The notes under the pieces: generated by a model | Seen by the model: only the letters and a program-made list of their open reading frames with translations | Database searches by the model: none | Told to the model about the DNA's origin: nothing | Shown: piece after piece, positions 1 to 64,000 of the stretch | How positions within the stretch are numbered: position 1 is the first letter of the stretch | Layout of the letters: every line of letters starts with the position of its first letter | Assembly (NCBI GenBank): GCA_025738555.1 | Contig: JAOVFP010000021.1 | Coordinates: 1,860,001 to 1,924,000 of the forward strand | Direction: 5' to 3' | Length of the DNA stretch: 64,000 nt | From: Cyathus striatus | Lineage: Eukaryota; Basidiomycota; Agaricomycetes; Agaricales; Nidulariaceae | Program-made: the position numbers and the translations under genes

Positions 1-640
1 GCGTTTCCCCACCTTTCCACTTACCCTGTTTTACTGTTTACTTTTCATTCGTTATTTCATCTCAGTTATTTACAGTCATGTATCTTTAGCGTAGTTTTTC
101 GCCTTTGCCAGCTTGAGCTTCGGCCCCCTTCTTTATTGAAGGTCCGTGCGAGAGAGCTTGGGGGACCGAATCTATTCTTTCGCATGCAAAATTTCTCCCG
201 GAGTTTGATTCTCGCGCTCGCGGCACAAGTAGCCGTCACACTGAGCTCGTTTCCTCATCGTTTCCTTAGGACTTGGGGCTGTTTGTTCCTTATACTGAAC
301 AAAGAAAAAAGTTTTGATAACCTTCATGTATCGGCTGAACAAGAAATGTACGAATGCAAGCCAATAAGATATAATTATGAACTTGACCTTTAAATGAAAC
401 TATCTACAAACCACCGTAAACGGCCTTTTTCAAGTTGACAGGAAATGTATGGGGTAGCTTGTGTATTTATTTTTATATGTATGTATTCTATTTGAGGTTA
501 TAGAGAGAAATATTGTGGCGGGATATGCAGTATGCCAGTATCGACGCTTCTGTTGATCAAGGGCTTGTTTGATAGCTGCGGGTACGTACTTATTCAACTG
601 AGACAATTGCCAAGGAATATCGTTATGTTTGCTACAGACT
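1..640. other. 5' edge, no supported gene
   Basis: No reading frame here has recognisable domains or a convincing exon structure. The right end, from about 640, begins the segment shared with the upstream region of protoglobin copy 2. I see no RNA gene or repeat that I can support in the first 600 bases. Confidence 0.5.
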
Positions 641-1211
641 ATATTTTTCACGTTCCTAAGCGCCACGAACAATACTCACCAAACTCCCGCATCGGATCCA
701 AGTCTGAGATTCGGACGGGAAGGCATCAGAGTCCAGACCACAGCTAACTTGCGCAGTATCGGCTCACACATTGTTTGCACATGTGTACCAAACCCCTCTT
801 CCTCGCTCTCCATCCAATCAAAAACCACCAATAACAAAACAGCGATCAGCCCGCTAGCTCCCACTTCCCCGCTCCTCGCTCCTCGCACCAAGCATCATCA
901 CCACTTGGCTTGACTCAGCTTTACAGTTCTCCACGGCCACGGTATGCAGCGGGCACGAGAACATGATGTGATGATGGATTAGAATAGAAAAAGGTCTACC
1001 TCGATCTCGAATGGACCTAGGATTTCGTTGGGAGGAGGGGACTCGGCCCTGCCAGTGGTGGATGGAACATCTCGGAAGCGTTTCATCCTTTTAGCGGGAA
1101 AGTTTTTCGCGGTGGGGTATACATAAAGTGCGTACTCTTTGGGTGGGTTACCGATCCGCTCACGTTTCTTACCACACCGTTCACCAGACACTCTCCTCCC
1201 GCACGAACAAA
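640..1211. promoter_or_regulatory. Conserved upstream region of protoglobin copy 1
   Basis: This stretch is closely matched by the upstream region of protoglobin copy 2, at 6720-6823 plus 14151-14620 once the transposon there is removed. The best conserved block is about 1000-1110, including the core ggacctaggatttcgttggg and a downstream gcgggaaagttttt. A TATA-like segment lies just before gtgcgtactctttg in both copies. An open frame on the minus strand (about 676-891) is also partly conserved between copies. It has no recognisable domain, and its conservation may only reflect recent duplication. Confidence 0.55.
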
Positions 1212-2096
1212 ATGCAAGAAATAACAGAAGAATCCCTGACCCACCTGCCCACACGCGTATCCTACCTCCGCTCATTTATAAACTTCACCAACGAAGACTC
1301 CGCTGCCCTGCATGCGTCCAAACCCATCCTCGGACCCCTCGTTCCAGCAGTCGTAGACCTGGTCTACACCAAACTCCTCGAATACTCAGTAACAGCCAAA
1401 GCATTCGTACCCCGTCAAACAGGGTACGCTGGGTCCACTCCAGCAGATCTCAAAGACCTGTCTTTGGAACACCCACAAATAGCGTTCAGGAAGGACTTTC
1501 TGAAGGGGTATATCGTGAAATTGGTCAGTATGGATTATGAGGATGAGAAGAGTTGGGAGTATTTGGATAAAGTTGGACGGATGCATACTGGTGTTGAGGA
1601 TTCGGGGTTTAAGCATAGGAGTAAGAGGCCTGGGTTGAGGGTTGAGTATATCCATTGTGGGCTTTTGCTTGGTGTGTTTTTTCTTTTGGTTTTGGTTGAT
1701 GGGGGGTGTTGATGAGGGGTTATGTAGGATTCGTGGAGGATATTATAATCAGCACTGTTATTGCCCACCCGGACTTGGACACCGAAACCAAGTTGGCCGT
1801 TTCGAAAGCAGTAAACAAGGTCCGTCTCCGTCTCCCCTTCCTCTCGTCACCACTAACCCCTGTCCATTGTAGATCCTTTGGATCCAAAATGGTACCCTTC
1901 CCTCCCTCCCCTCCATATATTCCATATTAACGCTTATATAGACCTTTTCGCAAGACACTACATCGAGCAGACCGAACAAGCACAAGCAGCAAAAGAGAAA
2001 ACACGGCCATTCCACTGTAATTCAGCTTTTGGCGCCGCTGTGCCTTTTGTAGCGTGTCTTTTTGGGTTTGCGCTTGCAAGGTTTTGGAAGCATTAA
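1212..2096 (+). CDS. Protoglobin, tail-anchored (copy 1, intact)
   Basis: Predicted haem-binding protoglobin of 241 residues with four exons: 1212-1671, 1728-1819, a 19-nt micro-exon 1873-1891, and 1942-2096. The exon phases close exactly. The micro-exon encodes ILWIQN and joins to DLFARHYIEQ, which restores the usual protoglobin C-terminal helix; reading through either small intron gives stops. The histidine in RMHTGV (about residue 130) lies where globin-coupled sensors carry the proximal haem ligand, followed by FKHRSK and the helix VEYIHCGLLLG. After the globin fold there is a polar linker and a hydrophobic end (AAVPFVACLFGFALARFW), suggesting a C-terminal membrane anchor. The first ATG after the conserved promoter block was chosen as start. 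The function in fungi is not established; gas sensing or NO/O2 chemistry is inference. It is the only intact one of four copies here. Confidence 0.85.
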
Positions 2097-3480
2097 GCGC
2101 TAAGCGCTAAGCATTAGTTGAGTGAAGGTGGATTGTGGTGTGAGATATCGAGATGAATTTCAAGTGGACATTTTTACTTTTAAATGCTTATTGATGGGTC
2201 AACTTCAACTTAATCAGTTCTGTGAGATATCTTTATCTTTGTAGATAAGAATGGTTGTTCGTTCTATTGTCGAAGGGAGGTTGCCCCTAGACCTGACCAG
2301 ACTGATTCTCTTAGGCTAATATGATCTATAAAATGCTTAATGGACATTTATAATCTACGACAAAGTATTTCACCATCAAACCCGACATCACATCGCATTT
2401 CCATTTCACCCTAATTCAACGTACATCCATAAGTACCTCACGGACCAATACCTACTATGCTATCCAAATCTCTACTACAACTTATTAAAGGACCTCGCAC
2501 TCAAATGCCGACATCTCATCATTAAACTGCTGATTCCTCAAATCCATCGAGCCAGGGGGAACAATAGCAATATTGGGTCCCCCACAAGCGAGTAATCGTT
2601 AGCTCCAAATCATTATTACTTATAAGGTTCAAAGCAGAACCAGGACGAACCTGAATATATTACAAAATATCCCATCTGGGACAACGAGACTGCTAACTAC
2701 ATCGTTGAGCTCGGTTGGCAGATTCACGCATACGTCCGTTGTGAATCCTATCTTCTCACATAATCCGGATAGATTTATGTCTGTGCAGAGTTTGACGGTG
2801 CCCGTTTCGTCTGCTGCGTTTGTACCGTTCTGTGCAATATTTAGGTAAGGATATGATGATTTTAAGAAAGGGTTAATGGGCGTACTGCCTGTAATACTTC
2901 TGAGGTAGTAGGCAAGCAGGATATGACTGCCACAGCAGCGAGAACAACGAGAGCTTTGGCGAACATAGTGTACTTGAGTGAAGCTAGTAAGGTGAAGTTC
3001 GAACTATGTAGTCGAGCTGAGGATCCTTGTGTCTCTGAGACACCTTTTATATTCTATAGCATATTAAATGTAGAAATAAAATCAAGTCTATTCAAGAACC
3101 TTTCTCTCTGGCGCCTAAGCGCTTACCCCCGGCCCGTCGCCTGCTTTAGCAAATTCTGATTCTGATCGGCAATTCCAAAATCAAATATGACTCAACATCC
3201 CGCGATTCCCGCCTACGTCGCATGCATCTGACTAGAGTCCTATAACTGTTCGCTGTCTTATTGGTCTTTCTCATAAAGGCACGTTTAACTTCGTCTTCTG
3301 CTAGGGAGTTTATTACTCGATTGTACCGGATTGTTGTTACGGGAATATAAAGCCTCCTATTATGCCTTTCTTCTGTTCCATAACATACATCATGTCGATG
3401 TTATATTGAGAGGTATACTCTCATGACGCGTCATGTATGACGGGGGATTATGTTTTCAATCAAGAGAACATTAGAGTTGT
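1720..3480. repeat. Accessory duplication block, copy 1
   Basis: From protoglobin exon 2 through the convergent secreted-protein gene and its upstream region, this segment recurs as direct repeats at about 15000-17770 and 19540-22400. The 3' part also recurs at about 17880-18960. Shared landmarks are the ggcgctaagcgctaag-like motif after the protoglobin stop, the whole minus-strand secreted gene, and the tail containing ctcaacatcccgc and ggcacgtttaacttc. Divergence between copies ranges from slight to strong, so the duplications are not all the same age. Confidence 0.8.
2485..2966 (-). pseudogene. Small secreted crystallin-like protein, copy A (splice-defective)
   Basis: Exon 1 (2886-2966) encodes a signal peptide starting MFAKALVVLAAVAVISC. 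Exon 2 (2651-2829) encodes the cysteine-rich part, with LCTDINLSGLCEKIG, CVNLP and VPDGIFCNIFR. The third exon's coding text, ending NQQFNDEMSAFECEVL, is present down to 2485. Compared with copies C and E, however, about 20 bp around 2590 are missing, including the 3' acceptor AG and the first codons of exon 3. Reading through intron 2 stops soon after FRFVLVLL. I therefore call it a pseudogene or truncated product. The family pattern (paired cysteines, Greek-key-like G...S spacing) resembles beta/gamma-crystallin folds; this is a weak structural inference. Confidence 0.7.
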
Positions 3481-5350
3481 AAGTGCGGATTTACATGCAA
3501 ATCAGTGAGAAGGCAGGCATAACGGACTCGAGACTTTTTAAATCGAAAGTCTCTTTCTTTACCACTGGTTCAGGGGACAAGGGAGGCTGGGAATCCATAG
3601 ATGCGAATGCAAAAGGGGAGTAACTTGACTCTGGAAGATGATTTGCTGCTTCAACAACAGAGTCAATTGGGAACAGATCGTCAGGATGGTGTGTAAGATC
3701 TTTGACGGTTAGGTAGCGGGTGATGACGAAGCAGGGGAATCAAATGAAGCAGGTCAAAGAGCGAAAGTAGGGGAACCAATGGGTGTTATTTGGAGAGGAA
3801 TAGAAGCTGGGTTAATCGTCGTTTCAGCTGTATGTGCGGCGGTAACAGGAGGCAAAACAGGAGGTGGGATCACAGGTGACGAATCCAGCTTGAGAGATGT
3901 TGATGATTCGCTATCTGACGCGAAAGGAGGATCGATGAATGAAGGAGGAACTGATGCAATCGAAGACCATAAGTGGTATGAGGACGATAGACAACGAGGC
4001 GCGCTTCTTCAGAAAAACTTCACAAAGGAGGTGTAGGAGAGCGTTCGGAGGGACGAGAAGAAGCTAAATGAGCTTCGAGTGCGATAAAATGGGATTTACG
4101 AGATGACAACAGAACAGAAACAAAACCTTAGAAGCCCCTCGCGGTGGGCTCCACTTTGAAGTAGGAAACTTGAGTTTTGAAGGTCCTACGCAAAGAAATG
4201 CGAGTCACTGGCACGTCCGTTCAGTGTTAATGTTCTAAGGTAATGAAACACAATAATCAGCGACGAATACGAATGAAAATAGATGAGAACTTCTAGTTGA
4301 AGCTCTGAGATGAAAAAAAAAAGCGAACTGAGTATAAGTAAGACCAAGGATAAGATAGGAATTGCATAATTATTTCAAGGAGCAGAAACACGAGTCTGTT
4401 TGGAATAGAATGTAGAAAATGAATTAAAGATAAGGAGAGAGAAAATATGTTGAAATGTTGATGAGGTAGTGATTAGATCTAGAGGTGCCACCGTTGAGTG
4501 GTCTCTCGGTTACTTGAGTCAGTGTTATAAACATTCTTGTGGTATTCTTGGTGTTGATAAAATGGCTAGCGTTATGGCAAAGGGGTTGGAGGCAGAGAGC
4601 GTCGGGGAGCGTGTTGAGGTGGCAGAGATGATAACGTAGACACGCTGTTTCAAGGAACAAGTCACGTGACTGTACGCGTTCGCAGAACTTGTCGGACATT
4701 GAAAGTTGTCGAATCATCTGTTCCATAGTGCAGGCCGAACACCTGCTCTACAAGCTTGAAAGCACTATGCATGCTATATACATAATAAATATTTATAACG
4801 ATAATTCTATACATTTTTGATGGTTTTGAATTTGCACCGTACAGTAATATATGTGAACTGTGTGCACGGTACGCACAGTACATCGAGTACCGTTCAGTAC
4901 CGTGCGTACCGTAAAAACTGTCGGCCCGTATCAGTAAAAGTCTGGCTAGAAACATGAGAATATACACGTACCAAAGAACCATATTGCAGAATTGGACATG
5001 TGATCCATTTGTGTAGTATTGGCTTCTAGGGTAACAAATACTGGGTCATATCCCACAGCTTACAGCTTCCTCAACGGTTGTGCAAGCTCCTTAAGGAAGA
5101 ACCATCATGGTAAAGAATAAAATTATATTCTGATAGACATGCGGGAATGATGAACCATGATATATGATATATCATTTGCGGTGATAATAATTAAATAGTG
5201 CCTGTGCCTGCGTGTGAGGAATAGATAACCTGTTTGATATTTCAAGTTCACTCAGGATGCCTTGCTATGAGATTGATGTTACAGAAGAAGGGAGAAGCAC
5301 GCTGAATGACAGGAACTAGGTAAAAGCTACGTGCATAAAAACGCGTTCAG
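3480..5350. other. Intergenic, no supported gene
   Basis: One glycine- and aspartate-rich open frame (3779-4036) has no recognisable domain. A short palindromic cluster lies at 4866-4912, where acggtacgcac pairs with gtgcgtaccgt across a 25-nt loop, among several ggtac/gtacc repeats. Nothing else can be supported. Confidence 0.45.
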
Positions 5351-5406
5351 TGCAACGAAATAACCCCCAGAAAGAAATCTTTCTCCAAACCTACCATTTT
5401 ACACCA

Positions 5407-5920
5407 ATGCTCCCTCTCGCTCTTCTTGCCGCTGTCGCTCTTGCAGCCAGCCTTGCAAATTGCACGCCTGCTCTAAACCAAGTTATGCAGTCGGTATGCA
5501 TTTCCAGGCTTAACTTAAATTTCCCTAAAATTTGTATATGCTTCAACAGCGTGCCAATAGCTCGGACGCAATCTTACTGTGTCAAGACCTAAACCTAAAC
5601 GGAACCTGCGCTGAAGTGTTCTTCAACCCAGGAGCATGCGTCGGTGTTCCAACAAACCTCAACGATGCAGTCACAAGCCTCAGTATTCCCAATGGGTTTG
5701 TTTGTACCATATTCAAGTACGTACTTTTGTATTTTCTATTTGGGACTTTGAATTTAGAAGGGGAAATGACGATGTTTTTAATTGTTGTAGGAACATTAAT
5801 TGCCAAGGGAATAATATCTTTATTATTCCTCCTGGAGCGAATGATTTGACGATACAGCAGTTTAATGATGAGATGTCGTCTTTGCTGTGTGATGTAGGGG
5901 AGTGTAAGATTGCTGAATGA
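5407..5920 (+). CDS. Small secreted crystallin-like protein, copy B (intact)
   Basis: Three exons (5407-5493, 5550-5716, 5791-5920) encode 127 residues with consistent phases and no stops. The first ~20 residues (MLPLALLAAVALAASLANC) form a signal peptide. The mature part has LCQDLNLNGTC, CVGVPTNLNDAVTSL, IPNGFVCTIFK, INCQGNNIFIIPPG and QQFNDEMSSLLC. This is the two-motif pattern of the minus-strand paralogues, but the sequence is clearly more diverged and the gene is on the opposite strand. It is the best candidate, with copy C, for a functional member. The protein is probably secreted and disulphide-bonded. The beta/gamma-crystallin-like fold is inferred from the pattern; no biochemical role is known to me. 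Confidence 0.8.
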
Positions 5921-6717
5921 GGAATGAATATGTACATGTACATGATTGGTCTTTTTGCACAAGCTATTGTGCGTGTCGGGTTCAAATTTATCATGCACGA
6001 TGGTCAAAAAGGCTTATTCACACCACAACAATGCTGTGATTCCCTTGTGGGGTTTACAGGCTGATGGTGAAGACGGTAGTACTTGAAGACTATCATCAAC
6101 GATAACTTCTATATAATACTTATATTTACTTTGACATGTGTGAGTAAATGTACTTATTCTGATTTTGATTTTGATTATTCCGATAAAGACGCGAGTAAGT
6201 ACTGTGCTCTAAAATAGAAGTTCTATCAAGGGATCGATGGTTATTCTATAAGGGGAGCAAGACAGTTGACTGAGCCTACATGATGTTATGGATTGAGCTT
6301 CGACTATCTACACAACTAGCTGGTACCAAGCAAGTTGTTTTACATTCACTTTACTACTGTTCTCCAGTGCCCTTCATTTTAGGCTTTAGTATAAATTTGT
6401 ATTGAGAACATGGGAAGAAATGATATGTCGTGGCGATAGAATGGTGATTCTAAGGAGGAATATCACACTTGATGTCTGGTAAGTACGTGTATTAAAGGAA
6501 TAAGGAAAATGCTTGATGGTGAGATGGGAGTGCATGTATACGGACGTCGAAGGGGCTGACGATATAATGAAAATGGATACACTGTTATTGTTTCGCGAGT
6601 GTAACAGGGTTGTGCACTTGAACATGTGTTGTAATTATGTAGTTATTCAGTTGACTCTTAAGACAATTGTAAAGGAAACAAAATATCGTTATGTTCTTCT
6701 CAAAAACACCAATACAT
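5921..6717. other. Intergenic, no supported gene
   Basis: AT-rich sequence with only short unrelated frames. No promoter, RNA or repeat that I can support until the protoglobin-promoter duplicate begins at about 6720. Confidence 0.45.
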
Positions 6718-6817
6718 TCTAGTACAGAACGTTAAAAGCCCCATCTTCCTAAGCGTCACGAACCATGCTCACCAAACACCCGCTTCGGAAGGAGGGGCAT
6801 AAGAGTCCAGACCACCG

Positions 6818-6823
6818 CTAACC
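6818..6823. repeat. Target-site duplication, left (ctaacc)
   Basis: The six bases ctaacc precede the left transposon end and recur at 14145-14150 after the right end. Removing the element and one copy gives gctaacctgcgcag, which matches the empty-site paralogue near 743-758 (gctaacttgcgcag). Confidence 0.85.
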
Positions 6824-7355
6824 TATGGAAAGCCGGACAACCACGCTCAACTAGATCAAAGCAGTTGAATTCCGACATTCGGCAAGATGGCAGTCGCTTA
6901 GATATGTTCTTAGGCACATCTTGTTCGGCCAGAATTTCGGTTAACCGCTTAGTCCAAGCTTCAAGTCCTACTGTATTCAGATGCAAATGTAAGACTTGGT
7001 ATTACAATAGAGTACTATGTGTCGTTACTAATTATTTTGTACATTCACTTAAGTTCAATAGATACAATTGAGAAATAAGATGTTAAAAAAGTGTCTATGT
7101 TGTATAAATCTAGCTTTGAGATGAGACTTGTAACCTGAAAAAACATACAGAGTGCAGTAGCATATGTCTACTGCTATTTTTCTAATGAGTTGTTGGAATA
7201 GGGTTGATCATGTCTGCAAGAATAGTCCACTGAATTTGTGTGTAATAGCTTGATGCGCACAGCAGGAGTTGAACTCGAGATCGAATGCGTGGGAATTTAT
7301 CACGTGATATAAAAGTCACGAGCGTCGTTTCCTCCATGGAAACGACGCTCGTGAC
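6824..7355. repeat. Left terminal inverted repeat (532 bp)
   Basis: It matches the reverse complement of 13608-14144 along its length with only small substitutions and indels. The inner edge is the perfect palindrome at 7315-7355. The outer ~150 bp contain an open frame reading outward that is shared by both TIRs; I regard it as incidental. Confidence 0.9.
7315..7355. repeat. Palindrome at inner edge of left TIR
   Basis: An 18-bp arm gtcacgagcgtcgtttcc and its exact complement surround a 5-nt loop (tccat). The same hairpin with the complementary loop (atgga) closes the right TIR. Just outside it lies another short palindrome, atcacgtgat. Confidence 0.9.
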
Positions 7356-7565
7356 TTACTCAAGTGTTGAGCCAGGTGCATTTCTTACAACACTGGCACA
7401 TTGATTTTCATTCATATTATAAATACATCATTGCTTATGTTCATTTAGAGATTGCATATTTCAATAGGTACTGTAGATTGTTTCAAGTGGTAATAATACC
7501 TATCTACAGAGCTATTCTAATTGAAGTATCTGCAAGTACATATAACCAGCATATCAATTAATTTT

Positions 7566-9507
7566 TCACCAAGTACCATCTCCGTTGATTGAGTCATCCT
7601 CATCTGAAGTGAAATTAACTTCAATTTCTGGAAATTCATGCTCCTCATAAATAACTGGATGGTCTGCATTCATCATAGCATCAAGCTGTGCTGAATGAGA
7701 TTCATCTGGACACAGCAATTTGTCAGAAAGTGAAGTATATATATTGAATACTTTCATTTACCTATTCCCCTCCCATTGTTCACACCACCCATGTAATACA
7801 ATCCCTCTGCTGTAGCATTTTCAATCCCTCCTTCTAACTCTGAAAGGCCAGGTAATAAATCCATGGTATCATGATGATCACGTAGTGAAGTCCTAATAAT
7901 TTCAGTCCAGGTATCCTGAATGCCAGGTGGAATGTCAATTCCTGACTGAATATCATTAAGGATTAACAAGTAGATATCCCAGACATTGTTCCTAGTAATA
8001 ACTGGTGAACCATGCCATGAATATATGTCCTGAGCCAGATTAGAAAATGTTTCTGGTACTAGCTGGAATACAGGATCATTAGGTGGTGAAAACAATGCAC
8101 ATGCTTCCTGAATAGCTTCCATATTGACTGGTATCTTGCATACTGTTAGCATAAGAAATCATTTATAAAAATGATAACTCACCTTGAAATCTAAGACACC
8201 ATATTCATTTGGATTTTCAAAAATGTCATTAGGTATACCATGAGGAAGCACTTTGTTACGATCAGCACGCTTTGCTGTATTGTTAACCCGGTCTTTGTAG
8301 CCATCAAGCTCGCCCTGTAGCCAAGGAATAAATACCCATCGGAATACCATGCTATTGTGATAACTTGTAAGAATAAATATATTTTATATTATAGAAAATT
8401 ACGAACGCTTCAATAGTATGGTCTGGGTGATACAAGTCTTCATTAATGCCCCTGTCAAGGATATCTTCAAATCCAGGAGTGAACCTTCGACGAAGCTGTG
8501 ACCATGTTATCTCAGGTTTAACATTCTTCTTTGATCGCATCCAGCGGTGTTGAAGTGTTCCCTGAAGTGCAGGATCATGAAGGTGATGAAGAAATGTATG
8601 TCCATTGGCAAGTCCAAAATTTTCAGAGCCAGGGTCACTCTGAGTAACCAGAGGCATCACTACATATATTTATTAATAATGGCCAATCTAAACAAAATTT
8701 TAAAAGGCTTACCACCAAGATTCTCAATAGTTTCAAGATAATATGCAAGAATAAGTTTAGGGTTACTATTAGTATGCCAAACCTTCAACCAATGAATCTT
8801 TCCAGCAAATGGGTCAATGCCAGTATGTAAACCCAGACCAAATTTGTATTTCCACTTGTCGTGCTGATCCACTGCAATTATATCATTCACACCAGCAGCC
8901 CACCACCTCTTTCGACGCAGCCTTTGTGCACGCCGCTGCTGAACAAGCTCAGGCTCATAGAGAGCAAAGTATGATGTAACAATTCGCCTGAAATTCATAA
9001 TAGTAAGTGAATGAAAAATTTGACATCAATAACATAAACAGACCTAGAGACTGCCATGTTCTCCTCATGAAATAGCAAACTCACCATCTCACGAGCACCA
9101 GCTTTTGGATACTGAGTTCATAAGCGAATCATTGCTGGCCGGATGCTCTCGACATCATGATTTTGCTTCCGAGTTCGAAAAAGCCCCATTTTCTCATGCA
9201 TTTCAATAAACCTGGTCAAACTATTCATTTAATAAATGTAAGCTTGATATCTAATGTGAATAATAGTGAACACAAAGTTACACAACTTACCCTAATCCAT
9301 AACGAGTATTATCCATGTGCTTCGTCCTCAAGTAATGAAGTATGTTCTTATCAGTGAGGCGCATTTTCCAGTACCTAAGTATGTGTGGGGCGATGTCATC
9401 AATAGGAGCTATGGCATAGAGAAATTAACAATGGTAAAACAATAAGTACACATGAATCCAAACTTACGGTTAGGATTATATTGATTTTTGCGTCCTGTTC
9501 TAGCCAT
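7566..9507 (-). pseudogene. rve-type DDE integrase/transposase of the element (one in-frame TGA)
   Basis: Multi-exon gene starting at the ATG at 9507 (MARTGRKNQYNPN), continuing through IDDIAPHILRYW and MRLTDKNILHYLRTKH, then an HTH-like region with GAREMVSLLFHEENMAVSR. The catalytic core reads WAAGVNDIIAVDQHDKW (first D), TQSDPGSENFGLANGH (second D) and QHRWMRSKKNVKPEITW, with E in KPEI as the probable third acidic residue. It then has the family-typical FTPGFEDILD, VFRWVFIPWLQGELDGY and NKVLPHGIPNDI, and an acidic tail ending INGDGTW. It belongs to the 'integrase core domain' family widespread in Agaricomycetes. One TGA (9118-9120) interrupts IRL-TQYPKAGAREM where arginine is expected, so this copy is probably inactive unless read through. 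Confidence 0.8.
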
Positions 9508-9849
9508 AATTTCGATGTTGGTAATGACAGCAAGTAGTGTATACACGTGAGTGAATGAAGAAACAGTTGATTCAATTTTTTACTGTACCCCAAAGTATTT
9601 ATATTGTCAATCTTCTCTAAAAATACTTTGCAAGGCAGCTGTGCATAGCAAATCTACGTAAAATAAATGTGCTACACATTACATAAAACATAAGCACTTT
9701 ACCAGTCTGTATCTTTACAAATTTAATGATTACTCAGTCTAATAAGCGAAGATCCTACTACCAAGTTCCAATTTCATACTCACACAATGGGAAGTAATTA
9801 GTATTTAATATTAGCCATTGTTTTAGTTTCCTCATGCCTTACCAGGAGT

Positions 9850-10390
9850 CTTTTATCACACTTCATGATAATTACTCTGGCCAACCTGTCAGTATCAAGC
9901 ACATTGTATTACGTTCAGGTAACCACTAGCTAGTAATTATACTAAATCAAAGTAATTGGAGTTGATCATTCTCGGCTCTTGAGAGTCTTAGTATCACAAA
10001 TGACATCACAATCAGTCAAAATCTCTTAATATTTGCTGCATTGCCTTCGACTATACTATTTTTATTTCGCTTCACACTCATTCAAAATATACACAATGAG
10101 CAAAATTTACGTTTGGGTTATTTAACATCTTACCATGCTCAACATCAAGCACATTATATTATGGTCAAGTAACTGCTTGCTTGTAATTATATTGAATAAG
10201 AGTAATCAGAGTTGATCATTCTCGGCTCTTGAGAGTCTTAGTATGGCAAATGACATAAAAATCAGTCAAATCCTTTTAATATTTGTTGCATTGCCTTCCA
10301 CTATACTATCTATATTCCACTTCACAATCATCCAAAACATATGCACTGGGTAAAATTTACGTTTGTTTATTTAATATCTTACCATGCGAC
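9850..10390. repeat. ~250-bp tandem duplication between the divergent transposon genes
   Basis: Two direct copies, offset by 250 bp, each begin near tcaagcacatt (9895 and 10145). They share agttgatcattctcggctc and ttgagagtcttagtat, and end near ttatttaacatcttaccatg. The duplication lies in the shared 5' region of the integrase and kinase genes, so it may duplicate a bidirectional promoter or a transposase-binding region (inference). Confidence 0.85.
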
Positions 10391-10549
10391 ATCACACATG
10401 AGGTATTTGTGAATTGTCATGATTTCAGAACATCTGACTTATGATACGAGACATGATCTCACTAAAAATATAAATACCTTGTGAAATTCATCATATCTTC
10501 TCAGCAGCACCTTTTATCCCACCACTTTCACTCTTTCATTGCTATCAAC

Positions 10550-13368
10550 ATGAACTTTGGTAATGCTGAAGCTATTGCTAAATTCACTGAAGATACACAT
10601 GCAAGCGAACCCATCCCATGTGGTAGAAGCAGCTGCTCAATCATTCTCCAGCCTGGTGACAGCAAGCACTATATTGCAGGTGGTACTCGCGGTAAATTTG
10701 TTTGTGATGGGTGCTTTGAATATTATGCAAAGAAACCAGATACACTTCTGAGTAAGTCTGAATTATTATTAGTATATGATGAAAATTTTCTCACACCAGA
10801 TAGGGCCTGATGTTGCAAGTCGCTTATCCAGTACAAATCGACAACTACCCACGGACTCCATCATAAGTATGTCTTTTATATTTTCATTTAACAATAATAT
10901 ACTAATATACTTGGTGTTTAGGCCCTGCAATTGCAGATCAGCTCAGTTCTGAAATTTCTGGGCAGAATTCAGTGGCTTTATGATCCAGTACTGTTGATGT
11001 ACAGTCTATCAGAGCTTCTGTAAACCAGGCTCAAAGAAAAGGTATGTAATTAAATATTTTAACCATGATGTTTTTTGATATTTTGTTTAGATTCCAGTTT
11101 CCTTGCATGAAAGGTTACACATCTTCCAAATAGCCTTCCCTCAGCAGTACTGCAGCGATGGTCACATACACCTGATTCTACTCGTCAACTGCCAGCTGTG
11201 GGAATACCAAGTTCATGGTCAGCAAATGGTGGAAGCTATGCAGTGTCTCAACAAATTACTTCCTCAGGGTACTCTGGTTCACATTCACTCTATAAGACAG
11301 AGTGGGACAAGTACCAGCAATTTAGTTACCAGGGACACCAATTTGAAACAATTAGCATTATAGTTCAGGCAGTCCGTGAGATTTCTGGTAAAACTAGGCC
11401 TGAGTTGATTTCGGTTTGTAACTAAATTATATTTTACTGTGAACACTATTGCTAATATACTTTGAATAGAATCTACAAGAAGGCCACCAGAATATCCCAG
11501 CCATGATTACACCTCGGGACTTAATCAAATTGGTAGAGGATACAATGCTACCTCAACTTTGGAAGGCGATGCATTGGTTTCCATTTCAAACCAAGTCACT
11601 TACCATTCGTGAGCTTTGTAATTGGACAGATCTTGCACACATGCAACAAGACCAGCCATATTTCTATAATCGCTGTCTTGGACAAGGATGAGGCAAAGAC
11701 AAGAAGAATGTATTCAAGATACCTTCAAAGCCATTTATATTAGGGCTTGTTGTTCCAGCATATTTGTGGGAAGAAAGCTTGGACTATGTCGCTGCTCAGG
11801 AGGTAGGAAGCACTACTAGTTTGTTTATATTCAAGCTAATCTTATATTGCTTTTATTTAGGATGTTAAAGTATGTCTATTTGTATAGACAAGTTCTATTA
11901 ATGCTGACATGCATTTCCTAGTTGCAAAATGAGTCCAATGATTTCGGTATATCTGACCAATTTGATTCCATGGTCAATGTAGACTCTGGTAGTACTCTGA
12001 ACAATGCAAAAACCAGTCATTCAACTAGCTTGAATGGCAACACTGCAGCTATTACGACACCAAAGAAGTCATTTGATTCAAAGAAACGAACTCGTACAGT
12101 ATGTATACTCATTAATTATGTATGCAGCAGCACATCTAAACTTATTCCTAGAATACACTAAGCTCCTTGGAGTTATCACCAACATCTGCTCCATTAAAGA
12201 AGCATATACACACTTCAATTCCATATAAATCTCCAGATAGACTTAAGATCCATGAAGCATTAAAAGTTGGTGGACTATCAGCTAATATACAAGCTAATTC
12301 TGGTAAGCAGTTTATTCACATAATAACTATGCATACAAAATCACTAACACTCATATAAGCAAAATACAGAGTGGAGCAAATCCAGTTTTATACAATTCCT
12401 GAGATCAGTCTGGCAGAGCTTCTTGCTGAAAATACCAAAAAGTCCTTCTCTTTAATGGACCCATGTCCTGGTACACTAACCATCAATCATCTTGAGTCTA
12501 TTGGTATTGGAGCTTGTAAAACTGCACATAAAGGGCTCCTTACACTCACTCCAATAGCGGAATCTGGCCTTGGAGATACATTAAACCAGCCTGTTGCTGT
12601 AAAGCGAGTTTACTTTCGGGATGATAGAAAAAGTACAAGAAATAGCTCTTCTCAGACAGGACTATCAATTGGATGGTTTGCAATTGATTCAGAGCTGACA
12701 AAGACACTAGTCGAGGCCAATGTTACCTACTGGGCAGCATCTCTACTGTCTTATTCATATTCATACATCTCACAGGTGATATCAACCAAAGGAGAGCCTC
12801 CTTTCAAAATCCCTGAGATACGCTTTGTGAAGGCTGGTGTTGGCATTGTTCATGACACTGCTGGTAGTAAGCCTGGTGGAAAGTCAGCAACGATGCACAA
12901 TGTCTACTTGCTAGAAGAGTTCATTGAGAATGAAGGAAATGACTTCATAAAATTCATTCACAATGGTTCTGCTCGTCCTCTTCTAGATGGAAGTGATCCA
13001 CTTTATGCCATCGCAGAATTTCTCTGTTTCATGCAGCATATTCAGTATGAAAAAACTGATTCCTTGGTATATGTATCAGATCTACAAGGTGTGCAGTTTT
13101 ACCATTTTATTTTGAGTGTTCTTATATAATTTTTTATAATACAGGGAGTGCCACACTTTTATCTGACCCACAAATAATGACCGCACCGTGAGTTTATTTT
13201 TCAGCTACTCAAAGAGATAGAGTAACATTTCAATTAAGATCACTTGAAGATGATGCCGCCCTGTTTGGCCAGGGGAATGTGGGTTCTGCATTCAATAATT
13301 TTGCATCTGAGCATATTTGCAACAATTACTGTGAATGGTTTAACTTAACAACTCTCAATACAGCATAA
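10550..13368 (+). pseudogene. Alpha-type (atypical) protein kinase carried by the transposon (three in-frame TGA)
   Basis: The N-terminal exon (10550-10751) has a putative zinc-binding pattern, CGRSSCS ... GKFVCDGCFEYYAKKPDT. Later exons cover a low-complexity linker, then the C-terminal alpha-kinase domain from about 12380. This has VAVKRVYFRD (probable catalytic lysine), LLEEFIENEGNDFIKFIHNG, AEFLCFMQHIQYEKT, LVYVSDLQG joined by splicing to SATLLSDPQIMT, then LFGQGNVGSAFNNF and EHICNNYCEWF. The last parts match the Gly-rich loop and zinc-binding CxxxC of alpha-kinases (MHCK/eEF2K class). Exons end at 10751, 10866, 11041 and onward with consistent phases. In-frame TGA codons lie at 10981-10983, 11108-11110 and 11689-11691, all upstream of the kinase domain, which is itself open. 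It is AT-rich relative to neighbouring host genes. Confidence 0.8.
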
Positions 13369-13552
13369 AAATCTAGTGCCTTGCATGCTGTTACAAATTT
13401 GGAGTCATGTTAAGGATCTGTATGACCTTTTTATATGAGCTTGTAGGTACTTTGATTAGAATCACTCCATAAATAGGTCAATTATCTACTACTATGTTTG
13501 AAACAATCTATAGTACCTTCAGTGAATTGTGCAATTTCTAAACAATGCATTA

Positions 13553-13600
13553 CTGAATGATAATATTAATGGAGACGGTACTTGGTGAAAAATTAATTGT
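13553..13600 (+). pseudogene. Relic of an integrase 3' end beside the right TIR
   Basis: The plus strand reads DNINGDGTW-stop followed by aaaaattaattgt. This nearly matches the integrase tail (DDSINGDGTW-stop, aaaaattaattg) that lies inverted at 7556-7600. On the right it directly abuts the TIR hairpin; on the left about 200 bp intervene. The right end therefore seems to have been copied from, or recombined with, an integrase-bearing end. Confidence 0.75.
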
Positions 13601-13607
13601 TATAAAG

Positions 13608-14144
13608 GTCACGAGCGTCGTTTCCATGGAGGAAACGACGCTCGTGACTTTTATATCACGTGATAAATTCCCACGCATTCGATCTCGAGTTCAACTCCTG
13701 CTGTGCGCATCAAGCTATTACACACAAATTCAGTGGACTATTCTTGCAGACATGATCAACCCTATTCCAACAACTCATTAGAAAAATAGCAGTAGACATA
13801 TGCTACTGCACTCTGTATGTTTTTTCAGGTTACAAGTCTCATCTCAAAGCTAGATTTATACAACATAGACACTTTTTTAACATCTTATTTCTCAATTGTA
13901 TCTATTGAACTTAAGTGAATGTACAAAATAATTAGTAACGACACATGCTATAGTACTCTATTGTAATACCAAGTCTTACATTTGCATCCAAATACAGTAG
14001 GACTTGAAGCTTGGACTAAGCGGTTAACCGAAATTCTGGCCGAACAAGATGTGCCTAAGAACATATCTAAGCGACTGCCGTCTTGCCGAATGTCGGAGTT
14101 CAACTGCTTTGATCTAGTTGAGCGTGGTTGTCCGGCTTTCCATA
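13608..14144. repeat. Right terminal inverted repeat (537 bp)
   Basis: Inverted counterpart of 6824-7355. It begins with the 41-bp palindrome at 13608-13648 and ends CCGGCTTTCCATA, followed by the ctaacc target duplication at 14145-14150. Confidence 0.9.
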
Positions 14145-14150
14145 CTAACC

Positions 14151-14620
14151 TGCGCAGTATCGGCTCACTCGCTATTTGCACATATGTACCAAATCCCTCT
14201 TCAACACCTTCTATCCAATCGGGAATCGCCAATAACAAAAAGACAATCAAGGCGCTACTCCCGCTTGTGGCTTCCCCACTCCTCGCACAATGCTTCATCA
14301 CCACTTGGCTTGACTCACGGCTGAGCCTTACGGATTGCTACGGCGTACAACGGGCACGAGGACATGATTTACAAAGCATGCTTGATGATGCAGATGGATT
14401 AGAATAGAAGCCAAGGTCTACCCCGATCTCGAGTGGACCTAGGATTTCGTTGGGAGGAAGGGGGGAAGATCTCGGACGTGTTTCATCCTTTTAGCGGGAA
14501 AGTTTTTTGCGGGGTATTAGGAAGAGTATAAAGTGCGTACTCTTTGCCTGCTTACCGTTCTGCTCACTTTTCTTACCACACCATTCACCTGTGGTGAGCT
14601 CCCCTCCCCAAACGAACGCA
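14151..14620. promoter_or_regulatory. Promoter region of protoglobin copy 2, displaced by the transposon
   Basis: This is the proximal half of the region conserved with 745-1211, including ggacctaggatttcgttggg and a TATA-like gagtataaagtgcgtact just before the start. The distal half is now at 6720-6823, 7.3 kb away. Confidence 0.65.
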
Positions 14621-15404
14621 ATGCAAGAAATAACAGAAGAATCCCTAACCCACCTGCCCACACGCGTATCCTACCTCCGCTCATTCATAAACTTCTCAAA
14701 CGAAGACTCCGCCGCCCTCCACGCGTCCAAACCCATCCTCGGACCCCTCGTACCAGCCGTCGTAGACTTAGTCTACACAAAATTCCTCGAATACTCAATG
14801 GCAGCCAAAGCATTCGTACCCCGTCAAACAGGGCATGCCGGCTCCATTCCAGCAGATCTCAAAGACCTGTCCTTGGAACATCCACAAATTGCGTTCAGGA
14901 AGGACTTTTTGAAGGGATAAGCCTAGGTTGAGGGTTGAGTATATCCATTGTGGGATTTTTCTTGGTGTATTTTTTCTTTTGGTTTTGGTTGATGGGGGTG
15001 TTGATAAGGGGTTGTATATGATTCGTGGAGGATATCATAATCAGCACTGTTATCGCCCACCCGGACTTGGACACTGAAACCAAGTTGGCTGCGTTGAAAG
15101 CAGTAAACAAGGTCCGTCTCCGTCTCCCCTTTTCGTCACCGCTAACCCCTCTCCGTCATAGATCCTATGGATCCAAAATGGTACCCCTCCCTCCCTCCCC
15201 CCCATATACTCCATATTAACACTTATATAGACCTCTTCGCAAGACACCACATCGAACAAACCGAACAAGCACAAGCAGCAAAAGAAAAAGCTCGGCCATT
15301 CCACTGTAATCCAGCATTTGGCGCCGCTGTGCCTTTCGTAGCGTGTCTTATTGGGTTTGCGCTTGCACGTTTTGGAAGCATTAACTGCAGTGCGAGCGTT
15401 GGTT
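14621..15404 (+). pseudogene. Protoglobin copy 2 (internal deletion, dead)
   Basis: The first ~100 codons are open and close to copy 1 (MQEITEESLTHLPTRVSYL ... FRKDFLKG). About 120 bp equivalent to 1510-1628 of copy 1 are then missing. The loss creates a frameshift (GISLG-stop) and removes the segment with the predicted proximal haem histidine (RMHTG) and FKHRSK. The acceptor of intron 1 is also lost (tatatgattcg instead of tatgtag-gattcg), and a 1-nt change before the stop shifts the C-terminus. Exons equivalent to 2-4 remain recognisable to about 15404. Confidence 0.85.
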
Positions 15405-16868
15405 GAGCTCGTTATAGGGGATTTTAGGTGCTTAGCGCTGAGTGATAGGTGCAGGTGGCTGGGTCTGTACGAGTGTATGAGATGAATTTAAGTGAAGTGC
15501 GCTGTGCGGGTTTGAGTTTTTCTCTCTCTATTTATTGATGGTTTATGTATACTATATACCTCTCTTCCTACTCTAGTAAAGAACTTGGGAAATGATACAT
15601 TGACTCGACTCACTGACACGCTCCAGTCGATCCCGTATGACTCTCTGAGAGTCCTGCGAGGTATTAGTGTTCTGGTTGTTATTTTTGTCGTCGAGGGGAG
15701 GGTTTACATTTGAACATTTGACGTTTAGAGAAGGAGTTGGATTAAGTAGATAAACTTCCTGGAATATGTCGACTGGAGCTTTGGAGTAGATTCACGACTT
15801 TATTAATCAGTCTTAAGTACTTAGTACTTTCGCTGAAGGTATTGATTTAAGGTCAACTCGCTATTATGAAATACATACTACAGGGCCTTTCATCGGACAT
15901 TCAACGAGAATATTACGGACTGCCTTGAAGGTCAAGTACTGAAGCTTAACTTAAATCCTGGGAGCAGTGAGTCGACTGTTCGAAAGTGCATTTACGTCTT
16001 TCCGATTTTCTCGCAGGCATGGAAGTTATTATTAGCTGAACTAGAGGATTCCGAAGAAAGAGCGTGTATAGTGCGTTGATGGAACAGCAGGTAGAATTGA
16101 GGGCTCCTCAGTGCAACGACGGAGGAGAACCGTGGTACGAGGTTTACACACGGTTAATTTACATTGAACCATGTGGGAGAAACATATACTTACCATATTT
16201 ATCGTGTCTTAGAGGTACAGCAGATGGAGCGCTTGGAATAACTTGAGTTGTTTCGGACTGTAGGGCACTTTCGTACAGCATACACTCCGTAATTATGAAT
16301 ACGGAAGATTGAACCATGAATACTTCAACGATTCAACGTTAGTAATGGTATCTGGAACTTGGCTCAGCAGGTTAGGCTTGTAATAGCCACCAGAGATCAT
16401 GACTAGAATTTAAACGTATAGGAGTCTAGAATCGATACCTCTGTTTGTCGTCCGCAGTATTGTCAGGAGTTCTCCGACGAGCATGGACGAGCACGGGAAA
16501 GAGATGTATTACAGGTAACAGTAAGGAATGTGATATGAGAATACTAAGTAACGCATATTTGAATAATAACCGGCCTGTTCCCTCATCATCATGATTGTGC
16601 AGATATTCTACAATTTTGTTCGCAGTGGCGATGAGGATAAAACTAATGTTGAACAATTAACAGTTGACTTGACGTGGATTATACACCAGACTTTAAATCT
16701 CGCTGTTGGCCGCCTTCCGATGCGTGAAATGTTTAGTGTACGTGCTATCTATAGCCTTTATGACAATCATATCCAATTCGAAACACCACATTCAATTTCA
16801 GCCCAATCAACATACATCCGTAAACACCTCCATACCTACTATACTATCTAAACTCTTACTACAACTTA
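15405..16868. other. Intergenic within duplicated region, no supported gene
   Basis: Contains decayed sequence between protoglobin copy 2 and secreted-protein copy C. The only open frames are short and featureless. From about 16780 the 3' flank of the copy-C gene (catacatccgtaaacacctc-like) begins. Confidence 0.45.
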
Positions 16869-17356
16869 TTAACGGTCCGCGCACTCAAACGATGACATCT
16901 CATCATTAAATTGTTGATTATCCAAATCCATCGAGCCAGGGGCAAGGATAACAACACTGGGTCCCCCGCAATTGATATCTCTGACGTAATATAATCGTTA
17001 GCTCCAAGTCTTTAGAGATTAGAACCTGAACGAACCTGAATATATTGCAAACGATCCCATCTGGGACAGTGAGGCTACTGATTTCATCGTTGAGTGCGGA
17101 TGGCACATTCGCGCAAAAGCCTGTGGTGAATCCTACGTTCGCACACGACCCAGATAGATTTGCATCCACGCAGAGTTTGACGGTGCCGGTATCTTCTGCT
17201 GCGTTTGTACCATTCTGTGCGATATATACGTGAGGATATGATGACTATGGAAGGGCGGGTAAACGGTCGTACTGCTTTTAATACTTGGGTGCCAGTAGTA
17301 GGCAAGCAAGATACGGTGGCCACAGCAGCGAGAACAACGAGAGCTTTGGCGAACAT
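16869..17356 (-). CDS. Small secreted crystallin-like protein, copy C (intact)
   Basis: Three exons on the minus strand (17273-17356, 17036-17214, 16869-16980) give 124 residues with consistent phases. Signal peptide: MFAKALVVLAAVATVSC. Mature segments: KLCVDANLSGSC, GFCANVPSALNDEISSL, VPDGIVCNIFR, DINCGGPSVVILAPG, and NNQQFNDEMSSFEC-type spacing (here DNQQFNDEMSSFEC), ending ADR. The spacing of cysteines and glycines, repeated twice, suggests two Greek-key motifs as in microbial beta/gamma-crystallins. Function is unknown; it is presumably extracellular. It sits convergent to protoglobin copy 2, as copy A does to copy 1. Confidence 0.8.
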
Positions 17357-18081
17357 AGTATACTTGAGTGAAGCTAGTGAGGTGAAGCTAAAACTGTGTA
17401 GTCGAGCTGAGGGTTTCTAAACATTAGGAATCCCTTTTATACTCAAATGGATGCATGCATGCCGGAATAAAAGGAACAAGTTTATTCAAGCACAAGTCTA
17501 AGCTCTAACATTCTTTCTCTCCCCGTCGCCTGCTTCGGCGGATTCCGATCAGCAATTCCAAATATAACTCAACATCCCGCCTATGTCGCATGTATCTGAC
17601 TGGGGTCCAAAAACTATTCGCTGTCTTATTGGTCTCTCACAAAGGCACATTGAACTTCACCTTCTGCTAGGGAGTTTATAACTTTCTTCTATTCCATATC
17701 ATACATTGATGTCATACTGAGAGCTATACTCTCATGACGGGGATCAGTTTTCCAGACATGCAGTAGATCTATTACCAGTATCCTCCACATCATAAAGGCG
17801 GAGATAGATACTACAAGTTTGTTACAGTTGAAGAGAGATTATTAGCGTTGGATAAGGAAAAATTGCGGGTTTACACACGAATCATGAAACATTGCTGATG
17901 TCTAACCTATTCTCTTCACCTAAAGTGATCCATGAAATGCTTACTGGACATCATTATAGGATGTTTATGATGACTATATCATAATGAAACCCAACACCAT
18001 ATCCTATTTAACCGCTATCAACATACATCTGTTACTCTATACTATCCAAATTCTTACTACTACAACTTATTCAAGGAAGGA

Positions 18082-18532
18082 CTAGCACGAAAATACCAAA
18101 ATCTCATCATAAAACTTCTCCATCCTCAAATCATCCGATCCAGGAAGGAAGATATCAATATTGGTTCCGACACAATTCAAATCCCTGAGTTAAAATAATC
18201 ATTAACTCCAAGCTTGGACGAATCTGAATACGTCGCAAAAGAACGCAGCTGGGACACTGATACCGGTAACTTGATAATTAATGCTCGTTGGCACATTCAC
18301 ACATGAGTCCGTGGTGAAATTAGTATATTCTCGCATGTTCGGGTTAGTAAAGTTAGACCTGTGCAGAGTTTGTATCATTCTGTGCAGTATATATGTGAGA
18401 ATGTGGAAGGAGTGATAAAAAGGGGGGTAAAAGAGCGTAGTGCCTTTAATACTATGTTGGTAGTAGGTAAGCCAAAGGTAAGCAAGACACAGCAGCCACA
18501 TCAGCGAAGACAATCAGAGCTTTGGCGAACAT
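18082..18532 (-). pseudogene. Small secreted crystallin-like protein, copy D (frameshifted)
   Basis: Exon 1 starts MFAKALIVFADVAAVSC. In exon 2 the first cysteine block is frameshifted. One frame reads LCTGLTLLTRTCENI; the next carries TTDSCVNVPTSINYQVTGI and FFCDVFR. Exon 3 is recognisable as DLNCVGTNIDIFLPGSDDL and ends early at FSC. More diverged than A, C and E, so an older duplicate. Confidence 0.7.
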
Positions 18533-19376
18533 TGTGTGCTTAAGTACAGTTAGTGAGTAGCCGAGTTGAGGTTTGCTGGATATAGAGACCTCTTTTACAC
18601 CCCAGGAGACGCATACATATCGGAATAAAATCAACAAGTCCATTCAAGCACAAGCCTGGCTTCCTTTCCTTCCGGTGCTTTCCTTCGGCCCGCTATGGCT
18701 ACTTCCGACTTCGGCAGGATTCCGATCAAGAGTTCCAAATAGGTATGTATAACTCAACATCCCACCAACATCGCACCGCGCACCCGACCGAAGTCCCAAA
18801 TCTGTTTGCTATTCTACTATCAGTCTCTTACGAAGGCACACAGAACTTCATCTTCTGTTAGGTAATTTATTACTTCAATATCTAGACTGTGGTTTGTAGG
18901 ATACTAGAATAGGCATGGTTTGCTTGTTATAGGATCTACATCTTTATGCCCAGTTAAAAGTCGGTCTAACAATTTCGAGCGGTGTCGAGCGAGAAATAGT
19001 GTCTAGATTTTTCTCGAGTGGCATCTAGCGAAATACCTCTAATCCTGTATCCTTCAAGTTCTACTTCCTCTTTGTATGCAACACTCCCCATGAAGGCATT
19101 TGGACTTGGAAGTCATGGGCCTACTACTATTTTGAAGGTATGTTCCTTAGTGTTACAGTGATACTATAAAAATCGTTTCTTTTATTATTCTACACTACTT
19201 TGTCCGATATACAGTTTCTTACATCATTTAGATTTATTGGTTTTTCTAGTATATAAATCCCTGTAATGTAACTACAAATGATGGAATAAAGTTATATTCC
19301 CTATCTAAACTCAGAATCACTGTTTATCATCTCGAAACTGTTTTAATCATCAAATCACGCTCATTTCGTTACTTTC

Positions 19377-19508
19377 TCATCAGAACTTCATTTTGAAGTG
19401 CTTCATCACTCGTTACTTCCTCATCAGAACTTCATTTTGAAGTGCTTCATCACCCGTTATTTTCTCATCAGAACTTCATTTTGAAGTGCTTCTTCACTCG
19501 TTATGTTC
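19377..19508. repeat. Three tandem 44-bp repeats
   Basis: The unit starts tcatcagaacttcatttt and recurs at 19377, 19421 and 19465 with few substitutions, plus a partial unit upstream. It lies directly before the fragmentary protoglobin copy 3 and may mark the duplication breakpoint. Confidence 0.9.
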
Positions 19509-19539
19509 TCAGATCACAATATCTTTCACTAGTTTCGTT

Positions 19540-19915
19540 ATGTAAGATTCGTGGAGGATATTATAATCAGCACTGTTATCGCCCACTCGGATTTGGACAC
19601 CGAAACCAAATTAGCGGTATCGAAAGCAGTAAACAAGGTCCGTTGCCCTCTCCCTTTCCTTACCCCACCACTAACCCCCTTATCGTAGATCCTATGGATC
19701 CAAAATGGTACTCCCTCTCCCCTTCCCTCCATATATTCCACACTAACGCTTATATAGACCTCTTCGCAAGACACTATATCGAGCAAACTGAACAAGCACA
19801 AGCAGCGAAAGAATAAATTCGGCCATTCCACTGTAATCCAGCATTTGGCGCCGCTGTCCCCTTCGTAGCGTGCCTTTTTGGGTTTGCGCTTGCAAGGTTT
19901 TGGAAGCATTAGGCG
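19540..19915 (+). pseudogene. Protoglobin copy 3 (exons 2-4 only)
   Basis: Starts in the exon 2 equivalent (FVEDIIISTVIAHSDLDTETK) with no exon 1 upstream, then the ILWIQN micro-exon equivalent and DLFARHYIEQTEQAQAAKE, where a stop (gaataa) interrupts. Downstream sequence continues to match copy 1, including the gcgctaagcgctaagc motif after the original stop. A 5'-truncated duplicate. Confidence 0.85.
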
Positions 19916-20412
19916 CTAAGCGCTAAGCATTAGTTGAGTGAAGGTAGATTGTGGTATGAGATATCGAGATGAATTTCAAGTGGACGTTTTTACTTTTAAA
20001 TGTTTATTGATGGTTTTGTGACGATGATCATGATTAGCATATGTTACTCTATACCTTCCTTCATATTGTACGGAAACACGGAAATAATACTTTTATTCCC
20101 GCCTCTGTCGACTTGGATGTTGTAAAATTCTTGGGATAGCAGCGGTCAACTCCAACTTGATTAGTTCTGTGAGATATCATTATCTATGTAGAAGAGAATG
20201 GTTGTTCATTTTATTGTCGAAGGGAGGTTGCTCCTAGACCTGACCAGACTGGTTCTCTTGGGCTGGTGCAATCTATGAAATGCCTAATGGACATTTACAA
20301 TCTATGACAAAGTATTTCACCATCAAGCCCGACACCACATCGCATTTCAACATACATCCATAAGTACCTCACGGGCCAATACCTGCTATGCTATCCAAAC
20401 CCCTACTACAAC

Positions 20413-21854
20413 TTATTGGAGGGCCGAGCACTCAAACGCCGACATCTCATCATTAAACTGCTGATTCCTCAAATCCATCTCGCCAGGGGTAACAATAGCA
20501 ACATTAGGTCCCCCACAACCCAAATCTCTGACATCAAGTAAGCAATCGTTAGCTCCAAATCATTATTACTTATAAGGTTCAAAGCAGAACCAGGATGAAC
20601 CTGAATATATTACAAAATATCCCATCTGGGACAGTGAGACTATGTTATGATATATGATTCTCTGTTAGTTATGTTTGCCTTCGTATCCCTCACTCCCTCA
20701 CTTAGTATAGTATACTACTACTCTACTATGTATATGCCTCTACTTTTTACTTATTCTATGCATTATGTTGAATGGGTTGTCGCCGTTGTGAGGAAAAGGA
20801 ACAAGGTGCCTGCGGCCTGTGAAGGGGGGAATGCAAACTACAGTCTAACCAGACATGCAGCAGTGGTGATAGTGCCTAGCGAGGCATACATAGTTGTCGG
20901 CCAGAGGTAATGACGAGCGAGCCATGCCTGGTGTGGGCATGGGGAAGAGGAAGCCTTGACTCAGGCCAGTGCGAGGGTAATAATATAATGGATTAAAGAC
21001 AAAGAGCACAATGTATGATACAATGAGCTATCTACATAGGGATATTTGTATGTGTTATAATCCAAAGGGTCCACAAAGTCTGTTCACTTCAACACATTAC
21101 TGGAACTATCTTGCATATACATGAATCATATTGAAGTCTGGCAATGGTAGTAGAATGATCTAGATACACTACACGAGGCTACTTAGTACTCTGTATAAAT
21201 ACTCGATTAACTCACTGTAAATATCATCCTTTTTGCCAACAATATTTCAAACCTTCGTATTGAGACTACTAAGTCTAAATCAACATATAGAATAAACACA
21301 GATCTGCTCTGTTTATTCTATAAGACGGCTATAAGACGTTACTGACTCGCTCTAATGCTTATTGAGGGAAAGATCACCTGACCTTTCCTCTAGCGGTTAA
21401 CACAGTTAAACCACGTTGACTTAGGGAATCTTAACGCGCTCTAGACTAAACTAAATGAACACTCACCCTACCCAACACCCCTTCAATAACAGATTCAATC
21501 ATTATATTAAAGGTGAGTAGCCATACACTAACATTTATATTCAAGGGAATACACCAACAATTATAGTTCTTCATGAACCATAACAGACTACTAACTTGAT
21601 CGGTTGGCAGATCCATGCATACGTCTGTTGTGAGTCCTATGTTCTCACATAATCCGGATAGATTTATGTCTGTGCAGAGATTGACAGTGCACATTTTGTC
21701 TGCTGTGTTTGTACTATTCTGTGCAATATTTATGTAAGGATATGATGATTTTAAGAAAGGGTTAATGGGCATACTGCCTGTAATACTTCTGAGGTAGTAG
21801 GCAAACAGGATATGACTGCCACAGCAGCGAGAACAATGAGAGCTTTGGCGACAT
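20413..21854 (-). pseudogene. Small secreted crystallin-like protein, copy E (split by LTR)
   Basis: Exon 1 has lost one base after the ATG (atgtcgcc instead of atgttcgcc), shifting the signal peptide out of frame. Exon 2 (LCTDINLSGLCENIGLTTD, CMDLPT) is interrupted by the LTR-like insertion at 20643-21585. The rest of exon 2 and all of exon 3 (DLGCGGPNVAIVTPG, NQQFNDEMSAFEC) continue beyond it down to 20413. Confidence 0.85.
20643..21585. mobile_element. Solo-LTR-like insertion (943 bp)
   Basis: It begins TGTTATG and ends CATAACA, with the 5-bp duplication gacta on each side (20638-20642 and 21586-21590). TG...CA inverted ends with a 5-bp target duplication are the signature of an LTR. There is no retrotransposon coding sequence, so a solo LTR is the simplest reading. 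It contains a 13-bp-arm palindrome (tatagaataaaca / tgtttattctata) at 21286-21322. Confidence 0.75.
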
Positions 21855-22399
21855 AGTGTACTTGAGTGAAACTAGTAAGGTGAAGCTCGAGCTGAGGCTC
21901 CTTGTGTCTCTGAGACACCTTTTATATTCTATAGCATATTATATGTGGAAATAAAAATCAAGTCTATTCAAGCACCTTTCTCTCTGGCGCTTAAGTGCTT
22001 AAGCGCTTACCCCCGGCCCGTTGCCTGCTTTAGCAAATTCTGATTCTGATCAGCAATTCCAAAATCAAATATAACTCAACATCCTGCGATTCGCGCCTCC
22101 ATCACATGCATCTGACTGGAGTCCTATAACTGTTCGTTGTCTTATTTGTCCCCCTCACAAAGGCACGTTTAACTTCATCTTCTGCTAGGGAGTTTATTAC
22201 TCGATTGTACCGGATTGTTGTTACGGGAATATGAAGCTTTCTATTGCGCCTTTCTTCTGTTCCACAACATACAGTATATTGATGTTATATTGAGAGGTAT
22301 ACTCTCATGACGCGTCATGCATGACAGGGATTAGGTTTTCAGTCGAGAGAACATTAGGGTTGTAAGTGCGGATTTACACGTGAATCATGAACTTCATGA

Positions 22400-22760
22400 A
22401 TTATTCATATGAAGCTTAACTGATTCTCTTCAGCTAATGCGATCCATGAAATGCCTATTGGACATCATCATAGGACGTTTATGACAACTATATCATAAGG
22501 AAACCCATTGAACACCATATCCTATTTAACCATTATCAACATACATCCGTTACTAAATTACAGACTCCATAACTACTTATACTAGTATCCAAGTTCTTAC
22601 TAAAACTTATTCAAGAAAGCACCGAGGACGAAAACGCAGAAATCTCATAATCAAACTTCTCCACTCTCAAACTTTATCTTTTGTTTGGGAGCTTATTACT
22701 TCAGCATTTAGACTGTGATGTACAGGATACTAGATATATACAATGGATTTCGCTTATTAT
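22400..22760. repeat. Decayed end of a duplication block
   Basis: About 22420-22560 matches the 3' flank at 17900-18060. A remnant of secreted-protein exon 3 (accgaggacgaaaacgcaga, then ctcataatcaaacttctcc) lies at 22610-22680. Beyond 22760 the repeat signal is lost. Confidence 0.6.
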
Positions 22761-25081
22761 AGTATCTGCATCAATTGCTTCCGATCGAGTCCCTTCAGAC
22801 TGAGATTTTGAGTAAGTAATTCATTTAAATGATGACTGTTCCAAATTATCATTAGAATCATATAACCATTACTATTATGACATCACGTTATTACACGTAG
22901 AGTCCTATTTCCGAATGATGCATCCATTCCAGTGGAAATTTCGAAGTAATCATTTAACATTTGTTTGTTCCCGGGTCATCTTTTCACTGACATCAAGTAA
23001 AATCGTTCTGCTACAGCGCCGCAACTGCAAAACTCGTGCCCACAATAATTATTGTTAAGTAGTTTACTTATAACTGCCACTGCTGTGACTGCGTTACAGG
23101 AGGAGTAAAGAAAGAACAGAATGCATCACAGGCGACCGTTTCTAGCCATACAGTAGGTATAATGACATTATTTTTAAAAATGAGGGTAAACTCCGATAGT
23201 ACCTGTGTTTACAGACCTTGTATTGATATTTCCTCATTTATAGATGTACGACATTACACAAAATTAAATTTCCACGATCATTTTTTCCCCACACAGTGTG
23301 TTGGACAAACTGTATTAATTCTTTTGATATGTAAACAGTTAGACGTACTAAGGACTGAAATCAGGACTCATGATTAAAAGTACCATTAGACAAACAAACT
23401 GCCAATCACGAAAAAATGATAGAACAGATGTCGCTATTAACCGTTGCTATACTTCAAATAGGCGGTGGGGATATAATGGTGATCCGTTACTAGTAATTAA
23501 TATCTTATCATTTATGTGCAGGCCAACAATAAAAGCCAGTTACATGTTGTTGCCACAACGCTGATCATCATCAACATCCTTTGCACCATCGGAACCAAAA
23601 CTGCTTCTTAACAAAGCTCCTTCGGGAAATATATTTACTGTATCTAATTTGGATTAATGAAGCCCCCGGTCATATCGAATACTGCACAGTTACGGACGCG
23701 GATTCGCTAACTGTGCTCGATAACCTAAAGTACCTAGTACAGTGGGTACGTAAGATGGGATGCCGAGATCATAGATTACGCGAGTCAGTACGGGAAAAGG
23801 TGATGGGATCATTTTACTTATCTTATCATTGAAATGCGCTCAGATATATGGCAGTTCAATTTTGGTGGCTATAGCACCGCCGCAGATAGGGTACAATAGG
23901 GTACTTAGTGTGGTATTTTCTACTGAAGTGTCTGAGGATCGGAAGCACCAACGATACAAAAGAACCAGTAATACATAGTTAGTGTACTACTTCCTCAGCC
24001 AAACCTCAGCAGCCTAAGGCCGCGTTTCACTGCCACTGGAAGGCAATCACCGATACGTAAGTACCTTGGTGAAATTATCACAATGATGAATTATATATGC
24101 TTTTATTCAACTTTTTACCCTCGTAGAGAGCATCGAGTACCTTATTAAATATTCCGAGACGAAGTAATGTATACTGCTAAAAAGAGGTATCCTGGTTTCT
24201 ATACAAACGTAGTTCGCATAGCGTTACTTAGTACTGAAACGTTTAACGCGCACTGATCACTGATTCATCTTTTCCCACTGCCTTGTTATCTCCAAAGCAG
24301 TGCAGGCCTTACACTCCAATCTTCCCCTTCCCGAGAGGTACTACATGTTTTATGTGCATCTTCAAAGAACAACCCAATTCTATAGTTTTAAAATCAGAAC
24401 CTACATCAACCAACCCACATCAATCCGACGCTGTACGACATTTCCATTTATACGCATTCCCGTACTACGGATTATAATTTCGCGGAGTTGTATTACCCCA
24501 CTTGTCGTTATTGCGTCAGCTGGAGATTTGCGCCACAGTCTATGGTTGTGATCGTCGAGGTATTGTGACAATTGTTTCTGGTTTCTCGGTGTTGCAGAGT
24601 CCCTTTCACGTGAAAATCTTCGGTCAACGTACCTCTGCGACCGATTCGCGCTGGTGGAAGGAGAGTCATTGGAGATCTGCTCTCAGTCATTACGACTTGT
24701 TGACAGTCTAGGTTGATCCTAATACCATCTTACCGCACGGCGCGACTCGGAGGCGTATATTTCCGGGAATGTTTCTCACTCTGTTTTATGTCCAGTTGTG
24801 ATTATTGCGCTGCCATCTCTAATTATTCCCGCCCAGCTATATCATGTAACCGGGAATATAACTTCCGTAAGCACAGGCTACTGTTAATCATTTCCAGACT
24901 GTAGGAGCGCTGGTGGATGGGTAGCCGAAACTAGCTAGATTATACGGTACCGTTATTCGCCTTGTCCAAAATAAATGATTTCATTTCATGATACGGTACG
25001 CAAAACTCAAATCTGGAATATGTAAATATTTTGTAACAGGTTACAGAACAAAGCAATACATCTATACAAGGTGCAAAAATT
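22760..25081. other. Gene-poor stretch
   Basis: No frame with a recognisable domain or exon structure on either strand. The short open frames found here have no shared composition or motif. I see no tandem repeats. Confidence 0.5.
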
Positions 25082-25153
25082 AGTCCCGAAGGTGGTTCGA
25101 ACACCTGACCCTGGGATCTGCAATCCCATGCTCTACCACTGAGCTATCGAGAC
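25082..25153 (-). tRNA. tRNA-Cys (GCA), intronless
   Basis: The minus strand folds into a cloverleaf. Acceptor arms GTCTCGA and TCGGGAC pair (with one G-T). The D-arm has AGCTCAGTGGTAGAGC. The anticodon stem TGGGA/TCCCA encloses the loop TTGCAGA with anticodon GCA. The T-arm carries GGTTCGAACC-type pairing (GTGTTCGAACCAC). The discriminator is U and no intron is present. Confidence 0.93.
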
Positions 25154-25729
25154 GTACTTAAAATTGAGCCACAGTGCTATACAACCCATCTATCACCTGT
25201 CTGCCTGTGCATGCTCTAGAAATATGATTCAGCAGATGTGGGATTGCTTAATCGATTCTCTATTGGTCAGTGTAAGTGGTCTTGAGAGGTTAATGAAATT
25301 ATCTCCATGTTTGTGCAGTTTGATTTGGGAAATGACACCTTCGTTAGCCGGTTCGTTGTGGCTGAGTCGGCTCAGCTTCCCTCCACTATCCATCGTCCCG
25401 TTAGATAAGCCAAATGAAGACGACTTTCCACAGATAATTTACTTTTAACCACTAAATGCTCCACTCCATGTGGTACTTCGCTACTTAAGGAGTATATCTG
25501 GCACAAGAGTGCGCAGTGCATCTGCAAGACTTCTTACAAGTAGCTTTCATACGAAAGACTAGCTACCCTTCATCTGGGCGACGAAAAGATAAGATATCAT
25601 TAGAACAATGAGGGTTACAGGACGCGTTCATTATACACTCATTTACTATCCCGTTCATCCATTTCTTATCGGTTACACCTGGCGTTACTTTCATAGCGTT
25701 GCGACTCCGGAGTCGAGAGATTTCACAAA

Positions 25730-26180
25730 TTAGTTGCATACCTTACCGCCGATTCTGCTAGTCTCGATGCAGCGAATCCTGTTATCGCTCCCCTCGTACC
25801 CAAAGCAGTGGACCCTATTTATACTATGAAGCTGTTTAAGTGCACTATCATGGCAGAAAAATCCCCCGAAGTTCCTCTCGATGTACACTGGCTATGAAGG
25901 CAAACAGCTATTACTACCTTACTGACGATCCCAACCTCGATCACCCATAAATTACTGTGTTTAGGAATGACTTCATAAAGTTACACAGTGACGCTCGTCG
26001 GCATGGACTACAAACCCCTCCAATTGTGATTATTTAAAGGATCATCGACTTTAGTGGATTTAAGAACGGGAATCAAGTGTAAGCTGAGGGTTTAATACCT
26101 GACTTCATATGAAGTTAACCCTCTTTCAAGATATGACGAAATTATCATTCTTAGTACTGCGGACTTATTTCATTAGACCT
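25730..26180 (+). pseudogene. Protoglobin copy 4 (ancient relic)
   Basis: One frame reads LTADSASLDAANPVIAPLVP then KAVDPIYTMKLFKCTIMAEK, matching EDSAALHASKPILGPLVPAV and DLVYTKLLEYSVTAK of copy 1. Further fragments follow in order with stops and frameshifts: HP-stop-ITVFRNDFIK (for HPQIAFRKDFLK), GFKNGNQV (for GFKHRSKR) and DEIIILSTAD (for EDIIISTVIA). The collinear order shows a decayed full-length copy. Confidence 0.75.
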
Positions 26181-27290
26181 TTAATCGCAGATCAACGTGC
26201 ATCGGAAACAACCTAAAGTACCAATTTGTACTAATATACTCTGATATAAGCAGATCGCAATGTTTGCGCGTTAAAATTACACTAACTCGGGTAGATAATG
26301 AATATTAAACCAATAAAGTCTTTTGTAAGCCCGGAGGTTTCTCTTGTCCATTTCCATCTTCATTTACGTCTCCGATCGATGGGCTTTCTACAAATTTCGT
26401 CGATGTGTTATCATGTTCAGCCCGCAGTAGCTCATATGGGCGTTGATTCCGTATTCATAATTTTGATCTTATGGGAGTATAAAAACGATTAGAAACAAGA
26501 ATGTCTCCGTTAAGTCTCAGCTGTCAAGTTTCAAATGACAGATACCGGGGCGTGTGACGCCGATGCAGGCAAGCTGACACGCACCTTACCTTACAACATA
26601 ATATGTGTAGTTTGTATGTAGTTGCCACCCTATGTTTATTTCCAATACGCTAACTTATTTATTAATCTGTCCTCTAAAGGTATCCTGTTCAAGTAGGCTG
26701 AAGTCGTATGGAACAAGCATGGAATTACCCACCTGTCAGACCAATGTCGGACATTATGTATTCCGTGGATTACTAATTAAAGCTGCTGTACAATACATAA
26801 TAATACAAGCAAACATGTGAGCACAGCACCAGCAGTGCCAGTGCGTACTGCACACTGGCACGCCGGCGGCGAGCGTCGTTACGTGTCTACCTTACGAAAC
26901 ACCAAATTATGTATCAGGAACGAGTAGATACCCTATCAGATAACCCTAATTTATTCTCTAATTCAAGACCAACTAGCATTACGTTCGCTATCCGAGTCAC
27001 GGCCCCAGCTCCGATGTAAGTATTAACGTTCAGTACTCGATAATTATCGTAGACGCTGCCATAGTATCTCAGCCCGTCCTACCTGGAAGGCTGTCCGAGG
27101 TGTCCGAAGGGCATATTCATACATGTTTCTCTCACTACTTACAGCACCAGAGCCCATGGAAGATATCTGAGTTAGATTGGGATTTTCATTGCTTCCGCTT
27201 CCGAAGCTGTTGAAATCGCGTCTCACTTACAGACGTTTCTATCCGAAGAAATGACAGGCCTCTCCGTCGGGCCCCAAACCGCCGCCGCCC
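26181..27290. other. Gene-poor stretch
   Basis: No supported gene. Short frames only, with no repeat structure that I can see. Confidence 0.45.
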
Positions 27291-27367
27291 AATGATATAT
27301 GACTAGAGACTTTTGTATAAGTATCCTCAGAGAGCACAACAGAAACACAACCACAATCAACTTAACC

Positions 27368-28080
27368 ATGTATACCAACAACCCTTACGCTCAAGCTGGG
27401 TGGTACAACCCTGCGAATCCTCACTCCATTAATAACCAGCCATGGGGTGTCGACAGCCACCCCCCAACCTTCGGGATTCTTCCATCCACTCCAAATGCTG
27501 GGTCCATATTAGCCTTCAGGTTTTCATCATGTAATCCAAATGTTCTCAACTGTGTCGTAAATGGACCAAAGGGATACCCATATTTCAACATAACGAGCTC
27601 TCCGCATTTTTCCTCCACTACAATTACGAGGTCTGACGGCCATGTAATTGCTATCGTCTATTGGAGCTCCCCTCCAGTTATACAGAGTTCACTTATTCCA
27701 CATCAAACAGTTTCTCAATGGCTACCACTACATGGGCAACAAAAGTAAGTTCGATATTAGAACATTTTACACGTGCTAACGGGACATCCGCTTAGCTACA
27801 GAACCATGACCGTGAACGATCGAGTATACGGATGGTATCCACGAGGATCTCACTTATGTGTAAGGTTTTCAGTATATATTTAGTCGGCAGTTGGCTGATT
27901 TGAATCAATTTCTAGTTATGCAGTGCAGGTCCCATGACTCCTGAGCTATATGCGAGGGTTAGTCGATCCGGAAACGAGATCCTGTTGGAAATTGCTCCTG
28001 AGGCCATTCAACTGGGGCTTCTGGAATTCGCAATAATAGCAACGATGGTATTGCAATCAGGGAAGCGTATCGATCCCTAA
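27368..28080 (+). CDS. DUF6593-like protein
   Basis: Three exons (27368-27744, 27796-27859, 27916-28080) encode 201 residues with exact phases. A short Pro/Asn-rich N-terminus (MYTNNPYAQAGWYNP) precedes a beta-rich domain. Its pattern is LAFRFSSCNPNVLNCVV, TTITRSDGHVIAIVYW, WLP, then RTMTVNDRVYGWYPRG, EILLEIAPEAIQLGLLEFAI. This layout (ligand-like beta strands, a 'dG..y.W' turn, and a final helix with LEI-P) is that of DUF6593, a family expanded in Agaricomycetes with no established function. No signal peptide or membrane segment. The ATG after a non-coding leader was chosen; an upstream in-frame extension lacks an ATG. Confidence 0.7.
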
Positions 28081-30162
28081 TATTTCTCCCATTGGAGTTA
28101 TACTACTTAACAGAAACATAGCTGCATATGCCCGATCACATATCTTTTGAATTGACTTTCGTACAACCTACGACAGTATTTTGACACAAAACCCTTAAAG
28201 TAGAAGAATTATTTAAGTTAGACAAAACAGCATTATACTACCTACACACCTCATGTTTTTGAAAATTTTATGTCTTTAATTGTAGTGTTCGCTTGCCATT
28301 GAAAGAAGATTATGACCTTCGCGTTCTAAATCTTTGATGAGCAACGCTACCTGAAGATTGTCGTTTTGTTGGCAAAGCAATTCTCGAACAGCTTTCGGTT
28401 GCGTCGGGTCAAAATACGTAGTGGCTGTGCATTATGTAGTCAGCACTGCGATGGTGCTACATTCACTGCTACAGTAATGCAAAATGTTATCAAACCTTAA
28501 TTACAGATTACACTCTTTGCTCATTGTCAATACTTAGTTTGATTATTCCACTTTAATAAATTCAACAATGAGTGCTTTGTACCAACTTTGTACTATAAAA
28601 TATTGAAGACAAAACTACTAATACAATTATATAATAAGTAAGTATATCAATTAAATTCTGTTCAAACGAAATTCAAGCTGAAATAGTGGCAGTTAAAAGT
28701 TAAATACAGTGTAACAAGTTAATTAGGTATGAATAAAAAAGGTGTAACTAAAAACTATGATTCGTCAAGCTTTCCCTTTAACGTGCGTCGCGAAGTATGT
28801 TTTGTAAGACAGTGTCCAGGCGTGTAAGTATTCTATGTCACGATACTATCATGATCATCGGCATGCAAAGTGACATAGTAATGCAAACTCGCATTTTTCG
28901 ACCCATACCCCTCGCACACTTTCCTCAAAAACTCTCGGAATTGGAAGCGATATGTCTCATCTACTCAAATCTGCAAAATACGAGAGGATATTGCAATGTT
29001 TCATAAATACGGAATACCACTTATGTCTTGCAAAACGCAAAATTGTACTGTTTGGTTTCTAGTATCTGATATACTTACTCTAAAGAAACATAAGTTGGTA
29101 AAAATGTTACTACTATATGATAGATCATATTGTAAAAGACAGAATGTAAATCGAGTAGGAGGAAGTAAAGATATTCTGTTTGAAGATGCGGAGCGTGACA
29201 TCTGCTCTCGAGATGCGTTGAATTTCAATCTCCGCTTGAAGATCCATCACGATCAAAGGGTCTTCGAAGCTCGAAGGGACGACCTAACTGACAGTCAGCG
29301 GACAATGCCGGGTTTTGCTTACGAATCTCATTGCCGCGCCGTGCCATAGCGTGACAAAAGTTTGCAACTCCCTGATTTTGGACTAGGCCTCACTTTTCAC
29401 TTCATATAATGTCCTCCGGTAGGTGTTTTTATATATAATTTGGAAGTAAGAACATTTAGATGTATTCCTATCGATTTGCAAAATTTAAAGTGGATACAAG
29501 CGATAATGAGGAAATCCGAAGGGATTTTTAAAAAAGTTTGCAACACCCTGAGCATGATAGTACCTCCTTCGGCGATCAAACAGACGATGACAAATCGGAC
29601 GCCTTAGGAGCTCGGACGCTCGGGTTTCATTTTAGCGCCTATTTACTGATGTCCCTTGCTCCAATGTACATTATCAACTTCATTTCCGTCGTTTCTCAGG
29701 TAGTTTAGCCCTTCATGAAAGGGAGAGAATGTAAAAAATATTTACAACGTGAATTGCACAATTGCTCAATTGAATAAGACCTTATATCAAGACGTTAATT
29801 CCATGCCCCGGTGTCGTAGACCAGGTTCACACTAAGGATCGTCTTGTACATTTCAACTGCGCTCGGTAGACAGCTTAACCTTCATTCAATACAAATATAA
29901 GAATGATAAAAATACATGAGATTTTAAGTATAATAATGGAAAATTGAGCAGAAGACCCGTGGATGAATGGGCCGAGTAATGTTCAACGCGTGCAATGAAA
30001 CATCGGTGAAGGCCTGAATAGATATCGTAAAACGGATTAACTGCAATCATTACACAGACTACATGACTCGATTAATCATCTTAAATTTATTCTAGTAATA
30101 CCATTACAAAGCCTTACATATCGTACCGTCATTACTGGGCCAGCCTCAGCTGCGGATGTGTA
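28081..30162. other. Gene-poor, AT-rich stretch
   Basis: No supported gene. A 17-bp near-repeat (agtttgcaac, then tccctga or accctga) occurs in direct orientation at about 29356 and 29535, and may bound a small decayed element. I cannot assign it. Confidence 0.45.
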
Positions 30163-31499
30163 TCATGAAGGAATGCAAACGTGGCACCCAAACTTTCGCA
30201 CCCCATTCAACAATGCACTCGAAGCCCTCTTCGCTAGACGAGGCTTTGTCACCGCATGTACTTCCCCTTTCACAGAAGAGTCTCCACCCTGTGGATCAGT
30301 CTGCCTCTCCCCCTCCCTAAAAGAGTTACTCTCATAAGTCGACCTGCGCTCAACTGAGACACTCCGTCTAGCTTCCATTTGTGGCTTCTTGCTCCAACTC
30401 CCGAAACGCATAAAACCACCGCTCTTAGAAGACCTTAACATTCTACCTCCATTGGGGGCGGTAGGCAATGGCGATGGAGACCTTGAGGAAGCTAAACTTG
30501 GTGCACCACTTCCAGGTGTTGTTACCGCTCGCCACGCAGTAGTCGAAGCAGCCAACAAAGTTGGGTATCTCTCCTGTGTGGTGGATATCTAATTCCACTT
30601 TAGTTGGAGGTGAAATAGGCAATAGATAGATAGACTCATACCACATTATAATACGTCTGCCAGTCAGATTTCATCTTCCCCCACATGGCATACGTGTCTC
30701 CACCATCATCCTCAGCACCGGGCGGCCGCAGTGCAAAGTTATCTTGACTCAGCTGCTCGGTCACTGCACCCCACCAGCCGACCAGATATTCAATATTGCT
30801 CGTGAATTGGGAAATGAGGCTCAGATTGGCGACAAGATCTGTTCCCACTTCTTTCAAAGGCTTCGTGAGCTCCTCGGCTGTGACATTGAATTGGTTAGTT
30901 TATATACAAGATGTTTAACAGTCGTATCGACATGATGAAACTCACGGTTTCCAGGCTCTACGGGCACTTTCACAGTGGCGGGATTGTCTTTAGTTGCCGC
31001 AGCTATCTAATTATAGAAAAAAATGGAGGCTTCAGCGTATGGCAGTGATGCAAAACATGGGTAGGGACCTTATAGATGTCTTGCTTCACCTCCCTGAGTG
31101 ATTCAACAGTTTTATGTACCTCTTCTGTACCGCGGCTCGCCAGGCTCTTCAGTCCTTCCCTGCTAACCCCAGCAGCAGTGACATCCCATTCTTCCTGAGG
31201 AACAGTGGGGTCAGACAGCACCATGGCCTCGCTCGAGAACTCGAAAGCGAGCTGAGCGGAGATCATGGAGGCTTCGATGGCTTGGACATAAGCTCGTAAT
31301 TTCGTGGTGATTTTAGTTAGCTGCGCAGATGCACTGGACGCAGATCTTAGTTAAATGTCGTTAGTTCGGGAAGCAGTGTCTTTTAATCGCACACATACGG
31401 GTCGTGAAGCTCGAGAAATGGTGAGAGACGCTCAAGCGTTTTACGTGTGGCCCGTGCAAGGGGAATGGTGTCCAGAGAAGCATCCTGTGCGCTGGCCAT
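30163..31499 (-). CDS. Unrecognised helical protein with basic Ser-rich tail
   Basis: Five exons (31399-31499, 31069-31345, 30946-31006, 30642-30877, 30163-30573) give 361 residues with consistent phases. I do not recognise the family. Residues 1-~225 are predicted mostly helical, with heptad-like stretches (ATRKTLERLSPFLELHD, LTKITTKLRAYVQAIEASM, EEVHKTVESLREVKQDIYK, LKEVGTDLVANLSLISQF) and a conserved-looking WWGAVTEQL. The C-terminal ~135 residues are low-complexity and rich in Ser, Arg and Pro (SLASSRSPSPLPTAPNGGR, RRSVSVERRSTYESNS), typical of disordered, phosphorylatable tails. No signal peptide or clear membrane span. Helical-bundle toxins and coiled-coil scaffolds both occur with such N-termini, so no function is proposed. 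Confidence 0.7.
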
Positions 31500-33800
31500 T
31501 TTTAGAATATGCAAATAATTTGTAAGAATAAGTAGGGTGATTTGAAGAAGCTATTGTAGCGAACCACTGTACCTGGGGCCTTCGTCTTAAAAGTGCTTTC
31601 GAAATGAATGCATTAAACTACGCATGACGTGCGGAAATTCCGAGAGGAATACGTAGTTAGTGTCCATCATCGTGCTCATCGTCAGGGAAGCTGTGTCAAT
31701 GACTCAGTGCACACCTAAACAAGGTGTATATGCGTTCATAGTCGTGATCGTGATCAAGTGTGCAGGGTACACGCATCGTGGACCAAGTTCCTGGAAAATT
31801 TAGACGTTCATAAACTTACAGACGGTGTCAGTCAATCAGGAGATAAAAGAGGAAGCTCACAGCGTACAAGAGTGCCCACGTTCTTGACGCGTTCTACACA
31901 GCCACTCTTCATGCTGTAGAGTAAGATATGGTTTCATCTTCTGCAACAATGTAATCGGCACGATGACTAGCCAAATTTATGACGAACGTGATGTACGCAA
32001 GGCAGAGCGACGCTGGTATCTATTTTGAAATGGTAGTTTGCTTTCAATGTGGGCCGTGGCGAGTGCAATATGAGTAGGATCCGACCGGTTTCAGTTGAGT
32101 TTCACTTCTTACTTCAACAGCCTCCAATAGTGTCCCGACATCGTTGGTGCTCATTGCTAACCACAGGTTTGGTAGACTGATGTTGAGAGGAGGGGTTATG
32201 TTATGAGTGAGTCGAAGTACGTGTGAACAGGTGTGGGTTTACCGAGGGGCAAATGCAAGCGAGGAGCGGAGTTGATAACGGTCAAACCCGAAAGAGGAGT
32301 TTCACAGCAAAAACCTTATCCTGTGTTCCTCTGGGTTACGGGTCCGAAGTGGACGGCAGTGTAGACACTTCTGCACAACATCAGCAGATTACAGATTATT
32401 GTAGAGATTATCAGGCACGTATTTTAAGCACACCGGTTAATAGGAAAGTGAGACATGTAGCACTCGGGCCAGCACAGTAGTAGCAGCAGCGCACAGTAAA
32501 TTTCCAATGGAACGGACATTTGGAATAGCAACCAAACCCATCTGTTACTAGTTATTGATCAGCCCCTCCTTTTACGAATTGGAAAAGCAAAACACGACGA
32601 AAATGCGCAGCAAAGGATTAAAATGTGATGTCAGCCCAGGTATACTATGCGAACGGTGGGGATGAGTAGATGCATGAGTTGTTGTACGTTAGTATTAGCT
32701 GTACCTTCGTCCACTCAGCGTCTGATTAATGGAGCTTTGGCGCCATTACCATACCTAGATTCTATAAGCGATGTGCCTGAAGAAACGATACATTATCCAT
32801 CGACTGGAGTACGTTGAACAGAAATGATAGATCTGCGAAAGGAGAATCTCAGAGTGCACAGTGTACATCAGCTGGATTAAAGTACGTGTACGGCCATTAG
32901 ATTCCGAAAAAGCCTAACGCTGGAAATGAACTATAACAATGAATGAGTTTCTGCACGTGTAGTGCGCGATTAACATTTTGGTGGACTAATTTCAACAAGG
33001 AGATAACCACGAACCTCGATGTAGCCAGACAATCTCTTCAGGGTGATACGTTTGAACCCTAATGATATATAACTGAACAACGCAGGATAGAGAATGAGCA
33101 GTGAGCTAATCAAATCAATGGAATGCAAGCAAACTCGCCAAGCACAATGCTACATAAAGATCGAATGTAAATCGGGGTTTCAACATGTGTCGCTTCTCTT
33201 GGTAACTGGAGCAGTGTGCATGACGACACAGTACAGCTTCATAGAAAAGTTCATTAGTGAGGTGAAGGACAGCTCCGAGTATGTTGGAGATGAACAACAA
33301 TAAAAAGTGCCGCACGTTTACCGCATTCACATGAACAGATCAACGCAGGTTACATGCATAAGTAGCATGTATCAATGAAACGTACCCAGTATATCCTGCG
33401 GAATACTTCTATATATACAGTAAACACAGGAGGCTTCGGATAACGGCGTTAAGCTATTTTCATTCATGAGGTCAGACTGTAGTCGAGTGGGCGAAGTTAG
33501 AATTGAAATAAGATAAGTCAGGCACTAATAGCACGATGCACGAGCGGTATCTCGGACGATGAGACCCATGGAATGATGGACTTGTAACTTTGGAGAATTG
33601 ACCGCCGTCGAAAAGGCCCAAAGCGAAGTTTGTTCTGTTTGTTCGTCAAGTTCTTACAGTTAACTTATAGTAGTTGAAAACTTGAATCAACTAACGCGTC
33701 ACCATTGTTTGGTGCTGTCTTCATCAATTTGTCACAGCACTTAACACTAAATTCCCACGTTCATTCATTCCCTTTTCATTAACATCACCCTGTTTTCTTA
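31500..33800. other. Gene-poor stretch
   Basis: No supported gene on either strand. The small frames here have no domains or splice-consistent extensions. Confidence 0.45.
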
Positions 33801-33804
33801 TCAG

Positions 33805-34345
33805 TGCCAGCGTTGCAGGATTGATCAACGCATATGTGTTGACGCATGATGGGTTCACCGAAGTTGAATTGATTACACGCGATAAGTCTGTTGGGGGTGA
33901 TTGGTGTAGGGATCATGTGCATCCTGCGTTGATGATTAATAAGTGTGTTCTTCGCTGCCTTCCTTTTATTCTTACCACTTCACTTTACATCCTTGCTTAC
34001 TATCCATGTTTTTTCACCTTCTAGTGTTTACAGTGAATACTGCTTCTCTGGTCTCGAAATTTCCCGCCCTGTTATGTTCAATGAAACAGGCATTCTAATT
34101 ACTGGTGTAGACATGTGCAATTACATGGAAACCTTCGCTGAATAGTATATTAATGACAAAACTGAGATCCACTTCAAAAGGAAGTCCTCAATATCCGTAG
34201 AGACGAACGGGGGGGTGGAATATAAAGCTTGAGGATGTGAATATGGGGAATGTGGAGGTATTGAGGTATGCAAGGATCATTTTATGTACTGGGGTATGTC
34301 TTGTTATCCTCTCCTTTGCAAAATAGGGAGGATATGTTACTGATG
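33805..34345 (+). pseudogene. Flavin-dependent monooxygenase (FMO-like) fragment
   Basis: The first exon (33805-33942) reads ASVAGLINAYVLTHDGF, ELITRDKSVGGDWCRD and HPALMIN. After an intron, 34025-34142 gives NVYSEYCFSGLEISRP and TGVDMCNYMETFAE. This is the N-terminal FAD-binding part of FMO-type oxidases (GGxW after the first strand, then the fingerprint F-S and TG-D-C-Y). A TAG at 34143-34145 replaces a sense codon. The text continues as YINDKTEIHF, then shifts frame to NVEVLRYARIILCTG. Nothing recognisable follows beyond the SINE insertion at 34379, and the upstream GxGxxG exon is missing. Confidence 0.75.
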
Positions 34346-34378
34346 AAAGGTCGAATAGGGATGCAGTACACCCCATTA

Positions 34379-35097
34379 GGGGCACAATGGTGTAGTGGTT
34401 CCATCGTGCATGCCTGCCATTTGCACCCTGGCAGGCAAGGGTAGCGGGTACCCTGCTTGAGCATGAGCTCCTTGGTTCAATTCACGCCTGGCGCAATTAC
34501 TTTACTTACCCTACAAATTCACTTCTACCACACTGATTACGTCATCCCCACCTACTTTTCAGCATCATGTGTTACCTAGCACCACTACCATCACAAGACC
34601 CTATTACCCAATCAAACCAACGACAGCATCTGGAAGTGCCAAAGGTCCAGGCCATCACCTCCTGCAGCTCCATACCAAAGCCAGACTGTGGCCGGATCTG
34701 GGGGTCCAATATTACTTCATCTAAATTTGAACTATTCCGTCAGGGTACTCAAAAAACCCTGTTCAAGAAACCGTTTCGGATGTAGCACAAGGAACCGACG
34801 ATTACATCAGATGGCCACTGTGGCCTGGGAATTGCACCAGTATGAGTCTGAGTGGGATTGTTGGGTGCTGGCTTGCTGCATGGGAATTAGGGTGTTCACT
34901 GGAGCCAGGAATTTGAAACTTGATGTTGACAGGTATTGACGTATGATTAATTCTCAACTTCTCAAGCAACAGTCACACATCAGATACTGGAGAGGGGGCA
35001 CATAAATAGCTATATACAAATAAATGTAAGGTCTATATAGGGTTTACCCTGGGGACAATAAATGAGACTTTTTTTTAAAAAAAAAAAAAAAAAAAAA
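34379..35097 (+). mobile_element. tRNA-derived SINE (719 bp) with poly(A) tail
   Basis: The head has a Pol III box A (tggtgtagtgg, 34388-34398) and box B (ggttcaattc, 34474-34483). The 3' end is a run of about 20 A. The 14-bp direct repeat agtacaccccatta flanks it exactly (34365-34378 and 35098-35111). This is a clear target-site duplication from LINE-type retrotransposition. No coding capacity. The body is about 600 bp, long for a SINE, so it may be composite. Confidence 0.85.
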
Positions 35098-36103
35098 AGT
35101 ACACCCCATTATCCACCTACACTTATGCAAAAAATGGCTAAATGTCCATGGTTTCATGAGATGGTGTTACATTTGTTGTAGTTTGGGTTGAAGTGGAAGG
35201 AGATCATTGAGAGCACGAGGCCAAAGAATCTTGACAGGAGCAATGCGGGGGTTACTGGAGTGGAAGTCTGTGCAGGAGTAAGCTCACACTTATGTTTATG
35301 TTTGATGCTGTTGCTGATGATCATAGTATCTGCACAATACTTGCCCTTGAGGGCTGTAAAGTCTCCAATATATTCCATACGACAAATGTGTTTCTCACTT
35401 TGACTAAGCCTTTGCCAGATTGGGTACAGAAGAGTTGGTATGTCCCCCCTGACCCCATGATGGACTATGATTCACCCATTGTAGGCTACTAGATGTTTTC
35501 ACAGGGCACATTGACCTTTGCACCAAACTTGAGTATGATTTCATTTCACTCCCCTTTTCCCTTCTCCATATTAATGCCTGCCCATGCAATTCCTACACAA
35601 AACAGAGACTGGCACAAAAATTGTCAACTGGTTCTGGGACAAACTCAAGCAAGAATCCCTTGACATACATGTGGCTGGATTAAGTAAGGAACATTATGTA
35701 ATCCTAGGCTCATATTTATCCTCCATCTGCATGAAGAATACTTGAATTTCAATAAATTCCCTGTTTTATTTCACACAAAAAAATGTCAATAGCTAAAGTA
35801 AAAGTTGTATAGAGTATATATATCAAATTTTAAATGAGTTTATCCTGTGAGACATCTTAGGATAGTGTGCATACTTTCAGCTATGACTTCTACATGTTTA
35901 CTGTCAATCTCAAGTTCCACAAAGTTTCTAGTGGCCTTTGCAGAGCTCTTTACACTTAGCCATGTGTTCTGTATAGATCTGTGCAGAATCCATACGGAAT
36001 TTTCAGAATCCGTGTGGAATCTGCACAGATTTTTTTCATTTTGGCAGAGGTTTTTTTGGGTCTGTGCAGATTCTGTACAGAATCTTATTATACTTATTTC
36101 CTT

Positions 36104-36250
36104 GTGTGTGACACTCTGCATTAAGCATGACACTACATTGAGTGTGACACTAGGTGTTGAGTGTGACACTATGCACTGAGTGTAACACTAAGTGTTGAGA
36201 GTGACACTATATGTTAAATGTGACACTATGCATTGAGTGTATCACAGATT
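36104..36250. repeat. Minisatellite, ~19-bp unit
   Basis: About seven degenerate head-to-tail units with consensus near gtgtgacactatgcactga. Confidence 0.85.
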
Positions 36251-37077
36251 TTCATGTAGTGTCACACTTTTCACAAAGCATTACACTTGGCACCTGTGAC
36301 AAGACAGCAATGGAGACAAGATGATGGTAGGGATGAGATGAGATTATGAATTAACAGTTTTAATAGTATTCATTGTGATTTGAAACAGGAAAATTAAGGT
36401 ATTAAATAGATCTTGCAGATTCTGCATAAATCCATACAGAATCCATGCAGAATATATATGGATTCTGTATGAATTGGATGACATAAAGCCACCATGAAGA
36501 TTACTGAGAAGTGGGATTATACAATGCTTGCAAATGCTCACTCATGGCATCCAGAGAGCAACCAATGTGTTACTTCAATTTATCGGGGTCTTGTGCCAGT
36601 GAAAAATTTGCATAGGAGGGATTTTGTGATTGGTGGTGCTTTTGTACATTCACATTCTCATTCTAGCTTTTCTTCATGTTCCTCATTTACTCTTCTCTCT
36701 TCTCATTCTCCTCACTCTTCCCTCCTTGCTTTCTTTTTGAACTGTCTTGGCTGTCCACCATATTCTCGTAATTGTTCACCTCCATCAGCCTTTACTAGCA
36801 TTCACCTTGCTGTACTCCAATTTTTTGCTCCTGTTCTTCAGCCTTTCCTCTGCTCAACGCTGACTTTCCCTTGTACTAGTTCACTTCAAACACTGGATAC
36901 AGCTCTGAGGTAGCCACACATTGGATTGCATCCTACTTCTGTGGTGACAAATTGAAGTTACCTGAGTCAACTGGAGAAGCCATTCAACTCACAGAGCACA
37001 AGAGTGCATGGATTTGGACATGGTTCCCAGATCAGCTGACATGGGTAAATGAGGGTTATAGTGCCACTTTGGACTTC

Positions 37078-37134
37078 TGGCCATATGTCTCTCTCCTGGC
37101 CATATGTCTCTCTCCTGGCCATATGTCTCTCTCC
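37078..37134. repeat. Three perfect 19-bp tandem repeats
   Basis: The unit tggccatatgtctctctcc occurs three times without mismatch, within an open frame. As 19 is not a multiple of three, the repeat shifts frame with each unit. Confidence 0.93.
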
Positions 37135-39177
37135 TGTCCACATTCTCATTATGTGGCTGACCTTAATTTTCTCTGTAGATGGCCACAAGCAGCAGATGAA
37201 ATGCTTGAAGATATGTATCTCCGCAGTATGCACTCAGGAGGCAACTTCTTCACATGGCCATTTAAAGTCATTGATCTCCAGGAGATATCCACACTCACAC
37301 AGGAGAGGAAAGAGTTATGAGTGAGGTATGATAAGCGGGCTTATCAGCAGGTGTAATAAGCTTGGTCTATTTCGATTCCAGATTCATGTATGAAACAGTG
37401 ACATCTTCCTTCAATTCAATATATTTATTCAAGTATAAGAATAATTGCTCCTTCCTTTGTTATTTGTTAGTATTAGGGGCTTTCAAAGAGCTATGAATAG
37501 AGGTAGTAGTTCTTGTATATATATATGTAGTGATTCTCAATTTTTGACTCCTATTTGGAGTGCTTGTAGTTTCACACTCACTTTGTTTTATTATCTGCAG
37601 TTCAATAGTATAAATGACAGCAATTCCTAAGGTCTTATTTATGGAATGGTACTTGCTGGGTTCAGGCTATACTTAGGGTAGCATGGCTTGAAGTTAGTAA
37701 GAACATCACATTTAATGGTCTAATGCACAACATGGGAATCAATGAAAGATATTATTTTTAAATGAATACAGAAAATACCAAATCTGCCTTATCATACTGT
37801 ATCTGAATGGCAGAAGACATATAATGAAGTGTGGTATGCTGAGATGAGTTATGGTGATCTGAGGGGTCAATCAGAAGCAATCTGAAAAAGTATGTCTGTT
37901 ACCCATTCTATGCACACTTTGATACTGTCGTGCATGGTGCCAGGATAAATTCATAGCACACCTAATTCCCTGCCTTGTCAGCTGATATTCCTCTTTCATG
38001 CTGTAGATTTGTTTGCAGGCAGGAAGAGCTCAGTGTGTAGTTGACCCACTCAGCATCTGTTCTTCATATTTTGGAACACTGGCATTGGGTGGTATTGTTT
38101 ACAGAAGAAACTTAACCTCAAAAATTCACTCATTGAAAATTACATACTCATCAACATCTTCCTCTGCCAATCCTCCCGATGGGTTGACTTTCTTCAGTCA
38201 AATGGTACCATCCTCCTGCCAATTAGATGGTACTCTTCTGGTCTCTGCTGCATGTCCTTCCCAGGCTTGTAATGACATTCAATCTTGCTTCAAAAATCAA
38301 ATCTCTTTCTTATCAAAAATTGAACAAGTTGACAGCCAAATTTTGACTCTTTATCTGGTTAGTTCTTTTAGTTTCTCAGCTCCAAATTTCATTTCCTGAT
38401 GTAATCTAGACTACCAATAATTCATCTGTGATTTCCAACTCTACCTCCACTCCAGATGGCTGTTGTATCCAATGACTTCATTCTCCATCATTGATGTTTG
38501 TTATTCTGTTTATAGATTTATTCTTTGCTGTTCCAGCTATTTATTTTGTGTTTTTTCAAAGGAAAATTATTGAAATCTCACCTCCAGTACTACAATCTTC
38601 ATTACTTCTAAATTGGTCCAATGGCTGGACAGATATGCCTGGTTCAGAGTATGTTTATTTCCTTATTTTTAACCACCCTGTTTATGATCTATTCCTATTT
38701 CAGACTTATGAACTTCAAATTCAAGGCATCTACCACTATCACTATTAATGTAGTATATTGTTAACAGATCTCTCTTAATACAATTCCTCAACCATCTTTG
38801 TCCCTCCCCATGTTTAATCACTTATTAATTCAAAGTTCCTTTTCATTGATTTATCGTGGTAAATGTCTGTTGGGTGAGGTGGTAGTGGGCCCTGCCGCTT
38901 GCCGGCCCTATTTCTTTATATTGTAATGTGGCTAAATTTTCATCATGCTCAGAACCATTTCATTTCTACCTGGAGAATCAAAATCATTAAAATGCATATG
39001 AAAATAATCTACACACTATTTTGCATGAGTACTCATGATGTCGTTGTACATATTTCTGGAGCACAAAAATATAAACAGTACTAATTCAATTACATTATTT
39101 ATTTCAATTTCTAATGCCGACCCCACTCGTCTATGGAACATGAATGCCATCCAAAAATTAATTTGTACATTACATAC

Positions 39178-41322
39178 TTAATCTTCAAGTTCTTCACGAA
39201 TTAAATTCTCTGCTTGAATACCACGTGACTGAATGCTACAAGTGAAATACGGCGGCATGCTGATGAAATAATAATATGAACAAATTCATGAATATAACTA
39301 CTCTAGCCACGTACCTAACTGGTCTTTGCGTGTATTGACAATCTATTCCATCTGGACTGATCGGGGTTCCCAATTTATCCACTGGATCAGTGATACTAAA
39401 GGTGACAAGCAGAGATGCGACAGTCAACCACAACGTCTCCCTTGCAACCTCTTCGATATAAAATTAAGCAAAGTTGAATATGGATGATTGAACCCACCTT
39501 TTCCTGGACAAATCCGCCTACCCCAGCCAAAAGCTGTGTCGTAAAGGTGATACTCCATTTGGGGATTGATATTTCCAGATGCAGTAATAAATCTCTCAGG
39601 AATAAAATTATCCGTATCTGCTCCATATATCTCTTCATTGCGAAGCAGTGCCCAGATATTCCCGAACACCATAGTTCCCTTGGGGATTACACGACCCTCG
39701 TAGATGTCCTCTTCACGGGAGACGTGAGGAACACCCAGTGGTGTAATAGGACTAAATCGGAAGACTTCATCGACGATAGCATCAACGTATGGGATAGTAC
39801 CAAAGTCTTTCAACGTTGGAAGTCTACCGTCCAAAACAGCATCGACAGCAGCTTGTCCCTTTTTCTGTACTTTGGGATGAAGTGCGATCGTGAGAACGTA
39901 GCTCCAGATAGCCGCATTAGTCTATTTTCCAATGGATAAATAGGATACGGTAATTGTATACAATACAGATTAGCTCACCGTGTCAGCGGCACCTGAGGCG
40001 TTCGATGAAGGTCATTTATGATTTCTAAATGGAGGAGACAGCATGTATTACCTAAATAGACATTTCCAAGTGCAGCCGCAAGATCCTTCGATTTGCGTGC
40101 ACGTTCTTTCTCAGAAAGTTTGCTTGAGTTAATATTTTCAAGAAAATGAGCAGCAAGAGAGGGTTTCGCGACTCCTTTAGCCTAGATACAGTACTAAGTT
40201 AGAACTTTCATAAATATCTCGAGTGATTGGTACTGTACCATTTCTTCCTTGACATGTTGGAATGGTAACTCACGTGCGTCTTCGAAATCCTTCCGTGATT
40301 CGAACGCAGTGCGTTTAAATGACACTCCCGGAAACCAGGAAGGAAGATATTTCAACCAAGGGAATACGTCAGCTTTAACAATGTAAGAACCGTGGTATCA
40401 GTCATCATACGACGCATTTCCGTACCGATGTATTGGTCACGCTGATTCGTTTCCGAAACGAGAATAACGAGGTTGTTACTTCTTTGGATGTAAGGTTCTT
40501 CAGCTGAAGTAGGGGTAATCCCATAAGCAGCTGATAAGATAAAGTCACCAGTCATGCTGGGTTATGTTAGTGGTGTTGGTGAAGAACAGCATATGTACAT
40601 ACAGACGAAAATGTTTATCATAACCTTCTCCTTTCGAGTTTTCCAGGAGGCGAGACAGCAGTCTTTTGATTGCCTTGATTTGGTTAGGTCGAGTAATATG
40701 ATCTGTAGTCGTAAGCTGATGGAACAGTTTACGCGTCGCTTAGAAATAGTACATGTCACTGAGTGCAACATGTAAGTACTGTAATGGTCGATACTTACTT
40801 CGAAACTGGTCGTTGTATTTCATGAACGGTATTAGCCAATCTCCTCCCATCCTGAAAATATATATCAGAACAACATGAGCAAAAGGTATCACTTTAGAGG
40901 CCTACATTTCATTAAGCATGACTGCTCGTGGTCTATCAGAATAGTTTCCAGATCGCTTCACCAACACCTCCTGCACATCCTTGTTGGTGTTTAATACCAA
41001 CATAGGTGCACCTGGAATATGGAGAGCAATAGCATCGGACCCTAATATATCCGATATGTTATTAAAATATTGTTTCGGTAATGTCTCAATGATTGACTAT
41101 CGTACCGTATTTCTTTCCCCATTCTCTAAACGTTCGTCCTGGATGTTTCAAAACTGGCTGTGTAGAGCGAAGGTCAAGCAAATTTCCGATAAAAGGAAGT
41201 TTCGGTGGACTTGGATACGAGCGTGTGTTACTGCGTAAAATATATCGACGAAAGATATGCACAGCAGCTATCAAGAGGAGGAAAGATACAACATGGGTGG
41301 AGGACGGTAAATTCACATTCAT
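39178..41322 (-). CDS. Cytochrome P450 monooxygenase (A)
   Basis: Eleven exons on the minus strand encode 530 residues; all phases close. Exons: 41106-41322, 40906-41041, 40799-40851, 40603-40738, 40426-40556, 40239-40372, 40052-40181, a 14-nt micro-exon 39979-39992, 39498-39921, 39315-39450, 39178-39259. N-terminal anchor near VVSFLLLIAAVHIF and a proline-rich hinge (YPSPPKLPFIGNL). The I-helix motif GAADT spans the micro-exon. The K-helix ExxR is in DEVFRFSP, and the haem loop is FGWGRRICPGK. It resembles fungal P450s of the O-methylsterigmatocystin-oxidoreductase type. Probably ER-bound; substrate unknown. It is co-oriented with the UbiA-type enzyme and P450 B, suggesting a shared pathway (inference). 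Confidence 0.9.
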
Positions 41323-41913
41323 TTCAAAAGTATGGGAAGTAAGGGAGAGTAAAATCAGACCCCATCTTTTATTGTCTCCCACCATCAACGTAAATTTATG
41401 CATTACCCAGATCGGAAGTATTCAAATATCAAGGATTTACGGGGTAGTCATCTCTCCGTTGTAAATGGGGTTAAAATCAATCTAAGGTCTGACGGTGATG
41501 TGGGTTGTTATTTGCGATATTGTAGTCTCGATCAAAAACATCCGCTCTAAGTATATCCGGATGTTGAAGTATACCACTTATAAGCGCGGGGTGGGACTAA
41601 TGTGCCAAATCTGCGAGATGAAGGAGATAAGTAGTAGCAATACATCATGGTAACTTCCGATTGGGATGTTTAACAATTTCATCTTTTCATCGGACGTATG
41701 TGAGTGAGATCCCCATCACCGTCTGAAGTTCAAGAATCAAAATGGTATCTGTATGCGGTTGATTACTTCCGTCTTAGTCACATGTTATTTATTAAGAACT
41801 CCAAAACGTTATCCAGGCCAATTACACTACAACAGCTCCTACAATAATTACAAATATTGTCCACGTTTACTTATATCCAAGCCTTTCAAATAAAGGAAGA
41901 AAATGAGCACAGA

Positions 41914-43020
41914 TCAACCATAGCTATTGGAGGAGGAATATTTGAGCTGAAATTATGCCAAAAGAAGAGTGGCCTTACCTCGTACCACTTAAATGATTTC
42001 CTATCTGACACTTCCGAATGGTCGTTAAGAAACTGGAAGCTGCAAATAGCCGACAGCAGAACGAAGATGACTGAAACGATCATTGGAGGGCCCCAGATAA
42101 TTATCAACCCCCATGTAAATCCAAACATAAAAAGTACCAATGACCAACGTGCTGTGAATTGGGAAAAAACAATGGGTATAGTTTTTCGTCCTAGTAGAGC
42201 GTCTCCGCTGCGATCTCTGAAGTCTTGGGCGTGTCCCTGCAACATATGTGAAGGTGGTACATATCAAGTAGTAATCATTACTCACAGTTAGAGAGAAGAT
42301 AAGACCACTGGCAATGATAGCTTTCACTGAAGTCGTACTGAGGGATACATGGTGTCCTGCCAGAAAGGAGTAAACATCTTGCGTGGAATGTAAATGAAGC
42401 TGTATTCACCAAGAATATAAGTAGTCCCCCAGCAATAGCACATATATCCAATCGCCCCAATTGGACTCTTCGCTACGGGATTGGCAGACAATTCAAACTC
42501 GTTGTAAGATATGGTGGCCAGGAAGTAAACAGACGTTACAAGAAGTAGCCCATGGAATAGACTGAATAGAAAGCAAATGGCTACAACGCTGTAGTATAGA
42601 GCATTTCCTTGAGATAGCGTGATTCTACCAGAAGGAAATGGTCGGTATGGCTTGCAAATTCTGTCTTCATCCACTCCGATAAGCTGATTTTTAATCTTTA
42701 AATACGGTGTCAAGATAAGACCCTTACTATGTATTGAGAACGTACATCAAATGCCAGTAGATGCAATTCGAGCCACAGAAAGGCAATGAAAAATGTGTAT
42801 ATGTCTCCAGGACCTGCCAAGACCACTGCAACAGTGAGCTACGTAAAAGACATTGTCACTAGCTGAAAGATAAGAACCAAACATTAAGATATACCATAGG
42901 AACTATAACCAGCGGTGTGTCGCTCTTCGTGAAGAGATATAAGGTGTATAAAAATGATACTGCAGTACGACAGAATTCTGTGATACTAGTACGGAGTCCG
43001 GTTGGCTTCAAGGCGGCCAT
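41914..43020 (-). CDS. UbiA-family prenyltransferase or UbiA-type terpene cyclase
   Basis: Six exons (42895-43020, 42746-42838, 42410-42695, 42286-42356, 41979-42236, 41914-41946) encode 288 residues, mostly hydrophobic helices. The two prenyl-diphosphate/Mg2+ motifs are visible: NQLIGVDEDRICKPYRP (first Asp-rich motif) and GHAQDFRDRSGDALLGRKT (second). Aromatic prenyltransferases and the fumagillin-type membrane terpene cyclases share this fold, and sequence reading alone does not separate them. Flanking P450s on the same strand fit either a sesquiterpenoid or a meroterpenoid pathway. No polyketide synthase or other aromatic-substrate gene is in view, which mildly favours a cyclase role (inference). 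The ATG gives MAALKPTGLRTSITEFCRT before the first helix. Confidence 0.85.
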
Positions 43021-43575
43021 GCTTGGTTCTCAGTCGTAGTTTTTGATGATTGTGAAGTTTCAGGAACATATAGATCTTATGTGATGAAAACTGAAAAGGT
43101 AGTTTCCAAATTGAGTCAGACATCATCGCAACTAATGGAGACGCATGAGGGAGCATACCCCCCTGCAGTACCTTTACTATCACAAATCAACGTTCAGCGA
43201 TAATAATAAAAGTGCTTCAGTAGGCGCGTTGATTCACGATATGACTATCATAGAAGTTTTGTTAGATACATCTACCTCGGTTATGGGCCGCTTGTAAAAA
43301 TCAACCAGAAAACTGACCGTCACGGACGGAGATTTGATGATACAGGCTCTCAAATTTCAAAGCTTCCATCTCATGGCCAAGAGGAAATGCTATCGGTCTC
43401 TTGCTCTCTTCTCAGGGAATCGCTCAGAATAAATATAGCACAACCTGCAAGAAATATCAACGCATACCGAAATTTGCACAAGAACATCCGTGAGCCAATG
43501 AAATATCTGTTATTATTCTTTCCTTAGGCAAAGGAATTTGGTCACTTTACAGTGTAGTATGTACATATTCAAGCC

Positions 43576-45725
43576 TTATATTTCCTGATTTAATATTAGA
43601 GACTTGGCCTTCTCGCTGCGTGGCTTGATCTCAAGTTTGAAAGGAGATGGATGGCTGAAAACATCATAAAATATGTATTAAATGTTGTGGAAGCACACAT
43701 TCGCACCTCACGGTTCCTGGCAAAGGATCATACACAGGAGTTATTTCTTCTGCGGTGTTCGGATCGACAGCCTTGGAAACCTTAAACGCCGCAAGAGACA
43801 TCGCACATCCAATAAAGATCGCTGCGTCGGCAAACCAGATACCGGGGCAGCTACGTCTGCGACACCAAAGATATTAATAGAAATACCATCGATAGTGCTA
43901 CTGAACATACCGCCCAAATCCAAACGCAAACTCCATGGGGTCCAGTTGTGGCTTGGGTCCTAAAAACCGCTCGGGATTGAAAGTCATGGGATCGGAGTAC
44001 GTTGCTTCATCGTGAGACATCTGCCTATTTGGGAAGGAGATTATCGTTGGACGGGGATTTGTGTATACGCAGTGAGCCAACGGAATCGGAACGTACCAAA
44101 TGTTGGCGATAATAATTGATCCATTTGGAATAAAATAGCCCATATGGACATCATCTTCAGTAGACCTATGAGGTCCACCTGTTAAAAATCTCTAATTCAG
44201 CATGGTAAAAGGACCAAGCCCGATTTCATAGGCGTACCGAGAGGCGTTACAGTATTCCATCGAATAATCTGAACCAAATCAGAAAAGAAAACAGAAAACA
44301 CAATCAAAGAGGGTACTTCTTTCACGAAAGCATTGACATATGGCATATGTGGTCGATCAGCAAAAGTAGGTAGCCTATCCGACCCCACAACCTCATCAAT
44401 TTCTTTCTGAGCCCGCTCGGCGATGTCCGGGCGCAGAGTCATAACGAGATATGCCGCGTAAATAGCGGACACGCTCTAGAATACATAGCTCCTTGTGAGA
44501 GTACGCCACTTGAGTAAAAAAGATACATACAGTATCAGAAGCACCAGAGTACAAACTCTTTGCACTCCATTTGATCAAAATTTCTTCATCCGGGTTAGTC
44601 TCCAGCAAACTTGAAACAAACGAAACAGGCGCTGTTCCTTTTTCCTAAGTAAATTAAGAGAATACATTAGCAGGTCCTTCCCCGAGAGAAATATAAAACT
44701 CGCTAATGTTTCTTTCGTGTAGTCATAAGGCATCTGCGCCATCCGTTCAAGGGTTTCAGAAATTTGAATTGCATATCTCTTGAAGAATGCACCAGGGAAC
44801 CAAGTCGGAACATGTTTTACTGTAAAAATAGTCAGTATCAGTGTGAATCACCGCAATGAGTACGTACACCATGGGAGATATTCCACGAGGTAATACGGAG
44901 GCGTCGTAGTACGAGAGAACTGGTCAAGTGCTTCGGTGGCAACGGCAATAATAGGGTCATTCATTTCGTCTACTACTTCGTAGCCATACGTGTCACGCAA
45001 CATGGTCGCACCGGCCGTCCTGAGAAAATGACGTCTTCAAAAAATGCTCCTCATCCGAAGCAAAAACATACAATCTCAAATGATCATTAAGTTTCTCGGG
45101 ACTTCTCAGGATGTTCCTAATCAACCGACGAGCCTCAATTTCTTTGGAATGATCAAACCGTTTGTTGGCTGCAGGCGTCCCGATCGCACTGTGAAACAAC
45201 TTCCGAAGCTGCTTCCATCTGTCATTGTAGGGAGAAGCACCAATAGCCTGGTTCCACCCTCCAAGTTCGCCAGTCAACACCAGTCCTACAATGGGGGATA
45301 AGTATCTAAAAACACTATCTAACATATGAATTGGAGATACTCACGCGGACGATCAGAGTAGATAGAACTTTTGGCTGCAAGCATATCATTCGCTGCGCTA
45401 ATACTGTTCAAGACTACTATAGTCTGGCCGAATATCGTAACTGAGGAGATATCGCCTACAGAGGCAAACGAATATGAGTAAGTGTCCGATATTCTTGGGT
45501 GGGCGCACACTGGAGCACACACTTACCATACTTCTTTCCCCAGTCAGCGAATGTGAGCCAGGACTTGCTCGCATTTGGAGGCATATCGAAGAGATTCCCA
45601 ATGAGTGGATATCCTTCCGGGCCGGGGGGTAGACTATGAGATGACTTGCGACGTGGAAATCCCCATATTGCAAGCGAGGTGAAGACAATGATTGCCAATG
45701 CGATAATTTGAAAGTTGTCTAGCAT
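43576..45725 (-). CDS. Cytochrome P450 monooxygenase (B)
   Basis: Twelve exons on the minus strand encode 506 residues with consistent phases (45527-45725, 45345-45455, 45072-45285, 44868-45019, 44704-44819, 44531-44644, 44317-44475, 44238-44268, 44097-44178, 43911-44024, 43707-43856, 43576-43654). N-terminal anchor: IIALAIIVFTSLAIWGF; hinge: LPPGPEGYPLIGNLFD. The I-helix motif is YSGASDT-S, the ExxR is EIIR, the PERF-like segment is NPERF, and the haem loop is FGFGRRSCPG. One intron (44645-44703) appears to use a GC donor (gcgagt), because no GT donor keeps frame. It has the same OrdA-like fold class as P450 A but is clearly a different family. Probably ER-anchored; substrate unknown. Confidence 0.9.
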
Positions 45726-47948
45726 GATTGTAATAGTGATAGTTCAAGATTGAACTTGATGCAGAAACGGGAGAACCGTGTCGTCTTTTATTCCTATTAC
45801 TGGCGTACGTGACCACGAAACGCCACTGAAAACGTCCGGACGGGTATCTAGAGCGTTCTGATATGTCTTGGTATGGTACTGTAGTTGTATTATTAGCGCC
45901 TAGCAGACTCTAGCAAAGTTCCATTAAGGAGAAGTGTGTCGGGCCTGACGTGCATCCGCCACACCTCCGTGATCTTGCAAGAAAGCGCGCGACATATTAG
46001 TAGATAATCTTAGAAGCATGAGAAGAAGATGGAAATGAACAGAAATAACTAGGTTTTCGATGGTGTCGCAGATGCAGTTGACCAGGTCTATCATTAACAC
46101 CGGTGGCTAATGATAGAAACAGTCATCGGTTCGGATATTTTTGACTGGGCGCAGGCGTCCGCGTCAGGACATACTGGAGCACACTCTAATATTTGCCATA
46201 TTTCGTCTGCGACGGAGCGAAAATCAGCTACGACTTTGTTGCATTCAGCCACATAACTACTTACGAAGGCGATTCTCACGCCACTAAGTATTGGTTGGTA
46301 TTGGCAAGTATGATGCATATGATTGATCAAAGGCAAGGCCGCTGAATGATCCAGTCAAAGTCCGCATGTTGATATGATGACGAAGATGACTTTCACTTGA
46401 GGGAAAGCTTGCAAAGGAAATAAGAGACACAATCTTGTTTCTTGGCATGTGTCAAATGTGGAATATATTCTGTGAACGTTTGAACGGAAATAATAGGAAT
46501 ATCAGACATACGATGGTTGTGCCCGTGCTCGGGGGTGCAAGGAATCCCAACTTTGTTCCTTTAGGGAATGTTGTGGTCGGCACGGAATACCGAGCATACG
46601 AAAAGAGCAATTGTCGACATTGTATAGGATGATTTGCAATAATTCATTAAGGATTCTCCGGATATACTTAATAAAAATCTAAGACGCTCCACTGATGCGC
46701 TTAAAGATTTTAGAAGATTTGATAAGAGAGGAGCTTTGATACGGCAGTACGCCACCGCGCCCCGAAAGAGACGGGACGGGAGCTACGGAAGATGATGTTA
46801 TCTCGTGTGCTTGACCGACTCGAGCGGCGATGGGAAAGGAAGGCAGGTATTTGAAGACAATGTGGTTTGGTGTGATGATACCTTGTGATTGCACAGTGCG
46901 CATACACAATATAATTTGAAGAGGGATTTTCCTGCCGAATCAGAATATTGGACTGCGAGGCTAACGCTAAGATGAGAACAGTTGAACTCCCATGGTGAAC
47001 GTCTTTCCAAATGACTTAAATGGCGATGGGAGGACAGAAAAGCATGTAGTTGGAGTTCTTGTGGTTTGGCGTATACACAGTAGAATTTTGGAGAGGGAAT
47101 TTCTTGCCGAGTTAGAACATGGAACTGCGAGGTGACGCTAAGATGAGAACGGCTTAACTCGGGGAGATGTGCAATGATTGATTCAATTAGATCCTCAGGC
47201 CTCAGGTACGTCTTTCGAGGTTGAGATAGGGCCTCGTACCTATAGGATCCTAAAGGGCTAAGATTAAGAATAAGAATAGTGCGTGTAGTGTGTTCGTACT
47301 AACAATATTATCTTTTCATTGTGCCTATCAATTCACAGCATGAAACAGATACATGCGTAAAAACGTATCAATGATGAACGTTTGAACTATTCGCGGTGCG
47401 TTCTGGAACAGGTTAAAATATTCACGTTGGAACCTTGAGATAAGCAGAGGATATAGAGAAAGTTTAAGTTATGTTCATTGTTCGGGTTTCAGCTATTTAA
47501 TTTGAACTTTGAAGGAGCAATGACAGTGAAACGACGATGAGATTGAATAAGCTGACAAACAAACGTCAACTCAGCGAGACGGCAATCTCCGAACAACTAT
47601 ACAGTTCCCACGCTGAAAACTCAAGCAGTTTTCGCACTGGACATGCACCTCCCACGCACCCTCGTCCCACTCCTCGCCGCTGTCTCGCTCATCCTCAAGA
47701 CCCCCAAAATAAAGGTAATTACTCGATTCCAATGTCGAAAGTGTCGCTGCATCGAAAAGAACAACACGAACCTGTCAACCATCCTGTGCATCCCAAATCA
47801 TGTCTCTCGTTCTCTAAAAAGCCTGCCTGAATCGTGCTTTCCGTAGCACGACACTCAGACTGGGCTCTGGCATCGTTTGCTCACTGCTTTTTCTTGTTCT
47901 TTCTCTGTTAGTCGTTGCAAGCTCGACTCGACATTAAAATAAGGAAAG
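45726..47948. other. Intergenic with a P450 relic
   Basis: Apart from the P450 exon 1 relic at 46095-46300 and the uS8 promoter near the end, no gene is supported. Two related ~90-bp stretches (about 46840-46990 and 47030-47160, sharing gagggaattttcttgccg-like text) show a local direct duplication. Confidence 0.55.
46095..46300 (-). pseudogene. P450 exon 1 relic
   Basis: The minus strand aligns with the end of P450 B exon 1 and its first intron: GAATGCAACAAAGTC for AATGCGAGCAAGTCC, then gtgtgctccagt in the same order and spacing. Stops and indels remove coding capacity. It suggests an older tandem P450 duplication upstream of the cluster. Confidence 0.6.
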
Positions 47949-48953
47949 ATGGTCCGCATCTCTGTTCTTGTGAGTGTTGTGTTTGTGCTGTTCGTGGGGT
48001 GGATCTGATGATGGGTTGGTAGAACGACTGCCTTAACAACATCGTCAACGCTGAGCGTCGTGGCAAGCGCCAAGTGCTCATTCGCCCCTCGAGCAAAGTC
48101 GTTGTCAAGTTCTTGAGTGTCATGCAGCGTCATGGTATGTCTCTCCTCCCTCTCCTTTTTACCTTTCCCCCTTTCTCTTCATTTTATGTTACATCTTGTG
48201 TTTTGGATGCATTGTGTCTGCTTTCGGAGTGATAACTACGACTTCCGCTATTCGCCTCCACGCGGCCGACGTTTTAACGCTCCGAGAAATTGAATGTCTT
48301 CCATAACCATACAACACGTTTCTTGATTACCTATGAGAACGGGTTCACAGTGACGACGACATCTTCGTACCTACATTTGCTTTTACTTGCCTTTCTTTAT
48401 TCCCACTTCCTGCTTTTACCCGATGGCTGTCCCGCTTTCTTTCCTGCCTCCCGTCTGTTCCCAACCGTCTCAGTTCCCGCCTTTCTTCCTATCCCTCCCC
48501 GTTCTTGCTTTCTCTCCGGCCCGACCCGTTCCCGCCCGTCTTTCCCGTGCTCCTTATCCCCCTTTTCCGCTTTCTTCCTTTCTTCCAGTCTCCTCCGCCC
48601 GTTCTCACACCATACTAACCCCCTCTCAAAGGCTACATCGGTGAATTCGAACTAATCGACGACCACCGCTCCGGCAAAATCGTAATCCAGCTCAACGGCC
48701 GCCTGAATAAATGCGGTGTCATCTCACCCCGGTTCAATATCCAACATAATCAGATTGAGAATTGGGTTAATTTGTTACTTCCTGCTAGGAGTTTCGGGAT
48801 TATGATTCTTGTAAGTCTTCTTTGTTTTTTTTTGGGAGGGGTGGAATGGGTACTGATGTGTTTGTTGATTAGACTACATCTTCGGGTATTTTGGACCATG
48901 AGGAGGCGCGTAGGAAAAATGTAGGTGGGAAGGTTTTAGGGTATGTTTATTAG
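47949..48953 (+). CDS. RPS22: 40S ribosomal protein uS8 (S22/S15a)
   Basis: Four exons (47949-47969, 48023-48134, 48632-48810, 48873-48953) encode exactly 130 residues, the standard length. The product is a small-subunit ribosomal protein in the cytosolic 40S platform. The text [20 protein letters not shown], then [30 protein letters not shown] (here [11 protein letters not shown]), and [20 protein letters not shown] is unmistakable. Exon 1 encodes only seven residues, as is common for fungal ribosomal genes. Intron 2 is unusually long (497 bp) and pyrimidine-rich. It is a core housekeeping gene between accessory genes and a useful anchor for synteny. Confidence 0.97.
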
Positions 48954-50667
48954 TGGGGTGTGTGTCGCTTGTGATGTGATACGTGTATACTTTTTGTATG
49001 TTGTCGTTGTTTGGTATACATGGATGAGTGCGTACTCGGTTATCCATTACTTACTTTCATGGTGTTAGTGGTGTCTGGTTAGGCAGCTTTAAACTTCGCT
49101 TGAGCCTGGGGAATCTTTACTCTCGTTGGCTATTGCCGGTTGCGCGAGTGAACCTATGAACATTGGCATGTTAACCCACCTGACCCTCTCATGATGCTGA
49201 AGTTCTAGTTGTATACTGGATAAGCTTCTTGCCTATGCTCACCGGCACCGCTGCTTAGAGGCTGTCAAAGGATTTTCGACACATTGTCTGTATCCTTGCT
49301 CGTTGCGCATCAGTTATCGTATAAACCAGAGTACTACAGGTACATAACTAACAACATGCTGTATTAAGTGACTTAAATCTTAGCTGACAGTTTCCAAATG
49401 CATACATAACCCACAGCTCAAATCCTCACTTGCAAGATGCCCATCATCTAATTCACATCTGAAATAGCTGCGAGCAGTGTAGTTAACCATCTCGCACTTG
49501 ACCATCTCAGCGTAATTCATTGGAAAAGAAGCCAGAACATCGCAGTTAATCGAATATTGGATTTCTGCCTTGAAATTGCGATAGTCAGATACCGAACCTG
49601 AAGTGAATGCCGCAATAGACTTATGAGCCCAAGCTCCTACCTCCCAAGCTTTCATGTTCTTCATCCTATGCAGGAGTTTGTTTATATGGAGCTTGGAGTT
49701 CTTTGAATAGTCTTTCTGGATGTAAACGGAATTGGTCGTGTCGTACCTCGTCTCGGATACGGTGACGTCGTTGGAAGGAAAACATTCGATCCAGGCGTTT
49801 TTGGGAATCCTGAAAGGTGTTTTGGTAGATTTGGATGGAAGTTCACGAGTCTGCTATGCGCGTTCGTTGTGATGATTTAGTTAAGAAGTTGTGGTAAGCA
49901 GTAAAGTGATGCCACGTCTTTTATACGCAAGTTCAACTACCAACCCGCCACAGCGTAGTATCTATTTTTGGGATTTAAACTACACACACGCCCACAGCCG
50001 AACGACGACGAAAAATACAATTGGAATGTTGGCCACAATTAGTAGACACCCGCGCCACACCTATTCTCGTGGATGCATTGAATGCAAATACATGTTGTGG
50101 GCGTTATTCCTCTGTTGGACCTTGGAACCCTCCCCGCGATACATCGTACCTTACATATTTACATCCCTTACTTTACTCTTAACTACTCAGGTAGACAACA
50201 TCTTTCGCAACGTAATAATTATTGGAGCACGAGGGTTGCTTATGAAATCTGAGAGATGAGGTGAGCAGACTATTAGAATAACTTATATTATATTACTTAC
50301 CAGCATTACCTACTTGTAGATGAGTATTTATCGGTAGCTAGCTAATAAATGTAATTAAAATGTTATGATGTAGTGCAGATACGTCCTTGATATAATAACA
50401 TAAAGAAAATGCATTCGAAACCGGAGAACCACTGCTGTTCAAGAACTTCAATTGTAGCGGTAGCATGTGACTTGTCGAATATCAATTCAAAATTTGAGCC
50501 AATATTCAATGGTGCTCCACATTGGTTCAACCTTACAGCATACTTATTACTGGGATTGCTCTCGTTTCAAAATGCTGCGATCTCTCGCCTCTAAACTGTC
50601 GTTTTTGGATTCAGGGTCATTGCTGCTGCGTGGCTGCCCTATCCCTTACCCCCCTGGCTATTCAATT
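48954..50667. other. Intergenic with one uncertain minus-strand frame
   Basis: A minus-strand frame is open from about 49855 to 49380 (includes RIPKNAWIECFPSNDVTVSE, then SINCDVLASFPMNYAEMVKC). It contains seven cysteines and a TATA-like tataaaag upstream at about 49920. It lacks an in-frame ATG at its 5' end unless spliced at gcatag, and I could not find a convincing first exon. It may be a small unannotated gene. Confidence 0.4.
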
Positions 50668-52514
50668 ATGTCATTTTCAACGTCGAATCATCCAAACTCT
50701 GAGAAGAATCTTAGGAAACGGAATGCTAGAGACACGAGAGACATTTTCAGGCGAACTAAGACCTCGTACCGTATCAAGAAAAGGTCGAAACGGTGGATAG
50801 TGCAGGCTACCGATGGTGGGGCAAGGCCCCAACTCACTTCCCGTCATAATTTCGAAAATTCATCTGAATCGTTTGTGGACGTCAAAACAGTTGCACCATT
50901 CAGGAGTTTTAAATCGGCTATTAAAGCGCGCAAGCAACCGGAAGGATATGATTCCAGTAAGCCATTCATAACAAAAACATCAATCTAAGCTAATATAATG
51001 TCGTATAAGATATTCTGAGTCCCGAAACTCTCTACGGTGTCGACTGTGATGACTTATGTTTTATCTCAGACCAGCGACTAGCCATGGTTGACGTTTGGAT
51101 GTCAAGAAATCCCGTTTCCCTTGTTCGCAGCCCATCAACAACAGGAAAAAAAACGCTCTCTGTGATGTTACAAAAGTATCTAGAGAGAAAAGGTCGCACC
51201 GTAATCAACCTCACAGCACGTGATATACGACAGCATGGCGCCGATAAGGATCTCAATTCGTTTAATTGCTTTTGGTATAAATACGCAGGGAGGACATGGT
51301 CTGATTGCTTCAATTGCAAGGAACCCACAGACATCTTCATAAACGATGCCGAATCCCTTTACCGATGCGCCGATTTTTTTTGGCGAATGATCGAACACCA
51401 GATGCAATCCCCATCATCTAACCCTCTCTTACGTGTGCAACTTCTTGGCACATACGGCGAAATGCCTATCGCTCTTCCTCCTGTATTAGGATTTGAAAAC
51501 CTCCGCCTGCGGCGTGATGAATATGATACAGTGGTTGACAATTTTGTGAGTCACTGTAGGACCGAATGCGGCTTGAAAGCTACCATTCCAAAGATTGTAC
51601 GCGATGCCATTTTTAATGCCACCTTGGGACATCCTGCCATTGTAAGGAATATCTTGAATGTGTTTCGGAACTATTATCGGGGTGACTGGCAGGATGTTTC
51701 TAAGATGCTACTTTTTTTGGCCTCCGATCTTTTCCAGCATGAAGTTACGAGTTCTTGCGTGCTTGCTTGGACTAGGGATAAGAGCTTCAGTGGTGATGAA
51801 GCACAGTTTTTGTGGAACGTTATTTGCAAAATGGATGCTAGATCAACCTTTCCGGTAGATGATGCCAACCCGATCATCTCTCAGATTGTCAGAAACTTCG
51901 AACGTTCCGGAATTATTACTCAGGTTGAAAAGAGTGATGGCGGCCAGTTTCAATTTGCTGCTCCACTGGTGCGCATTATACTGGAACAACGCTTGTTTTT
52001 TCTTCTTTTCCCGCCTAGCATAGCAGATAGTTTCTTCAGGACAAAAGACACTAACTTCGTCAACTTCTTGACTCAAAGTATATCCTACATGCGGCGACAT
52101 AAATTCAAACATGCAATCACTAGCCAATCCAGCGCCGATTTGTTACGGACAGAATGGCTCACAGCTGCCAGGAAGGTTGTCCCTCTACAGGCTAAAATGA
52201 ACTTCAACATTGGCCTCACTTTTGGATCAACCGGATTTTTAAGGGTTTTAATATCTTTCGTAAATTGGGGTGTTGAAGTGATCCAAGAGGGTGAATTAAT
52301 GCCAGAATATGCAAAGTGGCTCACCGAAAGAGAAGTTGGAGACGTTTCCGGGCCACTTCGACAATGGGCCATCGTCGAATTTCGCCGTAAATCTCGTAGG
52401 AAGTGTGAACCAAAGTCTAATCACTGGTATGTTTTATATGACGATGACTGCAAAAATATAACCATCGAATATGGTAACGGGGTGAATCTACAGGTAAACT
52501 TACGAGGGAACTGA
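50668..52514 (+). CDS. Crinkler-type (CRN-like) NTPase
   Basis: Two exons (50668-50956, 51070-52514) give 577 residues; the phase-1 junction joins EGYDS to NQRLAMVDVW. The N-terminal ~105 residues are strongly basic (KNLRKRNARDTRDIFRRTKT, RIKKRSKRWIV) and could act as a nuclear or nucleic-acid-binding region. A P-loop NTPase follows with Walker A-like RSPSTTGKKT (the first glycine of the classical motif is absent and there is an extra lysine) and Walker B-like IFINDAESLY. The long C-terminal part matches recalled fungal Crinkler-like proteins, including GSTGFL...WGVEVIQEG and the end HWYVLYDDDCKNITI. Intracellular; the role is unproven in this lineage. An alternative upstream ATG would extend it by 67 residues without recognisable content. 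Confidence 0.7.
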
Positions 52515-52904
52515 TAGCTACAATTGATCTACTTCATAGTTTTGATACATAATTACAGGGTTTGATCGCTCAGTTGTACAGCACGTTACACTGAAGTGGA
52601 ATGCAAATATTTCAATGGGATTGACATCTGAATGATAATTCGTACTTTGCATAAACACGCTGTGGTATATAGTGCTGTAGCCTGACTCTACATCCCAACT
52701 ACGTTCACCACTATCCGAATTTGCCTTCTGCCTTCAGCATCAGCCGTCAAGTTAAGCATCAATTCTCACACTGTTACCCATTATTTCTTCTCAAGATAGT
52801 GAAAAGTAGCAACAGTTTCCTTCCCTGAGTACCCTGGCTGCAAGAAGCAACCAAATAAACACAACCACCTCCGACACACTACAAAAAAAATATCAGCAGA
52901 TATC

Positions 52905-53435
52905 CACCTCGGCCAAACATTTGGTAATCGTACTCGATATCAAATATGTAAGAAGTTGGGGTCGGGAGCTTTTGCTGTGACATACAGTGCAATCCACAGA
53001 TCAGGAGGGCTCAAAGAGAAACGTTATGCCGTAAAGGTTCAACCTAAGGCAGAAGTTGGCACCAACCAACACGATTATATCCTCAACGAAGTTCGAACTC
53101 TTCAACGAGTGAAGGGCCACAAGAATGTAGTACCCTACAGAGATTTCGTGGAGAACCAGGAATACTCCTTCATAGTCATGGAACTGTGTACTGGACACAC
53201 TTTACACTCTATCATCTGTAACGGCGCATTTGGAGAAAGAGATGACCAAAAGAAGCTTGTTTTCAGGCAAATAATTGATGGTGTAAGATATCTACATAAC
53301 CTCAACGTGTATCATCTGGATCTAAAATCGGCTAATATCATTGTCTCTCCAAAGTGGGACGTGAAAATTATTGATTTTGGAATGGCTTCCGGTGACGGAG
53401 AAAGTTTTGATATTTTTGGAACGCGGGACGAATAA
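52905..53435 (+). pseudogene. Protein kinase fragment 1 (N-lobe to DFG only)
   Basis: Reads LGSGAFAVTYSA (Gly-rich loop), RYAVKVQ (catalytic Lys), ILNEVRTLQ (alpha-C Glu), VMELCTGHTLHS, YHLDLKSANIIV (HxD loop) and IIDFGMAS (DFG). It ends GTRDE-stop where GT-x-YMAPE is expected. The whole C-lobe is missing and no ATG is found in frame upstream, although an AG acceptor precedes DIHLGQTFGN. Possibly a 3'-truncated duplicate of the same family as fragment 2. Confidence 0.75.
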
Positions 53436-54569
53436 CTGCCATAAGTCAGGACTTGTTAACGACTGAGATCGAGCGAGTGCAGCAAAGAGCTTCTTGCTGG
53501 CAGTGGCAGCGGCAGTTGAGTAGCGAACAGGAGAGAAGCAGTGAGCCGCTCAGGAGCGTGACGAAAAGGAAAGGGCTGACGCCGGCCGCCAAATGCAGCC
53601 GGCATTACCTCATTATTTGGTCTAAAGGATTATGACAAACACAGTGGGGCAACCATGATGGAACCAGTTTTCTTTGCGTTTTCTCTCTCTCCCCACTTGC
53701 TCCTTGCTTGCTCCCCACAAATGTCTGCACACTTGAATTTGTCCCTCTTTTACGCTAATTTTACTTCGAAAATGCCGTTCCTATCGCAATACACATATCG
53801 TTCTGATACACAAATGGCCAAGTCGAACCATTCAAGTCTCATCGTCGCTATACGCTATACCAGGTAGAAGCTGGAGCTGCGGAACTGGGTTCTGGCATCC
53901 TGATGGATGAGAGAGTTCTAGGAAAGGTGAGCAAGTAGAGGGAGATGACATGATACTCGTCGTTTCGGAAACGAATCAACAGGGCCGTATGCCATACATG
54001 GTGCGAAAATGTGCCATACCGAATGGTCTTTAGACTCTTCAACTTATTCATTAATTACATTCTTTAGCTGACGTTCATACTGGATTTCATGAACTTGCTA
54101 CATATATTAACGGTCCCATCTTGGTCTCATCGTTGTTCAATTGTGCATTCTTAACCTGGGGTCCGGTTGGGACGCCCTGGGTTGGGGTCGGGCCCCGTTG
54201 CGGGTGGTTTTACCAACCAGGTATGATACGTAGCGGCACATACTTATTACATCGAACTCGGATCGTGAGGTCCGATTTTTCCATCCCGCCGGTACAAAGT
54301 TTTCGCTGACCCGACCTTTCCAACTATGGAAATATGTACGCGGACTATTTTTAGTAACAAATCGTCGGAGTCACTCTCTAAAGAAGGCTTTGCAGGTACA
54401 AAAGCCGAAGCTTGAATTACGTTCTAAAGAATGCTGTTCTTCGAGGCCACGCCCCACGCCGTCAGAAACGTATAAAAGACCATCGTACTGCTAATATTTC
54501 CACTACCAGATACCCACAGCTTCAGATCTTTGTACTATACTAATATCGACGTCCTTTGGTAAACTTGCT
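53436..54569. other. Intergenic
   Basis: No supported gene. A G-rich segment (ggggtccggttgggacgccc and following, about 54160-54210) stands out in composition. The last ~100 bp form the promoter of the secreted gene, with a tataaaag at about 54471. Confidence 0.5.
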
Positions 54570-55511
54570 ATGACTTTATCGTCCATTTCCATATTCATTA
54601 CCGTCCTTACATTTGCGACGTATGTTCTTGCAGAGAGACATATAGTCACCTTTGATAACAGGTGAGCGATTACTGCTTATATATAAAGCTTTGTGTTTCA
54701 ATATTGACTGTTGCTTATAGATGTGGGTACGGTACTGTGAGTTAGACCTCGTCGATGGCGCTAGTCCCAGTTTACTCATAAACCTTTGTCGACAGTCACG
54801 CCTCATTCAGGGATCTAACATTCTATCCAATGGGGAGCAGTATACCTCTAATGGTCCTATAAATTCTGCAATCGCGTAAGTCTCCTTTTTCTTGCTGAGA
54901 AATCTGACATTGTCTTACTCGGATTCTAATATTCAGATACCTCCAGACTGGTAGTTGCGGTTTCGACGGTATCGGATGTAGTTTGGTAGAGATGTCCCTT
55001 GTTAACCCAACCTGCCCCGGTTGTGGGTCGAGTGCGGACATTTCCCTAATTCCACCGTGAGTTAATGTTTGTTATATATTTAGCGAACCAGTAATTCTGA
55101 ATTGATTTCCCAAACTTGCTTTCTCTGATTCCGTCGAATTCACATATTACGGAGGCTGTGACGGAAGTGGCGCCACATCTACGTTCTAACGTAGCGTTTA
55201 GCTTAGGCTTGTACTAAATCCACCGTGTTACAGGTCCCTCTAAAGATTGTGAAACTGCCTTCTTCGTCCTGGACGACAATCAAGTTCAAGTGCAATGTCA
55301 GGAGGACGATGTATGTTCAGATCTTTACTTTATTTTGGTCTTCTGCTTATCGTCTTTACGGGTCAATCTTCAGATTACTTTCTGCCCCAGTCGCCCGACT
55401 TCTTATCATAAGCGCTCTGCTGTAACCGAAGACGGCACAGACAGGGAGCGGCTCGCGCGTATCTCTCGTCGCACCTCCCGTATTGAGCGTAGCCAGCTCG
55501 TGGAGATTTGA
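54570..55511 (+). pseudogene. Secreted cysteine-rich protein, fungal glycopeptide-like (splice site damaged)
   Basis: Seven exons can be traced: 54570-54661, 54721-54736, 54796-54875, 54937-55056, about 55114-55166, 55234-55310, 55374-55511. They give a signal peptide (MTLSSISIFITVLTFATYVLA), then ERHIVTFDNR, CGYGT, SRLIQGSNILSNGEQYTS, YLQTGSCGFDGIGCSLVEM, NPTCPGCGSSADISLIPP, LAFSDSVEFTYYGGCDGS, CETAFFVLDDNQVQVQCQ and ITFCP. The family is a secreted, Cys-rich beta protein common in Agaricomycetes, often annotated as a glycopeptide or thaumatin-like. The acceptor before LAFSDS reads cccaa-ACTTGC rather than AG, and no alternative keeps frame. A ~40-residue Arg-rich tail after ITFCP is unusual. 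It could be functional only with non-canonical splicing. Confidence 0.65.
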
Positions 55512-56080
55512 TTCTCGACTTGCATAGATTTATAGAGGTTCCTTATTTCATTTGTGTGTGATGGACTATGGACTCGGGTTAGATTAAATGCTACGTATAA
55601 TCATTGATAGATCACGAGGATATATAATAGAGTTTTCTAGACGAATAGCCTTTCCCTTAAAATTGAGTTGAAACAACTCTCGAAAAGGTAGTGAATGTCC
55701 CGGCCGAGAGTAAGTTTAAATTGTGCACTCAATAGTGATTTAAAAATCAATAGCACATTTACTGACTGCATTTTAACATTCAACTCCACCTATGATACTC
55801 TAGTTGCCGGCACCGTTTAGTACGTTGGACATCTGAATTGTAATAAATTGTAAATAATGCAAATGGTATAAAATACGTTCTTTCCTCTCCCTTCACTCCC
55901 TCGGTCCTTTTGTCTTTACCGGTAACTAATCCCCCTTTCATATGCGATACATTCACATATTCATCTATACACGCAAGTATTATATTTCCCACACCGGATA
56001 ATATCAAAGATCTTCGGGTAGCCTCCTGGTGAGCATTCTCTCGCAAGCTAAAAGCAAAGCGAGATTTCAACGATGACAAA
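55512..56080. other. Intergenic
   Basis: No supported gene. AT-rich with no repeat I can identify. Confidence 0.45.
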
Positions 56081-56109
56081 TGTGGAAGAATAGTTGTTAA
56101 ATATCAACT

Positions 56110-57034
56110 GTTCCAATTTATTGATCATGGCAGGTACGGTGATACTTATGTAGCAATCGACAGATCTGGAGAGTCTACGGAACTCTGTGCTGTGAAAATT
56201 TAGCTCAAGGCTTCTCCTGGTAGTCGGGATGATGGGTTATAACGTAACAAAGTTCGTCTGCTCAAAGAAGCAAGTGGACATGCCAATATCGTTGCGTTTA
56301 GGAACTACTTTGAAAATGACGATGACACGTTCCTCGTAATGGAATTATGTCCGAGGTACATGTTATGCTCTGCACTAGATCTCGGGTTCTGTGGCAGGAA
56401 CGACGATCAGACGAGACACCTGTTCAAGAAAATGGTTGCTGGGGCGAAGTATCTGCACCAGAAGGGAATATATCATCGCAACTTGAAGCCTGATAATATG
56501 ATTGTCTCCAAGGCCTTTAATCTTAAAATTGTCGATTTTGGGTTTGCAACAGATAGTGTACAAAGTAGGGGTAGATCGGGAACGTATGAGTACATGGCTC
56601 CTGGTACGTCTTTCTTTATCAAATATTATATCTATTTTCATTACGATTTACACTCTCTGTACACAGAGATCCACAGCGAACAACAAAGGGATAATGGCAC
56701 AGTAGATACATGAGCTATAGGAATCACTTTGATTTTTATGACTTCCGGTCGGGTTCCTTGGAAGGTAGCAAAAAACGAAGACGATACATATTCGTGGTAC
56801 ATCCATCACTTGGGGCATGGTCCTTTCTACTTCCGTCGATTCCTTCCTACCTCAAGTGAGATAGAAGAAAAACTCTCGATGATCCTACATCCATTGTATG
56901 AACGCCGGACTGATATTTCTTACGTAGAACGGGATGTCGTAAATGCGAAGACTTTTTATGATAATACGGGCCTGGAGGCAGAGTTTGAGGAACAGGATTC
57001 TACTCTATGTGGTACGCTCAAACCCAGAGCCTGA
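56110..57034 (+). pseudogene. Protein kinase fragment 2 (near full length, several stops)
   Basis: Collinear kinase text with lesions. YGDTYVAIDRSGE is followed by LCAVKI and a TAG, a TAA near 56238, ASGHANIVAFRNYFEND, FLVMELCP, KYLHQKGIYHRNLKPDNMIV (HRN instead of HRD), LKIVDFGFAT and GTYEYMAPG. VDT-TGA-AIGITL follows, where tryptophan is expected. The tail has SGRVPWKVAKNEDDTYS. At least three in-frame stops and a changed catalytic aspartate mark a dead gene. It is homologous to fragment 1 but retains the C-lobe. Confidence 0.8.
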
Positions 57035-58459
57035 CAGTGTTCGTTATGAGCTAACGCACTTGTCGCTTTGCAGAAATATTTAGAGTTGCTGGAGAGGAAC
57101 TGATAGTCGTGAGAAATAATCGGTGTCTAGATCCCTATATGTTTAGGACATCGCTGTAATCAGTTCAAAGGGATGCCTTAAAGTTGAAATTACATCGCCA
57201 TTGACGCCGCATCTCGGGACTTTCTTACTTATGTCCGTGCAAGACTCACCCACGATAAGCGCCTATTTGAACCACCTGAAAGATGTGTATCAGCGTCGTT
57301 TTCGCTGATATGTGATATTTTAAAAATCAAGAAACTTTGTCGAACGATGATACTACAATGACAATGGGGAAGAGAAGACGGCGGGAATATTTTTAAGTTG
57401 TCGAAATTGAAGAATGATCTGCTTAAGGTTAAGAGAACGGTAAAGACGAGGTAAAGATATATGAAGGTGGCGTATAATGGAAGGGATTTAATCTTTATAC
57501 ATTACATGGAGATGCGTATGGTTTTGTGCCGATTTATACGAGACATATCTATTGCTTGTTACTACTAGTATACTACCCATAGTAAGTTACAAAGTGTCAG
57601 TAGCTATTATTGTCTGGAGGCCGAATAAATATTCGTTAAAACAAATCATGATATAGGTTATGAGATTGTGGTAGATCACGATGTTAAATGTAGTCGCATT
57701 GTTGCGAGAGGAGTATTTTACTAAAGTGCGAATACCCTACTATCGTGGTTACTTCGGCTGTTACGTGCCGCATTTATTGATCATCATTTGGCTTAGAGGC
57801 CGTTAGCATCAGCCGTCAAATTTTCAGGCCGCAGTCGGGCCGCTTCGTCACTCAACGTTTTACTCAGCCTTGTTGACGCAACTTCAGAGCTTCACCGACC
57901 ATGTCTACTGTTTCATCGGCCATTGGTATTTCAAACATGCTAACAATTTAATGTGCGGCTAAACTTTGAAATCCGAGTGCCAAGTTAAGTAGGTAGAACG
58001 CGTAGAACGCCACAACAACCACTTGATATGTAACCTCCACCTTTGTAAGTCAAAATCGGTTCCGGTACTTATTTCTTCTTCTCACTGACTTACCAAAGCC
58101 TCAGTAGGTATAGAGTACATGCTGATTTACAGAACAATCTTAGACTCCGGTCTTCCGAAGGTGCTCAGCTAGTCAGGATTCGTCATGAAAATGAGTCAAA
58201 CGAATCATGATGGCACTTGGATGACACGAAGAATGCAAATCCGAGAGATCAGCGACCCGGTACCCAATCCTTAACCGATTATCTGACGCGTATACACATT
58301 CTCTTCAATGGCTGCTGAGCGCGTCCTGTCCTGCCTGGGTTTGGTTCGCTCGTCACTCACCCGGGCCTTCGCAATGTAATAAAGGCTTTGGTTTCGGAAT
58401 GGTTGACTTCACTGCCTTGAGATCTCCCTCTTCTCAATCCGGCGTCGTCATTGAAGCCC
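57035..58459. other. Intergenic
   Basis: No supported gene. A short match, agcatcagccgtcaa, is shared with 52738-52753 upstream of kinase fragment 1. The last ~200 bp are the presumed promoter and 5' UTR of the NRPS-like gene. Confidence 0.45.
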
Positions 58460-61400
58460 ATGGCCATTCCACTCGAATTTTTACGAGACATTCCAAGTGG
58501 TCCTGACAATTTTTCGTTGGGAGAGGTTATTACTTCACATCTAACCACCCATGGCCACATCAAGACTTTGCTTGATTGTCTATGCTCGTCCTCTCGACCA
58601 GCCATCTATTCCCCTGATTTCTCTCGCCCACCACTTAGTCATGGCCAACTTCGCTCCTTTATCTCAACCTTCGTGCTACCACATTCCGAACTATCGCGTC
58701 CATTTTCACCCAACGATCGTGTTATGATTATCCTACCTAGTGGCCCGGAAAATGCAGTTGCTCTTCTATCCGTCGCATGCTATCACACATGTGCTCCTGT
58801 CAACGAGAGCTGTACTGCTGCAGAGCTCAAGGAGGATGCGATACGGTTAGGGGTAAAGGCCATAGTAACAACTAAAGCCTCACAGCAACGTCTCGAATTG
58901 AAGACCCTTCAAGACGAGTTGGATTGTGATGTAATTTTTGTCGAAGGACGTTCGACTGGGCCAGTGGGACTTTTTGACATGTCGCTAATGCAAACCCCAC
59001 AACTGTCTCGATTCAGAGGATCGCCTAGCCCTTCACAGCCTCATACGCTAGCAGACATTTCACTCATTCTACATACATCTGGGACCAGCGGGAGGAAGAA
59101 AGTTGTTCCATATCCACTTCGGACACTGATCATCGGCACGTGGTCTGTTGTGCAATCTTGGAACCTTAGAGAAGACGATATTAATAGTACGTGTCCATTT
59201 TGTGACTGGGCATATCTTATATCTAAATATAACTAGTGAATATGATGCCTCTATTTCATGTTGGAGGTATCGTGCGGAATCTTCTTGCACCTGTCCTCTC
59301 TGGGGAAGCGCCATCATGTGCTTTGGCTTCGACGCGACGGCCTTTTGGAATCTAGCACAGGAATTTCAGGCAACATGGTACGTTTACACCTTGAAGATGA
59401 TATATAGCCTGCATCTGATCACTTTTCAGGTATTACGCGGCACCGACAATCCATCATGCTATCCTCTCGGCTCAACCTGACAGCGTTAACCCGAAGAAGG
59501 ATCTCAGGATACGTATGGTCTGCAATGCAGCCGGAGGCTTGCTTCCTTCGCTCGCAGTGCAGCTGAAAGAAACTTTCGGAGGTGCCATCGTGTTGCCTTC
59601 TTATGGAATGACAGAGTATGTGAAGCCGTTTTGACTTCTCTTGATTTCTGTCTTACTTTGACTAAAGATGTATGCCCATCGCCACCCCACCAGTAAACTA
59701 TCAACTCGATCGACCTGGTTGCTCTGGGATTGCGTGCGGGCCTCATTTGTCAATCAGGGATCCTCGGGACATTGAATATGCCCTTCCTTCAAGGGCAACG
59801 GGAGCGATATGTGTCCGCGGTTTGCCTGCGTTTAGCGGATACGAAGTTTCGTTGGACCCAAACGTTTCGTTAGATAGGTCTATGTTTTCTAGTGAGGGAT
59901 GGTTTGATTCTGGGGATGTCGGTTACCTGGATGAGGATGGGTGAGCACGTTTCATAAGTTATTCAATGTCGGATTTAACCTTTAACACATATTTTTCTCA
60001 GGTATTTATACATAACTGGGCGTTCCAAAGAAATCATCAACAAAGGTGGAGAGGTCATATCCCCATTTGAGGTCGAGGAAGCCATATCGACGGCTGCAAA
60101 GGATTATGTCAAGGTAACCGTTTGCAAGCTCTCTTTGTGCTCAGTTGTTCATTTCAGTCTCAGAACGTCCTCGCGTTTGCCATTGAACACGATGTTCTAC
60201 AAGAGGCAATTGGGATTGTCGTCGTACCCGTTCCCAATAAGCCCCGTGTAGGCTTGCAACAGCTTCATGACATGTTAAGGTCGGTTAAGTTGTCGATTGA
60301 AAGAGAATTTGGATGTTGATGATCCCTTCAGAGATCATTTACATCCTTCTAAGTGGCCTTTTGCTATTGTCTACATGCAGGACCTTCCCAAGAACAGGTA
60401 TGCATATATTGATATTGTATCGTGTTTATTCTCATTAATCAAACCAGCACGGGAAAGCCTATGCGAATAAATTTATCGACGCGACTTGGCTTCAGCGCCT
60501 TCAGCGATTCTGTGTCTTTCATTGATCGTCATTTTGAAGCAGAAACCCCCAACGCTCAAGCATCTCACCAGGACCCAATTTCATCTCGAAGAGTTGTAGT
60601 GGACTTGCACGCGATAGAAGTAGCCATCGCCAACTTAGGTGGTGTAGAAAGCGTGGCTATACATTCTCGAGAAGGGTCAGTTGATGCCTATATTTCGGCA
60701 AGAGACCTCCATTTGGATTCAGCCGAGATCAAGCGTCGAATTTCTCAGATATTGCCTGGTTACGCTATTCCGGATGCACTTCACGTTCTCTCAACGCCGC
60801 TTTACAAAGACGAATTCGGGAATGTCGACTTTGCTCGTATGGAGGAAGAAATTGTTCTGAAAAGCGCCTCCTTAATGACGCGGAACGAAGTTCTTTTACG
60901 CAGAATTTTATCGGATCTATTAAATATCGAGCCCGTCAACATTTTCCCTTCCTCTGATTTCTTCCTCTTGGGCGGAAATTCTCTTCTCCTTGGGAAGCTT
61001 GTATATCAAATTCGCAAGCAGACAGGTGTAAACCTTAGCGTGCCGGCATTATTCATGAATTGCACGGTATCCGGAATTGCTAATTTGATTGAGGCTGAAG
61101 ACGAGAAGAAGTGTCACGATTCCGCTGCTACGTCTGTTACAGCATTTAGTCCGGAAGAATACGGGTCGCCGAAATCACAGGAAGACGCGGACAGACACAC
61201 CCATTAGTGATGATAATTCAAGCTCTACCATTTATATTCTTCTACCCGCTCAAAATCGCGTTTACATGTATGTTATCTGTTTTATCTTTCGTACTATGTG
61301 GTAACCTTTCTACAGGGGTAACGTTTTTGTATTTATTGGCTTACTTGGCCAAGGCAAGGGATCATAATTATATTGCAAGGTTGGGTACTTTAATACTCGC

Positions 61401-64000
61401 GATGATCGGTGCAAGGCTGGTATCTCGGGTTGTTACGCCGATAGCTGCCATTGTATTCAAATGGTTAGTTATCGGCAAATACAAACCTGGGGCGTATCCT
61501 ATGTGAGTAAATCATGGTTTTAATATTTTTTCCATCTCACATGTGTACCTCAGGTGGTCGATGTACCATTTGCGCTGGTGGTTAGTTAACCAATCACTAA
61601 GGTATGTGCAGTAGGTCAACTACGACTGCCACTCAGTGCTGAAAATCTCTTACAGGTCCTCCGGTAAAGGAATCTTTTCCGTTCATCCTTCAATGGAAAT
61701 TCTCTATTATCGATTACTGGGCGCGAAGATTGGAAAGAATGTTCATATTCATAAGCAAGCGCGTCTGCGCGAATTCGATCTTCTTCACATTGGTGATGGA
61801 TGTAGGATTGATGCAGCGTTAGTACGTGGTTTCTGTGTGGAACGGGATGGTCATTTCCGCCTGGACAATATTATCATCGGCCGTGGTGCTACAATCAATA
61901 CCTATACACAAATATCCCCAGGCGCTGTCATTCCGGACGGTCTTGTTTACGGTCCTCATGCATCCTCTCATGACGCACCGTCTCCTCCATCATTCTCGGC
62001 TTACAATCGCACTTTAATTGCCGAACCACATTGGGCTCTCCAAGTATTTGTTGCTCAGCCCATTATATTGCTGGTCAACGTCATTTCATGTATGTTATTT
62101 GATATCTTCGGTGTGGGGGGCCTGATTTCTTTTAAACAGATTTGCCCTGGTGTTTCGCTTTACTACTTATGTATGACCAGGCAATCATTACTAATAATGG
62201 TCTTAATGCCGTCGAGTCCGTTATTCACTGGTTCTCCTCTCCTCGTCGTATCCTATTCCATGGCTTCTCTAGGATTGTACGAGCTATAGCTACACCTCTT
62301 TTACAACTTGTACTGGGCATCATCGTCAAGCGAGCCTTCGGTCTCAACACGGAGGGACCTGCAGAACAAATGACTCAGCTCGTGCTTCTGCGAAGATATA
62401 TCAACTCTTCTTTACTATCACAAGCTTTACTCAAGAGAGTATTTGAATTGTTAGGATCGCACTACGAAGTTGTCTCGGTCAGTACTCTTGACAGTTGTAA
62501 TTTATTTCTCTGATTATTCTCCCTCTAGATTATCTATCGTGCTATGGGTGCAAAAATCGGAAAGCATATTTACTGGCCTGGAACTGGGATATACTGTCTT
62601 GATCCAGAATTACTCGAAATAGGAGATAACGCCGTCTTTGGTTCTCGCTCAGAATTCTTTACGACTGATTCTCTCGGCTCGGGAAAGATAGTTGTAGAAA
62701 ACGGTGGTAAGCATTCTACTGTGCGATTATAACCACGCTCATAAAATTGAACTGTTTTTCAGCAATGATTTCGGATCGCGTTGTCCTTCTTCCAGGGACC
62801 CGCGTTGGACGTCGAGCAGTAATGGGAACCGGGGCATTAGGAAGGCGAAATGGTGTCTACGAAGCAGGCTCCACCTGGCTAGGAAACGGTCTGTTAAAGC
62901 CTTTATTAAATTCAGGGACGGTTTTCTGATGTCTTTCGTTAGAAAACGGGGAGGCAATCTGTTTCTCAAGAGGTTCAACCGATGCTCAAGCTACTACCGA
63001 GAACGATGACACTACTACGCCCTTTGCTAGAGCCTTTTATAAGCGAGAAGCAAATTACTTTGTATATCCCTATCCTCTCATTTTGCTGATCTCGCTCGTT
63101 GTTTCGGCAATAACTGCTGCATACTGGTCGCTCGGTTCAGTATCAGTCGCAGTCATTCTCCGGCACGCACATCCCTACATTAGCCTCCACGAACTTCTGC
63201 GATCTAGCTGGTACCAGCCAGCGGTGCTGTATGGAATGACTTCAGTATGTTTCATCATGGTTTTAAACGTGCAAGTTGTGCTTGCCTTTTTATGGGTGAT
63301 CGTTACCAAAGTTGCGATCATTGGGACACGGAAAGAAGGATCCCATGATTGGGATAAATCCAGTTATAATCAGCGCTGGAAACTTCATATAAAGGTTTCC
63401 GCGATCCTTTTAAAGGCGTATGGTGATTATGGTGCCCTCGATCTAATCACAGGATCCGTCTATGTGGTTTGGTACCTACGCGCCTTGGGTGCTAAGATTG
63501 GTAACAACTGTAACATTTTCGCTGGTGGATGGACAGCTCTTATGACTGAGCCTGACTTGATTGAGGTATGTTGTTTGTTGTATTCATGTATTCTGGATAT
63601 TGACGTTTGCATAGATTGGAGACAACGTTAATCTCGACGATTGCTCAGTGGTGGCGCATATAAATTCCCGAGGCAATTTTTCGCTTAACAAACTGCAGAT
63701 TGGGAACGCGTACGTTTTCGTCTCGTGAAAGTTGATTTGAACCTAATCCGTTATTAGTTGTGCACTCAGATCGGGATCTAGGTTACTCTCGGGCGCATCC
63801 ATGGAGGACGGTAGTATGCTTTGTGAGCATACGCTCCTTACTTCTGGAGAGGTCGCTGAGTCAGGTAGCGTGTACGTCGGTTGGCCTGCACGAAAACGGG
63901 AAATGAAGAGTCAACCGTCCATGAACAGTTTGCGGACTGTTTATGATACAAGCTCAAGCGAGAAATCGTTATGCTCTATATGTACCCAAATTCCTTGTAG
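58460..64000 (+). CDS. NRPS-like enzyme: A-PCP plus membrane and beta-helix C-terminus (3' end at window edge; 1-bp deletion)
   Basis: About 17 exons totalling ~1,570 codons. The adenylation domain has LHTSGTSGRKK (A3), MMPLFHVGG, YGMTE, DSGDVGYLDEDG, YLYITGRSKEIINKGGEV (A8) and LPKNSTGKPMR (A10 lysine). The carrier domain has FFLLGGNSLLLG with the phosphopantetheine serine. Several hydrophobic spans follow, and three hexapeptide-type units (LGAKIGKN, MGAKIGKH, LGAKIGNN), ending GSVYVGWPARK. This is the A-T-membrane-tandem C-domain layout of TIGR02353 proteins such as epsilon-poly-lysine synthetase. Exon 2 (59237-59377) is one base short: LLAPVLSG shifts frame at tggggaag (59301-59308) before SAIMCFGFDATAFW. 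The intron at 61136-61194 that avoids the TAG at 61205 has a weak donor; otherwise a second gene could start at 61210. Substrate unknown. Confidence 0.8.

What the first reader, a model, noticed from the sequence alone, without database searches (positions are those of the whole stretch)
6824..14144. Transposon pairing an rve integrase with an alpha-kinase between ~530-bp TIRs
Sequence shows a precisely bounded element with 532/537-bp inverted repeats and a 6-bp target duplication, encoding a DDE integrase and, divergently, an alpha-type protein kinase with an N-terminal Cys cluster. The kinase is a signalling enzyme, not a usual transposition protein. Its place as the only partner gene suggests that it either serves the element (for example by modifying host factors) or is cargo. 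It would also offer a mechanism for the multiplication of alpha-kinase genes in mushroom genomes. I know of no named superfamily with this gene content, but cannot rule one out.
Basis: partly seen in the sequence, partly recalled or inferred. Interest (0 to 1): 0.88.

Follow-up and report, generated by a model that had tools for sequence, protein, structure and literature searches.

The report
Mushroom jumping gene carrying a kinase
This is a cut-and-paste jumping gene of a mushroom-type fungus that carries, besides its own integrase, a protein-kinase gene that has travelled and evolved with it; such elements already have a name (IS3EU) and the kinase was mentioned in rust fungi, but here it looks like a maintained working part rather than chance cargo.

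Summary
Window 6824-14144 is a transposon with 532/537-bp terminal inverted repeats, 6-bp target duplication CTAACC, a DDE integrase (minus strand) and a divergent alpha-kinase (plus strand). A paralogous sequence at 653-1235 of the same window is a natural empty site.

The kinase does not look like accidental cargo. In the host genome 17 of 18 listed integrase loci of this family and 22 of 27 of more distant families have a divergent alpha-kinase within 10 kb (one of the 22 is doubtful), against 1 of 23 control integrase loci. Four of nine other-family loci read show the same kind of ends with 6-bp duplications. Two of them differ by 1 substitution in 7183 sites at different targets. Between families, kinase and integrase show similar purifying selection (dN/dS 0.13-0.21 and 0.11-0.20). 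The window copy itself is broken. What the kinase phosphorylates is unknown; I think it licenses transposition or counters silencing.

The parts
6818..6823 (.). left target-site duplication CTAACC
   Evidence: read; identical hexamer at 14145-14150; single copy (CTAACT) in the paralogous empty site
6824..7355 (+). left terminal inverted repeat, 532 bp, begins TATGGAAAGCCGG
7313..7357 (.). 20-bp perfect palindrome (5-bp loop) at the inner end of the left TIR
   Evidence: I6
7566..9507 (-). integrase/transposase gene, 8 exons (514 aa in copy L012); window copy has 1 premature stop
   Evidence: gene model; PF24764 E 4.1e-10 (L012 protein); state
9508..10549 (.). AT-rich intergenic region between the divergent genes, presumably a bidirectional promoter (inference)
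9889..10365 (+). two direct copies of a 227-bp repeat (84% alike, spacing 250) in the intergenic region; cross-matches of the same repeat show in many family copies
10550..13368 (+). alpha-kinase gene, 11 exons (759 aa in L012): N-terminal Cys cluster, middle domain that looks ubiquitin-like in the model of a relative, C-terminal alpha-kinase domain; window copy has 3 premature stops
   Evidence: gene model; PF02816 E 2.3e-14 (L012 protein); TRPM7 1ia9 E 1.3e-6; state
12360..13368 (+). exons that hold the alpha-kinase domain (DLQG, SDPQ, GN-V-G and H-x-C-x3-C motifs)
13598..13658 (.). palindrome at the inner end of the right TIR
   Evidence: I4
13608..14144 (-). right terminal inverted repeat, 537 bp, ends GGCTTTCCATA
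14145..14150 (.). right target-site duplication CTAACC
653..1235 (+). paralogous insertion-free sequence (natural empty site), 72% identical across the junction

Best explanation
A decayed member of a two-gene cut-and-paste DNA transposon family of the IS3EU superfamily. SHOWN: the ends, 6-bp duplications, repeated copies, empty site, gene content, conserved pairing and purifying selection between families. INFERRED: the integrase binds the long TIRs and inserts them with a 6-bp stagger by DDE chemistry; the two genes are fired from the shared intergenic region; the alpha-kinase (Cys cluster, ubiquitin-like domain, kinase) is a transposon-encoded helper that phosphorylates either the transposase complex or a host silencing/repair protein and so raises the element's success. 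Host methylation-type decay (CpG to TpG/CpA) then kills most copies, as it seems to have killed this one.
For: Ends and TSDs. Empty site. IS3EU hallmarks TAYGG..CCRTA, TIR over 30 bp, 6-bp TSD, alpha-kinase opposite the transposase: passages of PMC12730594 and PMC10045372. Pairing: 17 of 18 and 22 of 27, all divergent, within 10 kb, against 1 of 23 control loci, chance 1.6% (one of the 22, C2:3378335, lies beside a window-family element and may not be its own pair). Other families with ends and TSD: L033 GGGGAG, L034 CATTCG, L035 CGTTGT, L038 CATCTC, i.e. 4 of the 9 other-family loci fetched. L034/L035: 1 substitution in 7183 sites (99.86% counting gaps); in L034 both genes are open (513 and 771 aa). 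Selection: kinase 0.13-0.21, integrase 0.11-0.20 for nine between-family pairs. Co-divergence r 0.82 over 64 of 66 pairs. Catalytic and zinc motifs kept. CpG decay.
Against: No transposase of a Repbase IS3EU family was available, so superfamily placement rests on ends, TSD, gene content and integrase type, not on a tree. Five of 27 more distant integrase loci, and 1 of 18 of this family, have no listed kinase within 10 kb. 47 of 85 kinase loci have no listed integrase within 10 kb (many are fragments; nine adjoin the inner stretch of a deletion-derivative subfamily; 11 are PF02816 loci that the transposon kinase does not find). 5 of 9 other-family loci fetched showed no element ends. The mechanism of the kinase is untested. 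Within families dN/dS is mostly higher (0.13-0.96), with few changes. Styx, called IS3EU-related, has no kinase among its four genes (PMC10853768 passages), so the kinase is not universal.
Confidence: 0.85

Rival explanations
1. The kinase is passenger cargo: captured once, carried because it lies between the ends, without a role in transposition.
For: Deletion derivatives with the family's TIRs keep only parts of it; most family copies have broken kinases; Styx, an IS3EU relative, lacks it.
Against: Pairing persists across families only 43-75% alike in the kinase to this one, with dN/dS as low as the integrase's between families, and in the youngest family the kinase of the copy modelled is open. 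Idle cargo should decay faster than the transposase.
Confidence: 0.15
2. A host alpha-kinase gene and a transposase happen to sit between long inverted repeats in one place.
For: The window alone could be read so.
Against: 21 family elements read with matching sequence, 12 of the 17 two-ended ones with exact 6-bp duplications, plus other families; empty site.
Confidence: 0.01
3. The element belongs to another rve-integrase group: Polinton/Maverick (6-bp TSD, long TIRs) or Ginger.
For: Long TIRs and 6-bp TSD suit Polinton; a retroviral-like integrase suits both.
Against: 7.3 kb with two recognised genes only; ends TA..TA; TSD 6, not the 4-5 given for Ginger1/2 in PMC10045372; the Pfam scan shows no zinc-binding integrase N-domain, which speaks against Ginger1 but not against Polinton.
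Confidence: 0.04

Closest known systems
IS3EU (Repbase superfamily; TET-bearing IS3EU families, Kojima 2025, PMC12730594)
   Same: 6-bp TSD, TIR over 30 bp, TAYGG..CCRTA ends, DDE transposase and alpha-kinase genes in opposite orientation
   Different: Host is an agaricomycete (inferred from its nearest relatives, e.g. Cyathus 89%; the passages name rusts and Tuber for TET-bearing IS3EU); no TET/JBP gene recognised between the genes; TIRs of hundreds of bp
GingerRoot (grouped with IS3EU in PMC10045372, passages)
   Same: 6-bp TSD and mostly TA..TA ends
   Different: Described from a clubmoss; no kinase mentioned in that paper ('kinase' 0 occurrences)
Styx of Zymoseptoria (PMC10853768, passages)
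   Same: IS3EU-type transposase, 7927 bp consensus, 6-bp TSD (example CATAAG), several genes
   Different: Partner genes are GATA-motif, CCHC and DUF3577 proteins, no alpha-kinase
Alpha-kinase family (TRPM7, MHCK A, eEF2K)
   Same: C-terminal catalytic domain with DLQG, DP, GN-x-G and zinc H-x-C-x3-C motifs
   Different: N-terminal Cys cluster and a middle domain; transposon-borne lineage whose protein does not find 11 other PF02816 loci of this genome

Membership tests
IS3EU | 6-bp target-site duplication | tested here: met
   12 of 17 two-ended family elements exact (window, the rest); L033, L034, L035, L038 of other families
IS3EU | ends TAYGG..CCRTA (TA..TA), TIR longer than 30 bp | tested here: met
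   TATGG...CCATA, TIR 532/537 bp; other families 301-865 bp
IS3EU | DDE/rve transposase without an HHCC zinc N-domain | tested here: met
   PF24764 is the only family over its cut-off; D209 and E250 in all 42 aligned homologs, D149 in at least 90%; Foldseek E 4.8e-5 to 8rdu_R, 4.8e-4 to TnsB 8aa5, low TM-scores. Absence of HHCC rests on the Pfam scan
IS3EU | transposase groups with Repbase IS3EU transposases in a tree | not testable with these tools
   Repbase not held
IS3EU that carry TET/JBP | alpha-kinase gene opposite to the transposase | tested here: met
IS3EU that carry TET/JBP | TET/JBP gene between transposase and kinase | tested here: inconclusive
   only short ORFs at 9508-10549 (not scanned); PF12851 rang nowhere in the genome, but not in the controls either
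Polinton/Maverick | large element (over 10 kb) with DNA polymerase B and capsid genes (recalled) | tested here: not met
   7.3 kb, two recognised genes
Ginger1/Ginger2 | 4-5 bp TSD | tested here: not met
   6 bp; Ginger values from PMC10045372
Alpha-kinase (PF02816) | score over the curated cut-off with catalytic and zinc motifs | tested here: met
   54.3 bits against 21.3; motifs in the alignment to TRPM7 1ia9; which residues are catalytic is recalled

The most novel reading that the evidence does not exclude
In this lineage the basic gene set of a DNA transposon is a transposase plus a protein kinase: transposition, or escape from silencing, is controlled by phosphorylation from an element-encoded kinase with a ubiquitin-like recruiting domain, and much of the reported expansion of alpha-kinase genes in rust and mushroom genomes is this transposon gene rather than host signalling.
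Probability: 0.4. Interest if true: 0.8.

Novelty: new member of a known kind. Interest (0 to 1): 0.5.

Why it matters
Rust genomes are said to have a highly expanded alpha-kinase family (PMC4469406, one passage; a table row with PF02816 in the wheat-rust paper PMC5295586). If those genes, like 24 of the 35 PF02816 matches here, belong to IS3EU elements, they should be masked rather than read as signalling innovations. The find also gives a system in which to ask why a transposon keeps a protein kinase, with young and open copies in the same genome.

Tried and rejected
Pairing of the kinase with the stronger PF24764 integrase loci of the same genome (23 clusters taken from the 60 matches; four weak single places left out): 1 of 23 has a kinase-like fragment within 10 kb (42% alike, E 1.8e-6, C17:2079567), so PF24764 integrases as such do not carry the kinase. 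The lists behind one search are capped: one search scored 84 of 183 candidates and did not print all matches, 84 of 188, 73 of 119, 126 of 126, 52 of 52, 150 of 217.

A PDB search with the integrase profile found nothing. Paper searches with no hit. Searches behind 'already in print' and 'no mushroom report seen'; open-licence PMC papers only.

Protein search with the whole kinase found only Cyathus, the tool drawing its words from the first 500 residues; the region search found 9.

L032, L036, L037, L039 and L040 (5 of 9 other-family loci fetched) are integrase-kinase pairs in which I found no element ends: probably damaged or older copies, or ends outside the piece fetched.

Dropped before counts: in the TSD count 4 of 21 elements lacking one or both ends (L020, L023, L026, L029); among the 17, L016 has 5 of 6 bases, L018 4 of 6, L017, L019 and L027 none. 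In the TIR searches only 40 of 250 and 40 of 213 first-look candidates were scored, so copy numbers are lower bounds. Two of 66 protein pairs with 60 or fewer shared columns were left out of the correlation. projects gene models taken from L012, so L012 fits by construction as to splice sites; that its frames are open is.
Full report
Observation. The element is real and precisely bounded. Arms of 195 bp (98%) and 339 bp (100%) make TIRs of 532 and 537 bp. CTAACC flanks both ends. The window also holds a natural empty site: a paralogous stretch (653-1235) aligns straight through the junction of the two flanks at 72% over 621 columns, with one copy of the target. The element sits upstream of a protoglobin-like gene (PF11563 E 2.6e-13 in 14495-14920) whose neighbourhood is repeated at 744-3504 and 18471-22507; only the one copy was tested against Pfam.

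Copies. The window lies in a 107-Mb genome (G000, 24 contigs). A TIR search gave 58 matches with 40 of 250 candidates scored; I fetched 20 further elements. Of 21 elements, window included, 17 have both ends, and 12 of those have exact 6-bp duplications, all different (window). Every outer end read begins TATGGAAAG. One of the 21 (L012) has both genes without stops or frameshifts. By the gene models of L012 the window copy has one premature stop in the integrase and three in the kinase. Differences from the window element are mostly transitions, and a large share of them at CpG (e.g. 58 of 80 against L010; 55 of 99 against L012); the interior of the window element has CpG observed/expected 0.35 against 0.87 in the flanks, which fits methylation-driven decay (inference).

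Genes. The integrase has 8 exons and 514 aa (PF24764 rva_4, E 4.1e-10), the kinase 11 exons and 759 aa (PF02816, E 2.3e-14) in L012. Over 42 homologs D209 and E250 of the integrase are in every sequence and D149 in at least 90%; that these are the catalytic residues is my inference from the rve pattern. Its model (mean pLDDT 77.9) matches a chain of the type V-K CRISPR-transposon assembly at E 4.8e-5 and TnsB (8aa5) at 4.8e-4, retroviral integrases more weakly, with low TM-scores. The kinase aligns to TRPM7 (E 1.3e-6) through the DLQG, DP, GN and H-x-C-x3-C motifs. Its N-terminal Cys cluster is seen in 5 of 9 relatives aligned. A confident middle domain (residues about 190-326 of the relative P0125) resembles ubiquitin-like folds at a middling level.

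Known kind. PMC12730594 (abstract, outline and passages seen; [quoted passage not shown] The window element meets these, but no TET gene was recognised. So I file it as a new family of IS3EU; the pairing itself is already in print, in a short remark on TET-bearing families. The open-licence papers searched showed me no report of it from mushrooms and no analysis of the kinase.

Is the kinase a working part? (a) Pairing. I clustered by hand integrase matches and kinase matches. 17 of 18 window-family and 22 of 27 other integrase loci have a kinase within 10 kb, all divergent; one of the 22 lies next to a window-family element and may not be its own pair. Control: 1 of 23 stronger PF24764 loci; chance 1.6%. 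The lists are capped, so these are samples. (b) Of nine other-family loci fetched, four are complete elements with the same kind of ends and 6-bp duplications: L033, L034, L035, L038. (c) L034 and L035 differ by 1 substitution in 7183 aligned sites (99.86% counting gaps) but sit at different targets, hence very recent movement with the kinase aboard; both genes are open in L034. (d) Between families, dN/dS of the long kinase exon is 0.13-0.21 and of the integrase 0.11-0.20 over nine pairs (dS is near saturation in several, so values are rough). Within families B, E and F the ratios are 0.30, 0.59 and 0.31 for the kinase and 0.96, 0.53 and 0.13 for the integrase. (e) Identity of the two proteins co-varies (r 0.82, 64 of 66 pairs, not independent).

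Against. Five of 27 other-family loci and one of 18 window-family loci (L020, disrupted, one end only) lack a nearby kinase. Three internally deleted copies with the TIRs lack the integrase and much of the kinase (L018, L027, L028); the inner 432-bp stretch of L028 has 20 long matches in the genome, its own included, nine of the loci adjoining kinase fragments. No two-ended copy that I read keeps the integrase while cleanly lacking the kinase. 47 of 85 kinase loci have no listed integrase within 10 kb. Styx, an IS3EU relative, has other partner genes, so the kinase belongs to a lineage, not to all IS3EU.

Mechanism. Shown: insertion with 6-bp duplication, repeated mobility, coupled inheritance and constraint. 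Inferred: DDE cut-and-paste; divergent transcription from 9508-10549; kinase acting in trans. I give about 0.8 that the kinase serves the element; between its own transpososome and a host silencing or repair factor I cannot choose. PMC12730594 proposes that the TET gene some families hold in the same element helps escape from methylation silencing, which makes an anti-silencing role for the kinase a fair guess.

Alpha-kinase multiplication. Of 35 PF02816 matches in this genome, 24 coincide in position with loci of the transposon kinase lineage (13 window-family, 5 close derivatives, 6 other families) and 11 do not. The reported expansion of alpha-kinases in rusts (passages) should be re-examined in this light.

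Verdict: a sound observation, an already named kind of element, with a better supported case here that the kinase is a kept component.

Noticed in passing
window 744-3504, 14145-17993, 18471-22507: Three related tandem stretches (a protoglobin-like gene, PF11563, in 14495-14920); the transposon sits upstream of the second..
   Followed up: partly
window 6824-7355 and 13608-14144: The TIR keeps CpG (observed/expected 1.0 in its first 531 bases) while the interior is depleted (0.35): methylation may spare the ends, or they are selected or converted.
   Followed up: no
window 7313-7357 and 13598-13658: A CpG-rich near-perfect palindrome closes each TIR; a piece of its motif (TCACGAGCG) also shows near one end of the family D element (L038).
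   Followed up: no
L027 flanks (C9:2518542-2521488): The flanks are inverted copies of each other (AAGTGCTTCAG / CTGAAGCACT) instead of a direct duplication.
   Followed up: no
G000, 20 long matches: A deletion-derivative subfamily with its own 432-bp inner stretch and often the 3' part of the kinase; only L027 and L028 were read.
   Followed up: partly
G000:C17:2079567-2088007: A kinase-like fragment lies divergently 7.6 kb from a strong PF24764 integrase: possible further lineage of the same pairing.
   Followed up: no
TSDs of the window, L013, L015, L025: Four of 12 exact duplications of the family begin CTAA, a hint of target preference.
   Followed up: no
window 58421-62289: Open frames with AMP-binding, phosphopantetheine and (at the cut-off) hexapeptide-repeat domains, perhaps one adenylating enzyme gene and a neighbour.
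   Followed up: no
window 25082-25153: tRNA gene on the minus strand (Rfam).
   Followed up: no
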